Positions 1 through 64,000 of a DNA stretch of 64,000 bases are shown piece by piece. The position numbers and the translations under genes were made by a program. The DNA lies in NCBI GenBank assembly GCA_011032825.1, contig JAADJZ010000011.1, positions 1,277,501 to 1,341,500 on the forward strand, in the 5' to 3' direction. Source of the stretch: Massariosphaeria phaeospora. Taxonomy: Eukaryota > Ascomycota > Dothideomycetes > Pleosporales. The notes below the pieces were generated by a model. It saw only the letters and a list, made by a program, of their open reading frames with translations, searched no databases and was not told the origin of the DNA. How positions within the stretch are numbered: position 1 is the first letter of the stretch; each line of letters starts with the position of its first letter.

Positions 1-298
1 ACTAATCGTACAAACCTATTTATTTTTCTCTAGTTATAATTGCTAAGCTCTAATAAAAAGCTATTGCCTAATTCTTTATTTTGCGTGAACTTATTAAGGA
101 TAGGCTTAGAATTAGGTAGTAATATGCCTGTAGCTCTAAAAGAGCTAAAAATAGTTAATTCTTTAAAGGAAGCTTTCTACGCATTCTAGAATAAAGAAAA
201 GAAATTGCCTTTAGTAATAGAAGCTAGGCTCTAGCTTCTATAAAGATATTCTAATAGCTTTGCTAAGTAAGCTGTTAATAGAAGCTTAAACATTGCTA

Positions 299-2147
299 AC
301 GTAGATACTAAGCGAGTCGCGCATCCAAGCGAGTCGCGCACTCTACCAACTTTGAGCACCTCTTCAAGCGTGCAACTCAACCACATTTAGAGATAATACA
401 TAGATATTAATACAGTAGATTAAGCAGTATCTAAAGTATCTTTTTTGCACGTACGTGAGTTGTGCCTAGTCTCTCTGCACCTCTTGCAGCGCGCCAGAGC
501 CTGGCGGCTGAGGCCTAATCGCTCTCCATCTTGACGCTGTTCACGCTCAATCTGCTAGTCAGCCTTTTTTTGAGCTAGTATATCCTCTCCCTCTCTCTTT
601 GTTAAGGTCCTGCGCTTCTGTATTCGCTTCTTTTTGCGCTGCCTACGCTTGCTTGCGGCTTCGTTAGCTCTCTCAAGGCTGGTGATCCGATCGCGCATCA
701 GCTCAGCCGAGAGCATCATTACCTCTGCCCCCTTCTTAAGCTGGCCAATTGCTTGAATAATTGAGGCAGGTGATGAGCTCTTGTGCCGCTGTATGCGATT
801 ACGTATTAATGTTAATTAAGCCTCAAGCTCACGTACGTTACTCGGCGTTTTGGCTTCCCAAGGAGCTTCTGTTAGAGCATCTAGTGTAGGTGTACGGAGC
901 CGCACATCCAGCTTTGACAGAACAACGTCTGGCTAGAGTGGGACAAGGCCTGCGCCTCGAAAGGCTGAGCAGATATTGGCTGACGTAAACGATCGCGTAA
1001 AGGCTGCCTTAAAGGCTGGCAGAAATTCAAGCTTCGTAATGTGGTTAATGTGGTGGCGGATCAGCGCCTCGATCTCCCGGCTGTACGCGCGCTTCAACGG
1101 CGAGAAGCAGCCAACGTCAAGCGGCTGCAGTAGGTGGGATGAGTGGGGCGGCATGCAGAGCGTGTAGATATTGTTCTCCTTGCAAAGCTCTTGAAACTCA
1201 AGGGAGTAGTAGCTCTCATGGCCATCGAGGATAAGCAGCCGACGCGCTCCAACTACCTTGCCCTCTGTATGCTTGATGAAGTGCTTCAGCCAGTCAACTT
1301 CTATCTCGTTGGTCGTCCAGCCGTTGTCGCTGACTGCGATAGCCTAGTCGCGCGGGATATCCTCCTCGTACCAGGCAGATAGGTGGTGCTTGCCAGCAAA
1401 GATGATAAACGGTGGGATAGCCCAACCAGCAGCGTTGATTCCCTGGATCACCGTCGTCCATTCGCGATTGCCAGGCTGGATAGCTTTTGGTCGGCCTCTC
1501 CTCTCTGATCCTGTCACGACGAGCTAGGTCGTTATCTTGCCCATCATAAAGCCAGCCTCGTCGAAGTTGTAGACGTCATCATCACAGATGCCGTACTTGG
1601 CCTTTGTCTGCTCTACGAGCTCAAACTAGCTCTTGATTAAGACTAGGTCCTCGCAGAGAGCTCTCTGCCTATCGTAGGCTCGATTGAAACGCGTCGTAAG
1701 ACTGTCTGTACGCTTGACAAAGTTGCGCGGCCAGTCTCTGCCTACCGGAGAGCCACTACGCGCCGAGAGCAGCTTATCAGCCATATCACGTACAGCTGCG
1801 TACGTAGGCGCAAATCCACGTTGATCTAGGTCGAGTATATAGCTAACAATCACCTCCTCTTCTAGCTAGGTAAGCTTCTTTGAGTTGGGCTCACAATCGC
1901 GTCGGGCAGGCTTTCCAGCGCGTCGGTCGCGCAGTGTGCTCTCAGGAACGCTAAAGATTGTAGCAGCACGTCGATTGCTCTGTAATTGGCTAGAATTAAG
2001 AGACATGATAGCAAGCTGAATACCGCCTTCAGCTGAAGGCAATATAGTGTTGTGGTGTGGAGCCATTGCAGGTTGAAGTGAAATAGGCTCAGAAAGTTGG
2101 TGGGGTGCGCGACTCGCTTGGATGCGCGACTCGCTTAGTATCTACGT
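299..2147 (-). mobile_element. Element A: complete 1.85-kb Fot1-like transposon nested in element B
   Basis: TA target duplication at 297-298 and 2148-2149. The terminal inverted repeats of about 42 bp begin ACGTAGATACTAAG. Each TIR contains the motif AAGCGAGTCGCGCA twice in tandem. Length (1849 bp) and TA duplication fit the Fot1 group. The element is much less decayed than its host B, so it inserted later. Confidence 0.93.
420..2066 (-). pseudogene. Fot1-like transposase of element A, broken by nonsense mutations
   Basis: One continuous 549-codon frame from the ATG at 2066 to the TAA at 420, interrupted only by in-frame stops, nearly all TAG. In order: an N-terminal helix-turn-helix with a basic ARRDCEPNSKK stretch, a CENP-B-type second HTH, a DDE catalytic core with the first Asp in YNFDEAGF, the second in LLILDGHES and the third in LQPLDVGCF, and a C-terminal basic region ending in a CCHC zinc knuckle (CxxC...H....C). 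Family: DDE_1 transposase that cuts and pastes at TA. The stops fit CAG or TGG changed to TAG, as expected of repeat-induced point mutation. Confidence 0.9.
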
Positions 2148-3173
2148 TACATCAAGTAGCTAAAACGTATAAGTTAAATAAAAAAGTAGAATAGCAAGAA
2201 ACATCTTGTTCTAATTATAGTAGTTGATAAAATCTATAGTAATATAGAATCCGTAGCTATCTAGAATTAGAAGTTAATAAGATTGTTGTGTTTTTTCTTT
2301 TGTACAGCGATTAAACACTTGCTTAAGCTAAGCAAGTTCAATATCGTTGTTCGTCTAGCTAAAAAGTAATAAAGTAATAAAAACTAAGTGTTTTTCTGCC
2401 TAGCTTAATTAAATGCTTTTGTTAGCAGCTTTATAGATAAGGCTTAGAAGCAAAGTAGTTCTATTAGCGCATATACATGCTAGAAGCGTAACGTTAATCT
2501 ATGCGCAGTTTCTATTCTAGAGTAATACTCTAACCTCTTTCTTCTTCTACATTCGTTGGCTGAATATTCTTTTTAATCTACTAACAACACTAATTATAAA
2601 GCTTTTCTTATCTATATTGTAGATATAACGAGAATCTATTTGATATTAATCAATCTTGCTATGTAGAAGCTAAAAATAGAAGCAATATTTATTCTCTAAA
2701 TTAGCTTTGTAGCAATTGCTATTCATGCTAACTATCTATTGTAATATAAAATAAATGCTGTGCTAGTTGATAAAGCTCGTAACCTAGCTTTTACTAACTA
2801 GCTTCTAGGCTATCGTTGATGCGAAATTTCGTATTATCTCTCTTGTAGGAGGTTTATGTTTCTTTGATAATTCTTTAATATACTGTACAAGCTCCTGCTC
2901 TTGTTGTAGGCTAAGTTTCTGTTGGTCAAAGTTCTTAGAAGTTCTAGAGCCGCGAGCGTGTTAGGCCTCAGTGTCTTCGGCTTAAAGTGGAGCGCACAAC
3001 ACTATGTTTAGTAGCAATTTCTGTATATGAGAAATCTTCTTCTAGTTCTTGCGATTCGATTTCTTCAATCGCAGCCTGTATTGGGTTCATATTGGTGGAG
3101 TTGTCGCGTGTTGAAGACAATAGAGTTTGTCGTGTTTTGGTGTTCCGCGTGCATCACGCGCACGGACACGTTA

Positions 3174-5309
3174 CTAGGTATGCCCGTGCGCACCGTGCCC
3201 GGAGTCGGCCTGTGCCCCAAAAACAACATGCTTACTACTACAAACATGAGTTTATTGCAACAGCCACAATAGCTATTATTGCGAGATTTTTTGCTAGAGT
3301 AATTGAGATAAGGCTTTTGTACAGCTTGTATTATCTATATTTAGATAGAACGTTGATAGCGCGGCCGCGGCTGTTTACTCTGGGTGGAGCAGCTGATGCA
3401 GCTTCAAGCGACGCCGCGCGAGCTGCACTACTACCCGTACGTTTCTAACGCTTATCCTTAGGTAAGAATGCTCGTAAGGCTTTGCGCTTGCCTGTTTAGG
3501 ACGTTTGTAGAGCCTTTTTAGTGTTCTGAGCTTCAATCTTGCGTGCGCGCTTAGCTGCTTTCTTGGCTCTTTTCTTCTTTTTAACTACTTTAGCTGCCTT
3601 CTGCGCTACGCGTTTCTTCTCGGCTTTAGTTTTACAGAGGAGTTTAGCTAAGGCTTGAAGCTCTTTTCGGTTAGCTCGCGCGAGCTTCTGCATATGCTTA
3701 TTTTTCTTTTTAACTTTCTTTCGAGCACGCGCCTTACAGACCTTGCTAGGTAACTACTACTTAGCTCTACTATAATACTCCTTGCGCTGCTGCAAATCTA
3801 GAGGTTTGCTATGCTTTTTATGCTTTTTCTTAGCTAATAGAGCCTTCCTTAAGCCACCGTTTTTGTGTTTAAAAAGCTCGTTCTAAACCTAAAAGTAGTG
3901 AACTGTGAGGCCAAGCTTCTTTGACTCTTTTGCGCTTTCATTCTTTACCGCAGGCCGTACGAGGCGATCTAGGTAACGCTAATTAGCATTCTTAAAAGCA
4001 GATACCTTACCTCTATCTATTTTATCTTTATTTGAAGCTTCTTAGGTGAAGCGTTTGAGTATAACGTCTAGATCTATAGGCCAAATACCAGTAGCTTCAA
4101 AAGACTTAAGAATAGTTTCTTTTTTGAACGAAGCTTGCCACGATCTCTAGAACAACGAGAAAAAGTTTTCTTTCTTGATTAGAACTAGCCCTTGGCTGCG
4201 CTGGATATAAGACAATAGCTCCTTGCCGTAAGAGTTGAATAGAAGCTTGAACATAACGAAGTCGAGAAGTTAGAGCGTGTGAGTTGAGTAAAGAGAAAGT
4301 ATAGCTAAGAGTATTCAATTGCAGTTACAATAGTTAATAAACTCCATCGTTAGGTAGCTCCTATAGCTGTTAACAATAAGCAATTAGTAAGCTCGTCAAG
4401 CTTGCTTCTTTGTACAGCGATTAAACACTTGCTTAAGCTATGCCAATCTAACGTCGTTGTTGCTTTAACTAGAGAGAGTTGAGGTAACAAAGACGTTGTG
4501 TTTTTTAGCTTTAATACTAGCTACCTATGTCGATTGTAGTGTCTTTGATGCGCTCTTATAAATAAGGCTAGGGCCGCTAGGCAGCAACAACGTCCTATCT
4601 GCGCAAACTGCTGCTACAAGAGTTATCTACTTACGTAAGCTATTCTAGCGGGCTGCTTTTACCTCCTTTTTCTTTTATAAACGTTGAGAGAACACTCGTT
4701 TTAAGCAGCTAATTACACTAATTATAAACTTCTTTTCATCTATATTGTACGTTTGCTTAGGCTGAACGTTGTACTCCTTTATTTTCTTATGCAAGAGGTT
4801 AAAGTATAGCTTGTACTTATTCTCTAAGTTAGCTGCGTAGCGGTTAGAGTCCATAGCAGCTGTCTATTTTGAGATGAGATCGCCTTGGTTTCGGTGAAAG
4901 AAGCGCGTGACCTAGCTGTTAGAAACGAGTAATTTGGCTATCTTAGACTTAAAATTTTGCACTATATCTCTTGTAGGAGGTAGCTTTTGCTTTGTTAAGC
5001 CTACGATATACCGCACATGCTCTAACTCTTGTTGTAGGCTGAGTTTCTAGTGCGACGCGTTCCTAGCGTCCTAGGAAGCTGTCACGCCCCTCCACCTTCG
5101 CCCTAGCGTCGAGCGGTTGACGCTATATTGATCAGCAACCTGTTGGAGGGTATATTTTGCGCCTGGTTCGCGCGAGTTCAAATCTTCAATCGCCTTGTCG
5201 ATCGGATCCATGGTGGTTGAGTAGTCGCGTGTTGAAAAAGGTGAGTTGGGACGCGAGTTTGTTGTTGCGGGGCACGGGCCGACTCCGGGCACGGTGCGCA
5301 CGGGCACAG
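3174..5309 (-). mobile_element. Element C: RIP-degraded pogo-like transposon
   Basis: Inverted termini share TGCCCGTGCGCACCGTGCCC and the following GGAGTCGGCC. The outermost few bases differ (left end somewhere in 3174-3181, right end 5309), with TA on both sides. It abuts element B on the left with only a TA between, and lies 23 bp from element D on the right. Length is about 2.13 kb, as for elements F, H and J. Confidence 0.85.
3331..5211 (-). pseudogene. Pogo-like transposase of element C, heavily mutated
   Basis: The frame begins at the ATG at 5211 with a Psq-type helix-turn-helix (KYTLQQVADQYSVNRSTLGRR). It carries a CENP-B-like and a DDE core with many nonsense codons, and ends in a Lys/Ala-rich coiled coil and a NSRGRAINV tail at 3331 that matches the C terminus of element F. 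Two open stretches survive (4106-4318 and 3496-3693). No active product is possible. The call rests on collinearity with the better preserved copies F and H. Confidence 0.85.
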
Positions 5310-5332
5310 TACCGGTACCGGTACCGTACTTA
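5310..5332. repeat. Short GGTACC tandem spacer between elements C and D
   Basis: The 23 bp between the two transposon ends consist of ACCGGTACC repeats between two TA dinucleotides. This is either a relic of a target site or a tiny tandem duplication. Nothing coding. Confidence 0.6.
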
Positions 5333-6168
5333 AGCGAAACTTGGCAACCGTCCGAACTCATCTCAAATATCAACACCATGTATTCAAAGCGACTCAACTT
5401 TATCAATACGCACCCAAAATTCACGAATAATGGTTCGAATTAATCGCAGAAAGTCGTTCGATTATTTTACCGTGCAACAACGAAGAAATAAGACCCGGCG
5501 CCGCGAGCTTGACCCTATCGAGCGAGCGTTTGTGGCCGGCCCATGCCTCCATGGCAATGCCTCCGTAAATAGCTGCGCCAAACTACTCGGTGTGGATCAA
5601 TCTAGGTTATCAAAGATGGTCAAGAAGTTGCAGAGCAAGGCAGAGGAATCTAGGCTTCCTGTTTATGATCCAATTCACTTTGAAAATGAGATAGGAAGAG
5701 GTAGGCCAGAATTGCTCACTCAGGCACAAAAAGATTCTATCGTTCAGATAGCCACACAAGATCGTCAACACCGTGAAAAAGTGTCCTGGCAGGCAATAAA
5801 AGACGGAGACTTCAATCATATACCTAAGATCTCGATTACAACGTTCGAAAACGTTATGTACGAAGCTAGCTACGCACGCAGAGCACCTGGGTTCAAACCT
5901 ACACTAAATAAGAAGCAGCAAAAGAACTGCCTACAGTGGGCTCTTGATCACAACTCTGATAAGTACGAAAGAGGAGATAGTAAAGGCTTCAACTTTCAAC
6001 GCGTAGTTTACACCGATGAGACCCCTGCAAGAGTTGGAGAGCAACGCGGCATAAAAAGAGCTTGGTGTAAACCTAGAGAGGAGTATCACGACGACGTCAA
6101 GAGGCTCAAGCTTCGTAATACATGTACGTTGCAGTTCTACGGCGCATTTACGTACGGCGAGAAGGGCC

Positions 6169-7311
6169 CAGCGTTTTGCATGGAGGGAGTTCCGTGAGCT
6201 CTCTCCATACTCCCTCCATCCACAATCTCCATGGAGAGGCTATATATATCGCTTGGCTATACTAACTTGTATGGGAGTAGGATATCCGCAAGCGTATAGC
6301 TTAAATACACGGTGTATATCAAGATGGAGCGGCAGGATCACGTGCCTCCAAAGTCAACTATCCATGAACGCCTTGATTGCTCTAAGTACACTGTATAGTA
6401 GCTGTTTTCTGCTTCTAGCTAGCTTCGCCCATCACCCAAGATTCCGCAAATAGTACTCTGCTAGCCTCAATCTCATCATCGTCGTCGCCACCGTTGATCA
6501 AGAGCTCTGCCTGGGTGGCAACGTCGGCGTCGTCCCCTCCGCGCAAAGTTTCGCCATGGTTGCCAATGACTATGAGGCCAGAATTGCCCCAATTTTGTAG
6601 GCAAAGGCACCCCTCTAGTGTACTCTCTTTCATGTTTGAGCGCCGAGGCGATAGAGTTATCCCCCCTTTGCTGAAAATCCTCTCTGGCTCAGAGCTCATA
6701 GCGGGAATCGATAGTATATCGATAGCCATACGTGAGAGGCGTGGGTACAGTGCCTTGATAGCTGATCGTCTCCAATATCAGCGCAGTTGTATCCCAATTG
6801 ACCTAGGAGTAATTGAAGGGCGCCTGAAAAACAGGCTGCGCGTTAAGTAGGACCTCCAAACTATCACTGTTTGTTTGCTGGAACTGCGTAGGTACGGGGA
6901 CGTCCGCGGAATCGAGTTCGGTGAGATCGCTCGTAGATTCGTCATCGTGGATAACCATCGGCTGGCTACTGGATAGGGGTCCATCGTCGCGCGCACGCTT
7001 AGCAGGCGTACGAGGAGGCTTATTATTGCGTCGTTTCGTCATACTATCAATATCAAAGACAGTAGCCAATTTGGTGGTGGATTGATGAAGCAGTGATGAG
7101 ATTTGGCAGATGCGGCGGGTGCGGGGGATGTCATGACGTTCAGACGCTATATGCCGAGACTCGGCGAAATACAATCACATTTGGATCACGGCTACGGGAC
7201 TTCCTATTTAGGTAAGACGGCTAGATTACTAAGCTCTATTCACTCCATGGAGTGGCTCCAGAGTATATGGAGATACTCCAGAGCACTCCGTTCCCTCCAT
7301 GCAAACCGCTG
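6169..7311 (-). mobile_element. Internally deleted hAT element nested in element D
   Basis: A perfect 8-bp target duplication GAAGGGCC (6161-6168 and 7312-7319) flanks imperfect 20-bp inverted repeats starting CAGCG(T/G)TTTGCATGGAGGGA. Both features are diagnostic of hAT transposons. At 1143 bp it is far shorter than an autonomous hAT element, and its coding parts join an N-terminal piece to the C-terminal dimerisation region, so the middle with the catalytic core is missing. Confidence 0.93.
6415..7174 (-). pseudogene. hAT transposase remnant: N-terminal piece and C-terminal dimerisation domain only
   Basis: Two open stretches on the minus strand. 7174-6803 holds a basic, Ser/Asp-rich N-terminal region. 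6729-6415 holds the hAT C-terminal dimerisation motif, recognisable from IPAMSSEPERIFSKGG followed by an Arg-Arg, a conserved Cys and LQNW. They lie in different frames, and the RNase-H-like catalytic region expected between them is absent. The element cannot move itself but could be mobilised in trans because its ends are intact. Confidence 0.85.
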
Positions 7312-8148
7312 GAAGGGCCCGTGCCATATATACAGCAAAGAAACTAAGAAGCAGAAGGCGGCGGCAGCCAAAGCGCTACGAGATGAGAATGCAGAGAATC
7401 AGGCACAGAGAGAGAACCTTGTGCCACTTGCTCGGCGCGTTTTACGCTCCATGGGAGACTCAGATGTCAACTCTCAGAAACACGCCTAGCGAAAAGATCT
7501 CGAGTATAAACGAGGTGACAGGACCCGCGAGGGTGTAGACAGCTATAGGCACCGCGAGGAGGTGCTAAAGCCTCTCATAGTGCCTTAGATCAAGCAACTC
7601 AAACAGAAGGGCAAAACTAACGTCGTACTCTTGGAGGACGGTGCCCCGGCCCACGCCTCAAAGATAGCCATGGATTTTCTAGACGTCTCTCACATCTCAA
7701 AGCTACCTTGGCCTGGCCACTCACCCGACGTCAACGCAGAGTAGCATGCATGGCCATGGATTCGGCGTCATATAACGAAGGAGTACTCTCTGTCAACCTG
7801 CGAAAACGAGTGCCGTATACAGTAGCAAGAGGAGTGGCAAAAACTGCCCATAGAGGCAATCAACAAGTGGATTGACTATGTGCCTGAGATTGTACGCCGT
7901 ATTATTGAACATGAAGGCAATAACGACTTTCATGATGGATAGAGGGGGGGGGGGTAGTCACGGGTAACTAGTATCTCGCGGAGAGAGCTCCCAAAACACC
8001 AAATCTTGGCCTCATCCTTTCCCAATTGGGCCAATATATCCAGGTTATCGAGATCTCACAGATATATCATGAATAAATGTGCATTTAACCGATTTTGTAT
8101 GTAAATTAGTATAATGGGGGGGTTTTGGGTGCATGCCAAGTTTTCGCT

Positions 8149-8613
8149 TAGGACACACTAAAAACGAGCTCCTCGTACTGAACGCTAGGTATAGAATAGA
8201 TAAGTGGGCTGACAGCTAAGAAACTTAACACCATGTTTGCTACACAATTGTCCTAATTAGGAATCAAGCCCATCAAGCCCATCAAGCCGGCCGAAAGCCC
8301 CATAAAACACCAATCCGGCCGGCCTCAGGCCAAAAGCCGGCTGGCTGGATTGTTGACATCTCTGGCAACAGGTCAGATACAACTGCGGCAGGCAAGCGCT
8401 CACCAGACTCTAAGGTCTTATGCTTGAAGAGGACATTTGCTACAAACTCCCATCCCTGCAAACTGGGAAATCGACATTATAGCACACCAACCCAATCTGG
8501 AAAGCAAAAAGTGTCGAGATTGGATCAACAATCAGGGGGCGCGCAAGAAACCGTCCGATGAGTACGCGGTCGTCGAACATCCCTCCATACAGCCCACAAC
8601 AACATATCGCCCG
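8149..8613. other. Intergenic: AA9 3' flank and GC-rich palindromic stretch
   Basis: No gene seen. At 8262-8340 there is a triple CCCATCAAG repeat and nested CCGGCCGG palindromes, possibly the end of an unidentified small repeat. Poly-G runs at 7943 and 8116 lie just outside, within the 3' end of element D. Confidence 0.5.
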
Positions 8614-10057
8614 CTAACGGTCCCAATGCGGCGGATAATCCTGAACCAGCGTCTCGCCGTCCCAGAGCGGGCCTCCGGGATAGGTATACTTGTTTGGCAA
8701 GTCTTCGTATTTACTTGTCATGCCTATACCACGCGCCCGTTAGCTTCAAAACAGGCCTCTCCCTTCAAGACAAAAAGAACACGTACCGGGCTGGTCCATC
8801 TGGAGGTTTTCGGGTATCTTGATCCCCTTTGGAAGATCGCCCGTGGTATCGCTAACCACTTCTATCTGCGCGCATGCGGGGAAGAGTTGCGGGGCCGTAT
8901 TGTATTGGGAATTGCCGTAATATACTTGATCGACGCGGACTAGGTATTTGCCTGCGGGCGTCTGTTTCGGGATGGTAGAGATGAACTGGTATTCTGTTAT
9001 TAGCCCCTCTCATTTTCATCTAACACCGTTTGCTCGACCAAACACGGGAGAAGAGAAGGATTAGCAGGGACTTACACGCGGCGCCTCCTTCCCGTCATTG
9101 TGGGGCAACCAGAACACGGGATTCGCCAGCTCCTTGCGGATTTCGATGCCGAGTGTATAAATCTTAACCCATTCACCGCTGCCGTCGTAGGTGCGGAGAT
9201 CTTGCCCTGCTGGCGCGCGCGAGAGATGCATCATCACAGGGCCTTCGTGGACGATGAGGTTGACTGGACCCATCTTTATGTTCCGTTCACAATTAGCCAG
9301 CGCTTTACTCATCCACTCATGGTCACCATGTCAACTGCCAAGGGCGGTCTTCATGTATGCTCAAGGGAAAAGAACGGGGGCGAATGGTTAAGGACGGCTT
9401 ACCTCGCTGGTATCGTTCGTGCACACGCCCTTGTCTCCGGGACAGTTATCCCACTGCACACGGTCCGGATCGTCCCAACTATTCGGGTATAAAGCGGGGG
9501 TTAGGACAAGGAACTCGATTGTGTCGCCGGGCTTGACCTGCAGGGTTTCCGTAGCACCGGCCCAGGCCATGTTGTCACGGCCGCAGCGGACGCTTTCGAC
9601 CGATGCGTTCGAGTAGACGGGGTAAGCCCATATGATAGGGTTCATTTCCGAGCCGGCGCCGGTCTCGTTGTACGGGGCTGTGTTGTTACTGTTCTTGTTA
9701 GGAGGGATGGAAAGGGGGATTAAGATTACGACCGCGCCGTTTCCTACTGCTGCTGCTGCTAGCAGTAAGAGAAAGGGGAGTATTGTTGAGAGTTGTGAAG
9801 TTGGTAACGATGGAGAAGACAAGGTTCCGAGCAGAGTTCTATGGAGGATGAGGGCAAGGAGGTTACTTACCGTATGTACTGGAGAGGGCGCTGCCATACG
9901 CCGTTGTGGGCGATGCGAACAAAGGTATCTTGTTAGGTTTTGTTAGTATGATGGGAGAGGGGGAAAGGGGGAGTTGTGGGCAGGGTGTATGTTTACTGTG
10001 AGCATGTGCCAAGGAAGCTGCGGCCACGAGCGTAGCCAAGGTGGGTAGAGAGAACAT
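8614..10057 (-). CDS. AA9-family lytic polysaccharide monooxygenase, non-canonical active site
   Basis: Secreted copper enzyme of the AA9 (former GH61) family, which oxidatively cleaves cellulose or related glucans outside the cell. Proposed exons on the minus strand: 10057-9997, 9928-9871, 9688-9403, 9273-9076, 8985-8787, 8723-8614, all with GT-AG introns, giving about 303 aa (intron 4 has an alternative donor/acceptor pair). Residues 1-19 form a signal peptide ending AHA, so the mature protein starts with His20, the copper-binding His. The second copper His is His144 in HEGPV. The YDGSGEWVKIY and AGKYLVR...FPACAQ blocks are typical of the family. Oddities: the axial Tyr of the QxY motif is Phe236, and the conserved His in the preceding loop (usually ...LH..) is missing. 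There is no CBM. The family is certain; activity is not. Confidence 0.9.
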
Positions 10058-10495
10058 GGTGTTGACCGAGTGATTTGGAAGTTGAGGAGGTGGGTGTGTT
10101 GGTTTGAACCTTTTCACCAATTCCACCGTCTTATATATCCATCCTGATACTTTCAGGCCGACCACGATCCCCCCCTCCCCTCATGAAAGCTCCTCTATAT
10201 CCATGATACTGTGTTATCGCCCTCGCTGCATCTCCGACCGACCACCACCCGACACCGTATAACCGTAAGGCAGTTGCAGTATTCTTTCTGCACGCTACAT
10301 GGACGGCCAGGTCCCCGGCACCCGACACCGACCACTGAGCAACGCGTCTTCCGCTTAACCAGCTCAGGGGAAAAACGCGCCAATCCAGACGCGCATTGAA
10401 TATACTCGGCAGGAAGTGTGTCTCACACTACTGTGGAGAGGTGGAAAAACGCCTTGCCCCGCAACGGTAGTTTAGCCAGGATGGGTTTAGCCATA
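10058..10495. other. Upstream region of the AA9 gene
   Basis: Holds the AA9 promoter. A TATATAA-like box (reverse strand, about 10132-10138) lies about 75 bp upstream of the ATG. No other gene seen before element F begins at 10496. Confidence 0.5.
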
Positions 10496-12625
10496 CCGTG
10501 TCCGTGCGCGTAACAGGCCACGTCGCGTAACGGGCCACGAACAACATGTTCACCACTATAAAGATGAGGTAATTGTAACAGCTATAATAGCTCTTTTAAA
10601 AAGATTTTTTGGTAGAGAGACTCGTAATATGCTCGTGGACAATCTGCACTATCTATATTTGCGTGGAACGTTGATAGTGCGGCCACGAGAGTTGACTTTA
10701 GGTGGAGTAGCTGGTGCAGCTTCTGGGGACGTCGCGACAGCTGTAGAGCTGCCACCGCGTCTCTGTCGCTTGCCCTTTGCTGGAGGCCCTTCTGAAGCTT
10801 TACGCTTACCCGTTTGGGCAGTTGTAGATGCTCTCTTAGTGTTTTGGGCTTCAATTCTGGCCGCGCGAGCAGCTGCCTGTTCGGCCTTTAGCTGATCTCT
10901 CACCACTTTGGCTCTCTCTCTCGCTACGCGTCTCTCCTCAGCCTTTTGCTCTCGGAGGAGCTTAGCAGCAGCTTGAAGCTCCTTTCTGTTCGCCTTTGCA
11001 AGCTGCTCCTTATGCTCTTGGTGTTGTACTACTGCCTCACGTGCACGTGCCTCCCTAATCTTGCGCGGTGACTAGAAGACAGCACCACCGTGGTACTCTT
11101 TGCGCTGCTGCAAGTCGAGAGGTTTGCCGCGCTTCTTGTGCCTCCTCTTAACGGTGAGAGCTTCTCTCAGGCCGTTGTTCTCATGGTGTAGCAGCTCATT
11201 TTGAGCTGCGAGTGAGTGGAGCGTTTGAGAGAGCGTCTTAGAGTCCTCTGCGGTAGTATCCCTCACTGTAGAGCGTACGAGACGCTCCATGTGACGCCAG
11301 CCGCTCTCTTTAAGTGCTAGGGGACCTGCTTCACCTCCTCTATGCTCGCTGGAGCTCTCTCTCTCGAAGCGTTTGAGTACAGCCTCTGGCTCCATGGGCC
11401 ATATGCCAGTAGCTTCAAAAGACTTAAAGATCGTCTCTGTCGTGAAGGCAGACTGCCAGGCACTCCAGAATAGTGGGAAGAAGTCTCCCTTCGTGACTGG
11501 GATGAGCCCTTGGCTCCTTTGGAGGTAGCTAGAGAGCTCCTTTGAGTAGCTGCTTGAGAGAGGCTTGAAACAAACAACATCGAGTGGCTGAAGCGTGTGA
11601 GTAGAGTGAGGGGGAAACACAGCTAGGAGTATACGATGGGAGTCGCAGTAGTCGATAAAGTCCTTCGTGAGGTGACTGCCATGGCCGTCAAGTATAAGGA
11701 GACGCTAGTTCCTCCCGCGACGCGCTTTCTGCTTCGTACAGCGATCGAATACCTGCTCTAGCCACGCCAATCCAATGTCGTTGTTCGTCCATCCTGACGG
11801 AGATGAAGCCACAAAGACGTCGTGTTGCCTAGCTTCAATAGCGGCCACCCATGAGGCCTGCAGTGAGCTGTTCGCTGACTGGTGGATAAGGCCGGGCGAG
11901 AGAGCACTCCCATCTGCGCAGACGGCTGCTAGGAGGGTGATCCACTCACGAGAGCCATCTTGAAGAGCTGTAGTGACCTCCCTACGCTCCCACATCTGAC
12001 GGCTGAACACTCGTTTAGAGCGGCTGAGTACACCGATCATGAAGCCCTTCTCATCCATATTGTATATATGGTGAGGCTCTAAGTTGTACTGAATAATTTT
12101 AGAGTGTAGCAGCTTCAAGTACGCTTCGTACTTGTCTTTAGAGTCAGCTTTGTGGCGTGTAGCGTCCATCCCAAGAGTGTATTTCGAAGTAAGGTGCTCA
12201 TGGTTTCGGCTTAAGAAGCGCGTAACCCAGGCATTAGAGGCGCTCTTAGAGCAGATCTCAGAGGCGAAATTTCGTATTATTTCTCTTGTAGGTGGTAGCC
12301 CTCGCTTTGTTAAGCCTCTAATATATTCTACAAGCTCGTACTCTTGTTGTGGGCTGAGGAGTAGTTGATCGCGATGTTTGGCTTCCTGTGGGCGCTGACG
12401 ACCTTGGTGTCTTTGAGTCAACGTAGTCTTTGGTACACCGAACTGACGAGCAATTGCGCGGTACGAAAAGTGTTCTTCTGGTTCTAGCGAATTGATTGCT
12501 GCAATCGCATCATCAATTGGAGCCATAGTGGTAGAGTTACGACGCGTTAAAGTTGGTGGCTTGTCTGGTGTTTTGATGTTCGTGGCCCGTTACGCGACGT
12601 GGCCTGTTACGCGCACGGACACGGT
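10496..12625 (-). mobile_element. Element F: nearly intact 2.13-kb pogo-like transposon
   Basis: TA duplications at 10494-10495 and 12626-12627. The inverted repeats of 48-49 bp begin CCGTGTCCGTGCGCGTAACA and differ by a single-base indel. Each TIR contains a near-tandem duplication of GCGTAAC(A/G)GG-CCAC. It lies between the AA9 gene and the hydrolase, away from the other repeats, and is the least decayed element of the window. Confidence 0.95.
10649..12526 (-). pseudogene. Pogo-like transposase of element F with only two TAG stops
   Basis: A single 626-codon frame from the ATG at 12526 to the TAG at 10649. It is interrupted only by TAG codons at 11705-11707 and 11072-11074. Domains: Psq-type HTH (SYRAIARQFGVPKTTLTQR), CENP-B-type HTH, first Asp in IYNMDEKGFM, second Asp in LLILDGH just after the first stop, third Asp in LQPLDVVCF, then a Lys/Ala/Glu-rich coiled coil. 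Comparison with element H suggests both stops replace Trp or Tyr-like codons; the second replaces a Trp (TGG to TAG). Readthrough or a functional sister copy elsewhere cannot be excluded. Confidence 0.92.
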
Positions 12626-13660
12626 ATATCTCTTTGTGCGGACCAAGACGGAGGAAGATAGATAATGCCTAACGAGCACTGCAGACGAAGCAGGTATGAT
12701 ATTCTATTTTGGGGTTTTTATAGATCAGCTTCCGAAGCTATTGTTTGGTCTGCGCCGGGGAGGAGTCGAGCGTGGAAAATCAAAGAGAACTTTGGAAAAG
12801 CGCGATATCTATTGCTGCAGAATGAAGAACGTACCATGAAAAGAGTATCGCAGCTCTATAGGCAGCGCCTCTTGGACAGCGTTTCAGTAATGGAAGCGTG
12901 ATAATGAAAGGAGAGATTCGGGATGTGTGTGTAAAGATGTCGGGAAGAATTAAATAAGCTATCTACCCTACAAACAGATAAGACTTATTACGTAAGCTTA
13001 CGAGAACATTTCGTCTTAAAATAGTTCTGAGAGCGCAGCTCTACAAAACTAACCACCCTACCTACATAGCTCGCGCTGAAATCGAATGTGACTCCCTCGC
13101 TGAAAGTTTGAGCTTTGCGCAAAAGTTCTCTGTTAAGTGTTCACGTTGTTATGTCATTAGATCTATCCTTACCCGTTAGAGCCTAGCTGCGATTAGTAAT
13201 GCTCAATCAAGGATCAAAAGGCGAGGAGCCTTTTTCATCTTCAGCGAAGGTTCTTACCTGCAAGTCTACTCAAACACCATACGTGCTTGTTCCCTCAACT
13301 TAAAGTTACATGAAGCTCCTCTTGGCCATCATAGCATTCGCACACCTCCGGGAAGCTGCATCTGCAATGACACCCCGCTGCCACTGTACACTGCGGCTGA
13401 ACAGCCGTATCGCGTCGGCATACCGAATTGAGGTTTACTAAGAGTTCGTATCGGATCGTGTGACCGATGCCATTACGATCTTCTTTTGTTGTTTTTCTAG
13501 GCGCATCGGATGGGATATATCTATAGCAAGCTAACAACCTTTGCCATTTGTCCTATTCTCAACCAAAGTCAGCTTCAATCAAACTCTATACGCGACTCAA
13601 CGACATCCAAATCGATCGCACCATCTGTACTTCCTCCGCCGTCCCACCACCACCACCACT
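12626..13660. other. Intergenic stretch, no supported gene
   Basis: Contains the promoter of the downstream hydrolase. A few short frames occur on both strands but none has domain signal, introns or a start context that I can support. Confidence 0.5.
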
Positions 13661-14853
13661 ATGCCCTTTGGCCCCTTCATCCTCCAATGGCGCGCGCCGT
13701 CTCCCAACCCACCGAATCCAACGTCTATACCTCCATCCATAACTCGTTCCTACATCGGCACACCTTCCGGCCCGCTCGAACTTCTGTGCGCCCTCCCCAC
13801 AACAACTAGTTCCAAAGGTCCCAAACCACCCCTCTTCTTTGCGCATGGCGGCTTTGGCTGTGCCTCTGTCTGGCTCTCGTACCTGCAGTTCTTCGCTGCG
13901 CGCGGCTACCCTTGCTATGCCGTCAGCTACCGCGGCCATGGCGGAAGCTGGTATCCCGGGTTCTGGCGCATGTATTTCACGAGTCGGGAAGCGATGGCTG
14001 AGGATCTCGTAGCGGGGATTCGCGAAGTGGAGAGGTTGGAAACAGAGAGGAGGAAGGCGGATGAGAGGGTCAAAGTGGTGCTCGTTGCGCATTCGGCAGG
14101 TGGGGCGCTGAGCCAGTATGTGCTGAGTAGGGGGCTGGTGAGGGTGCAGGGGTTCTGTATGTTTGCTGCTGTGCCGGGGTTTGGCTCGTAAGTCTCCTCT
14201 TTCCTCTCCATTATGACAAATCTGCTCCGCACTCTAACCCGGAAAGTGAGTGGGCTGACATACTTTCGTACAGGATCTCGGTCTACAAATTCTGGTCCCT
14301 TATCGCGCCCATCCACTTCCCCTATCGCCTCTTCCACCCCCGCTACGTCTTCACCAACACTTCCCAAGTCCACTCCGCCTTCTTTACGCCCTCAACGCCC
14401 GTCTCAGTCGTCCAGCATCTCGAGCGCCTGCTATCGCCCTACGAGTCGATGCTCTGGCCCCTGCAATCCATGTTTCGATTCGTCACAGGCGGGGATGTAC
14501 TCTCTTCAATCACCGGATGGAAACTGAGCAGGGCCAAGACTACGGAACTCGACAGTCCCCCAGCGGGTGTATCAGCGCGGATGTTGATCCTGGCGGCTGA
14601 ACACGATGTACTTTGTACGCCGAACATATTGCTGGACGCGGCGCAGCGGTATCGAGTAGCGTTTCGGGAGATGGTGCTCAGAGGGAAAATCGACGGCGTG
14701 TCTAATTTGCATATACGCAGTGAGAGCGAGCAGGGGGATGACTGGGATGGAGTGAGTTTCAAAGTTGTGCCGGGAGTGGGCCATCATTTGCAAAATCATG
14801 TTGAGTGGGAAAGGGGTGCGCAAGAGATTCTTGCTTGGGTGGAGCGGTTGTGA
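13661..14853 (+). CDS. Alpha/beta hydrolase fold protein
   Basis: Predicted serine hydrolase of 368 aa encoded by two exons, 13661-14187 and 14274-14853, separated by an 86-bp GTAAGT...ACAG intron with a GCTGAC branch site. An oxyanion-hole HGG is at residues 62-64, the nucleophile Ser145 is in AHSAGG (a variant of GxSxG), the acid is probably Asp287 in AAEHDVLCTP, and the catalytic His is 346 or 347 in VPGVGHH. The start is the first real ATG; the frame stays open upstream but without ATG. No secretion signal is obvious. The substrate is unknown: the fold covers esterases, lipases, epoxide hydrolases and others. Confidence 0.88.
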
Positions 14854-15393
14854 ACCCAGCGGTGAGTCGGCCCGGTGCTGGAGATACGGGTCGTAATCAA
14901 TGACACTTTTTGGCGCTCGCTGGGTTAACAAGTCGTAAAAGCGTGAAAGCGAGGGTGGAGCTCACGACAAAAATGGAAACATGGTAGTCTGCTTGCGGAA
15001 AGAGTAACACGGCTTCATACCCGAATCTGGCAGCCGCGATATCCTCTTTTGTGGGACGGTACGATGGACAATGGCCGCTTCCTCCACTGCACCTCAACCC
15101 ACAGCTTCTTAATCGGAGCATACTTATCCATTCAAAGGATTCAGCAGGTACCCTTTATCGGTTTAGCACGAGCCTTTACCACCAACCTCCACTCGTACTC
15201 CACCAAATATGTGACGTATCAATGGCTCGCAGATGGTCAGCTATGCCTGCCAGCCCAAACAACCTGCCACCAGCCGCTCCCACCATAAACATGCATCGCC
15301 GCTATTTGCACGCCTGCTGTCACCAGTGCAGCACGAGCATTGCACTATTATCAACATCGCCTCCAAAAACCATCAGGGATTCAGCGCAATCCC
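14854..15393. other. Intergenic between hydrolase and Ser/Arg-rich gene
   Basis: Overlapping open frames here on both strands look like composition shadows. No supported gene. Probably holds the 3' UTR of the hydrolase and the promoter of the next gene. Confidence 0.4.
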
Positions 15394-16359
15394 ATGGCGT
15401 CATATCTGGAACACACTCCTGGGAGATTGCGTCTCGACGACGAGAATGGAGGCAGCCAGGCGGTAATGGCTGGGGATCGGTTGCAACGGCCCAGACGCAA
15501 ATTTCACAGCAGTCTGGTTGCAACAGACGATAAGGGCGAGCCGACGTATATCGTACACCAGCATCAATCTGTGCCTGGGCATGCACAAGCCGTTCCGCTG
15601 ATCGATCGGATCCCTGACCGTCCTAGTACGCCTCTCGCTTTTTATTCAGACCAGCGACAACATCAACAGGACCATAGCCGTCGTTCCAGCATATCTGCTC
15701 GATCTGCCCCATCTCAAAGCTTTTATACAGGCCGAATCCCGCTCATCGACTACATACCCTCTACCATACGTCCTCGCTCTGGTACACAAGTTCCGCAGCC
15801 ATCGCCCTCGCTCCGGCGTCGATCCGTCGATCCCCCTTCTCGCTCACAGTCTGAACGAGTAACGCGCCGCACACAACCGTCTCCTCGTGCCCCGGTGCCT
15901 GAAGACTGCCCTCGGTCACTCTCACAGCCTAGATCTGGCCGTTCACGGGATGCTCCGACATACACACCTTGACCTCCCCACCGACCACAGTCATCGCCGC
16001 CACCTGTTCCTAGAATACCACAGTACTTGACTGTCCAACGGTCCAGCTCGGTTGCATCGCCAGATGGATCAAGAAACATGCGTCCAATGAACCTAGTAGA
16101 GCCTGGTCACGGTGTCCTTCCCTCGCGCTCACCACACCCGTACACTGCGCCTACAGCATCGACATCTCCAGCTCATGCCATACCGGCGCCCCTACCACGC
16201 ACCATAGGCCAGAAAATCAAGGCTCGGGTCACAGCAGCTGCTGAGAAGGTCAGGGATATGCCTGGAGCAATTGCGGAGGTGAAAGAGCGATGTCAAAAAC
16301 ACCGGGCGGAGCGGAAGCTGGCGTGGTTGAAAAGAAAGGGGTTTGATTCGATAGCATGA
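15394..16359 (+). CDS. Ser/Arg/Pro-rich hypothetical protein with one in-frame TGA
   Basis: An open frame runs from the ATG at 15394 (context CCCATGGCG) to the TGA at 15970-15972, then continues in the same frame without further stops to the TGA at 16357. The product is basic and low in complexity. It has two similar segments, AVPLIDRIPDRPSTP and RIPLIDYIPSTIRP, and a C-terminal Lys/Arg-rich helix (about the last 50 residues) that may be a coiled coil. No known domain. Explanations for the internal stop: a CGA-to-TGA transition making it a pseudogene, an unrecognised intron spanning the stop (no good donor seen), or readthrough. The following base pair is CC, not the CTA that favours readthrough. 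Confidence 0.5.
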
Positions 16360-17069
16360 GAAAGCCAAGGGTATATCAAATGCGCGCCATGAACTAATGA
16401 GCAACGAACAGTACCACGATGTACGGTAGTGATATTGACACGAATCACGATTTGGACCTTAGCCACCTCTTGCAATGGTAATCAGGACTTCGAACCGCCA
16501 CGAAACGCGACGCAAAAGCCCGTCGGCTTATCATACGTTGACGGATTATGAAAGAACAACCACCAAGCCGGAGATGTGTTTGATCTAGAGGACGAATAGG
16601 ATCAAATGAGATAGTATACCAAGCATAATGGCGGGAACGATTCTTAGTGTATTGGAAGATGACGTATGATCTTTTGTGAGACGCTCGTCTTGGTACCAAA
16701 ACTTTATCTGCGTGCACAGTATGTATGTCCTTTTACTCGGTTTTCCTGGATGAATCCGAATCAGCACCCGTAGTTTTTCAGACAAACTCAGCAGCTTCGA
16801 CCGGCCAGCAACGCGCGTGCGCCACTGACCAGCGTCCAATTTTTCAACACCACCGATCGCTTACCTAGATGACAGCTCGCCTCTCCAACCGCTTCCAAAC
16901 TTCTCCCGCACACCCGCGCTCAAAAAAGAAAACTCTTCACCTACAAATTCTCTCAACCGTACATCTTCCATCTCCCACCCGGCATGATTACCTGCGCAAA
17001 CTCACTCCCACCCTGGCTGCTCACACCGATGCTCTGCATCCTGACAGTCAGTGAGTTCATCTACCGCCA
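16360..17069. other. Intergenic stretch
   Basis: No supported gene. An ATG at 16984 opens a short hydrophobic frame (MITCANSLPPWLLTP) that could be an upstream exon of the next gene, but no convincing splice pair was found. Confidence 0.4.
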
Positions 17070-18616
17070 ATGGACAACTCTCCGTGCGGCTCCAGCCCGC
17101 GCTTTCGCTCTCGTGTCCCCAAGCCGGCCACCCGCAGCATCAAGTCTTCCGCCCCCGGCGACGGCGCAGGCATGGACAACGGCACGGTCGGAAACGGCAG
17201 GGAAAAAGACGGCAACGTAACTCCAAACCGTACAGCTTCCACACCACCCAGGCCCTGCCTCCGCACCCAACCTGCAACTCGCATTCCCATCCCTCGCACT
17301 ACGCCCCTTCCCCCAGCTGCCCCCCTACCTCTGGAATGCCACTACCGCGGCGTCCATCGCCAGTACACGGACCTTCCCCACCTGCTGATGCGCTCGGGGA
17401 TCAAAGGCGCTATCAACGCGTACAAAGACGCAAACTCGGCGTACGAGCAGGCAAAGCGCGACGGCGATGACGCGCTGGTGCTGCAGCGCGAGTATTGCAC
17501 GAATTACAGCTATAGAGCGTTGTGGGAGGCGTACGACAGGTTGAAGACGGGCGAGGAGACGATGAGGGAGAAGAGGGAAGAGGGCGACGCGGGGGACATA
17601 GAGAGGGGAAGGAGGAGGGGGAAGGGGAAGGGGAAGGCGAGCACGGAGGCAAAAGCCGAGGCGAAAAGGGGGAAGGTGGTGAGGTTTGCGGACGAGGAGG
17701 AAAATCCGGAAGGGGAGAGCGATGGCCATGTAGGTGGCGAAGCTGCTATGGATATAGATCGCATGCACGCAGACTCGGACAGCGACTTCGACGACCAGCC
17801 CCCCGGCACCATCGAACGGTACCCTGGCGACGACTCCTTCGACGCCGACCCACTCTTTGCCAAACCATTCAATAAGAATCAACCCCGCCCCGCCTTTCAC
17901 ACCAAAGCATCCACTGGTAACCGCTCCGAGAATTCCGCAAGCCATGCCGGAGACGCCGAGGCCGAAAAAGTGCACATGGAAGATGAATGGGAATGGGAAT
18001 GGCCGGAGGAGTGGCAGGTTCATGGAGAGCTATCTGCCACGCATGACAGCGATGCAGAGGATGCTGGAGGAGCGTTTGGGGGGCGGTATTGGGGTGAGGA
18101 TATGGGTGTGGATGCGGATGTGGATGGGGATGGGGATATGGATGTGGATGGGGATATGGATGCCGATGACGAAGAAGAAGAAGAAGAAGGAGAAGACGAA
18201 GAAGCAGATATGACGTCCCTCCACCGTTCTCCTTCCCCACCTGTATCCTCGCGCCGCAGGAGCAAGTACGTATTCCCCTTTTCTCTCCACCCTGCCAACC
18301 AACTAATTGACCCCCCCATAGAACACCCAGTCCCCCCACCATACGCAAGCGCCAAAAGACGCGCCACGCAACCACGAACATAAACAGTGATACGAATCCA
18401 GCCCCCGATGCTTCTGCACCGTCCACATCAGAACCAATCACTAACCCGCTATGCACGCCGCCTACAGGTGAAACGCAGACCGGGTTCGCCACCCTGTTGG
18501 CGCCGCAGGATAGTGCGGTGTGGGTGGAGCGGAGGAAAGGTGTGGTGGGGGAGATGGTGGAGGAGATTGAGGGGCGGGAGCAGGGAGGGGGGGATGGGGT
18601 GGAGGGATGGGAATAA
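17070..18616 (+). CDS. Acidic low-complexity hypothetical protein
   Basis: Two exons, 17070-18265 and 18322-18616, joined across a 56-bp GTACGT...ATAG intron with a CTAAT branch site, giving 496 aa. Residues 85-165 (from LECHYRGVHRQYTDL to ALWEAYDRLKTGEE) look like the only ordered, helical part. This is followed by a basic KGKGKA patch, an RGKVVRFADEEEN motif and a long Asp/Glu-rich tract with DVDGDGDMDVDG repeats. The C-terminal exon holds a basic KRQKTR patch that may be a nuclear localisation signal. A nuclear or chromatin-associated role is a guess from composition; no domain is recognised. Confidence 0.7.
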
Positions 18617-18800
18617 GGCGGTTAAGAGGGGGTGAGAGGAGCTGAGAAGAGTGGAGCTGGGCTGTAGCAGGTAGACCTTTTACTGCGTTGATTGCTTCGG
18701 GTCAGACGTCGAAAATTGAGAGCATGCATAGCATGGAAGTCGAAGTCGAAGCGCAGTATTCCACATATAACGGACCATGGTATTATCCAAATATCACTCT

Positions 18801-20236
18801 TCAAACAACCACCCTCCGCAGCCCCTCCGTCCCGCCCAGAATCCTCCGCCCCGTCACCGCATCCCTACCCCTACCGCTCTCCCACCGCCCCTCGCGACTC
18901 CCTTCTTCAGTGCCCCAGCCCTCGTCTCCCACCTCACCATCCTCGGTTTTAAACCCCGCGGCGCCCTCCATGAAGGCTGTCTGCCGCTCGTGCGTGCCCT
19001 CGACCCACCGGTGTATGCACGTGTAGCAGTAGACGAAGCCCGTTGGCGACGCCGTGGGCGTGGTGATGGGGAGCGTGCAGATGGGGCAGAGGTGCGAGGC
19101 TGCGGGGATGGGTACCGCGAGGATGGGGAGCAGGGTGGTGGAGGATATGGGGGGTTGGTGGGGTGCGGTTTGGGTTTCTCAGAGGACGGCTCTGTGGCTG
19201 AACCCGCTTTTTCGTCGTCTAGTCGTTGTTGCTGCTGCTGTTGTTGGTGCTTTGTGGCCGCGGCTTGCTGCTTCGCCGACGGTGGCAGGCTCGGCAGGAT
19301 GGGCGGCGGCAGCTCGATGTTCTCGGCGGCCTTGCGCGACAGCTGGCGCGCGAAGTCGGACGCGTGCCACCACTCCAGGAACTTGAGCGCGAAGATGCTG
19401 GCCGGCAGCAGCACGCGCAGCGAGCCCATGAGCCGCGGCCGCACGCTGCGCGCCATGTTGCGCGGCGTGAACAGCGAGCCGCCCTCGCCGGGCCGCGCGG
19501 GACTGGCTGCTTTGCCCGGCTGTGTCGCCAGCGCGATGGCCCGGAAGTCGGCGTCGCCGAGCCGCCGGATGCGCGTGCCGACCAGCCACAGGAAGGGCGA
19601 GTGGTACTTGGAGCCGTCGAACAGGTAGGCCATGTTGAAGACGAGCAGCGAGAAGTAGTACGCCGCGTTCACGCTCGGGTACACGTGTCGCAGGAACCAC
19701 TTGTAGTAGAACAGCAGGCGCTCTTTTACGCTCGCGCCGGCGCGCAGGCCGTCTCTGTCTCTATTATATCCCGGCCCGAGGATGCTCGAGTGCGCGGCGT
19801 GCACGTCGTAGCTCTCGTCCAGCTTGCGCTTCAGCCACGGCAGGCCGACCAGCACAGCGAGGTTCCGCCAGACGTCGCCGTCGCCGAGCGCCACGGCCTC
19901 GCGCACGCTGTCGGCGGCCCCGAGCTGCGCGCGCCGGATCTCGCCGCCCTTGACGCGCAGCACCCGCGCGCGCTTCAGCCCGTAGAAGTTCTCGGTGAAG
20001 GACCCGCCGTAGGTGCGCAGGAAGTGCCGCTCCACCAGCAGCATGGCCAGCGCGTAGACTTCGTCGAAGGAGTTGAGGATCGGGAGCAGGTAGCGCGGGT
20101 AGCGGTGCGTGGAGATGGCGAGCAGGTAGCGGAGGGATGGCGGCAGGAGCGATGCGAGTTGCTGTTCGGAGAGCAGCTCGAAGAGGGAGGGCTTGAGGTC
20201 GTCGATGCCGTACTGGAGGCTGGGGAGGAACTCCAT
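18801..20236 (-). CDS. PEX12: Peroxin-12, peroxisomal RING ubiquitin-ligase subunit
   Basis: Membrane subunit of the PEX2-PEX10-PEX12 ligase that ubiquitinates the import receptor PEX5 on peroxisomes. The start [26 protein letters not shown] and the following Pex2/Pex12 domain ([29 protein letters not shown], membrane helices to about residue 300) are characteristic. [11 protein letters not shown] linker and a poly-Gln stretch precede a RING-like domain with CPIC (19077-19088), CYTC (near 19017-19031) and the terminal [16 protein letters not shown]. The RING lies in a different frame from the N-terminal 350 codons. It is joined either by a 104-bp intron (19203-19100, weak GTTCAG donor, CGCAG acceptor) or by a frameshift. 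The single-zinc, incomplete RING is normal for PEX12. It is divergent from the PQ-loop gene. Confidence 0.9.
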
Positions 20237-20459
20237 GCTGGGCGGCTGCGCAATCGCTGGCAGGTTGTGGTTGTGGTCGTGATGGTTATGATTGCGATCG
20301 ATGTGGTATCGACAGACACGAAGCTGGGCCGAGGCGGTCGGCTAAACCTGCCCCTTTCCGTCCACACGTCACAGGCTCCAGTTCACAGCTCACAAGACGC
20401 AACCTCCGAGCTGGCTCACAAACAACCTCATTCGCTTCTCCCACAACTCCGCCGAAACC
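20237..20459. promoter_or_regulatory. Divergent promoter between PEX12 and the PQ-loop gene
   Basis: Only 223 bp separate the two start codons on opposite strands, so both promoters must share this stretch. No TATA box stands out. Coordinated expression is possible but not shown by sequence alone. Confidence 0.6.
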
Positions 20460-21442
20460 ATGGCGGCGCATGTTCTCGATCGCTGCGACGACCTCGCCAA
20501 CCCAGACGTCTTCCAGTTCTCCGTTTCCGTGTAAGTCTGCGCGTCTTCCCACCCCAGTAAGCTCTCCGCCGCTAACCGCCGGGCGCAACAGCTTCCTCGT
20601 CGTCGGTATCCTCGTATCGTACCTCCCGCAGCATGTGAAGATCATATCGCGGCGGTCCTCGCAGGGGCTGAGCCCCTTGTTTGTGCTCTTGGGCATGGTG
20701 TCAGCCACGGCGAGCATCGCGAACATCCTCACGCTCCCGGCGAGCACGCGGGACATGGCTTGCTGCAAGCAGATCGGGGGGTTCCCGTGTGCTGCGGCGC
20801 TCCTGGGGATTGCGCAGCTGGCTGTGCAGTGGGCATGCTTCTTCTTCATGTGCGTAGACCGATGGAGCAGCCATAGTTCCGTGCAACCAGCTAACGCGGC
20901 ACAGCGTTCTCCTCTTCCTCATCTTCTTCCCCCGCAACCCCGAAGACGCCGAAGACCAGGACGAGTCGCTCCCGACGTGGAAAGAAGCGGTTCTCGTCCT
21001 CGCCCTGTCCCTCGCCTTCTTCATTTTCGCTTTCCTCGGCTCCGTCATCTTCGTCTACGCCGCATCGTCGTACCTTCAAGGCTGGGCCAACTTCCTCGGC
21101 CTGTTCGGCACCGCCCTCGCTGCTGTCCAATACATTCCGCAGATAACGACGACATGGAAGCTGCAAAAAGTCGGCAGTCTGTCGGTGCCCATGATGTGCA
21201 TCCAGACGCCCGGCAGCTTTGTGTTTGCCGCGAGCCTCGCCGCACGACTGGGGCCTGGCGGCTGGAGTGCCTGGGGCTTGTTCATCTTGACGGGCTTGTT
21301 GCAGGGCTGCCTCTTGGTCATGTGTCTGGGGTTTTTGTGGAGAGATAGGAAGGCTGCGAAGGCCGAGAGTGCTAATGGAAACGGTCTGCTGTCCGAGAGC
21401 AACAACGAGGAGACGCCTCTGCTGGGCCGCGAGGGAGATTAG
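20460..21442 (+). CDS. PQ-loop repeat membrane protein
   Basis: 288 aa from three exons: 20460-20530, 20592-20849 and 20905-21442, with 61- and 55-bp introns (branch CTAAC in both). There are about seven hydrophobic segments and two PQ loops, SYLPQHVK at residues 33-40 and QYIPQITT at 185-192, the hallmark of the PQ-loop/SWEET/cystinosin superfamily. The C-terminal tail ends in EETPLLG, a [DE]xxxL[LI] acidic dileucine signal that in other proteins sends cargo to the vacuole. By family, a vacuolar amino-acid or sugar exporter is likely. The substrate cannot be read from the sequence. Confidence 0.88.
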
Positions 21443-22270
21443 GCATTTTAATCGCGCTACAGATTTTCTATCTGACAGTCACTTTTCCGAACGAGCTCCA
21501 TCATGCATGTGGGACGGCGTGAGCTCACGTCTTTACGAACGCGACACGGGCTCACGTGCCAGCTTATTCTGGTTAGGCTACTCACATACCTAGGTATGCC
21601 TCCAAGCAAGACCTCACCTCGTGGACTACACTGCGTCGCATTTCGACGTCAGCGCATTGTTATCTCCGTTCACTCTTTATCAAAGTGCATACAGTTACCA
21701 CGCTACCCTCAATCAAACCGAGTGTCCACAAGAGCGTTCATTCACAAGGGCCGCTAGACACACCGTTTCCCACAACCTGCAGCAGCGATTCAGCGAATCT
21801 CGACTGCATTGATTTATTGAACAGGACTCCACTTGGTCACTTCTTGAGCTGAAGGTGTGGTGCGGTGTCACTGCATAATGGAGTCTCACAGCTGCAGCAC
21901 CAACAAGTCGATAGGCATGATTCAAGACATTCGTGCTAAATTGGGACACTCTTGAAAAACCACTGCGAACGGTTTACGGGTTCGCAGAAGGGCTCAGCTA
22001 GTCTCGTTGACTCATCGCAAGCAAAAGATAAAAAGCGGCAAGTGGCGGCATCGCCGACCTCGCATCGGCTCTACATACCGCATTAGTCAAACACCGCCTA
22101 TGACGCAGATTTTGACTGCATATCAATCCTCCCCGCCTGACGTTAAATTGAGAATCGCTTGCTACTGCTTACTACTTTGTGTAGAATTGCATCCCTACAG
22201 CTCCTCTTACTGATCAATTGTCTCCTCTTTGGCTATCTGCAACTTGCGAGTTGCCGCAACCAACCCCGCG
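21443..22270. other. Intergenic between PQ-loop and MATE genes
   Basis: No supported gene, only scattered short frames. Contains the PQ-loop 3' UTR and the MATE promoter. Confidence 0.5.
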
Positions 22271-24330
22271 ATGGCGCCACCACCATCAGAACCAGATGCT
22301 CCCACGACTAGCCTGAATACCGTAGTATCCCAGATGGAGCATTTGTCCGCTTCAGAAGAAATTGCAGAAGAGGCCATACGGATAGATGTGGAGGAAGACT
22401 CGTCTGAGCCTGTTTCTAGTGACGACGACGCCTCATCGGTGGGCTCATCGGCTCCTCGCCAATATTCTATGATGAACTCCTACCGCCGGCCATCATACGT
22501 GAACCCAGGATCTCGATCAACAGCCATCTTCTCGTCAAGCGTACCGACTGAGCACAACTATTTGTCAAAGAGAGAACGCGCTGCTGTCCGAGAAGAGGAG
22601 CGAAGCTTACTACGAGATAATGACCTTCTCCCACCGAAACACCCCCGACGAGGGAGCGAGGGAGCAGACGCTGCAGGAGCGGCTAAGAGACTCTCTCTAT
22701 CTGCTTTGCGCAAAGTACGGAGTTCTTCAGATGAAGAGGCTGCAACGAACACTGAACCATCGGAACGAACCGCTCTCTTGGAAGGGAACCCTGATCTCCC
22801 ATATGGCGGTCTGGATAGCCCCAAAACTATCAACAAGAGATGGGGTGAGGGCGTCAGAGATGGGAAGATACATACAACATGGCAGCGAGAAGCAAAACAT
22901 CTGACTAAAACGTCTGCTCCCTTGATATTGACTTTCCTATTACAGTATTCGCTTCCCGTGGCAAGTATCTTCACTGTTGGACATATTGGGAAAGTTGAAC
23001 TTGGTGCAGTCAGTTTGGCTAGCAGTGAGTTGTTGCGTGTAGGACTGAGGAACAGAGCTAACAAGCTTCAGTGACTGCAGCCATTACTGGCTATGCTGTA
23101 TACCAAGGCCTAGCCACGTCACTTGATACCCTCTGTGCACAAGCGTATGGATCCGGACGGCCGCATCTTGTGGGTCTCCAGTTACAGCGAACGGTCTACT
23201 TCCTGTGGCTTATCACAATCCCCATATCGCTGGTCTGGGCCTTCGGACCACAGCTCCTGTCTGCGATTGTGCCAGACCAGGAAACAGCCAAGCTTGCCGG
23301 ACTCTACCTGAGGATCCTCATCGCTGGTGCTCCGGGGTACGCCGCTTTCGAGGCAGGGAAACGGTACTTACAAGCCCAGGGCCTCTTCAGCGCCACCATG
23401 TACATCCTGCTCATCTGCGCGCCCCTGAACGCGCTCATGAACTACCTCTTCGTCTGGCGCCTGCAATGGGGCTTCATCGGCGCCCCAATCGCCGTATCCA
23501 TCACCGAGAACATCCTCCCGCTCCTCCTCTTCCTCTACGTGCGCTTCATCGACGGCCACCAATGCTGGGGCGGCTTCGACCGCAAAGCGCTCTCCAACTG
23601 GACGCCCATGATGCAGCTCGCGCTGCCGGGCCTCGTCATGGTGCTCGCCGAGTTCCTGGCCTTCGAGATCCTCACCCTGTCGTCCAGCTGGCTGCCCGGC
23701 CGCACGCCGCTCGCTGCCCAGAGCATACTGGGCTCCATCACGGGCATCACGTTCCAGATCCCGTTCCCCATCAGCGTGGCCGCATCGACGCGCATCGCTA
23801 CTTACATCGGCGCGACGCTCGCGCAGCCTGCGAAGACGGCCGCGAAGGTCGCTATGGTGTTCGCGGTGTTCGTCGGCTTCTTCAATTTCGCGCTGCTGGC
23901 GCTGCTGCGCGATAGCATTCCACGGCTGTTCACACAGGACGAAGATGTCATACGCATGGTGTCGGATCTGCTGCCGCTGTGCGCCGCGTTCCAGCTGTTC
24001 GATGCGCTGGCCGCGAATTGTAATGGCATTTTGCGCGGGCTCGGGCGCCAGGAAGTGGGCGGGTATGTTGGGTTGTTTGCGTATTATGCCGTCGGGCTGC
24101 CGATTAGTTTTGGCACGGGGTTTGGGGCTGGGTGGGGGCTGTATGGGCTTTGGAGTGTGAGTTTTCGCAGGATGATGCTACTGGAGAGTGGTGGGTTGCT
24201 TGCTGACTGTGAGGTGTAGGGACCGGCGATTGCGCTCGTTTTTGTGGCGGGGATTGAGGGGTGGTTTATTTGGCGGACGAGTTGGGAGAGGGCGGTTAGG
24301 GAGGCGGAGAGGAGGAATGGTATGGGTTAG
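22271..24330 (+). CDS. MATE-family multidrug/toxin extrusion transporter
   Basis: 649 aa from three exons: 22271-23024, 23072-24156 and 24220-24330, with 47- and 63-bp introns. A cytosolic Ser-rich N-terminal tail of about 200 residues, with an ERTALL dileucine signal, precedes about twelve membrane helices. Family blocks include TSAPLILTFLLQYSLP, the first-helix substrate pocket, GLATSLDTLCAQAYGSG and GILRGLGRQEVGGYV. The layout resembles yeast vacuolar ERC1-type MATE proteins. Family function: cation- or proton-coupled antiport of organic cations. The ATG at 22271 is the first in frame. Confidence 0.93.
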
Positions 24331-24670
24331 GGGGGGGGGGGACGGGTGAGTATTTCGGTCGAATTTCTACACAGGTTTGAGATGCTTTAGATGATCTTGG
24401 GGCCAACATTTTCCTGGCGCTGGCGTTGTGGTCGTTCACATGGTCGGTCTGGTTTGCTACACGAAGCGTTGCGTAGACTTGATATCCTCAACGTCTTTTC
24501 TCGCGTCTTGCATTGCTTGCTTGATTTTTTCGGGGTTCTTTCGTTTGGTGCGTATCATCTTCATCATCACTACGTCTCCCTCACCACCACCATCACCACC
24601 ACCGCTCCACGGCCCCATCCCACCCCCGACTTCTCGCTTTCCACATGACCCCAATTTCAACCCGAGCACC

Positions 24671-24755
24671 TATATAAGTCCCCTCCCTCACACGCCAACT
24701 CTTCTTTCTCTTTCTCTACACAGCACTCGATGCGCGCATCAAGTGTCTACTAAAA
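24671..24755 (+). promoter_or_regulatory. Array unit 1 core promoter
   Basis: TATATAAG at 24671, initiator-like CTACACAGCA at 24716, ACTAAAA at 24749. A 15-codon frame follows directly (MPSVQDYVWVGVVRL) but has no counterpart in other units. Confidence 0.7.
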
Positions 24756-24992
24756 TGCCATCCGTACAAGACTATGTCTGGGTTGGTGTGGTGCGGTTGT
24801 AAACTAGAAGTATATTTTGACCATGGGGAAGAGGTTGGGGATAGTGTCGAGTGGTGGTGGTGGGGTGATAGTAGTGATGATGAACAGCGCCATCGTTGGC
24901 GGACCTTGAAAAAGACTTGAGTGTTCGGTATGTATGTTTCACGAGGAGAAATCGTGGTGCTGGGTATAAGGCGCAAATACTAAATGGGCACA

Positions 24993-25114
24993 TATATAAG
25001 CCCCCCCATTTCTTTGTCCTTCCCCTTCTTCCTTACACTGCACTCCAGATCTACCCATTCTGTGGGTTTAAAATTGGATCTGAGACTCGCGAATGTTGTG
25101 TGGGCGACTGAAAT
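24993..25114 (+). promoter_or_regulatory. Array unit 2 core promoter
   Basis: TATATAAG at 24993, TTACACTGCA at 25033, TTTAAAA near 25067 and a TGTGTGGGCGACTGAAA block ending at 25113. Confidence 0.7.
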
Positions 25115-25343
25115 CACATGACATACCTCAACATGGGAGTTTGCCGGCAGATTTCTGAAAAGGTGGAATAAAAGGCACGTGGGCGGCGATCGATGTTGCG
25201 CTTGCGGTGGGAAGATTAGTGGGATTTTGGGGTGCTGGAGAAAAGATTTGGTTGGGACGCTGATGGGTTGGGTGGCCCAGGGTGGGGAAGAGCGGGTTTG
25301 AGGGAGGTGGAGGTGTTTCGATATGGGGTGCGTGGTAGCATGG

Positions 25344-25476
25344 TGATGCGCATCATCGTCTGCTGGCGACGACGCTGTCATCGACGGGAAGGGAGGTGGG
25401 TATATAAGCCCCTCTCCTCTCTTGTCTCCCTGTCTTCGTTCTTTACACTGCGACTGTTCTGTGTGTGGGACTAAAA
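25344..25476 (+). promoter_or_regulatory. Array unit 3 core promoter with palindrome
   Basis: Perfect palindrome TGATGCGCATCA at 25344-25355, TATATAAG at 25401, TTACACTGCG at 25443, TGTGGGACTAAAA ending at 25476. Confidence 0.75.
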
Positions 25477-25673
25477 GAAAGCAATGATCATGTTATGTTG
25501 CTGGCAGACGAAGACTTGGACTTTGGCGCGAAAAGAGGGAGAAAGAAGTTGTGAGCCGTGGGATTGTGCAGTGGATAAGATCATAGGTGATGTGATGGTG
25601 TGTCTGGAACGGGGTTATCGGAAAGCTGGGAAGATAACGGGGAGTGGATTAAGATTGGTTGAGGAGTGGTGGT

Positions 25674-25808
25674 GATGACGCGCATCATCGAGGCCGCATC
25701 TCTTGCGAGGATTAAGGGCCTGGGGTAGGTAGGTATATAAGTCCCTCTTTGCCTCCCCATCTTGGTTCTATACACTGTACTGCAGGTGTTCTGTTTTTGC
25801 GACTAAAA
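25674..25808 (+). promoter_or_regulatory. Array unit 4 core promoter with palindrome
   Basis: GATGACGCGCATCATC at 25674-25689, TATATAAG at 25734, ATACACTGTA at 25770, GCGACTAAAA ending at 25808. A hAT MITE interrupts the unit downstream. Confidence 0.75.
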
Positions 25809-25839
25809 AGTACAGGACGGAATAGCATGTTGTCTGGCG

Positions 25840-26183
25840 TAGGGTTTGACATGGGCGGATTTCCAAAACGCGCCCATCCGCCCACCTCCGCCCGCGGACT
25901 GTGGATTTATTCTGTGGGCGCCCATTGTAGGGCATTTAAGTAGAGCTAGCTACCTTTAGTTTAATTGATCGTCTCCCCGCGTCTCCCCATGGTTTCGAGT
26001 GGAGATGTGGGGCCTTAGCGCTATCTCGCTAGAACGTCATCTCTCCCCCCTTAGTGACCGCATCCAGATGTATTACCCATACAAGTTAGTATGGAGCATG
26101 GCACATTGCTTGGCCTCCATGGAAATCTCTGGGTTTGCCCATGGGCGAATGGAGGAATTCCAGATCGCCCATGTCAAACACTG
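25840..26183. mobile_element. 344-bp hAT-type MITE inserted in array unit 4
   Basis: An 8-bp duplication GTCTGGCG (25832-25839 and 26184-26191) flanks inverted ends TAGGGTTTGACATGGGCGG (left) and CAGTGTTTGACATGGGCGAT (right, reverse complement). Non-coding. The right terminus starts CAGTG as in many hAT elements. Its removal restores the array spacing to 297 bp. Confidence 0.85.
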
Positions 26184-26327
26184 GTCTGGCGGACGAAAAA
26201 CGAAGTGGAAAATGTGCAATGGCTGAGAGAGCGGCGGGGGAGCGGGAAAAGAATGTGTGAATAGGGGATGGGTAGTTAAGCGGGGAAGGACAAGAGCTAG
26301 TGTTGGCACAGGGCGAGGGGACGGTGG

Positions 26328-26456
26328 TGATGCGCATCATCAACTGTATGCGCTCTCGCGTACCAAGCTCGCTGTCCGGGTACGTATAGAAGTCCCTCTT
26401 CCGCTACTCCTGTTCTTCTTTCTGTACACACCACCTCTACCATGGGTATAAAAAAA
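26328..26456 (+). promoter_or_regulatory. Array unit 5 core promoter, degenerate TATA
   Basis: Perfect palindrome TGATGCGCATCA at 26328-26339. The TATA box is reduced to CGTATAGAAG at 26383. GTACACACCA at 26424 and an A-rich block at 26448. Confidence 0.65.
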
Positions 26457-26652
26457 TTCGCAATACGTTTGAGACATGGGGTGCGGGAGCCGAAAGGGTT
26501 GGCAATATGATGTTACGTGTCGGAGCGGGGCTAGGATGCGGTCGTTATACAGCCCTAAAAAGGACAAATCCAGAAGATGGTGGTTTGGGTGGAAAGAACT
26601 TTCGGCATGGGCGGATGCTGGATCGCCTGAATGATGGATTCAGAGTGGCGAG

Positions 26653-26778
26653 GATGACCATCACGGCGTCTGTCGCACACCTCGGAGGTTCACCAAAGAC
26701 TTCAGGGTGACTATATAAGCTCCTCTCACCTCTATCCCTTCGTTTTTCTACACTATACCTCGCCGGCCAGTTAAAAAA
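26653..26778 (+). promoter_or_regulatory. Array unit 6 core promoter
   Basis: Degenerate palindrome GATGACCATCA at 26653, TATATAAG at 26712, CTACACTATA at 26748, TTAAAAAA at 26771. Confidence 0.7.
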
Positions 26779-26957
26779 GCGGCAGGGTGTACAATCATAG
26801 CGAGTGCGCAACCAAAAATTAAAAAGCATCTGTTTCATGGAGGTGGAGCGAAGTGTGCGACAAGGACCTACATGGGATATTAAAACCTACTGACGACGAA
26901 TACATGGAGTGTTTTGGAGTCTGGAAGCCTTGTCGCGAGAAAATAGTTTGTTGATAG

Positions 26958-27078
26958 GTGATGATGTGTATCATCACTCCCGGTAACGCCCACTTTCGAA
27001 TGAGGATATATAAGCCCCTGATACTCTTCCATCTCTCTTACTTCTTCACAGCACGTCGATTGTACGTTTGATTAAAAA
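26958..27078 (+). promoter_or_regulatory. Array unit 7 core promoter with palindrome
   Basis: GTGATGATGTGTATCATCAC at 26958-26977, TATATAAG at 27007, CTTCACAGCA at 27044, TTAAAAA at 27072. Confidence 0.72.
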
Positions 27079-27436
27079 GTTGAGGAACTCTGGCATATGT
27101 GGTGTGGGTGGTGGCGAACTAAAACTGCTGCGAGGCCTGGATCATGGAGTGTGAGGTTGTCGCGGTGAGTGCAAGCAGTGCGTAGGGAATTGAGGATTGA
27201 ACTGAGGTTGTATTATCTAGAAGCTACGGAGTTTGTAGGTGCGAAAGCACAGACAGCGCTAGTCCTAGATAAGCGTAGTACCCTTATCCATCTCATAGGG
27301 TAAGAGCTATAAACCGTGACAGAGGTTGAGCAAGAGAGTTGTAAAAAATACTTCGATTTGATGTTCATGTCGTGCGCTGGAAAGATCGAGATGCGCCGTA
27401 TAGGTGTTCATGATTCGGGGAGGAAGAGATTGATGG

Positions 27437-27586
27437 CGATGCGTATCATTGTTTGTCTAAAAATACTGTCTGGACGATCCCGTGGGTATATAAGCACTCC
27501 TCACGCCGGACGCTTCCCTTTCTTCTCGCTACACAGCAATTTCAAATTGGAGCGACTGCTACCAAATGGAGTGTGCGACTATAAAT
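27437..27586 (+). promoter_or_regulatory. Array unit 8 core promoter
   Basis: CGATGCGTATCA at 27437, TATATAAG at 27487, CTACACAGCA at 27529, TGTGCGACTATAAA ending at 27585. Confidence 0.72.
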
Positions 27587-28002
27587 CGTCGCCGAACCTA
27601 ATTATGGGGCTTCTGTTCAGACTGTTCTACGCGGAGAAAAGAGTGATCACTGCCTAAATTCTTCGAGCTCGAGCTCATGGCTTTGTCTGAAAGAAACAAT
27701 TATCACCACCTGTAACTGCGTGAGCAGTGTCAATTGGGTGCTGCGGATCAACGCTTGTATTGCTATCTGTTGTCGTGTTGTGATCTAGGTGTACAGGAGC
27801 TCTCGGCTCAGAGGTAAGTGCACTTGCCCAACGGGCAGTGCCTGCTATAATAAGATATCATGTGATCCAGCCTACGTAGTTACACCACCGATGTATGAAT
27901 GCCTGGAAGTAGCATTGCTAGTCAGACCTGAAGAAAAGCTTTGATAATACTAGTTATGATTACTTCCACAAAAGAGGGATATCAGGATCGATGTGATCGC
28001 GG

Positions 28003-28110
28003 TATATAAGTCTCTCTCCTACGTGGTCCTCTCTCTTTCTTCATACGAAACCTTCTGTGGTAATAATGAAAGATACATTCAAAAGCATGATGTTGCGCGC
28101 TGGACTAAAA
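28003..28110 (+). promoter_or_regulatory. Array unit 9 core promoter, weak initiator
   Basis: TATATAAG at 28003, a pyrimidine tract, a poor initiator match (TCATACGAAA at 28041), and GCGCTGGACTAAAA ending at 28110. No clear palindrome upstream. Confidence 0.6.
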
Positions 28111-28294
28111 GTCAAGATGTCAGCCACATGGATTGGGATTGGGCGTGGCCGTGTGAATGAACACGGTACATGCTTGAAAATGCAAATACTAAATGCCGTG
28201 TTGGTGTTTGGGTTGACGATGCGCAAGGAAGCAACGCTATGTTAGCCGGTATCGAAACTTGTGAAGCGTCCGGGGGGAGTAATAGTTGTGGTGG

Positions 28295-28392
28295 TGATGT
28301 TCATCGTCAGTTAGATTCAATGACACAGCGTGATGCTCCGAAGTCGGTATATAAGCCCCTCGCACGTCTCCCTTTCTCTCTTCTTCAGCACT
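28295..28392 (+). promoter_or_regulatory. Array unit 10 core promoter
   Basis: TGATGTTCATCG at 28295, TATATAAG at 28348, CTTCAGCACT at 28383, with a TTGTGCGGGTAGCCAAAAA block further on near 28440. Confidence 0.68.
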
Positions 28393-28661
28393 ATCTTTTT
28401 GCGCAAAGGATGAAAAATGGAACAAGACACCTACTATGTTGTGCGGGTAGCCAAAAACCAACATTTACAACTGATGAAAGGCACAGGATCTGGCATGATA
28501 ATGTGTATTGGAAGGCGTGTGAGAGCCTTTACGAGGCTCTCAGAGGCTGCCAAGGCACTAGCTACACGCGATCACGTGAGAGATATCAGTGGACTATCGG
28601 CTCCGTCCAACAACAACGCACTATCGAAGAGGCCTTTTGATGAGTGTAGTAGAGTAGTGTT

Positions 28662-28804
28662 GAGCATCATCACTTTATTTGAACATGTTGTTGTTACTTA
28701 GATGTGCGTATATAAGCCTCTTTTTTCTCCCTCTTTCTTCTTCTTTCTTCGCCGTGGTACACGCGGTTGGCTCCACAGCTAGTATGTCGATTGAGGAATT
28801 AAAA
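28662..28804 (+). promoter_or_regulatory. Array unit 11 core promoter
   Basis: Half palindrome GAGCATCATCAC at 28662, TATATAAG at 28709, a long TTC-rich tract, GTACACGCGG at 28757, ATTAAAA at 28798. Confidence 0.68.
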
Positions 28805-29050
28805 TGTTAAGGTACCAATGCATGGGATCCGAGTAGAGGGGAAGATGAAAGAGTTTATGAACCATTCAACGGGACGGGACCTATGGAGATTCGAGCGGTC
28901 TTTCGGTGTCTTGAGAGATGTAAGCGGCTTGGGTTCGGATTGTGCGGCGGGGATTCGTCGTGATCTCAATAGACAGTGTTGTGTTGGTGGGAAATGTACG
29001 TATCCAATGCCTGGAAATGTGTAGAGAAGGTCCACATAGTGCGAGAAGGC

Positions 29051-29115
29051 ACATAAGCCTCTTGTCCCTACTTTTCTTTCCCAACTTTACACAGCAGATC
29101 TACTCTCTCTAAAAG
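29051..29115 (+). promoter_or_regulatory. Array unit 12 core promoter, degenerate TATA
   Basis: ACATAAG at 29051 in place of TATATAAG, TTACACAGCA at 29087, CTAAAAG at 29109. Last recognisable unit. Confidence 0.62.
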
Positions 29116-29434
29116 AAACAATAGAACGGAGTCTTAAAGTAGATGCATAGGAGATTTTCGTCTGCTTCAAAACCCCAAGACGGCATATCGATTTTAGAAA
29201 GTAGAAATCTTTTGTCTTTCAAGTCTGCTTCTCGTACAAGGCATCTAGTTGAACAACATAATAACCAAAGCACTATCTGGCGACTGAAGGTGTCCCATAG
29301 CGAAGGGAAAGGTCGAATAGAACATTTATCGCAGCAGCTCCCACGCAGAGCCAGACACCTCTGACTAGTACCAAGCATCGCTTCCAAGTATGTGTAAGCC
29401 ACATGATTGTTTCAAGGGCGAGGAGCAGCCCACC

Positions 29435-29926
29435 TTACAAGGGGGTATGAATAGCCCATTTCAAACGTGTGTGCCCATCCCACTGGTTATGGCAGTACAC
29501 AATCCCCGAAGCTCCAACATGCCCGTTTTTCTCAAACTGCTGGATCGCATGGTCCATAATGCCTATGATGTCCCTGTTGCCCACTTGATAGGCCATGCCT
29601 TCGGCACTCTTATCTTCGTCTACACCGAACGCACAACTGCCGTGTTTCGCCAAATCCCTCCAGAAATCGCTGAGCTTGGTGGTCTATGTTGTCTCGGTTA
29701 GTACGAGACCAGGGCAGGATTTTGAAGATTGGGTGAGTCAACATACCCATACACCCCCGCCCTCGATGTTTCTGATCACCTGCCGGCAGTCTTCAACTAA
29801 GGGCGACTTGTCTGTCGTCTCTTGGCTGAAAGTGGCACCCTGAAGGCACTTTTGGTCCCATCCCGCGGGGGCACTGGACACCGTTGCAGCGAGAAAGAGA
29901 GGGATGAAGCCGGCGGTAAAGCGCAT
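29435..29926 (-). CDS. Small secreted Ecp2-like effector (Hce2 domain)
   Basis: 142 aa from exons 29926-29747 and 29683-29435, separated by a 63-bp GTATGT...ATAG intron with a CTAAC branch site. Residues 1-19 are a signal peptide ending VSSA. The mature part follows the Hce2 pattern (homologues of Cladosporium fulvum Ecp2): DCRQVIRNIEGGG-W, then GSCAFGV, a VGNRDI helix and a GHVGASGIVYC strand, with four mature cysteines that could form two disulfides. Ecp2 proteins are secreted plant-infection effectors, some recognised by host resistance genes; others have unrelated roles. It lies about 0.3 kb beyond the promoter-like array, on the opposite strand. Role in this species unknown. Confidence 0.87.
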
Positions 29927-30718
29927 GTTGATGATTTGGTGAGCGTATGCTGGTAATCGAGAGGGGGTAGGAAGCGATAGTTTGCATGTTGAGTAGAAGA
30001 GCACGATCGTAGACTACTTATACGGCCGTGATCGCAGTATACGACCATGGTCGCACACAGAGGTAGTATCCTGATACCAATTGACTCTCATCAAGTCACC
30101 TCACCCAACAACAGTTTTGAGTTTTCGTCTGCCATATTGTTTGTGAGACTAGCCACGTGCTATCGTACAGCGAGGACAGTGGGCAATGATCTAGATGCTA
30201 GACCAGAAAGGGAAACCCAACACCCACGCCTTGACCACACCACTTGGATCTAGAAATGTCCACTCCCTGGGAAACGTGTCGCGGCTACCAAAACTTAGCT
30301 CACATGGGAGTTGTTATCGATCACCTTAAGAGCACGTGGGGACGGGACAAGTATGGTTCGAAAGCACTCTCTCCCGATCGTTTAGGAGGAATGACTGGGG
30401 CCTCGAATTGGAGGTCTTGCAGACTGGGTTTAAGACTATTGAATGTGGTGAAAGTGTGTAAGATAGCTTTAGGGTCTCGGACCGGAGGACCATGTAGGTG
30501 ACGTGGGAAACAGGCTCTGTCTCTCTCAGTCCTCAGCTGCGATATCCATCTGATGTGAGTGAAATTTTTCTCGGCCGAGTGGCATTGACGACCAAAACAC
30601 AACACCAACAACTGTTGGCAACCAGAAGCTTGATTCAAGAGCACGAACTGCACAGTACGACGACCAACGAGATTACCGAGTGCGGGACTGCAGGAAGTCT
30701 CATTGATTGCGTTCATCC
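29927..30718. other. Intergenic between effector and 576-aa gene
   Basis: Effector upstream region and 3' flank of the next gene. No supported gene. Confidence 0.45.
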
Positions 30719-32449
30719 TCAACGTTGCGTCGCTCGAACCCTGATCTTTGCAAACGCGATACTGAAGGCCTTCCGGATCATCGACTTCCGCTTAGGTAAC
30801 GCTGGTGGTAATGCGAGCGGACTGTTTGTTTTCGGTTCAGAAGCCATTGGACCAGGCCGAATTCCCGGTGTATCCGCATCAGGGCCTGAGGGTCGATGAG
30901 CACCGGGTTCGTCGTCGCTAGGTCCGGACATCGTGTTGGCGTGCACACTAGTCAAGATGTTTTCGGATATTGGATGAGGACAGTCATCCCCTAGACCAAG
31001 TGCACTGTCTACTCTGGAGGTACCGGGGTTGCCCTTGGCGCGTTGACTCCCCCTCTCTACTTCTGACCCTCGATGCGTCGCGGTGTCCTGTACATCTTGC
31101 ATCTCGAGCGCGTCACTGAATCGGGTGTAGGTTACCATTGGCGTCGCTGATGCTACGATACGTACGTCCGTGGGTCTAGAAACAGCGTGATCTGCTGCTT
31201 GCAGTGGATCGCCCATCAAAAGTACGTTCTTCGCAAGCGATAGCCGGTTCCTCGCCTCACGAATGAAGGCAGTTGGTCGAGCCCGACGAGATGGGGTGGG
31301 AGTAGATTGTTCGAGTCCATTGCAAGAGATGACAGTCAATGGTCTTGGTGCCCTCGCAAGCTCTCGGTTGGTGGTGGGAAGAGTGTTTTCGACGGTGTCT
31401 TCGAAGCGGATGGACTTTAACACGGACTCACCAGATGGATCGTGAGGGGAGCAAGGTTGCAAACGTCGACGGGGAATAAGCGATGGAAATAGTCGGCTTT
31501 GAGCAGTGTCGGTATTGCTGGTCACATTGCTAACTAGATCCGTAAACGGCGCGGACTCGGAAAACCTCCGACGTACCGATGAGGAGGGTGGTTCGAAGTC
31601 TTCTTCATGCGGTTCCACTGGCGGAAACTCCGCTCGCTGGACTACTTCTTTAGGCACTGACGTATAAGAGCAGCTTGTACCTGCCGTGATGGCCATGGGT
31701 TCTGGTGCCCTACTGGCTTGATCCGAGTATGTGGAGAGCCGAGACAGTCGTTTAGAACCTTCGTGGCCAAGCAAGTTTGATAGCGCAGCGTCCCGGTTCC
31801 TATGGAGCTGTTGAGCTTCCACCGACAGCATAGAAGCTCTCTTGAAACCTTCGAGAAGCATGCCTCCTGGCCAAGTCATGGATAGTACACTTTTCCTTTT
31901 GCTAGTCGGAACCAAGGTCGCAGTGGAGTTCCGTTTGTTGGCGAGTATAAGTTCGCACTCGTGCCCGATGCAGGAAGTAATCAGAGTTCGTGTTCCGTCA
32001 GCTATTGGTATGAGGCTCGATAACTTGTCCCGCCCCATTATTGCACCGGTGGGGCAGATTGCGAGGAGCGTGCAACTTTCATAGTGTTGCCGGAAACGGC
32101 GGCCAGTTCCTATCCATGCATCGACCGTGGCACGAACGACTGCTGGGTGGAGCAGGCTTGTACCCCAGTCATTGATGGTAAGAATATTGAACAAGAACCG
32201 TCGAACTTGAACAAAACTATCTTCATCGCTGGGAAACGGGAGGTCCGGGTCACCTCTGGGATGCGTGGCGAGGCGGATTTCTTCGTCTGTAGAGGGGATG
32301 AGGAAATTACATTTGGAAGTGGCCTCCAGGAACCGCTCGTATGCCAGAGGTCGTTCGAGAGTCTGTATGCTTTCGGCGTCTTGATCATCTTGGTCGGTCC
32401 GTTGGTTAGCGGCATACGAAATGCGTTTGGTGAAAGCGGAAGAGTACAT
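30719..32449 (-). CDS. Hypothetical 576-aa protein
   Basis: Intronless frame from the ATG at 32449 to the stop at 30719. Residues 30-220 (around LERPLAYERFLEATSKCNFLIPS and FVQVRRFLFNILTINDWG) look folded. The remainder is Ser/Pro/Arg-rich and probably disordered, with a basic C-terminal helix (KRKSMIRKAFSIAFAKIRVR). No transmembrane segment, signal peptide or known domain is recognised. A fungus-specific protein is likely. Confidence 0.7.
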   Translation of the reverse strand: MYSSAFTKRISYAANQRTDQDDQDAESIQTLERPLAYERFLEATSKCNFLIPSTDEEIRLATHPRGDPDLPFPSDEDSFVQVRRFLFNILTINDWGTSLLHPAVVRATVDAWIGTGRRFRQHYESCTLLAICPTGAIMGRDKLSSLIPIADGTRTLITSCIGHECELILANKRNSTATLVPTSKRKSVLSMTWPGGMLLEGFKRASMLSVEAQQLHRNRDAALSNLLGHEGSKRLSRLSTYSDQASRAPEPMAITAGTSCSYTSVPKEVVQRAEFPPVEPHEEDFEPPSSSVRRRFSESAPFTDLVSNVTSNTDTAQSRLFPSLIPRRRLQPCSPHDPSGESVLKSIRFEDTVENTLPTTNRELARAPRPLTVISCNGLEQSTPTPSRRARPTAFIREARNRLSLAKNVLLMGDPLQAADHAVSRPTDVRIVASATPMVTYTRFSDALEMQDVQDTATHRGSEVERGSQRAKGNPGTSRVDSALGLGDDCPHPISENILTSVHANTMSGPSDDEPGAHRPSGPDADTPGIRPGPMASEPKTNSPLALPPALPKRKSMIRKAFSIAFAKIRVRATQR

Positions 32450-33984
32450 TGCTACGCTGTGAGGTTATCGGGAAGAAGAGAAGAAGTGCAGTAAAAAGCC
32501 ATGGAGGAAAAATGTTTAAATGTGAGAAGAAGATTGGGGACAAATTTGTGCGAAGATTGAACCACGGTACTTAGCTCCACGGACCACAACTATCAACCAC
32601 CGAAATTACGAGACGAAGAGAACTTGCACGTGGACCCACAGAATGTGTATGTATTTATCATGCGTATGACACATGTCGCGACACTGTGCTCTTTGCATCG
32701 TGGCAGTTTGTGGGATTGCTAGGAAGCTCAATTCTTCGAGCAAATGAAGCGCGATGGAAATCCAACATCCGCGGTTAAGATACCTGCCACCAATCGTCAT
32801 CTTGAGAGAAAGGCCTTGATTGGAAAGCCTGGATATTCAGGGGCCGACATGAAAGTCTTTATGAAGGTTTGGATGGAGGTTTGCTGAGTTGAGGCGCGGG
32901 GGATATTCTAAGCGGATGCGTCCACAGCTGCGCGACCAACTGTGCATCGACATGCGCGCTAGATAATTAAAAACAGGCAGTATATCTGCTTGAAAAGCAT
33001 CTTCCTCTCCGACTCCGAGTCGCTTTGTGTTGGCCGGTAGAGTCATGGTAGGTTCTGGCATATTTTCGTGTGTCTCGTCGCATTGCATTTCGACGCGCCG
33101 CACCACCGTAGATACTACCCATTAGGCAATATACGCAGACCTACAAGTAGGTGGTACGGTAGGTTGTGTTGAGAAGGATACGGCTTCAGACAGAGCCAAC
33201 CTTAGGCGTCGTCATTGACATTACCAAGGCGGCTAGCCTCTTTAGGCTAGCTCCAACCCCCTTCTGTGTCGAACCTCAGAAACTCTTGCGGAACTCCCAC
33301 ACGCACTCTTCCGCAGCACCAAGCCCACGCACGAAAATGGGCGTCTCCTTGACAAGCACTTGATGGAACACAAGACTAACGCCTTCTCGCGACGCGTGGT
33401 AAGTTTCCGAGACAACAGCGATCACGTTGGAACGGACAGGTATGCGTCAATTCCCATCCTAGGGACGACACGTTTCCTTGAAGGAGCCTGGATTGGAACA
33501 GAGAAAGATATGTATTACGATTATTACGGTCATCAGAGGGTATACCAGATTTACGACAACCCATAGCAGCTTCATCCATATCGACATCAGGACTGTGATT
33601 CAAACCACCAAACGCCATGCCATTAGGGCTTCTTTTCCCCCCAATTCCAACCAACGAACCCCCCCCCCCCCCACCCACGCAAACTTCCGCAGACATTCTT
33701 CCCCAGCAAATCGCTTCCTCCCAATGTCCGCGTGATCAACCCTAGCCGGCTTCTCCTGCAGTCTTGGCCGCAGTCGTGTGGTCCGAAGATCGGGGCAGTT
33801 TCGATTCGATTTGATGCGATGCGACTCGATTTCGTTTCGCTCAGTTTCGCTCGTCTTGCGTGCCTTCGCGGGTCGAACCCGTCTATCCTCCTGGTGTCTT
33901 CAGTATATCCGAACGGTCTAATCGCATCGCCGATTTCCTTCCATCGCTCCCACTCGCAAAGTCACACTTTTTTGGCGCCCCTCA
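32450..33984. other. Intergenic stretch, no supported gene
   Basis: Several short frames exist on both strands, none with domain signal. Contains a run of about 14 C at 33659-33672. Confidence 0.45.
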
Positions 33985-34194
33985 CTACTCCTCTCCCCGC
34001 ACACTCCCCAGACTTGGCGCAGGCGACGAATCGCGGGAAGAAGATGATGTGCCTGATGCCGCTTTGGTGTTCAACGCCGTGGTTGTGGCCGACGAGACGA
34101 CATCGAGCTCGACGACATCCTCCAGCGCAACGCGCAGCATCTGGCGGCCGACGAGGTTGGGAATGTATGCGTATTGTGGTGTTGAGGAAGACAT
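33985..34194 (-). CDS. Possible small protein of 69 aa
   Basis: ATG at 34194 (context AAAATGTC). The product begins MSSSTPQYAYIPNLVGRQML, continues with a short acidic helix and ends in a Ser-rich tail. The frame also extends upstream without an attractive start. No known domain. The compact N-terminal half followed by a disordered tail makes coding plausible, not certain. Confidence 0.4.
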   Translation of the reverse strand: MSSSTPQYAYIPNLVGRQMLRVALEDVVELDVVSSATTTALNTKAASGTSSSSRDSSPAPSLGSVRGEE

Positions 34195-34947
34195 TTTCGA
34201 TTGATAGATAAGGTTCACAAGGGAACTAAGTAGGTAATATTCGGAAGGTATGTTATGGATGGTAGTGGTTGACAACGACCGAATGTAGACTAATGTATTC
34301 GTGCAAGTCCCAGAATCCAGATATCTTCCGGGGAAGGGGGATACCCACTTATACATATACCTCTCCGCCCCCCTTCCCACCCACGATAAGACCATCCCCA
34401 CGTCCGCCGCGCTACCTAAACTCCACCCGCTCCGCCCGCTACAGCCTATCACCGTCTCTCGGCGCCATGCCCACCTGCACTCCGATAACTCCTCCCCGCC
34501 GGCCTAGCGAATCAGCGTCTGCGTCCTTGCAGCCAAGGTTCCGGCCCAACCGCGTGCTAGCTCGTTAGGGGAAGGCGGGAGGGCGTTAGCGTAGCGTAAT
34601 GTCAGCGGACTCAGGCGAAGACACTCGGATAGAAGATTCGACCGAGATTTAGGAGTAGCTTGGAAGGTGCGAAGGGAAGTCTTGGGTCAATAGATATTGA
34701 GTTGAGTTGAGTTGAGTTCGGGGTTGGTCTATTAGGCGTTGCGGCGACGAGTCTTGAGAAGGTTGTGTTGGGACCCGGGAGACGTTGTTGATGGGCAGAG
34801 GTAGCCGACGACTTTCGTTCTAGAACTCTGAAGCGGGATGCTCGGCGCCTCGGACTTCGGACTTTACGCCGGCGAAAAGAGGGGCAAATCCCGACCGCAA
34901 ACTTCCCCAGGAAATCAGAAAAGTTAACGCCATCCTCCCCACCAAAC
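34195..34947. other. Divergent intergenic region
   Basis: Lies between the start of the small minus-strand frame and the plus-strand DUF3632-like gene. Contains a GAGTT tandem stretch around 34690-34710. No gene supported. Confidence 0.45.
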
Positions 34948-35926
34948 ATGGCACACGCCTGGGCACAGTCTCAACGCTCCGGCTGGCTTTGCCGCTTATA
35001 CGGCTCACCCGATGCCTCCGCCTCGGGCGCCCGCACCCTATCCCCCTTAACCGTACAATCCCGGCTTCTCGACATCGTCGAAGCCGCCCTAATCGGCACA
35101 TCCGCACCCGCAGACGCAGCTGTCGCGACGGCCTCGCTCATAATGTCGCAAGAGGACGTCAGCACGCCGTGGGCGAATCTCACCGGCCTGTGGTTGAACG
35201 CAGCGGAAAGCCTTGCGGATAAGCAGGAGTTGCGGACACTGGTCGAGTACGTAGTGGCCGTGGCAGGCCTGCCGGACGCGGTCAATGAGGGGCCGGGGGT
35301 TAAAGTTGTGGATACAGGAGGGGGTCTGATATCGCGGATTGAGCCGGGACAAGCGGTATGTGATGGGAAGTTGAGGTTTTGGCAAGACTTGCCCTCGTAT
35401 AGTTGGACGTTGGGCGATGTGTTCCAAGGTAAGTGTGTGAGTGAGCGCCGGTGCTGCCGGTGGCCCGGGGTTTCAAAGTATACTTTCAATCCTTCTTCAG
35501 TTACGCCGCTCTGTTCCTGACCGAAAACCTTTACCCTCCCCAGGTCCCGAATCTTGGATCTTCACAGCCGAACCCGCCACTCCCGCCGTCGCGACAGCAA
35601 ACTGGAGAAATCTAAACACGTACCTCGCGCTCGTGGCCGCGCATCCCCGCGCGCAGACGATACCTGGGCTGGCCAATCACCTGAGTCTCTGCCGCGTGCC
35701 GCTAGCACAGCTGGAATACTCGCCGGATTCCCGGCGAGGCGAGTACACGGCGCTGCACGGGCCGGCTATCATGCAGTGGCTGCGCATTGCGGGCGCGGAG
35801 ATCGAGGAGATGTGTAGGGGAGAGAAGGAAAGGATGCAAGCGGGAGATTTGTGGGATGGGGGCGATGTGTGTGGCTTGGAGAGGCTGGCGTTTTGGAAGA
35901 GGAGGGTGGTGGAGTTGAGGTTTTAG
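34948..35926 (+). CDS. Fungal protein resembling the DUF3632 family
   Basis: 287 aa from exons 34948-35428 and 35544-35926 with a 115-bp GTAAGT...CCAG intron. Largely alpha-helical, without signal or membrane segments. The second exon (NWRNLNTYLALVAAHPR through ALHGPAIMQWLRIAGAEIEEM) matches the pattern I associate with DUF3632, a family of fungal proteins of unknown function whose C-terminal helices have this W..LN....A and A..MQ spacing. The family call is tentative; the gene itself is convincing from frame, intron and length. Confidence 0.72.
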
Positions 35927-36262
35927 AAGCGGGTGGTTGAAGAGGTTTAAAGCTATCGAGGAAATGGGGGAGGTCTAGGTATCGATGGTCTGACTGCCAG
36001 TTAGGTAGTTGGTGAGTGACACGCTGGATCCCATACCACGGTTCCGTTCCTAGACGGCAGAAACACACCGGCTTTCTAGTAACCTCCATGGACTGTGGAA
36101 AACTAAGTTCCACGTGTCTCCCCTTGACGCAGGGCTTTCTAGTAAGTCACGAGCTCAGACATTAGACCAACAATTAGGTAGGGGTATAATCATGTGATAG
36201 AGTTTAGCATAACCGTACCTTGCCAGTGATTAGCAAACATGTACGACACCAAATTTTCTTCT

Positions 36263-36316
36263 TTCCTCGAGCAAAGTCAACCTCATACATTCCTCGAGCA
36301 AGGTCAGCCTCATACA
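36263..36316. repeat. 27-bp tandem duplication
   Basis: Two adjacent copies of TTCCTCGAGCAAAGTCAACC plus CTCATACA differing at two bases (36263-36289 and 36290-36316). Confidence 0.85.
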
Positions 36317-36957
36317 GCTAAAGTTGAAGTAGCGGTAGGCATAGCATAAAATATAAAACTCTAGAGACGGAAGATAACGGACAATTCACATCTGCGAGCC
36401 TAAAGTGACGCCCATTGTTATTCACACAACAGTAATGAACCAATACAAACAAACAGTCAATAGTCAACAAGTAAAAGTAGAGCAAGTCCATGACTGCTTT
36501 CTCCGTGATCACTCCCGCGCTTTGCCTCGTGCTTCTCACCTGCCATGTCAATGTCATAGAATTCGACCCAGAGGCGCATGGTGAGAAGAATCTGTCCATG
36601 GTATGGGACCCCGACAAACCCCCTTCAGAGGTTGAGAGCACACGTTGTAAGCATGTCTCTCGAAGACAGATCGCAGGAGCGGTGAATCCAGAGATGGTTG
36701 CGTTTCGATATTGCCATCATGCTACCGCCAACCATAGCACTTGTCTCGAGTTATTCTCCTCTGCCCATCGAATCACCATAAGAAGAAAACAGCCTCGATT
36801 CGAATATTATAGATTAATCGTCTCATGCGGCCATCCATCTACACAGGGGCATGCACTGACCTATCTACTGGTAACCAAAAGCCTCTCAAAGGCCTCCAAA
36901 AACCATCATAACCCGTGGTATAATACACGCCCTAGTTGTCTAAATGCCTCCGTCATC

Positions 36958-36992
36958 ATGTATGTATGTATGCATGTATGTACGTATGTATA
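36958..36992. repeat. ATGT microsatellite
   Basis: About eight imperfect ATGT units. Located just beyond the 3' end of the GH79 gene. Confidence 0.9.
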
Positions 36993-37046
36993 CCCCCATC
37001 TGGTATCCAAAACTCCGTGGAAAGATGCGACTCAGGTATTGGCTTC

Positions 37047-38968
37047 CTAGGCCAAATACACGAACCCGAGCATAACGGCCAGCAGGCAGACCAGCATCAT
37101 CCAGAGATTGCCGGTGCGCCGGGCCTCAGCCTCGCCGGTGCGCTTCGCCGACCCGGACTCTTCGGCGGTCCCGCAGTCCACGGAGTGCGCCAGCGCCAGT
37201 GTCGTCGTTGCTGCTCCGGTTAGTGCGGCGGTGCACGCTCCAGAGGTCGGCGTGGGTGCAGCGGAGTTCTTGTACGAATTGCCGGCTGGGACACCACTTC
37301 CGAGCAGGTAGTTCAGGTTCACGACCACGGCTTGAGAATCGCGGACGGGTACTGAGACGGCGCCTGATTGCGAGGTGCGCAGACGAGTAACGGTGTCATC
37401 GGCAACGCTGGATATGCCGTCCGTGTTCGCATATGTGAGTCCGTTCCAGGTCACTCCAGTCAGTGAGTCAGAGCCATTGGCGGTAAGGTACGAAAGGAAG
37501 ACGTTCTTGTTGCCGTTTCCAGAGCCTAAATTCAATTCGAAAGTGAAGCTAGGTTTGTTGGAGACTGACGCGTTCGCTTGCTTCGAGTTGATGAGCACCA
37601 TGGCCTGTAGGTCCCCATTGGCATACGCTGAGAAAGCACGAAGCCGTCCTGCGTAATCGGGGCTGGGAGCAGTCGTATTCAAGACGCCGATCTGCGTGGT
37701 GCCGTTTCCATTGCCGACGATCTGTGCAACGGCAGCATGAGCGTAGTACTGGGCTCGTACAAAGGGTTCACTGCCATACATGGGAACCGGCTGCCAAGCG
37801 CTGGCGTTGGAGTTGTCCGTCATGTGCATTTGCACGGATGAGATGTTGAGTGTGGCCGTGTACATGAAGAAGTTGAGGGTCCACAGAGCTGCGCCAAACG
37901 TGTCGCTCACATCATGCATACCAATAGGGCCAATCGAACTCATTTCCCTCAACGCATAGGGCAGGCCGTTATCCAGACCAATCTCCACCTGTTCTTCCCA
38001 GTACGCGAACTGTTTATTTGTGGCGTCGAGATCCATAAGTTCGTCAAGGGTGATTGGTGTAGGTGTTACGTTGATGACTGGTACAAGTAAGTACGTGTGT
38101 AGCATTTGTGACCAGGTCCATGCCTACAATAGAAGTAATCATGCTGGTTCCAGATCGAGACATAGTCGTTGCCGCTGGTCCCATTGAGCAAACCATTGGC
38201 GACCAACATGGAAATCTCGAATGTCGTTCCAATTGTTGAGGCCGTGTTGGGGGCTTCGAAGAACTTGGCTGGCAGTCCGGCCGGTTTCAACACGCGGTTG
38301 TACACTGCCTCGGCTCGATCGAGGAACTCCTCGGTCCATGTCTGGCCGCTCCAGTTTCCACTGCGCATTTTGTTCTCCAGGTACAAGTCCGGCTCGTTCC
38401 CGATTTCGAAAGAGGTCAGCTTCACATTCTTCATGCCCTCGACGGCTGCCTGCGCTGCGGCCACGATCTTATCGATGTAGTCGGGGCTGGAGTATCCGAG
38501 ATTCAGGCCAAACGTGATGGGCGTGTCCTTGGGAAAGCGCTCCAGAGCCTCGAAGTACGTCGGGCCAATGACCAGGCTGTCGGCCGCAATGGTGCCCTGT
38601 GCCGTCGATTGCAAGTTCTTCGCACACGTAAAGTCGCTGTGAGAGGCGTCGAAGATGAAATAGTCCTGTGTATTCCCCCCGAGGCGGATGTGAGGTGGCG
38701 CGCCGGCATAGTCTGCCAGATTATGCATCAACTGTACGGAGAGCTCGTTCACCTCATCGCGGCCGGTGAAGGAGAACAGATTCGAGGGCTCAATGCCAAA
38801 GCCGGCAAACGAGGGGTTCAGCGGCGCCGACACGGGCGCGTTCGAGGCTTTGGCGGCGGGCGCCAGCAACAACGAGGGCTTGGGCGAGCTCGAGCTCTGG
38901 GCGCAGGACCGGGGCAGCCATGGCAGCGCCGTCAACGAGAGTGTCGCAAAGTATAACGAAGGAAGCAT
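37047..38968 (-). CDS. Secreted GH79-type glycosidase (beta-glucuronidase-like), probably GPI-anchored
   Basis: 623 aa from exons 38968-38128 and 38077-37047 with a 50-bp GTAGGC...CCAG intron. The N-terminal signal peptide ends near residue 23 (SCA-Q). A TIM-barrel GH79-like domain shows IRLGGNTQDYF, the acid/base Glu192 in FEIGNEPD, and the probable nucleophile Glu325 in LREMSSIG followed by HDVSDTFGAALW. A beta-sandwich C-terminal domain is followed by a Ser/Thr-rich stretch and a terminal hydrophobic segment, as in GPI-anchored fungal wall proteins. GH79 enzymes remove glucuronic acid, for example from arabinogalactan. The ATG at 38968 is the first in frame. Confidence 0.88.
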
Positions 38969-39500
38969 ACTCGCGGGCGCACCCAAGCATGCAATTGAAG
39001 AAGAGACCGAGAGGAACAAAGAGAAACACGAAGCGAGAGACAAGAAGAGAGGCGCAAATCAAGGCTGCACGAGCAGGGGATAGCAAGATCGGCGTCCGAG
39101 CGGCTCTCGCTGTGCCTTGATTGATGCGTCACGATTGCTCCCGCCGCGACGCCATGTGGGCAGGCGCCGGCGCCGAAACCCGCCCAGTGTTGCCGATTAC
39201 CTAGCTGTGTGACTCTGTGCCATCAAGACAGGCGTGGCGAGGCATGTTAGCGGACGGCGAAAGCCTAAAACGCGCCGGTGCGAGGGCGATGAGCGCAATC
39301 GTGTGTGCGGGTTGGGGTCGAAAGTGTGTGCACAGCTTTTCCGCTGGAGTTTTGGCTTTTCTTGGGAAACGCGCGTCCCGCCGGAACTGAGTGGGGGAAG
39401 GTGCCACTGCGCCGCGCTAGTCCCGGTCTAGTTACGCTTTTGACCCTTGTGCATGTCGTCACTGCTAAAAATGCACGCGCCAAGAATAGATCTAGATAGA
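38969..39500. other. Upstream region of GH79 gene and 3' flank of VWA gene
   Basis: No gene supported. Short antisense frames over the GH79 5' end are composition shadows. Confidence 0.5.
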
Positions 39501-42500
39501 CTAGGATAACACCTCGTGCATAACCACATCTCCGTCCCAAGCCGCCATCTCATACCGGATCTTCGACTCCATCTTGTTCTGGTCAAAGTCATGCTCATAA
39601 AGCGTAATATCTGCGTCACTGTCCCCCTTCCGCCTCAACGCTTCCGCAAGCACCGCGAAGAAACTTGGCAGCACGGCTCTGATATCTTTATCAAGCCTAT
39701 GGTTGAAGATGTCGCCTCTGCCTTGTTCACATATCCGGCTTCGAACCTCCCTGACGAAACCTTCATAGCGATTCTCGTCGTCGAGAAACGCTCGCCGCGT
39801 CTCTCGCGACTGCTCGGCCCAACTCCGCGTTACGTTGATGTGGATGTTGGTGTGGAGGGAACTGGGCGGTTCCCCGTAGGCAGGCCTCTCGGGAAGGCCG
39901 GTGACTGCGTTCTCGAAGCGGCCCCGGACACCAAACGCTCTAATCAGATGTCGCGCGCGAGCTTGACGGATCTTGGGGATGTCGGCTACAGCAGCCCTAA
40001 GTGAATCGGACGTGCAGAATCGCTCACCACAGGCCTCGAAACCGCAACGAATCACTGAAGGACCGAACGGAGTCTTAAACGGTACTATCCCAGTGTGCAT
40101 TGTTGCAGCGGTGTCGTCGATGAGTGTCGCCTGTTCTTTTGCAAAGATCGAGAGAAGGAGCGTGCGGACCTCGTATTCAGGGACACTGAGTGCGGGATTG
40201 AGCACCGCACCTGCGAGATGTTCTTCGTGACTCAGTCTGGTGAAGAAGGTCTGAGCAGTACAGTGCGATTTCTGTTTGGAGATCAACCAGAACAGAAGGA
40301 CCTGCACTTTGCCCATGACAACATGCGTGTCTTGAGTATGTTCCAAATTGTGGCTAGACCCGGTACTGGTAAGACATGCTGATAGCCGGGCTCGAAAGGC
40401 CTCCGCATTTGTGATGATAGAATCCGAGCCAAGGTATCTAGGGACGAGCGGAGCGTTGAAGCTTTGGTACATCATCTCCAGATACGTCCGCTTCCATTCA
40501 TTGCCGGTATCGCCACGCCGAATAGCAGCCTGCATATCTGATAGATACTTTGCAGCAACCGAATATACTACTTTCGCCTTCCTTATCTGGGCCGACACTT
40601 GTTCCGAGAATGCGCCCGTTTGTACTCCGATCGATAAGAGGATCCGGAAGCCATCGACCGGGTAAGTGACCGCGAAGCTTGTGAGGTCGTTCGCCGCAAA
40701 GTCTCCAGCAGCCCACGTCAAGGCATAGGGGAACTTAACCCAATCGCCGATTTCAGTAAAGGTCCGCCGCGCCAGAGTGTTCTCCACAAGCTGATCGAGC
40801 ATCCATCGGAAAGTCTGGCGTCTTTGCATGGCCTCCTGTTGTTCATCATTGGAGAGCTGGGACTCCCGAAGATGCGCTCCGGCCCATGATTTGGTCCTTA
40901 GTATCTCGTTCAGGATGGCCATGAACAGTTGAGCAATCCCTGCCGCGCCTGTTGCGAGTCCAGCGGTCAGAGCCAGGTATAGCTGATCATTGATGTATGC
41001 CTTGTTGCTTCCTTCATAACGCACGGCAGGGATGATGGCCTTCAGCTTCTCTTTGTAAATTGACATGCCAGACGGTCCCAACAGTGCGCACTGGAAACAC
41101 ACATTCTGGCTGCAGATTGAGTTGACATTCTCGGGCGATGCGCCAGCCGCCAAAGGATAGTTGAGTGCAAAGTTGGTTGTGTTGTCTTCAAGATGTCTCT
41201 CATCGAGTTCTTTGATGCAAATCGACATTACCTCGTCTTCACCACAGCAGATGAAACAGCATCCCCTGAAGGATGGTCCTTCAAGATCCAGGGTTGCCAT
41301 TGCTACTGTGTTGTCAGATGAGACCACTTCCGCTCGGCGAGCTCGATGACTCCTGCGAGAGAGAATCTCTGCATCGAAATTCGCGGCCTCGATCGAGGCT
41401 AGAACTCGTAACGCCGAAGCTACAAGTTTGTTGCGTCTCCGCAGGCGTTGCACTTCGGGAGATTCTGCTAATTGCACGATTGTTCTTTGATAGCTCTCCC
41501 GATTCGCAATGTGCGCGTCGCGGAGCTGCGTTTGGAGTGTCTTCCGATCCGCGTCCGTAATGCTCGGCTGTCCCATCTTGGCTACGATAGCTGCTGCGCC
41601 AGCCACGTCTTCCAGCTTTGGTGAGACCTGCTCAATCCTTTGGCTCTTCACGAAGCTTCGTATCTCAGGAATCCGCTTTCGGGTCTTGTACGCAACAGCG
41701 AGAACATCGAATGCGTCTTCAGCAAGGAGCTCAAAGAGGTCCGCATCTGAAAGTTGGCCAGCCTGCAGAAGAGCATCCAAGTCAACCCAGGTAGGGCCCT
41801 CTTGGGTTTTCTCCCACTCCGGCCCCAGACTCACCCCCCGAGGCCGTGTCGCGCGCGATTTTGCCGTGAGGACCTTGACACTAAGAGAATGGCAATGTCC
41901 AAAAAGGGCGTCTTCATCGGCAAAGACTGGTATGTCAGTCCAGCTGCGAAGGTCCCGGGCTGCCGCAGAGCGCCCGAGTGGCGCAAAACACCCCTTCCCC
42001 GCGATAACGAAAATTCTTCCGGTTTCCGTCTCTTTGAATAAGATGAGGGTGTCTTGCGAGCTTGCGAAAAAGGAAATGCCGACAGAGATGTTGGTGGTTT
42101 CGGGAGAGCGGCCGCGAGAGCCGACTATGAGGAAGACGATAGGCACATTCAACACGTCCCGGTCATAAGCTAGCTCCGCTATAGCGTGGACATCTGAATC
42201 GCCGATCTCTCCATCGGTCACCAGGAACCAGACGTCGGATCTCTTGATCTTCTTGAGTGCCGCGGCCTGCTTCAGTATTTCACAGGGACGGGTGCCCCCG
42301 TGTTTCGAGTTCCGGTAGACGCTTGAAATCTGCGTGGTCGGTGCATCACAATCCGATCCCCATAGCGAGATCGCGTCTCGGGGGTTTCCAAACTTGTTGT
42401 GCAGCCGTTCCACGAATGCCTGTTCGCTTTTGATGATGGCGCCGGCTGTTGAGCCGGAGTCGTCGACCGCGAAAAACTTGCGGCTTTGCAAGAATGGGGT

Positions 42501-42551
42501 GTGTTCGACTTTGTATTCCGATGGATTGGGGTGGATTTTCCAGGAAGCCAT
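39501..42551 (-). CDS. Large von Willebrand A-domain protein with Cys-rich module
   Basis: Intronless 1016-codon gene. Residues 25-220 form a VWA domain: the metal-binding DxSxS is Asp30-Ser32-Ser34 in VDDSGST, and the later WFLVTDGEIGD strand is typical. Residues about 435-500 hold a zinc-finger-like cluster (GCCFICCGED, then SICSQNVCFQC) reminiscent of RING/treble-clef folds. The long C-terminal half is helical, without recognised domains. No signal peptide; probably cytosolic. Its role is unknown: VWA domains mediate metal-dependent protein binding. The lack of introns in a 3-kb gene is unusual beside its intron-bearing neighbours. Confidence 0.8.
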   Translation of the reverse strand: MASWKIHPNPSEYKVEHTPFLQSRKFFAVDDSGSTAGAIIKSEQAFVERLHNKFGNPRDAISLWGSDCDAPTTQISSVYRNSKHGGTRPCEILKQAAALKKIKRSDVWFLVTDGEIGDSDVHAIAELAYDRDVLNVPIVFLIVGSRGRSPETTNISVGISFFASSQDTLILFKETETGRIFVIAGKGCFAPLGRSAAARDLRSWTDIPVFADEDALFGHCHSLSVKVLTAKSRATRPRGVSLGPEWEKTQEGPTWVDLDALLQAGQLSDADLFELLAEDAFDVLAVAYKTRKRIPEIRSFVKSQRIEQVSPKLEDVAGAAAIVAKMGQPSITDADRKTLQTQLRDAHIANRESYQRTIVQLAESPEVQRLRRRNKLVASALRVLASIEAANFDAEILSRRSHRARRAEVVSSDNTVAMATLDLEGPSFRGCCFICCGEDEVMSICIKELDERHLEDNTTNFALNYPLAAGASPENVNSICSQNVCFQCALLGPSGMSIYKEKLKAIIPAVRYEGSNKAYINDQLYLALTAGLATGAAGIAQLFMAILNEILRTKSWAGAHLRESQLSNDEQQEAMQRRQTFRWMLDQLVENTLARRTFTEIGDWVKFPYALTWAAGDFAANDLTSFAVTYPVDGFRILLSIGVQTGAFSEQVSAQIRKAKVVYSVAAKYLSDMQAAIRRGDTGNEWKRTYLEMMYQSFNAPLVPRYLGSDSIITNAEAFRARLSACLTSTGSSHNLEHTQDTHVVMGKVQVLLFWLISKQKSHCTAQTFFTRLSHEEHLAGAVLNPALSVPEYEVRTLLLSIFAKEQATLIDDTAATMHTGIVPFKTPFGPSVIRCGFEACGERFCTSDSLRAAVADIPKIRQARARHLIRAFGVRGRFENAVTGLPERPAYGEPPSSLHTNIHINVTRSWAEQSRETRRAFLDDENRYEGFVREVRSRICEQGRGDIFNHRLDKDIRAVLPSFFAVLAEALRRKGDSDADITLYEHDFDQNKMESKIRYEMAAWDGDVVMHEVLS

Positions 42552-43012
42552 TCTTTCTCTGATCTTGGATAGCGATCAGCGGTAGTCCGTGGAGTCGCAC
42601 TAGAGCTACGATGGAGAGAATGTCGTAGGAACTTACTTTATGTCGCGATGAGCGCGATCCAATGTGTTGATGATGGAATGAACCTGACCGGGACAAAACA
42701 CGAAAGCAAAGTAGCGAAAAGACTGAGCGAAGAAGTATTTGCAGAAGATGCGAGGAGTTTCATGGTCAGGTCACTACTTATGCCCAGCGTGGTGTGAGGG
42801 GCGGTGACTCGATCAGGCACGACGCCCGCGTCGAAGTGTAGAATCTTAGGCACCAGCCACCGCATACCTACCTCAAGCAGCCTAGCACAAGGCTGCTACC
42901 TACATTCGGCACAACGCGTTTACGATTTATCTCAACACAGCCGCTCTAGAAGAAGCCGCCTCGCTGTTACTTATTAGACAATAATTTCTAAACTTCTGTA
43001 AACTTTTAAGTA
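42552..43012. other. Transition from gene island to repeats
   Basis: VWA gene promoter, then AT-richer DNA. No gene. GC-balanced sequence ends near 42.95 kb. Confidence 0.5.
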
Positions 43013-43689
43013 AGGTGAAGGATACGCGGAACCACACTTTGGGTAGGCGGAACCACAGTTTGAGAAATACGCGTGCAGCCTCTCGCTCCGTATTTTTCAG
43101 CACTGCCGAGGTTCTGCCGAGGAACACTAAAACTTCGGACGACCGAACCCGCAGAGGCACCTGCTGCACTACCTCCACAGCAACTCAAAATACCTGCGCA
43201 TTGAATAAAGCTGTAATATTTGTGTGCGACGGATATACAAACGCTTGCAGCCTTTTTCTGACGTCTGGTTGCTGCGCTGCAGGCGCGGGTGTCTCTGCGG
43301 GTGCGCACCCGGCCACCGAGCGCCGCCGCTGGGTGCCTCTGCGGGTGCCTTTGCGGGTGCCTCTGCGGGTGCCTCTCGCGATGGCGGCGGCGCACCTGCA
43401 GCGACCGCGCACAACAACTACGCGATAGAAAAAGGCTGCGAGAGTCTGTATAGCCGTCGCATACAAATCTCACAGCCTTGTTCGAAGCGCAGGTATTTTG
43501 AGTCGCTGTGGAGGTGGTGCAGCGGGTGCGGCAGCTCGCCTTTAGGTGCGGGCGCCTCTGCTGACTCTGCCGTCCGATGTTTTGGTGTTCGTCGGCTAAA
43601 CCTCGGCAGTACGGATAATCCGGCTGCACGCGTATTTCTCAAACTGTGGTTCCGCCTACCCAAAGTGTGGTTCCGCGTATCCTTCGCCT
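43013..43689. mobile_element. Foldback-type MITE of 677 bp
   Basis: TA duplications at 43011-43012 and 43690-43691. The outer 70 bp of each arm are nearly identical in inverted orientation, starting AGG(T/C)GAAGGATACGCGG. Weaker inverted similarity continues inwards to about 43280 and 43430, so almost the whole element is one hairpin. The TIR contains GCGGAACCACA(C/G)TTT twice in tandem. The centre (43330-43380) has tandem GCGGGTGCCTCT copies. Non-coding; the TA duplication and TIR layout suggest mobilisation by a Fot1/pogo-type transposase. Confidence 0.9.
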
Positions 43690-43782
43690 TAAGTAATTAG
43701 TTAAAATAAAAACTTTAAATTTTATATAATACTTTACTAGCGCTTAGCCTATACTTACTAGCGCTTAAACTTTATTAACGTA

Positions 43783-44524
43783 AACCACCAGTAACCCGGC
43801 CAAACCAGTAACCCGGCCAAAAAACGCCAAGACTACGAACACCAACCTGCTTCTACTATGCCTACACCTACGAACGCGCAATTACGTGAACACGAAGGCA
43901 GACTGCTCCTTGCTCTTGAAGCTTTTAGAGCTGGCAAATTCCGAAGCCTCTACGCAGCTGCACAGTCTTTTACTGTTGTTGATCACCGTCGACTTGCTGA
44001 ACGCGATAAAGGAACACCTTTTGGCCTAGAAACTACGTCTACTCTCCGTAAGCTTACAAGCACCGAAGAAGAAACGATTGTCTAATACATTCTTGACCTT
44101 GACGCGCGAGGATTCGCGCCCCTTTTATCTGAGGTGGCTGATATGGCTAATAAACTGCTGGGCGAGCGTAGTAGCAGGCTAGTAGGCAAGAACTGGCCTG
44201 CGCGCTTCGTAACGCGTTCATCTGAGCTCAAAATGGCTTTCAATCGAGCCAAGGATAGGCAGAGAATACTCCAAGAGGATCCAGAGATAATTGGCGCGTG
44301 GTTCAAGCTGGTGGAGGACACCAAAGCCAAGTACGGCGTCCACGACGACGACGTGCACAACTTTGACAAGACTAGCTTCCAGATGGGCGTAATTGGCTCC
44401 ATGAAGGTCGTTACAGGCTCTCAGAGACGTACTCGACCTAATCTTATCCAGCCAGGCGATCGAGAGTGGGTAACAGTCATCCAGAGCATTTGCGCCGCAG
44501 GGTACGCGATCCTGCCGTTTATTA
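43783..44524 (+). mobile_element. 5' half of a Fot1-like transposon, cut by the long-TIR element
   Basis: The left end follows TA (43781-43782) and carries ACCAGTAACCCGGCCAA twice in tandem. The transposase frame from the ATG at 43858 has a single stop (TAA at 44083) and runs through the HTH region (YILDLDARGFAPLLSEVADM) to the first Asp region (HNFDKTSFQMG) and ILPFII, where it ends abruptly at 44524. The second half is not found on the other side of the interrupting element. A RIP-degraded copy of the same family lies at 53.5-54.9 kb. Confidence 0.85.
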
Positions 44525-44679
44525 TTGGTGCAGTTCGAAATACCGCATACACCTCGTAAAAGTTTAGGCCGATCGGCAGATTCTTGGGCTATGGGAGCGG
44601 CATCTAGCAACACCCAAATTAGTACTATACAGAATGTTTTGCCTATATTAGCGCTATACAAACTATATTTAGCTCCTAT

Positions 44680-45078
44680 TAGGCTAGTAAATAGGTAGAG
44701 GTTGAGTTAGAGTTGAGTTAGCTTACGTTAGACTCCAACTCAACTCTAGCCTTAACCCGCGCTAGTTACTAAGCAGCTTGAGTTAGAGTTAAGTTAAAGT
44801 AGTTAAAGCTTAAAGTTGTAGTTAAGTCTTACATAATATTTACAACCTATATTAACATTAAGTTTTCTATGTATATTTATTACATTTATTTATTAACGTT
44901 ATAGTTTTTTAACTATTTAGGTAACTCTAACTTAACTTTTAACCTAAAGCTTTGACTACTCTAACCTAACCTCTACCTACGCTAGGTTAACTCTAACTCA
45001 ATTTTAACTTAAAGTCTGTGCGACCTATAACCCAACTTATACCTATTAATAGGTACTTTCTACTTATTCGCTAGCGTA
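44680..45078 (+). mobile_element. hAT MITE copy 1, RIP-degraded
   Basis: About 399 bp with ends TAGGCTAGTAAATAGG and CGCTAGCGTA. Many C-to-T changes relative to copies 2 and 3. The 8 bases on the left (GCTCCTAT) do not recur on the right, so one flank was lost or recombined. Confidence 0.75.
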
Positions 45079-45121
45079 AGTCCGGTGTATTGATAGCGCT
45101 ATCTTAAAGCTGCGTCTCGAA

Positions 45122-45514
45122 TACGCTGGCGAATGGGTAGGGGGTACCCATCGATGGGTATAGGTTGAGTTATGGGTCGCACAGACCTTGGGTTAAAGTT
45201 GGGTTAGAGTTAACCTAGCGTAGGTAGGGGTTGGGTTAGGGTGGTCAAAGCTCTGGGTTGGGGGTTAGGTTAGGGTTACCTAAATAGTTAAGAAACTGTG
45301 ATAAGTAAATGTGATAAATATACATAGAAAACTTAATATTAATATAAGTTGTAAATATTATGTAAGACCCAACCACAACCCTAAGCTTTGACCACTCTAA
45401 CCCAACCTCTACCCAAGCTGCTTAGTAACTAGCGCGGGTTAAGGCTAGGGTTGGGTTGAGGTCTGACGTAAGCTAACCCAACCCTAACCCAACCTCTACC
45501 CATTTACCAGCCTA
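45122..45514 (-). mobile_element. hAT MITE copy 2, inverted
   Basis: 393 bp, flanked by a perfect 8-bp duplication GTCTCGAA (45114-45121 and 45515-45522). The ends are TACGCTGGCGAATGGGTAG and the complement of TAGGCTGGTAAATGGGTAG. Internal GGGTTAGGGTT-like strings resemble telomere repeats by chance. Confidence 0.9.
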
Positions 45515-45708
45515 GTCTCGAAGCAAAGAGAGATAAGCTAGCTTTTTGCAGAAGTAGTTCGTTTAAATCTCGTACGTTAGGCCTGTTTCGGGGCTGCTAT
45601 CTATTATCTAGTTAACGTTGTACTAGCCTTTAGTAAATACTTTCTTTCTAATCTATCTAACTAGCCCAAAGGCGCTAAGATCGCAAAGCTTCTACTACTC
45701 TAAAAAGT

Positions 45709-46100
45709 AGGCTGGTAAATGGGTAGAGGTTGGGTTAGGGTTGGGTTAGCTTACGTCAGACCTCAACCCAACTCTAGCCTTAACCTGCGCTAGTTACTAA
45801 GCAGCTTGGGTAGAGGTTGGGTTAGAGTGGTCAAAGCTTAGGGTTGTGGTTGGGTCTTACATAATATTTACAACCTATATTAATATTAAGTTTTCTATGT
45901 ATATTTATCACATTTACTTATTACAGTTTCTTAACTATTTAGGTAACCCTAACCTAACCCCCAACCCAGAGCTTTGACCACCCTAACCCAACCCCTACCC
46001 ACGCTAGGTTAACTCTAACCCAACCTTAACCCAAGGTCTGTGCGACCCATAACCCAACCTATACCCATCGATGGGTACCCCCTACCCATTCGCCAGCGTA
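45709..46100 (+). mobile_element. hAT MITE copy 3
   Basis: 392 bp, flanked by a perfect 8-bp duplication CTAAAAAG (45701-45708 and 46101-46108). Collinear with copies 1 and 2. Not RIP-degraded to the extent of copy 1. Confidence 0.9.
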
Positions 46101-46319
46101 CTAAAAAGTGCTCTGTGTGTATCTAAATCTCTTGTAATACGCCGTAGGCAATTAGCAGCCAGCTACTTGATAGTATACAATCTCAAACTAGCACGTTTAG
46201 GTTAACAGGTAGCTGCGGCGCTAGAAAACCCTGTAGCGCTAGTGCGTAGAGAAACTAACTAGCGGATTTAGCTGCTAAATTTCGTAGCTGTGCTTTCAAA
46301 ACTTTTCGCTGCAAAGCCT

Positions 46320-47609
46320 TAGACTAAGGCTCTCTCTCTCGCTACCTCTCTCGCTACCGCTGTTATCACTGCCAGCAACGCTACCAGTCCTTATCGATCA
46401 AGAGCTTGTACGTTTTCGCCTGTTTTTGGAGGCCTAATTGTCTTTGTACTTAAAGAGCGCCAATCTTATAATATCCAACGGCGCCTGCGTCGTAGATTGG
46501 CCGTTTTGACACTCTCGTGCTCACATCGCGATGATATAGCCATTAGCCAGGTAGTAGTTCTCAAATCTCTCGACGTCGCTTTGAGGCACCTAGCAAACGT
46601 AACCTCTGTTCTAGCAGCTAGCGTTTTGACACTGCCAACGATCTCTAATGCCTACAACAGGACCGTCACCTGCAACCTCTGCCTGTATCGCTTGATCAAG
46701 GCCCTCCTCTTGTATCTGGGTGGCGATTTGTGGGCGAATTCGAACTGCCGCACCTACGCGAGGCTGAGTTCGCTAAGAGGCACCTCCAGGTGGTGTATCC
46801 TCCGTCAAAACTAGGTCGAAGTCAATGTGAGTCTTGTAGCTAGTTGCCTTGAAAACCTCCTCCGCTAACACTTTGACGCGCTCAAAGCTTGTTGAATCAT
46901 CTCTCCGGATTACTTTTACAGCCCTATCTCGCTTGTTCTGCCTCGCTGGGTATACGGTGGCGCATATGCTTCGAATGCTCACTCGGCGAGGTGCGAGATC
47001 CTCTACTACCCGATTTGCCCATCGCTACAGCCTAGCGCAGCTCACCCACAGGAGTGGCCGGTTGAGCTCGCTATCGTTGGCTTCAGGTATACTGTTTTTA
47101 TCTGGGTCGCCGAATGAGGCTCTCTATCGTACGTCTACGTTGACGTTAACAGAGCCTTCATACGGTGACACCGATGAGTGGTCCCCCGGCTCGAACGCCT
47201 GAGTAAGCCCTGCTTGAGATAGTAGCACTTGAGAGGCAGTCTCTGTGGCGCCTGCAATCTCTGCAACCTCATATTCGGCGCCCTCCTCTATATCCTCTGC
47301 TAACTCAAACTTAAGCGCCGGATCGCTCGGCGGCTCGCTCGGCGGCTCGTCGTCATCGTATTCGGGTATAAACAGGCCAGATTTGGCGGCAGCAGATGGC
47401 TGGCTTCGAGTGTTGCCAGAAATCTCGCCCAACGGTCTGCGCTGCGCCGGCGCCGGCGACTCGGTCGAATCCTGGGTGGGTTGCTTGCCCTGCCTATTAG
47501 CAACCTTCGCCCTCTTCGTATTTGGCGGATTTATGCCCTGTTTGAACGGCGTGGGCGTTTTACGCGGGCGTTTGCTTATACTAGCAAACATTGAGTTCGT
47601 ATAACGCAT
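46320..47609 (-). pseudogene. Unidentified element-borne gene, broken by TAG stops
   Basis: A single frame from the ATG at 47609 continues to about 46320, interrupted only by nonsense codons (TAG at 47124-47126 and further on). The N-terminal third is basic then acidic (KRPRKTPTPFKQG, EYDDDEPPSEPP). The C-terminal third has a Cys pattern, CQNASC-N-GYVCWV, followed by an HY-like ENYYLANGYIIAM segment, which looks like a small zinc-binding module. I do not recognise the family. Being inside the long-TIR element, it may be the element's own protein or a captured gene. Confidence 0.5.
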
Positions 47610-48406
47610 AAGCGGGCGGAGAAAATGTAGCGCCTAGATTTGCTGCGTAGCTGCTAGCAAACTCAACACCAAATCTGAGCCTTACGTTTAAGCAGAAAAC
47701 AACAACAATAGAAGCTAAATATAGTTTGTATAGCGCTGATATAGGCAAAACATTCTGTATAGTACTAATTTAGGTGTTGCTAGATGCCGCCCCTATAGCC
47801 CGAGAATCTGCCGATCGGCCTAAACCTTTTACGAGGTGTATGCGGTATTTCGGACTGCACCAATAGCTTATGCGCGATAATTGCTGCTTCTTTTGAGACC
47901 TTCTCAAAGGCTTCTACTACAGACGTTGGTGAGCTATCTATATGCCTCTAAATCCTTGCCTTTACGAGCGTCGATTGCGACCCTAGTTCAAGGGTATTGC
48001 TTGGGGTTTGCGACTGCTAGGGCTCGTTGTTGATAAGCAGTAGTAGTAATGGAGTACGCAACCGGACGTCAAAGGCTGTTATGACCTGTTCTAGGTTAAA
48101 TAGAACCAATCCAGCGCCTCGAAACTTTCTTTGGATATTACTAGAAGTAATTGCAGCATTATAGGCGCGTATGAAGCATGGTAGGAACTCAAGTTTCGTA
48201 ATATAAGTGATCCGGTTGCGCATGAGATCTTCAGCTTGGCGCCTGTACGCCTTTTTTAAGAGAGCAAAACAACCCACATCAAGAGGCTGCAGGAGGTGCG
48301 ATGAGTGCGAAAGCATGCAAATAGTAATAATCTTGTTCTTCTTGCAGTATTGCTGGAATTCGAGCGAGTCGTAGCTCTTATGGCCGTTAATTGCGAGCAG
48401 TCGGTA

Positions 48407-50545
48407 CCGAGGTTGGCCAGCCGATGAGCCAGGGCGGCCGACGAGCCACCCCAACATCACAACACCAACCTTACGCCAAACTTCCACACGCGATAACTCC
48501 ACCAATATGACAGCTATTGAGGATGCGATTGCGGAAATCGAATCTCGCGAAGAAGGCGCATCTTTTTCGTATAGAAAAGTAGCCAATCAGTTCGCTGTCA
48601 ATAGAACCACATTGTCGCGCCGCCATCAAGGCAAAACGTCCTCCAATGCAGGAGAAGCACAACAACGCGCCCACCTCAGCCCCCAACAAGAGCATGAGCT
48701 TGTAATTTATTTACAAGGCTTAACAGAGCGTAGGCTACCTCCAACCCGGACAATGATAAAAAATATGGCCTCTAAGGTGGCCAAAACCCAGGTCTCTGAG
48801 CGCTAGGTTACACGCTTTTTGGACCGCAATTCCGCCCATCTTACCAGCAAATGGACTACCGGAATCGATCGCAATCGTCACAAGGCTGACTCTAAGGCAA
48901 GATACTGCAAGTATTTTGAACTTATCCATGGGAAGATGCGGGAGTACGACGTTGAGGCCGAGAATGTGTACAATATGGATGAAAAAGGCTTCCTACTCGG
49001 CACTACAGCGCGCTCAAAACGCGTGTTTAGTAAGAGACTTTGGCAGCAAAAGAGGACAAGGCAGGCGCTTCAAGATAGCTCAAGAAAATGGATTACCGTT
49101 CTGGCTTGCGTGTGCGCAGATGGGTCAAGTTTGCCGCCAGGCATCATTTTTGAGGGCAAGAGCGGCATTCAAAACACCTGGTTACAGGACGTACAAGTCG
49201 GTAAACACGACGCCTTTTTCGGACACTCAGCCTCAGGATGGAGCAATAATGACCTTGGTTTGGCGTGGCTTGAACAGGTGTTTGAGCGTACAACAAGGAA
49301 GAAAGCGCGGCGGAGATACCGCCTGCTCATCCTTGATGGCCACGCCAGCCACCTTACTATGGATTTTATTAATTTCTGCGACAGCCAAAAGATTCTCCTT
49401 GCTGTGTTCCCCCCTTATGCAACGCATAGTTTTCAACCTCTAGATGTAGTGTTGTTTGCGCCTCTTTCAAATTCATACTCTAAGGAACTTGAACAATTCA
49501 TTCACCAAAGCCAGGGCCTATTAGCACTCAAAAAAGCGACTTTTTCCCGTTGTTCTGGGCCGCCTGGAGGTCCTCCTTTAAGGAAGCAACTATACTCAAA
49601 AGCTTTGAGGCAACAGGCATTTTCCCGATAAATGCAGAAGTCATCCTCCAACGCTTCAACAACTACACTTCTAGTGAAGATAGCGACTCTAGCTTGGATT
49701 CAAAGGGAGATAACAGTAGCTAGAGAGATCTCCGAAAAGTATTTAACGCTGCAGTGTCAAATGTGGCGGCAAAGTCGTCGCAGAAGTTAGGGCGCGCACT
49801 GCATTCTCTGCAGGTACAGAATGAGCTTCTCAACTACGAAAATCAAGGCCTACGCGCTACAGTTGAAAGCAAAAAAGCGCGTAAGACGAAAGGCAAGGTC
49901 CTTGACCTTTAACAACGCAAAGAGTTTCATAGTGGTGCGATGTTCTGGTCTCCAAGAAAGGTACGAGAAGCCAATGCGCAAGAGACAGTAAAACAACGCC
50001 TTGAAGAGAAAGAAAAACTCCAAAAATCTCGCAATAAAGAGCTTAAAGCAGCTGCTGCCTTGTACAAAAAAAAGCAACAAGCAGATAAAAAGGTAGCTAG
50101 AGAGGAGGCTAAAATAGTGAAGAATGCAGAGAAGGCAGCGAAGGCAGAACAACTTGCTGCAGCTAAGGCGCAAAAACAACAGGAACGCAACGCTCTTAAC
50201 GCCTAAAATTCTCTACAATTATCCCAAAGAGGCAAAAGGCCAGCCTCACAAAAGGCTGCATTAAAATCCAAAAGGCAGCGTAGTGCAGCTTGTGTGCAAG
50301 AGGTTGCTAAGGCTGCACTAGCTGCTCTACTAGCACCACTAACACAGTTACGAACACGAACAATTAAGAGGCTAAATAGATATTCTGTATAGACCAAAAG
50401 TTTTATATTAACCTGTTTACTACTCTACTGTAAAATCTCGTGATAATAGCTATCGTAGGTAGTGCTGCAGCTTTACTTTTATTAGTAATAATTTGGAATA
50501 GAGTGGCTCGTCGGCTGCCTTGGCTTATCGGCTAGCTAACCTCGG
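48407..50545 (+). mobile_element. Element H: 2.14-kb pogo-like transposon nested in G1
   Basis: TA duplications at 48405-48406 and 50546-50547. The TIRs of about 42 bp start CCGAGGTT(G/A)G; the right copy shows C-to-T changes relative to the left. Each TIR carries GCCGA(T/C)GAGCCA twice. The uninterrupted target sequence is visible in G2 near 52.59 kb. Confidence 0.92.
48507..50392 (+). pseudogene. Pogo-like transposase of element H, three stops and one frameshift
   Basis: The frame opens at the ATG at 48507 with a Psq-type HTH (SYRKVANQFAVNRTTLSRR). TAG at 48804, then open to about 49546, where a one-base loss in a T run shifts the frame. The shifted frame carries on through TAG near 49721 and TAA near 49909 to the end at 50390. 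Catalytic Asps: YNMDEKGF, LLILDGHAS, FQPLDVVLF. A long Lys/Glu/Ala coiled coil (49950-50206) precedes the basic C terminus. A Trp in FWSPRK is intact here where element F has a stop. Confidence 0.9.
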
Positions 50546-51652
50546 TAGCTGCTAACTACTCTTTTCTTTGTATGCTCATCAAAGTGCTTCAACTACTTAA
50601 AACCAAGCTTATTCGTTGTCTAGCTGTTCTTAGAGACCGCAATAACCTAGTCCTAAAGCAGGTTATTCTCTTTATACCAGGCAAAGAGGTAGTAGTAGCC
50701 TTTGAAAATAATAAAAAGTAGAATAGGCTACCTTGTCGCGTTGATGCTTTGGATAACTGTTGTTTTAATGTTTACTTTCTATTGCCTTGCTGTACTGCCT
50801 TTAGCTGTCCTCGTCTCTCTAAAGCTGTAACAACTGCTTTAGTTAATATCTAGCCTATTATAAAGCCTACTTTATTAAAGTTGTACGTGTTTTTATTCTA
50901 GATGCCGTACTTAGCTTTGATATTAGCTACTAGGCTGAACTAGCCTTGAATAACTTTTAGATTCTCGCAGAGTGCTCTTTTATAATTGTACTTGCGATTA
51001 AACTTTATTGTAAACTCAAAGCAGCTCTTATTCTACGTACTAGGCTAGTTTAAGCTAACTTGGCCTAGATTGCGCTTTGCGCGTAAGGAATTGGCTATAT
51101 CAGCTACAGCTGCGAGCCTAAAGGAAAATCCGCGCGTAATAAGCTTAAGTATATACTTAATAACTACCTTTTTCTTAAGCTTAGTTAGATTCTTTAATTT
51201 AGGCTAGCGATCTGCTTGTAAAGAGCGTTCAGCGTATTAATTGCTTAGTGTCTTTTGAAGAACGTTATAGATAGCTGCAGCGCGTTGCTAAAAAAGTGTT
51301 GCGTTTTGTTTAAGAGCTTGAAGAGCAGTCTGTACCTAGCGTTCCTTAGAAAGTCCTATCTAGTATTGTTGTTAAGGCATCGCGTACATAGATAGAGTTA
51401 GTAGAGGCTTGGCAAAAGTAAGCAGCGAACCTGTGTAAGCGGCGAACTCGTAAAGTACGTTATCTTATTATAGTAATGTACTTTCAATAACGTAAAGTAC
51501 TAGCGAACCCGACAAACTAGTGAACCCGACAAAATATCTTAGCACAACCAACTTATCTTAAAGAACATTAAATTAATTGCTATCAAACAAGAAACCTGCG
51601 TACGTCGTGCTAGCTCTAGATTTAAAAGCTTTTTCTAACGTACCTTACGAGC

Positions 51653-53496
51653 TCGCCGGACACACGGGTTCGCCGAACACTTTTGCCAAGCTCCTACCAA
51701 AACCACTCTATTCTAGCGCAAAACAGCTTACTTTAGCTCTATATAGAGCAATCTAACCTAAGATGTTATTTAGAGTTTACTTCTGCTACTTGCTTACACG
51801 TACGTGCGTTATGCTCGGTTTAACTGCACCGTTTACACTGCCTTTAAGATAGTTCACCTGCTTTAGCGCGCACCTGCGTTTTTAGCTTTTTTTTATTACT
51901 ACGCGCTCTAAACTCCTTTAGAGCAGTTAGACAAGCTTTATTCTCAACTATCAAGGTTCTTTCTGCCTAAACCTGCTTTCTTTTATGCGATCTACGTTGC
52001 GTAGCAGCTTCATTTGCCGCTCAAAGCTCTGCGATTTTCTTTTGCGCTAACACTAGCTTGTGCGCGATAATAGCTGCTTTTTTTGAGACTTTCTTAAAGG
52101 CCTCTACTATAGACGTTGGTAAGCTATCTATATGCTTCTAAATTCTTGCTTTTACAAGCGTCAATTGCGACTCTAGTTTAAAAGTATTGCTTAAGGTTTG
52201 CAACTGCTAGGGCTCGTTGTTAATAGACAGTAGTAGTAATAGAGTACGCAACTAGACGTTAAGAGCTGTTATAACCTGTTCTAGGTTAAATAGAACCAAT
52301 CTAGCGCCTTGAAACTCTTTTTGGATATTACTAAGAGTAATTGCTGCATTATAGGCGCGTATAAAGCATAGTAGAAACTTAAGTTTTGTAATGTAGGTAA
52401 TCTAGTTGCGCATAAAATCTTCGGCTTAGCGCCTGTACGCTTTTTTTAGAAAAGCAAAACAACCTACATTAAAAGGCTGTAAGAAGTGCGATAAGTGCGG
52501 AAGCATACAAATAGTAATAATCTTGTTTTTCTTGCAGTATTGCTGAAATGCGAGCGAGTTATAGCTCTTATAGCCGTTAATTGCAAGTAGTTAGTAGGTA
52601 CTAACTACTCTTTTCTTTGTATACTTATTAAAGTGCTTCAACTACTGCAGGCTAAGTTTATTTGTTGTCTAGCTGTTTTTAGAAACTGCAATAACCTAGT
52701 TCTAAAGCAGATCCTTTTCTTTGTACTAAGCAAAGAGGTAATAGCAGCTCTTAAAGATAATAAAAAGTAGAATAGCTTACCTTGTCGCGTTAATGCCTTG
52801 GATAACTGTTGTTTATTTTCTATTGCCTTGCTGTATTGCCTTTAGCTGTTCTCGTTTCTCTAAAGCTGTAACAACTGCTCTAGTTGTTATCTAGCCTATT
52901 ATAAAGCCTGTCTTGTTAAAGTTGTACGTGTCTTTATTCTAGATGCCGTACTTGGCCTTAATGTTAGCTACTAGGCTAAACTAGCTCTAGATAACTTTTA
53001 AGTTCTCGCAAAGCGCTCTTTTATAATTGTACTTGCAATTAAACTTTATTGTAAACTTAAAGCAGTGCTTAACCTACGTACTAAGCTAGTTTAAGCTAAC
53101 CTAGCCTAGATTGCGCTTTGCGCGCAAGGAATTGGCTATATTAGCTACAGCTGCGAGCCTAGAAAGAAATCCGCGCGTAATAAGCTTAAGTATATACTCA
53201 ACAACTACGCTCTCTTTAGTTTTTGTTAGATTTATCAATTTAGGCTTGTAATCTGCTTGTAAAGGCCGTTTAGCGCGTTAATTGCTTAGTGTTGCTTAAG
53301 AGACGTTATAGATAGCTGCAGCGCGTTGCAAAAAAAGTGTTGCATCTTGTTTAAAAGCTTAAAAAGCAGTTTGTATCTGACGTTTATTAGAAAGCTCTAT
53401 TTAGTGTTGTTGTAGAAGCATCGTGTACATAGGTAGAGTTAGTAGAAGCTTGGCAAACGTGTTCGGCGAACTTGTGTATCCAGCAAGCTCGTAAAG
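51653..53496 (-). mobile_element. Fot1-like element G2, heavily RIP-degraded but full length
   Basis: TA duplications at 51651-51652 and 53497-53498. Inverted ends of about 55 bp begin C(C/T)TTACGAGCT(C/T)GC and include a doubled TTCGCCGAACAC-like motif. 1844 bp, as for element A. A minus-strand transposase is readable in fragments (for example VVEYILKLITRGF), with a stop every few tens of codons. Confidence 0.88.
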
Positions 53497-54880
53497 TACG
53501 TTATATCTTTTTAGCAAGTTCGAGCATTGTGCTTTGTATTTCTACAGTTTCTACAGCGCCGTAGAGCTAGTTGTGCTCTTTTTTAACTTTTCTTACTACG
53601 CGCTTTCTTTGATAGCTAAAGTGCTGTAAACGCTTTAGCAGCTACTTGCGCTAATCTATTACTATACTCTATTGTGCTACCTGTCTAAATCTGCTTTCGT
53701 TTTTGTAATTTCTTTTTGTTACTTCTTCAATAGTTTTTTTAAGGCTAGAGATTTGATCGCGCATTAGCTCAACCTAATAGGCTATCTAGTAGGACTTTTT
53801 AACAAGCTAATTAACTCTATTCTTTAGAGATAATAGAGAGAAACTAAGCTTAGTAGTAATAAGCTTTGATTGCGATTCAAATTCAAGCGTATTGCTTAGA
53901 GTTTTTGACTGCTACGGCGTTTCTAGTGCGAGAAGTAGTAGCAGAGTACACAGCCGTACTTCAAAACGATTAAAAACTACTTGCGCGTTGATAGAAACTA
54001 GCTCTAAAGCTTTAAAAGCTTTCTTGCAGTTCTTTGTTGTAAATACCTCAAAAAACGCGTTTCTAAAGGCTAGCAGGAAGCTTTCTTTGTTAATATAGAA
54101 AACGCGCTAGCGCGCTAAGTCTCGAACGCGTTGAGAGTACTTTAGCTTTAGCAGCAAGAAGCAAACTACATCTAGCAGCTAAAGAATATAAAATAAATAG
54201 GCTAGCATGCAAAGCGTAAGAATCTTGTACTTAAGACAATAGTTTTTGAAATTCTAAAATTGGTAGCTCTTATAGCTGTTCAAAATAAGCAGCTAATACT
54301 TCTCTACTTAACGCGCTTTTGTATGCGCGTTAAAATGCTTTAACTACTCAAAACTAAAAGCGTTGTTTGTTTAGCTGTTCTTAGAAACTAAGAGCTTCTA
54401 ATTGCTAGGTATAAAGTTCTCTTCGTACTATGCTAAAATGTAAACGCGCTTTTTGTAGATAATAAATAGCGAGATTGCGTACCTTGCGGTGCAAATGCTT
54501 TAGATAACTGTTACCTACTCTCGATCGCCTAGCTAGATAAAATTAAGTCGAGTACGTTTCTAAGAGCTTGTAACAACTTTTATAAACTCAATAACATAGT
54601 ACACTTATCTAGAAGCTAGTTTTGTTAAAGTTGTGTATATTATTATCTTGAATGCTGTACTTAGCTTTAGTATCCTCAACAAGCTTGAACTACGCGCTAA
54701 TTACTTTAGAATTTTCTATTCTAGGGCGCCAACAGCACTTAGCTTTAGGTAAAGTTTTTCTAGAAACTAGATATACGCGTAGCTTTTAGTATATCTCGTT
54801 ACGCTTTTCTTGCGTAGAGTACTCTTCAAGGTATTAGTAGCGTAAAGTTCTCAACGTTAGATTAAGCTGTAATTTAGACT
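53497..54880 (-). mobile_element. Truncated, RIP-degraded Fot1-like remnant
   Basis: Minus-strand fragments such as FKLVEDTKAKYSIQDNNIHNF match the transposase of the 43.8-kb element collinearly. No TIR was found at either side. The 5' end is lost before the helicase pseudogene begins. Confidence 0.65.
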
Positions 54881-55754
54881 AGTTACTTAGTGCGCTGCCT
54901 TGCACTGTTGCTAGAATTTGCATTAAAATTGTGCACGTAGTTGTAGTGCTTAAGGTTAGAGTTACGCAGCTTAGTAGAGCGACGCAGTAGAGAGAAACGC
55001 AGGTATAATGTTACGCAACTGTAACACAAACAACAAACGCAGTTCGCGTAAGCAGCGCGTTTGCACTGCAAAAGCGAAAGATAGATAGATTTGTAGCAGG
55101 TAGATAATATACGCAGTATTTACACAACTTGCAACTTGCACTTGCACTTGCACCTGCACCAACGCTATAGCAAAGACAAACGTTAAGCTACAGCATTTTG
55201 AGCATCTTGCAGCGTACTCTATAGCTATCTGCAAAGAGTGCAAACATAGCGTACTACCTAGCTATGTTAAAAGTTACTTACAACGCATGCACAGAGTTAA
55301 GCAGAAGCAAGCTAAAGATATAGCAAAGCGAGTGCGCAGCTAGCTAAAGCTAACAGAATACGCTAGCGAGATTCAAGTGCCTAGCTAGGTCGTCGCGCCG
55401 ATTAGCTAGTTGCCGGTTTATTTAGACGGTTTATTATGCTAGCTAGACGCAGCCCGTTGTAGCAAGGTGCTGCGAAGCGTTAAGGCGATAAAGAATTATT
55501 AAAAAGACGTGCATACCTAGTTAGCTGCAAGCAAGAGCGGCCGCCTCAGCTAGGTAGCGCAGAAAGAGATCTAGCTGCGCGTCGACGAGGGCTGCTGACG
55601 CGTACACTGCCAGCGGCTGCTCGTCCAAGGCCTAGGATCGCAGTACTTCGAGGTGCAGCCGCCCGACGACGACAACCTAGGAGTAGTACCTATTAACGGC
55701 GAGGCAGCGTGGGCGCGCGTGGGCGAGGCAATAGCCAAGGCGTAGAAGAGAGTA

Positions 55755-57858
55755 CCGTGTTGGCGCACGTGCCGACCGGAACGCGTGCCGACCGCCGAAC
55801 TTCAATCGACGCCACTGACACCCCAACTTCAACACGCGATAACTCTACCACCATGACCCCAGTTGAAGAAGCAATTGCAGAAATTAAATCGCGCGCTCTA
55901 GGAGATGATCTTGTATACCAGGAGTATGCTGACTAGTTTGGCGTAGATCGAGTTACGTTGGCGCGAAGACACTAAGGCCGTCAAGGCTCAAGAACAGCTA
56001 AAATCTTCGACTAGAAGAAACTTACGCCACAACAAGAGAAGAAGCTTGTACTCTACATTAGAGACTTGACTAAGCGTAGGCTACCACCTACTCGAGCTAT
56101 GATACAAAATTTTGCCTCTACGATAGCTCACGAACGCGTTTCTTTGGCCTAAGTGACGCGCTTCAAGCACCGCCACGAGGACGAGCTTATCTCAAAATAC
56201 ACCACCGCCATGGACGCTACGCGCCACACAGCCGACTCATATATCAAGTACAAGCTATACTTTGACCTGCTACACGGCAAGATAGAGGAGCATGAGATTC
56301 TGCCCGAGAATAGCTACAATATGGACGAAAAAGGCTTCATAATAGGTGTAATCGGACGATCGAAAAGGACCTTCACAAGGGCCCAATAGGAGAAGCGTGA
56401 GGTTACTGCAGCCCTCTAAAATAGCTTACGTACCTAGATAACAACTGTCGCTGCAGTTTGCGCTAATAGGACTGCGCTGCTGCCTAGCCTAATCTACGAG
56501 TTTGCAAACTGTACTCTACAATCGTTATAGGTAGCTAATATCAAGCCCGGCGTACACGACGTTTTTGTAGCTTCAACACTATCTAGATAGACGAATAATA
56601 ACGTAGGATTGGCCTAGTTAGAGCAGGTTTTCAACTGCTGCACGAAGAAAAAAGCGCGGCATAAAAGAAACTAGCGCTTACTTATTCTCGACGGCTACAG
56701 CAGCTACCTTACGAAGGACTTTTTACACTACTGCTTTACTTACAAGATCTATGTTGCTGTATTTTCACTTTATAGTACTTATACGCTGCAGCCGCTAGAT
56801 GTAGTTTGCTTCAAGCCGCTAAGTAAAGCCTACTCCAAAAAGCTTGCAGAACACACCTAGCGCAGCCAAGGGCTAGTCCTAATTAAGAAAAGCAACTTCT
56901 TTTTGTTGTTCTAGGACGCCTAGCAGGCAAGCTTCAAGAAGCAAACGATTTTGCAGTCTTTTGCTGCCACTAGTATATAGCCTATGGATCAAAAGAGAGT
57001 TATAAAGCGCTTTCCGCCAAAGCTTCTAAACAAGCTAGCAAACAAGCCTAGCTCTACCTAGCGTAAAGCCAATCGTTTCTTACGAGCAGCAGCTAATACG
57101 TCGTTGTTTGATCTCAAACAAGTGTCCTCTATAATCCACTACTTGGCCAACCAAAACGAGCTTTTTACTAATGAGAATAAAGGCCTACGCGAGGCTCTTA
57201 CTACTAAAAAAAAGCACAATAAGAAGGGCAAGGTCTTTAACTTGCAGCAGAAAAAGGAGTATTATAGTAGAGCTGTGTTCTAGTTACCGCGTAAGATGGC
57301 TAAAAGTAAAGCACGTAAGCGCACGAACAAGCGACTAGCTAAAAAGAAGAAACTTCAAAAAGCTTAGATAAAGCAGCTCTAAGCTGCTAACGCTTTATAC
57401 AACAAAAAGCTTAAAGAGAAAAAGCGTGTAGCAACTGCAGCAAAGCGAAAGGAGCGTAAAAAAGAGAAGGCAGAAAAGGCGGCTTCTGCGGCAGCTCGAA
57501 AAGCGCTCCAAAACACTTAGAAACCTATTCAAACTTCTCAAACAGCTAAGCGCAAAGCTTCGGCTACAACTACTCTAAAGGCAAAGCAACAGAAGCGTTC
57601 TAGTGCTGCTGCAGCACCTGCTAAAGTCGTACCTGCTGTTCTAGCTAAGGTTGCCCGCAGCGGCCGCGCTGTCAAGCTGCCGACTAGATACACATAATCT
57701 AAGTAGTACAAATTGTTTATTATAATCAATGTATCAATCTACCAAAAGGTCTTGCAATAATAGCTATTGCTGCTGTTGTTACATCCTCATGTTTGTAGTG
57801 GTGATAATCTCGATAGGGCGATCGTCACGCGTTCCGGTCGGCACGTGCGCCAACACTG
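55755..57858 (+). mobile_element. Element J: pogo-like transposon inserted in the helicase
   Basis: TA duplications at 55753-55754 and 57859-57860. Inverted ends of about 40 bp start C(C/A)GTGTTGGCGCACGTGCC and contain GCGTGCCGACCG-like motifs twice. The helicase frame continues in register across it. Confidence 0.92.
55853..57697 (+). pseudogene. Pogo-like transposase of element J, many stops
   Basis: A 615-codon frame from the ATG at 55853 to the TAA at 57695 without frameshift but with many stops, mostly TAG, often where relatives have Trp or Gln. Domains as in F and H: HTH, CENP-B HTH, YNMDEKGFII, LLILDGYSS, LQPLDVVCF, coiled coil. One stop, directly before RLLILDG, is at the same residue as the first stop in element F. 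Confidence 0.9.
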
Positions 57859-60800
57859 TAGAGAAGCGAGCGATCAGCACCATCCAGGCGGGCGAGCGCG
57901 ACGAGGTCAACCCGTAGGTAGATCAGACGCAGTGGCTGCCGTACCTAGTAGGCATGGAGCGAGCGGATCTGCTTGCGTGTAACAAAGAGCCAGTAGCTGA
58001 GCCGGATCCAAGGAGCGACAACGAGGCCGAGCCGGTAGAGGCAGCGATCTAGGCAGCCATAGACGGGCTCATGCGCTTCAGCCAGGCGTTAGTAATTAAG
58101 CGCGTTGGCGTGTTCGTGCAGCTAGAAGCAATTCGTACTAAGAAGCACTAGACGCGGTACTAGCTGCTGCAGCTATACATAGACAAAGAGGCGATTGTTA
58201 AGCACACGCGGCTATAGCAGCAGGTGTTGATGTTTTTTGCGCGCACACAGAAGGAGCACGCATAGAAAAGCTCGTAGTACTAGTTCAGGCAGCAGCAGCG
58301 CGAGGCATGGAAAACGTTGGTTTACGAAGCAAAAAGAGCAGCAGGAAGAGAAGCAGAAGAGAGAGAAAACGAAGCAAACGAGCAGATAGACAAGGAAGCA
58401 GACAATAAGCTAGAAACAGACGAAGAAATAGAGGTTAACGAGACAGATTAGGCGACAGAGGCAGCACTCGATTAGAGCGCCGCGAGCGCCAAGCTAAAGA
58501 AGTTATCTAGGATCTAGAAAGCGTGTTTGGATTTTTGCATCGCGTTGCTAGACTACCGCATTACCCGCCGAGAGTACGACAGCTCGTTGGTGTGCGCGCT
58601 AGCAGTGCTAGGCGTCAAGAAAAAGGGCTAGAAAAAGCTAGAACAGTATTCGCCAATCTTGTCGGCCGTAATTAAGACAGCACGGTTTATAGTAGTGCAG
58701 CAGAGGCTAAAGCTGTTAGGTGCGAATCTAGCAGATCCGCAGGACAGTAACAAAGAAATAGACAATTTTGACAACAGCGCGTACGAAAGCGGCCCTAGCG
58801 CTAGCTTACGCTGCTGCTCGAAAAGTTGTTTGCAGCTCGTACAGCAGATAATGGACCGGTTCATAGTGCGCAGCAGCTACGAGCTGATGCAGTAGATGCT
58901 AGACCTGCAAACGTACGAGCTAAAAATCTATTACAACACTACAGCGCGCAGGCACGTAGAGTAAACTAGCGATAAGCTGCTGTACAAGAAGCTGCACTTT
59001 AGCATAGCCTAGTTCCGCGGCATAGTCTACAGGCTAGCGAGCGAAAGCTAGCAGCTGTTGACGAAGAAGCTGTTGTTTAGCAAGGCTACGCTCGTACCCG
59101 CCGTGCTATAAAAAAGCATGCGCGATAACCCAACTAACAAGCAGCTAAAATAAAACTTTTTAAAAGACTAGCGCACACAAATGCCCGTTGACGGCGAGCA
59201 GTAGCTGTTTGAGCGGGTAGAGCAGAAAGCTAGCATCCGTAGCTAGTTCATGAAGCTCGGAAGCTAGTTAGAGGTAGACCGGCAAGCAGTAGAGCGGTAC
59301 ATGAATCGAGTAGTCGAGTTCTGCAAAAAGCTTGCGGTATTAATGCATATCAGCGGCGAGCAGCTAGCGCAAGGGCTAGAAATATTAAGCGTGCAGCACA
59401 GCAACACAGTGCAAAGCAGCTACTGCAACGTATTTATTAAGAACAGCATAGTAGTGTTTGTAACGCGGTACCACAAAGGCTACAACGTTAGCAGTAACGT
59501 TAAGATTATCTACTAGTATTTGCCACGTAAAGTAAGCGAGCTAGTAGTGTAGTATATGTAGCTAGTGCTGCCGTTTTAGCAGCAGCTCGAGGCGTTGGTG
59601 TAGGAGAAAGAAGCAGTGTTGTCTTACATGTAGCTAGCTAATCTTAGCAGCTGCAAGTAGACAACAGATTGACTTCGCAAGGCGTTAAAGCGCGAGAGCT
59701 AGATTGCTATAGGCTAGAAATAAACGTTTGCTAGGTACCGCGAGATAGCGATTAGCATTAGCTAGCGATATTTGCGTAGATCCACCGCGTTCTAGGCTAA
59801 AAAAGAAGAGAAAAAAGAAAGAAACGAAAATACAGCAGAAGCGTTTATTGCTGACGAGCAAGCGAGCTATACGTTGCACGTCGCTAGGCTAGTGTACGCG
59901 CGAGAAATCATAGAGCAAGCTAGCGCCGTAGCTAACAAGCAGCAGCAATTCCGAGCATCTAGCACTAATTAGCATCAATTTTTGGGCTTCTAGCTAGACG
60001 TTAACTAGAGCGAAAAGAGTAGAAAGCGGAAGCGAGCGCCGTTTGAGAGCGAAGCGAACGAGGCAAGAATCGATCGATAGCAGCAGCTAAGGAAAATAGA
60101 CAGCAGCAAGCAGCTTAAGCGAATAATAAGCAACAAGGCCAAGTTCCGTAGCGTGTAGAAAAAAGCTATTAACGCTATTATAGCAGGCGAGAGCTTTGTC
60201 GTAGCCGTAATACTTACTAGCAAAGGCAAAAGCTTGTTGTTTATGTTGCTAGCGTTTGCAGAGCAAGGCAGCACTACTGTCGTTATCGTGCCGTTGATCG
60301 CGTTACGCGGCGATATAAAGCGGCGATGCTAGAAGCTAAGAATATCGTGTGTAGAGTAGAAAAGCTGCTACTTGCTTAACGCTGCTGCCGTAGTGTTAGT
60401 AACGCTCAAGTCGGCAGTAGGAGAAGCGTTTACTACGTTTTTAAACCGGCTTTAAGCAACGCGGCAGCTAGATCGAATTGTTATCGACAAGTGCTATATC
60501 GTGTTGAACTAGCAGTACACGTTTCGCAAGTAGATGTAGCAGCTTAGCAGGCTAGTAGCCGCAAAAACGCAAATAGTTATGTTAACAGCTACGTTGCTGC
60601 TAAGCGAGAAAAGCGAGCTGTTTTGCCGCATGCATTTTAATCTAGAGCAGGTTAAAATGTTTAGGGCGTCTACAGCGCGGACCAACGTAGCGTATTACGT
60701 AGTTAAGATAAGCTAGAAAGCGCAGAAGCAGAAAGTAGAAGCAACCGTGTTGGCTATAGTACGGCGAAAGCTAAGAAAGTACAAGACTAGCAAGATTATT

Positions 60801-62079
60801 ATATACAGCAACTTAGTAGCTAAAGTTAAAGCGTTAGCAGAGAAGCTTAGATGCTAGGCGTATTACTACTACGCAGTTAGCAAAGCGAGCATGTTAGAAA
60901 AGTTTATAGCTAGCTAACAGCGCATTATCGTTGCTACTAGCGCATTAGGCACGGGCGTTGACGTGCCTAACATCTAGTGCATTGTCTACATTAACTAGCC
61001 GTTTAGCGTGTTAGAGTACGCGTAGGAGAGTAGTAGAGCTAGGCAAAACAAACTACCAAGCAAAGCAATCACGATTGTACAAGAAAGCGATTAACGAGCG
61101 GCTACTAACGCGCAAGGCGAGGCAGAGCAAGCGTTAGTACAATTGTACGTAAAAAAGAGCAGCAGCGTATAGTGCCGAAGAGTAGTGTTAAACGAATATC
61201 TAGACTAGCGAGAGGCAGAGCAGGTAGAATGCAAAGAAAAAAAAAAAAAGTGTAACATTTGTCAAAAAAAAGAAGTAAAGAAGCGAATAAATAAGGGCAG
61301 AGAAGAGGACAGCAAGGATCCTAGCGAGGTTGAGAAAATAAAAGCAGAAAAAAGCGTAGGCGAGAGCGAAAGAGAGAACGAGAGAAAAAAAAAGCGAAGA
61401 ACGTTTAAGCAGCAGCAGCGAAAGCGACAAGGCTTACACCAAACGTTGATCTAGCAGCAACAGCACGAGTTTGAGAACGTTAAGTAGCTGCGCAGGCAGT
61501 TAGCGCAGTAGGCGAGCTAGTGCGAGATATGCAAAGTAGCAAGTAACAAGTACAGCAACTACGACGTGCAGCAATGTTAGCAAGCAAAAAGCACGCAAGT
61601 TAACAAGAGTATTAAAGCAATAGAGAAAAAGATTAAGTTTGAGAATTATTCTAGGTGTTTTTGGTGCGAGGTGCCGCAGGAGATATGCTATTAGTAAAAA
61701 AGCAACAGCTGCGAGAGGTATAAGCGCAACAAGAAAAGCAATTGCTAGTACAAAAGCGTATTAATAGGTAGCTTAATAGGCATAGCGTTGAGGTATTGCG
61801 AAATTAAGTTGCAGTAGCATGCGCAATTAGAGGCAATAGGCGTTAACAGCGCAGAACTAAAGAGAAGCGTTGTTGAGTATCTAAAAAAAAAGCGCGCACT
61901 TAAGACAGTAGAGAGCAATTAGTTAGTAAAAAAGTTCTATTAAGTAACGCGGTTGTTAGCTAAGTAGGTAAAGCAATCTAGCGCACTGCAAGCATAGTAA
62001 GCGTAGTAATAAACAAGTAACGCTTGTATTCTACAAAGAAAAAAACGCTTAGCACTAAAAGCTAAAGAGCTTACTTTAG

Positions 62080-62830
62080 CGAGTATAAAAAATCTAACAA
62101 AAGCAACGACAACGTTAAAAAGCGCAGGTAGTGTTATATTACGTTACAAAACCTTAGACAGTTAGCACTACCAAAACATCTTTAAACAAGCTAAAGCAGT
62201 TGCTATCTATTATCTAACGTATTTTCTTCTATAAGCGAGATTCAACAGAAGCAACAACGGCGTTGAAAAGCGCAAGTAGTATTCTCTTACGTTACAAAAC
62301 CTTAGACAGTTAGCACTACCAAAACAGCTTCAAACAAGCTAAAGCAGTTGCTATTGATTATCTAACGTAGGTTCTTCTATAAGTAAAATCTAATAAATCT
62401 AACGATAGCGTTAGAAAGCGCAGGTAGTGTTCTCTTACGTTACAAAACCTTAGACAGTTGGCACTACTAAAACAGCTTCAAACAAGCTAAAGCAGTTGCT
62501 ATTAATTATCTAACGTAGGTTCTTTTATAAGCGAGATCCAACAAAAGCAACAACAGCGTTAGAAAGCGCAGGTAGTATTCTCTTACGTTACAAAACCTTA
62601 GACAGTTGGCACTACCAAAACAGCTTCAAACAAGCTAAAGCAGTTGCTATTGATTATCTAACGTAGGTTCTTTTATAAGTGAGATACAATAAAGCAAAAA
62701 CAGCGTTGAAATGCGCAAGCAGTGTTCTTTTAATTCACAAAACGTTGCATAGCTAGCAAGCAGTATTCTGTTAATTTACATTACGTTGCATAGCTAGCAC
62801 TACTAGAACAGCTTTAAACAAGTTAAACTA
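62080..62830. repeat. 147-148 bp tandem satellite, about five copies
   Basis: The anchor CGTT(A/G)(A/G)AAAGCGCA(G/A)GTAGT recurs at about 62114, 62261, 62409, 62557 and 62704 (spacing 147-148 bp). Each unit also has TTACAAAACCTTAGACAGTT and CAAACAAGCTAAAGCAGTTG. The last unit is degenerate. Located just after the helicase pseudogene. Confidence 0.92.
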
Positions 62831-64000
62831 TAGTTTTTTTAACGTTTTACAACAAACGTCTTTAGAGCGTTTATACAAAAAGCGTAGTCGTTAAAGCAAA
62901 CGCAATAATAATCAAAGATATTTACTACGACAAACGCAATGCGCTTTTTACTTGCGCTTTTTACTTTTTTACCTTGTGCGTAAAAGATTCTAGTACGACA
63001 GTAAGCTGTATATATTCTGTAACTTTTATCTTTCGTAACCTACAGTGTACACTAGTTTCTTTTACAACACAATTCTCTAGTTACTGTCTATACCTACTAC
63101 ACTTTTCTTCTTTTCGTTGTTAATTCTCTACTAATTAGCTTTAGCATAAGCTACTACAACTTGTTTACCTAGAATAGCTATACTAGCTTAGCTTTAGCTT
63201 TCGCCGCAGCTCCTCCGCTGCTGCTGCTGCTTTGGGCTTTCGAAGCCGCTTACAACCAACCGCTTCCAACTGCTTTTCAATTTAATCTTGAAACTAGATT
63301 CACGGCTATGTTAAACTATATAGTTGCTACGTTTTAAGATTAGCCAACTACCTAGCTTCCGCGCGTGAATCCTCTTATTGCAACCTACAAAAACAGCGCG
63401 AGCAAGGCTAGCTAGTCTAGCATAAAGAAACTTTTACAAGAAACCAAGGACGACTATAACCGCGGTGCAACTATCTTAGGCGCAACAAAGAAATAGCGAG
63501 CTGCAAAGTCTATTAGCGTTGTAACTTTAAGCATGTTAAGCGCAGCAAAGTAGTTGCAAAACAATAACAGCTAGCATGCTGTAGCGATAGCGCGGCAGGA
63601 AAGTAAAGTGTAGGTTTACAATCTAGCGTACAATTTAGCTGCGCATGCTAGAAACGTTAAGCGAGTAGATAGCGTAAGCAGCACTAGCAACGTGCACTGC
63701 TTAGTGCAGTAGTAGCTAAACGTACAAAAAGTATACTTTTAAAGCTCGCTAAGCAACTATACGCAGCACCTAAAATAGATAAAGTGCATAAGCCGAAGTG
63801 CATAGTAAGTAGATGCAACTGCAAATAAAACACTTTCTTAGCTGCTAGACGCTAACTTTTCGAAAGAGCCGTAAACGTTTTATTACTAGAACTAGAGTAG
63901 AAGCTATAGTTTGTTTGAGATTACAAAACTTCTAGTACTATTAAAATGTAACTATATAATGTAAGAGCAAAGTAATTAATTAAGTAACAAATAAGCAGCA
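62831..64000. other. RIP-degraded sequence, possible coding relic at 63.17-63.8 kb
   Basis: AT-rich up to 63.15 kb. From about 63237 a plus-strand frame shows stretches such as AFEAAYNQPLPTAFQFN and ATILGATKK between stops, perhaps the start of another subtelomeric gene. Not identified. Confidence 0.35.

What the first reader, a model, noticed from the sequence alone, without database searches (positions are those of the whole stretch)
24540..29135. Head-to-tail array of about twelve TATA/initiator units with no reading frame
The units share five blocks in fixed order (palindrome, TATATAAG, pyrimidine tract, YTACACWGCA, GCGACTAAAA-like), but the DNA between has diverged and no ORF is conserved. 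A fixed 50-60 bp palindrome-to-TATA distance in most units and a 35-48 bp TATA-to-initiator distance look like preserved promoter geometry rather than random tandem decay. I know of no described fungal locus of this kind. Possible meanings: a battery of short non-coding transcripts, a cluster of tiny RNA genes, or a promoter decoy sink for one regulator.
Basis: partly seen in the sequence, partly recalled or inferred. Interest (0 to 1): 0.87.

Follow-up and report, generated by a model that had tools for sequence, protein, structure and literature searches.

The report
Fungal arrays of tiny non-coding genes
A fungus carries many tandem clusters of very short, apparently non-coding gene-like units, each with promoter-like signals and a conserved frame around a changeable stretch of about 18 letters, a layout that was not found described and that may be a variable-insert RNA system.

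Summary
A profile of the unit finds 12 units, all on the + strand at 24671-29123; its only other hits in the 64 kb (E<=1) are two weak module hits inside the array. The array is not alone: TATATAAGY9 occurs 123 times in this 42-Mb Pleosporales-like genome against 4 for the reversed control, and 14 other loci gave 149 hits of the profile; rough total 330. Where an ATG follows the A-run (CTAAAA) in range, it starts 17-19 nt after the run's end in 103 of 115 units, and later A-runs repeat the spacing. Genome-wide, promoter plus this spacing gives 74 hits; spacing shifted by 10 gives 2. The ATG does not behave as a start codon. In several sister units the blocks on both sides match while the first spacer is unrelated (best pair: flanks 0.97/0.93, spacer 2 of 18); one pair shares its spacer. 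Best reading: tandem families of short RNA polymerase II non-coding RNA genes with a conserved scaffold and a replaceable insert. Transcription, processing and targets are untested.

The parts
24671..24782 (+). Unit 1: TATATAAG 24671, pyrimidine tract, TACACAGCA, CTAAAA 24750, 18-nt spacer, ATG 24774
   Evidence: R1 42.3 bits; anchors
24993..25102 (+). Unit 2: TATA, TACACTGCA, TTAAAA 25068, spacer, ATG 25093
   Evidence: R1 44.9 bits
25401..25503 (+). Unit 3: TATA, TACACTGCG, CTAAAA 25471, spacer, ATG 25495; upstream palindrome ATGGTGATGCGCATCATCG 25340-25358
   Evidence: R1 48 bits; repeat family D2
25734..25836 (+). Unit 4: TATA, TACACTGTA, CTAAAA 25803, spacer, ATG 25827; the block after the ATG is interrupted by the insert
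   Evidence: R1 42.8 bits
25840..26183 (.). 344-bp insert with inverted ends (17 nt, 94% complementary; TAGGGTTTGACATGGGCG...) and 8-bp target duplication GTCTGGCG (25832-25839 / 26184-26191); MITE-like, hAT-type by duplication length (inference)
   Evidence: inverted repeat I10; duplication check
26385..26481 (+). Unit 5: variant TATAGAAG, TACACACCA, A-run from 26450, ATG 26476
   Evidence: R1 23.3 bits
26712..26776 (+). Unit 6: TATA, TACACTATA, TTAAAA 26771; no ATG at the ruler position; a weak module hit further down at 26872-26912
   Evidence: R1 19.5 bits at 26712-26765 and 8.3 bits
27007..27106 (+). Unit 7: TATA, TTCACAGCA, TTAAAA 27072, spacer, ATG 27097; second module at 27110-27152 (CTAAAA - N19 - ATG)
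   Evidence: R1 32.7 and 8.0 bits
27487..27557 (+). Unit 8: TATA, TACACAGCA; first A-run reduced to AAA
   Evidence: R1 18.5 bits; not anchored
28003..28055 (+). Unit 9: TATA and pyrimidine tract; downstream blocks degenerate
   Evidence: R1 15.2 bits
28348..28438 (+). Unit 10: TATA, CAGCACT, A-run from 28413, spacer, ATG 28436
   Evidence: R1 22.1 bits for 28348-28398, promoter part
28709..28826 (+). Unit 11: TATA, long pyrimidine tract, TTAAAA 28799, spacer, ATG 28822
   Evidence: R1 26.6 bits
29050..29123 (+). Unit 12: degenerate TATA (CACATAAG 29050), TACACAGCA, CTAAAA 29109; no ATG at the ruler position
   Evidence: R1 19.6 bits at 29053-29123

Best explanation
The array is one of many tandem clusters of short non-coding RNA genes. 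SHOWN from sequence: units have TATATAAGYCCC, a pyrimidine patch and an ACAC initiator-like block, many of them with a GATGATG/GCATCATC element upstream. Downstream lie bipartite modules, [Y]TAAAA - 18 +/- 1 nt - ATG plus a G/T-rich block, mostly one to three per unit, on the strand of the promoter. In several sister pairs the block before CTAAAA and the ATG block are alike while the first spacer is unrelated sequence of about the same length. INFERRED: RNA polymerase II makes a short (roughly 100-180 nt) RNA from each unit. A protein or complex reads the A-run and the AUG/GU-rich block and measures the distance between them. The first spacer is a replaceable insert held in a constant scaffold, as the specificity part of a guide-type RNA would be. 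Whether the insert is a guide, a small-RNA body or merely a free spacer is open.
For: Twelve units in the window and, at E<=1, nothing else beyond two weak module hits in the array. 149 model hits at E<=0.01 in 14 other loci, several in each. Promoter pattern 123 vs 4 reversed control; promoter+CTAAAA 31 vs 0; promoter+ruler 74 vs 0 (one promoter counted twice), and 2 vs 1 when the spacing is shifted by 10. Ruler: 87 of 98 strict units have ATG at +20..30 against 19.7 by shuffling; 17-19 nt from the A-run end in 103 of 115 units that have an ATG in range; later A-runs repeat it, 116 vs about 17 expected. The reverse strand of the units shows no peak, and the rest of the window no enrichment. 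Not coding. GC skew positive from about +20 to +140 after CTAAAA. Island of non-homology at spacer 1 in sister pairs, the five smallest P 3e-20, 2e-9, 4e-8, 3e-7, 6e-7. 14 Piwi-domain matches, read as about 9 loci, in the genome.
Against: No RNA data. No Rfam match. RNA structure is weak: the 26 nt before CTAAAA fold a little better than shuffles (mean z -0.59 over 136 related units), the ATG block does not (0.05), and only 1 of 11 arrays gave a consensus stem there, with one double change. Two full spacers have no other genomic match with <=2 mismatches except one 2-mismatch hit, while the reversed control of one gave 2; 13-mer matches elsewhere are about chance (8 of 179). One sister pair keeps its spacer (17 of 18). 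Over all same-array pairs, flank minus spacer-1 identity is +0.036 (array bootstrap -0.006 to 0.073) and spacer 2 minus spacer 1 is +0.056 (-0.005 to 0.088); only block-before-CTAAAA minus spacer 1 excludes zero. General acceleration of spacer 1 is thus not proven.
Confidence: 0.5

Rival explanations
1. DNA-level arrays: the units are binding platforms or promoter decoys that titrate one regulator or organise chromatin, and the A-run/ATG modules are two half-sites of a DNA-binding complex about two helical turns apart.
For: A shared upstream element is enriched over many arrays; 22-23 bp from A-run start to ATG in 86 of 115; no convincing RNA structure.
Against: Modules were found downstream of the initiator and on its strand, with no peak on the other strand; the pyrimidine patch and initiator are core-promoter features that a decoy does not need; the spacer turnover is not explained.
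Confidence: 0.2
2. Self-terminating promoters: each module is a poly(A)-type 3'-end signal (A-rich hexamer, about 18 nt, CA|UG cleavage site, GU-rich downstream element), so each unit fires and ends at once.
For: The order A-run, about 18 nt, (C)A, G/T-rich tract fits; modules come in series. The poly(A)-site layout is recalled.
Against: The module is not enriched elsewhere in the window, where ordinary gene ends lie; the whole triplet ATG sits at exactly +24 or +25 in 69 of 98 strict units, more than a bare YA dinucleotide needs; the narrow ruler is tighter than such sites as recalled.
Confidence: 0.12
3. Genes for very short peptides starting at the conserved ATG.
For: ATG at a constant place about 50 nt after the initiator; similar peptide starts within some arrays, and few frame-0 stops in L007, L040 and L042 (0, 1 and 1).
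Against: Stops in the 9 codons after ATG 31/43/37 in frames 0/1/2 over 129 units; of 132 same-array pairs with unequal block length 31 differ by a multiple of 3; ORF length from 1 codon, 10% above 50, 19 of 129 at most 5; ATG1-ATG2 distance in frame in 17 of 61.
Confidence: 0.06
4. Neutral remains of tandem duplications (minisatellite-like decay) with chance motif retention.
For: Upstream DNA of same-array units is close to background identity (0.573 vs 0.553).
Against: The same motifs and spacing at many unlinked loci, 74 against 0 and 2 in controls; Tandem Repeats Finder lists no array at 24.5-29.1 kb.
Confidence: 0.04

Closest known systems
CRISPR arrays (repeat - constant-length spacer)
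   Same: Block alternating with spacers of nearly constant length and unrelated sequence; blocks differ from array to array; a promoter at one end.
   Different: Eukaryote; blocks are degenerate, not identical; mostly one to three modules per promoter; only the first spacer looks replaceable; no cas search made; no source for spacers found.
Box C/D and H/ACA guide RNA clusters
   Same: Scaffold boxes at fixed spacing around a variable stretch; tandem copies.
   Different: No Rfam match; no C/D or H/ACA boxes recognised by me (by eye, not by a dedicated search); an estimated few hundred units.
Fungal milRNA / small-RNA loci
   Same: 22-23 nt from A-run start to ATG is small-RNA size; the genome has several Argonaute-like genes.
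   Different: No hairpin precursor around the spacer; no small-RNA data.
Tandem RNA gene arrays (spliced-leader, snRNA, 5S)
   Same: Head-to-tail units of a few hundred bp, each with its own promoter.
   Different: Those are near-identical copies (recalled); here units share mainly short blocks and the spacing.

Membership tests
Any curated Rfam family | Covariance-model score above the gathering threshold | tested here: not met
   0 matches in 64 kb; at E<=5 one hit far below its threshold in 24200-29400
CRISPR array | Near-identical repeats with unique spacers of constant length | tested here: not met
   Spacer length nearly constant, but blocks are degenerate: same-array identity of the ATG block averages 0.61 against 0.55 background
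CRISPR array | cas genes / acquisition of spacers from foreign DNA | not tested
   Two spacers searched in own genome only
Hairpin-type miRNA/milRNA precursor | Stable hairpin containing the mature sequence | tested here: not met
   30 nt after CTAAAA z -0.01; spacer alone 0.05; CTAAAA-30..+60 z -0.33
Small protein genes | Stop-free, frame-conserved reading frame from the ATG | tested here: not met
RNA polymerase II promoters of fungi | TATA box, pyrimidine-rich patch, initiator in order | tested here: met
   the consensus layout of fungal promoters is recalled
RNA polymerase II promoters of fungi | Measured transcription start | not testable with these tools
   no transcript data held
Poly(A) site | A-rich hexamer, 10-30 nt, YA cleavage site, GU/U-rich downstream element, present at ordinary gene ends (recalled) | tested here: inconclusive
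   Layout fits, but module not enriched in the rest of the window
Tandem satellite/minisatellite | Recognisable tandem period | tested here: not met
   No row for 24.5-29.1 kb in Tandem Repeats Finder

The most novel reading that the evidence does not exclude
A genome-encoded, eukaryotic variable-insert RNA system: several hundred promoter-driven RNA genes in many arrays, each holding an insert of about 18 nt at fixed length between constant recognition blocks, with inserts exchanged wholesale between sister genes, used as guides for silencing or targeting with the organism's several Argonaute-like proteins.
Probability: 0.13. Interest if true: 0.97.

Novelty: categorically new. Interest (0 to 1): 0.8.

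Why it matters
If the units are transcribed, this is a large, so far unrecognised class of fungal genes that annotation by reading frame would miss. A 17-19 nt ruler with free sequence between fixed motifs implies a dedicated recognition or processing machine. Wholesale replacement of a constant-length insert between sister genes would be unusual in a eukaryote. One small-RNA and one capped-RNA library would decide most of it.

Tried and rejected
Rfam at both thresholds: nothing. tRNA: none. Strong RNA hairpin before CTAAAA: only weak average support, no clear covariation. Pairing of the spacer with neighbours: the apparent signal can be an effect of block shuffling, so I do not use it. Peptide genes: rejected. 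Spacer targets: 13-mers about chance (the two longest matches there, about 16 and 15 nt, lie in DNA I did not annotate); two full spacers, no clear target; antisense matches to other arrays: 50 sites against 40 and 49 for reversed and complemented spacers, and these include 19 of one low-complexity spacer and self-matches of L007, held on both strands; 60 joined spacers as a DNA query found not even themselves, so that search says nothing. Viral contigs: 78 stretches with one pattern match each, taken as chance and not read further. Relatives could not be searched: the tool holds none for this genome.
Full report
What was given. The window is G000:C3:1277501-1341500 of an unnamed 42.08-Mb genome in 51 contigs. 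A 1016-residue protein of the window is 64% identical to one of Melanomma pulvis-pyrius; the next named hits are fungi whose names I recall as Pleosporales, so the organism is taken as a member of that order.

The observation. TATATAAG occurs 11 times in the window against 1.9 expected, and 10 of these lie in the array on the + strand. An alignment of 76 units from many loci (6 from this window; selected for TATA, [CT]TAAAA and ATG and capped at 6 per locus, so those columns are conserved partly by selection) was made into a sequence-only model. On the window it reports 12 units, all on the + strand from 24671 to 29123, E at most 9e-4, plus two weak second-module hits inside the array, and nothing else at E<=1. 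Unit 4 is split by a 344-bp inverted-repeat insert with an 8-bp target duplication.

It is a genome-wide family. The pattern TATATAAGY9 has 123 places in the genome against 4 for the pattern read backwards (only the first places are listed there). TATATAAGCCCYY-N25-55-CTAAAA has 31 against 0. The promoter-plus-ruler pattern lies on 15 of 51 contigs, in 36 places more than 20 kb apart by my count; not all of these were checked to be arrays. Fourteen fetched loci (72,243 bases) gave 149 model hits at E<=0.01, several in each, where the strict TATATAAGY9 pattern finds 56; scaling 123 by 149/56 gives about 330 units. That is rough, because the loci were chosen by the pattern. At one locus (L007) two arrays run in opposite directions.

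The ruler. From 162 TATA-like sites in held sequence, 139 had a pyrimidine-rich stretch behind them. A wider set of 149 gave 136 that could be anchored on an A-run 50-92 nt after TATA, 13 not. Of the 98 with CTAAAA or TTAAAA, 87 have an ATG 20-30 nt after the first base, against a shuffled mean of 19.7 and maximum of 31. Measured from the end of the A-run the distance is 17, 18 or 19 in 103 of 115 (only units with an ATG 21-28 nt after the anchor enter this count, 21 of the 136 do not). Further downstream 201 A-runs show 116 ATGs at start distances 21-24, where about 17 are expected. Relative to CTAAAA, module ATGs in the 136 units peak at +20..29 (117), with a second group at +50..99 (105) and a third near +110 (15); the reverse strand shows no such peak. 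In the window's array 35 A-runs have 20 ATGs at 17-19 nt; the rest of the window has 14 for 523 A-runs, both strands. Genome-wide, promoter plus A-run plus N16-20 plus ATG has 74 places (one promoter counted twice) and 0 in the reversed control. The same pattern with N26-30 has 2, and 1 in its control. Base composition switches at the ATG from a slightly A/C-leaning spacer to a G/T-rich block and back to A-rich.

Not a start codon. Stops in the first codons are about as common in frame 0 as in the others (28/29/21 over codons 1-8 of 119 units; 31/43/37 over 9 codons of 129 units). Of 132 same-array pairs with unequal block length 31 differ by a multiple of three; 21 more pairs are equal. The first and second ATG are in frame in 17 of 61 units. 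Against this: in L007, L040 and L042 frame 0 is rather open (0, 1 and 1 stops).

Structure. The 26 nt before CTAAAA fold slightly better than dinucleotide shuffles (mean z -0.59, 136 related units; -0.49 for 30 nt); the other segments tested lie between -0.33 and 0.06. For 75 units with both blocks defined, z is -0.52 for the first block and 0.05 for the ATG block and for the spacer. Of 11 arrays aligned, RNAalifold gave a consensus stem in one only. A strong conserved RNA fold is therefore not shown.

The replaceable insert. Same-array pairs share the block before CTAAAA and the ATG block above background, while the first spacer has no excess identity: 0.004 (array bootstrap -0.03 to 0.031) against 0.093 for the block before CTAAAA, 0.196 for the ATG block, 0.061 for the second spacer and 0.02-0.05 for upstream 18-nt pieces. 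The differences flank minus first spacer (0.036, -0.006 to 0.073) and second minus first spacer (0.056, -0.005 to 0.088) do not exclude zero, so these averages are suggestive only. Single sister pairs are clearer. Among 178 modules, 25 same-array pairs have both flanks at least 60% identical without gaps. The five with the smallest P (coordinates along the array strand of each locus) are L043 3557/3915 (flanks 0.97/0.93, spacer 2 of 18), L042 4085/4383 (0.90/0.87, 5 of 18), L043 2417/2722 (0.93/0.67, 4 of 17), L007 4552/5065 (0.80/0.80, 3 of 16) and L042 8651/8972 (0.87/0.73, 5 of 18), with binomial P from 3e-20 to 6e-7. The last pair is also about 80% identical upstream of TATA. In most of the 25 pairs the spacer is near the random level; four are intermediate (0.44-0.56), and one pair, L044 609/920, keeps it at 17 of 18 with flanks of 0.70 and 0.93. 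The binomial test assumes that the spacer should change like its flanks, which are themselves conserved, so it shows an island of non-homology, not its cause. None of these pairs is from the window's own array, whose units have diverged further.

Targets. Nothing clear: 8 of 179 spacers share a 13-mer with another context in 221 kb held (overlaps included), about what I calculate for chance. Two spacers searched genome-wide with up to 2 mismatches found themselves and one 2-mismatch place; the reversed control of one found 2. The genome has 14 Piwi-domain matches that I read as about nine loci. That this is many for a filamentous ascomycete is from recall.

Interpretation. Order, strand and spacing of the elements, their recurrence at unlinked loci, the lack of a conserved reading frame and the positive GC skew over about 120 nt fit short RNA genes made from RNA polymerase II promoters. 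The ruler with free sequence implies one machine reading two motifs. The turnover of the first spacer fits an insert carrying specificity. These three sentences are inference. A DNA-level platform, or tandem poly(A)-type signals behind promoters, remain possible.

Prior knowledge. No matching family in Rfam. Nine paper searches (listings and abstract starts seen, no paper opened) listed no paper that by title or abstract start describes such arrays; subscription journals and preprints are mostly outside that library. Relatives could not be searched, so age and spread of the family are unknown.

Noticed in passing
window 25832-26191: 344-bp MITE-like insert (inverted ends TAGGGTTTGACATGGGCG, 8-bp duplication GTCTGGCG) inside unit 4 of the array.
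   Followed up: partly
window 23071-24219 (+): MATE-type transporter gene (MatE, E 8e-52) ends about 450 bp before the first unit.
   Followed up: partly
   Followed up: partly
window 11705-12526 (-) and 48819-49631 (+): Transposase fragments: Tc5-type DNA-binding plus DDE_1 in the first, DDE_1 in the second; the region 50-55 kb is AT-rich.
   Followed up: no
window 62092-62743: 148-bp tandem repeat, 4.4 copies, about 3.5 kb from the contig end.
   Followed up: no
G000 C4, C12, C15, C27, C30, C48: 14 Piwi-domain matches, about nine Argonaute-like loci, some with stops inside that may be introns or damage.
   Followed up: no
L007 (G000:C45:2016000-2025900): Two unit arrays run divergently at one locus (- strand 3484-5993, + strand 6124-8659).
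   Followed up: no
L044 609/920 (array strand): The only one of 25 sister pairs that keeps the first spacer (17 of 18), with flanks of 0.70 and 0.93.
   Followed up: no
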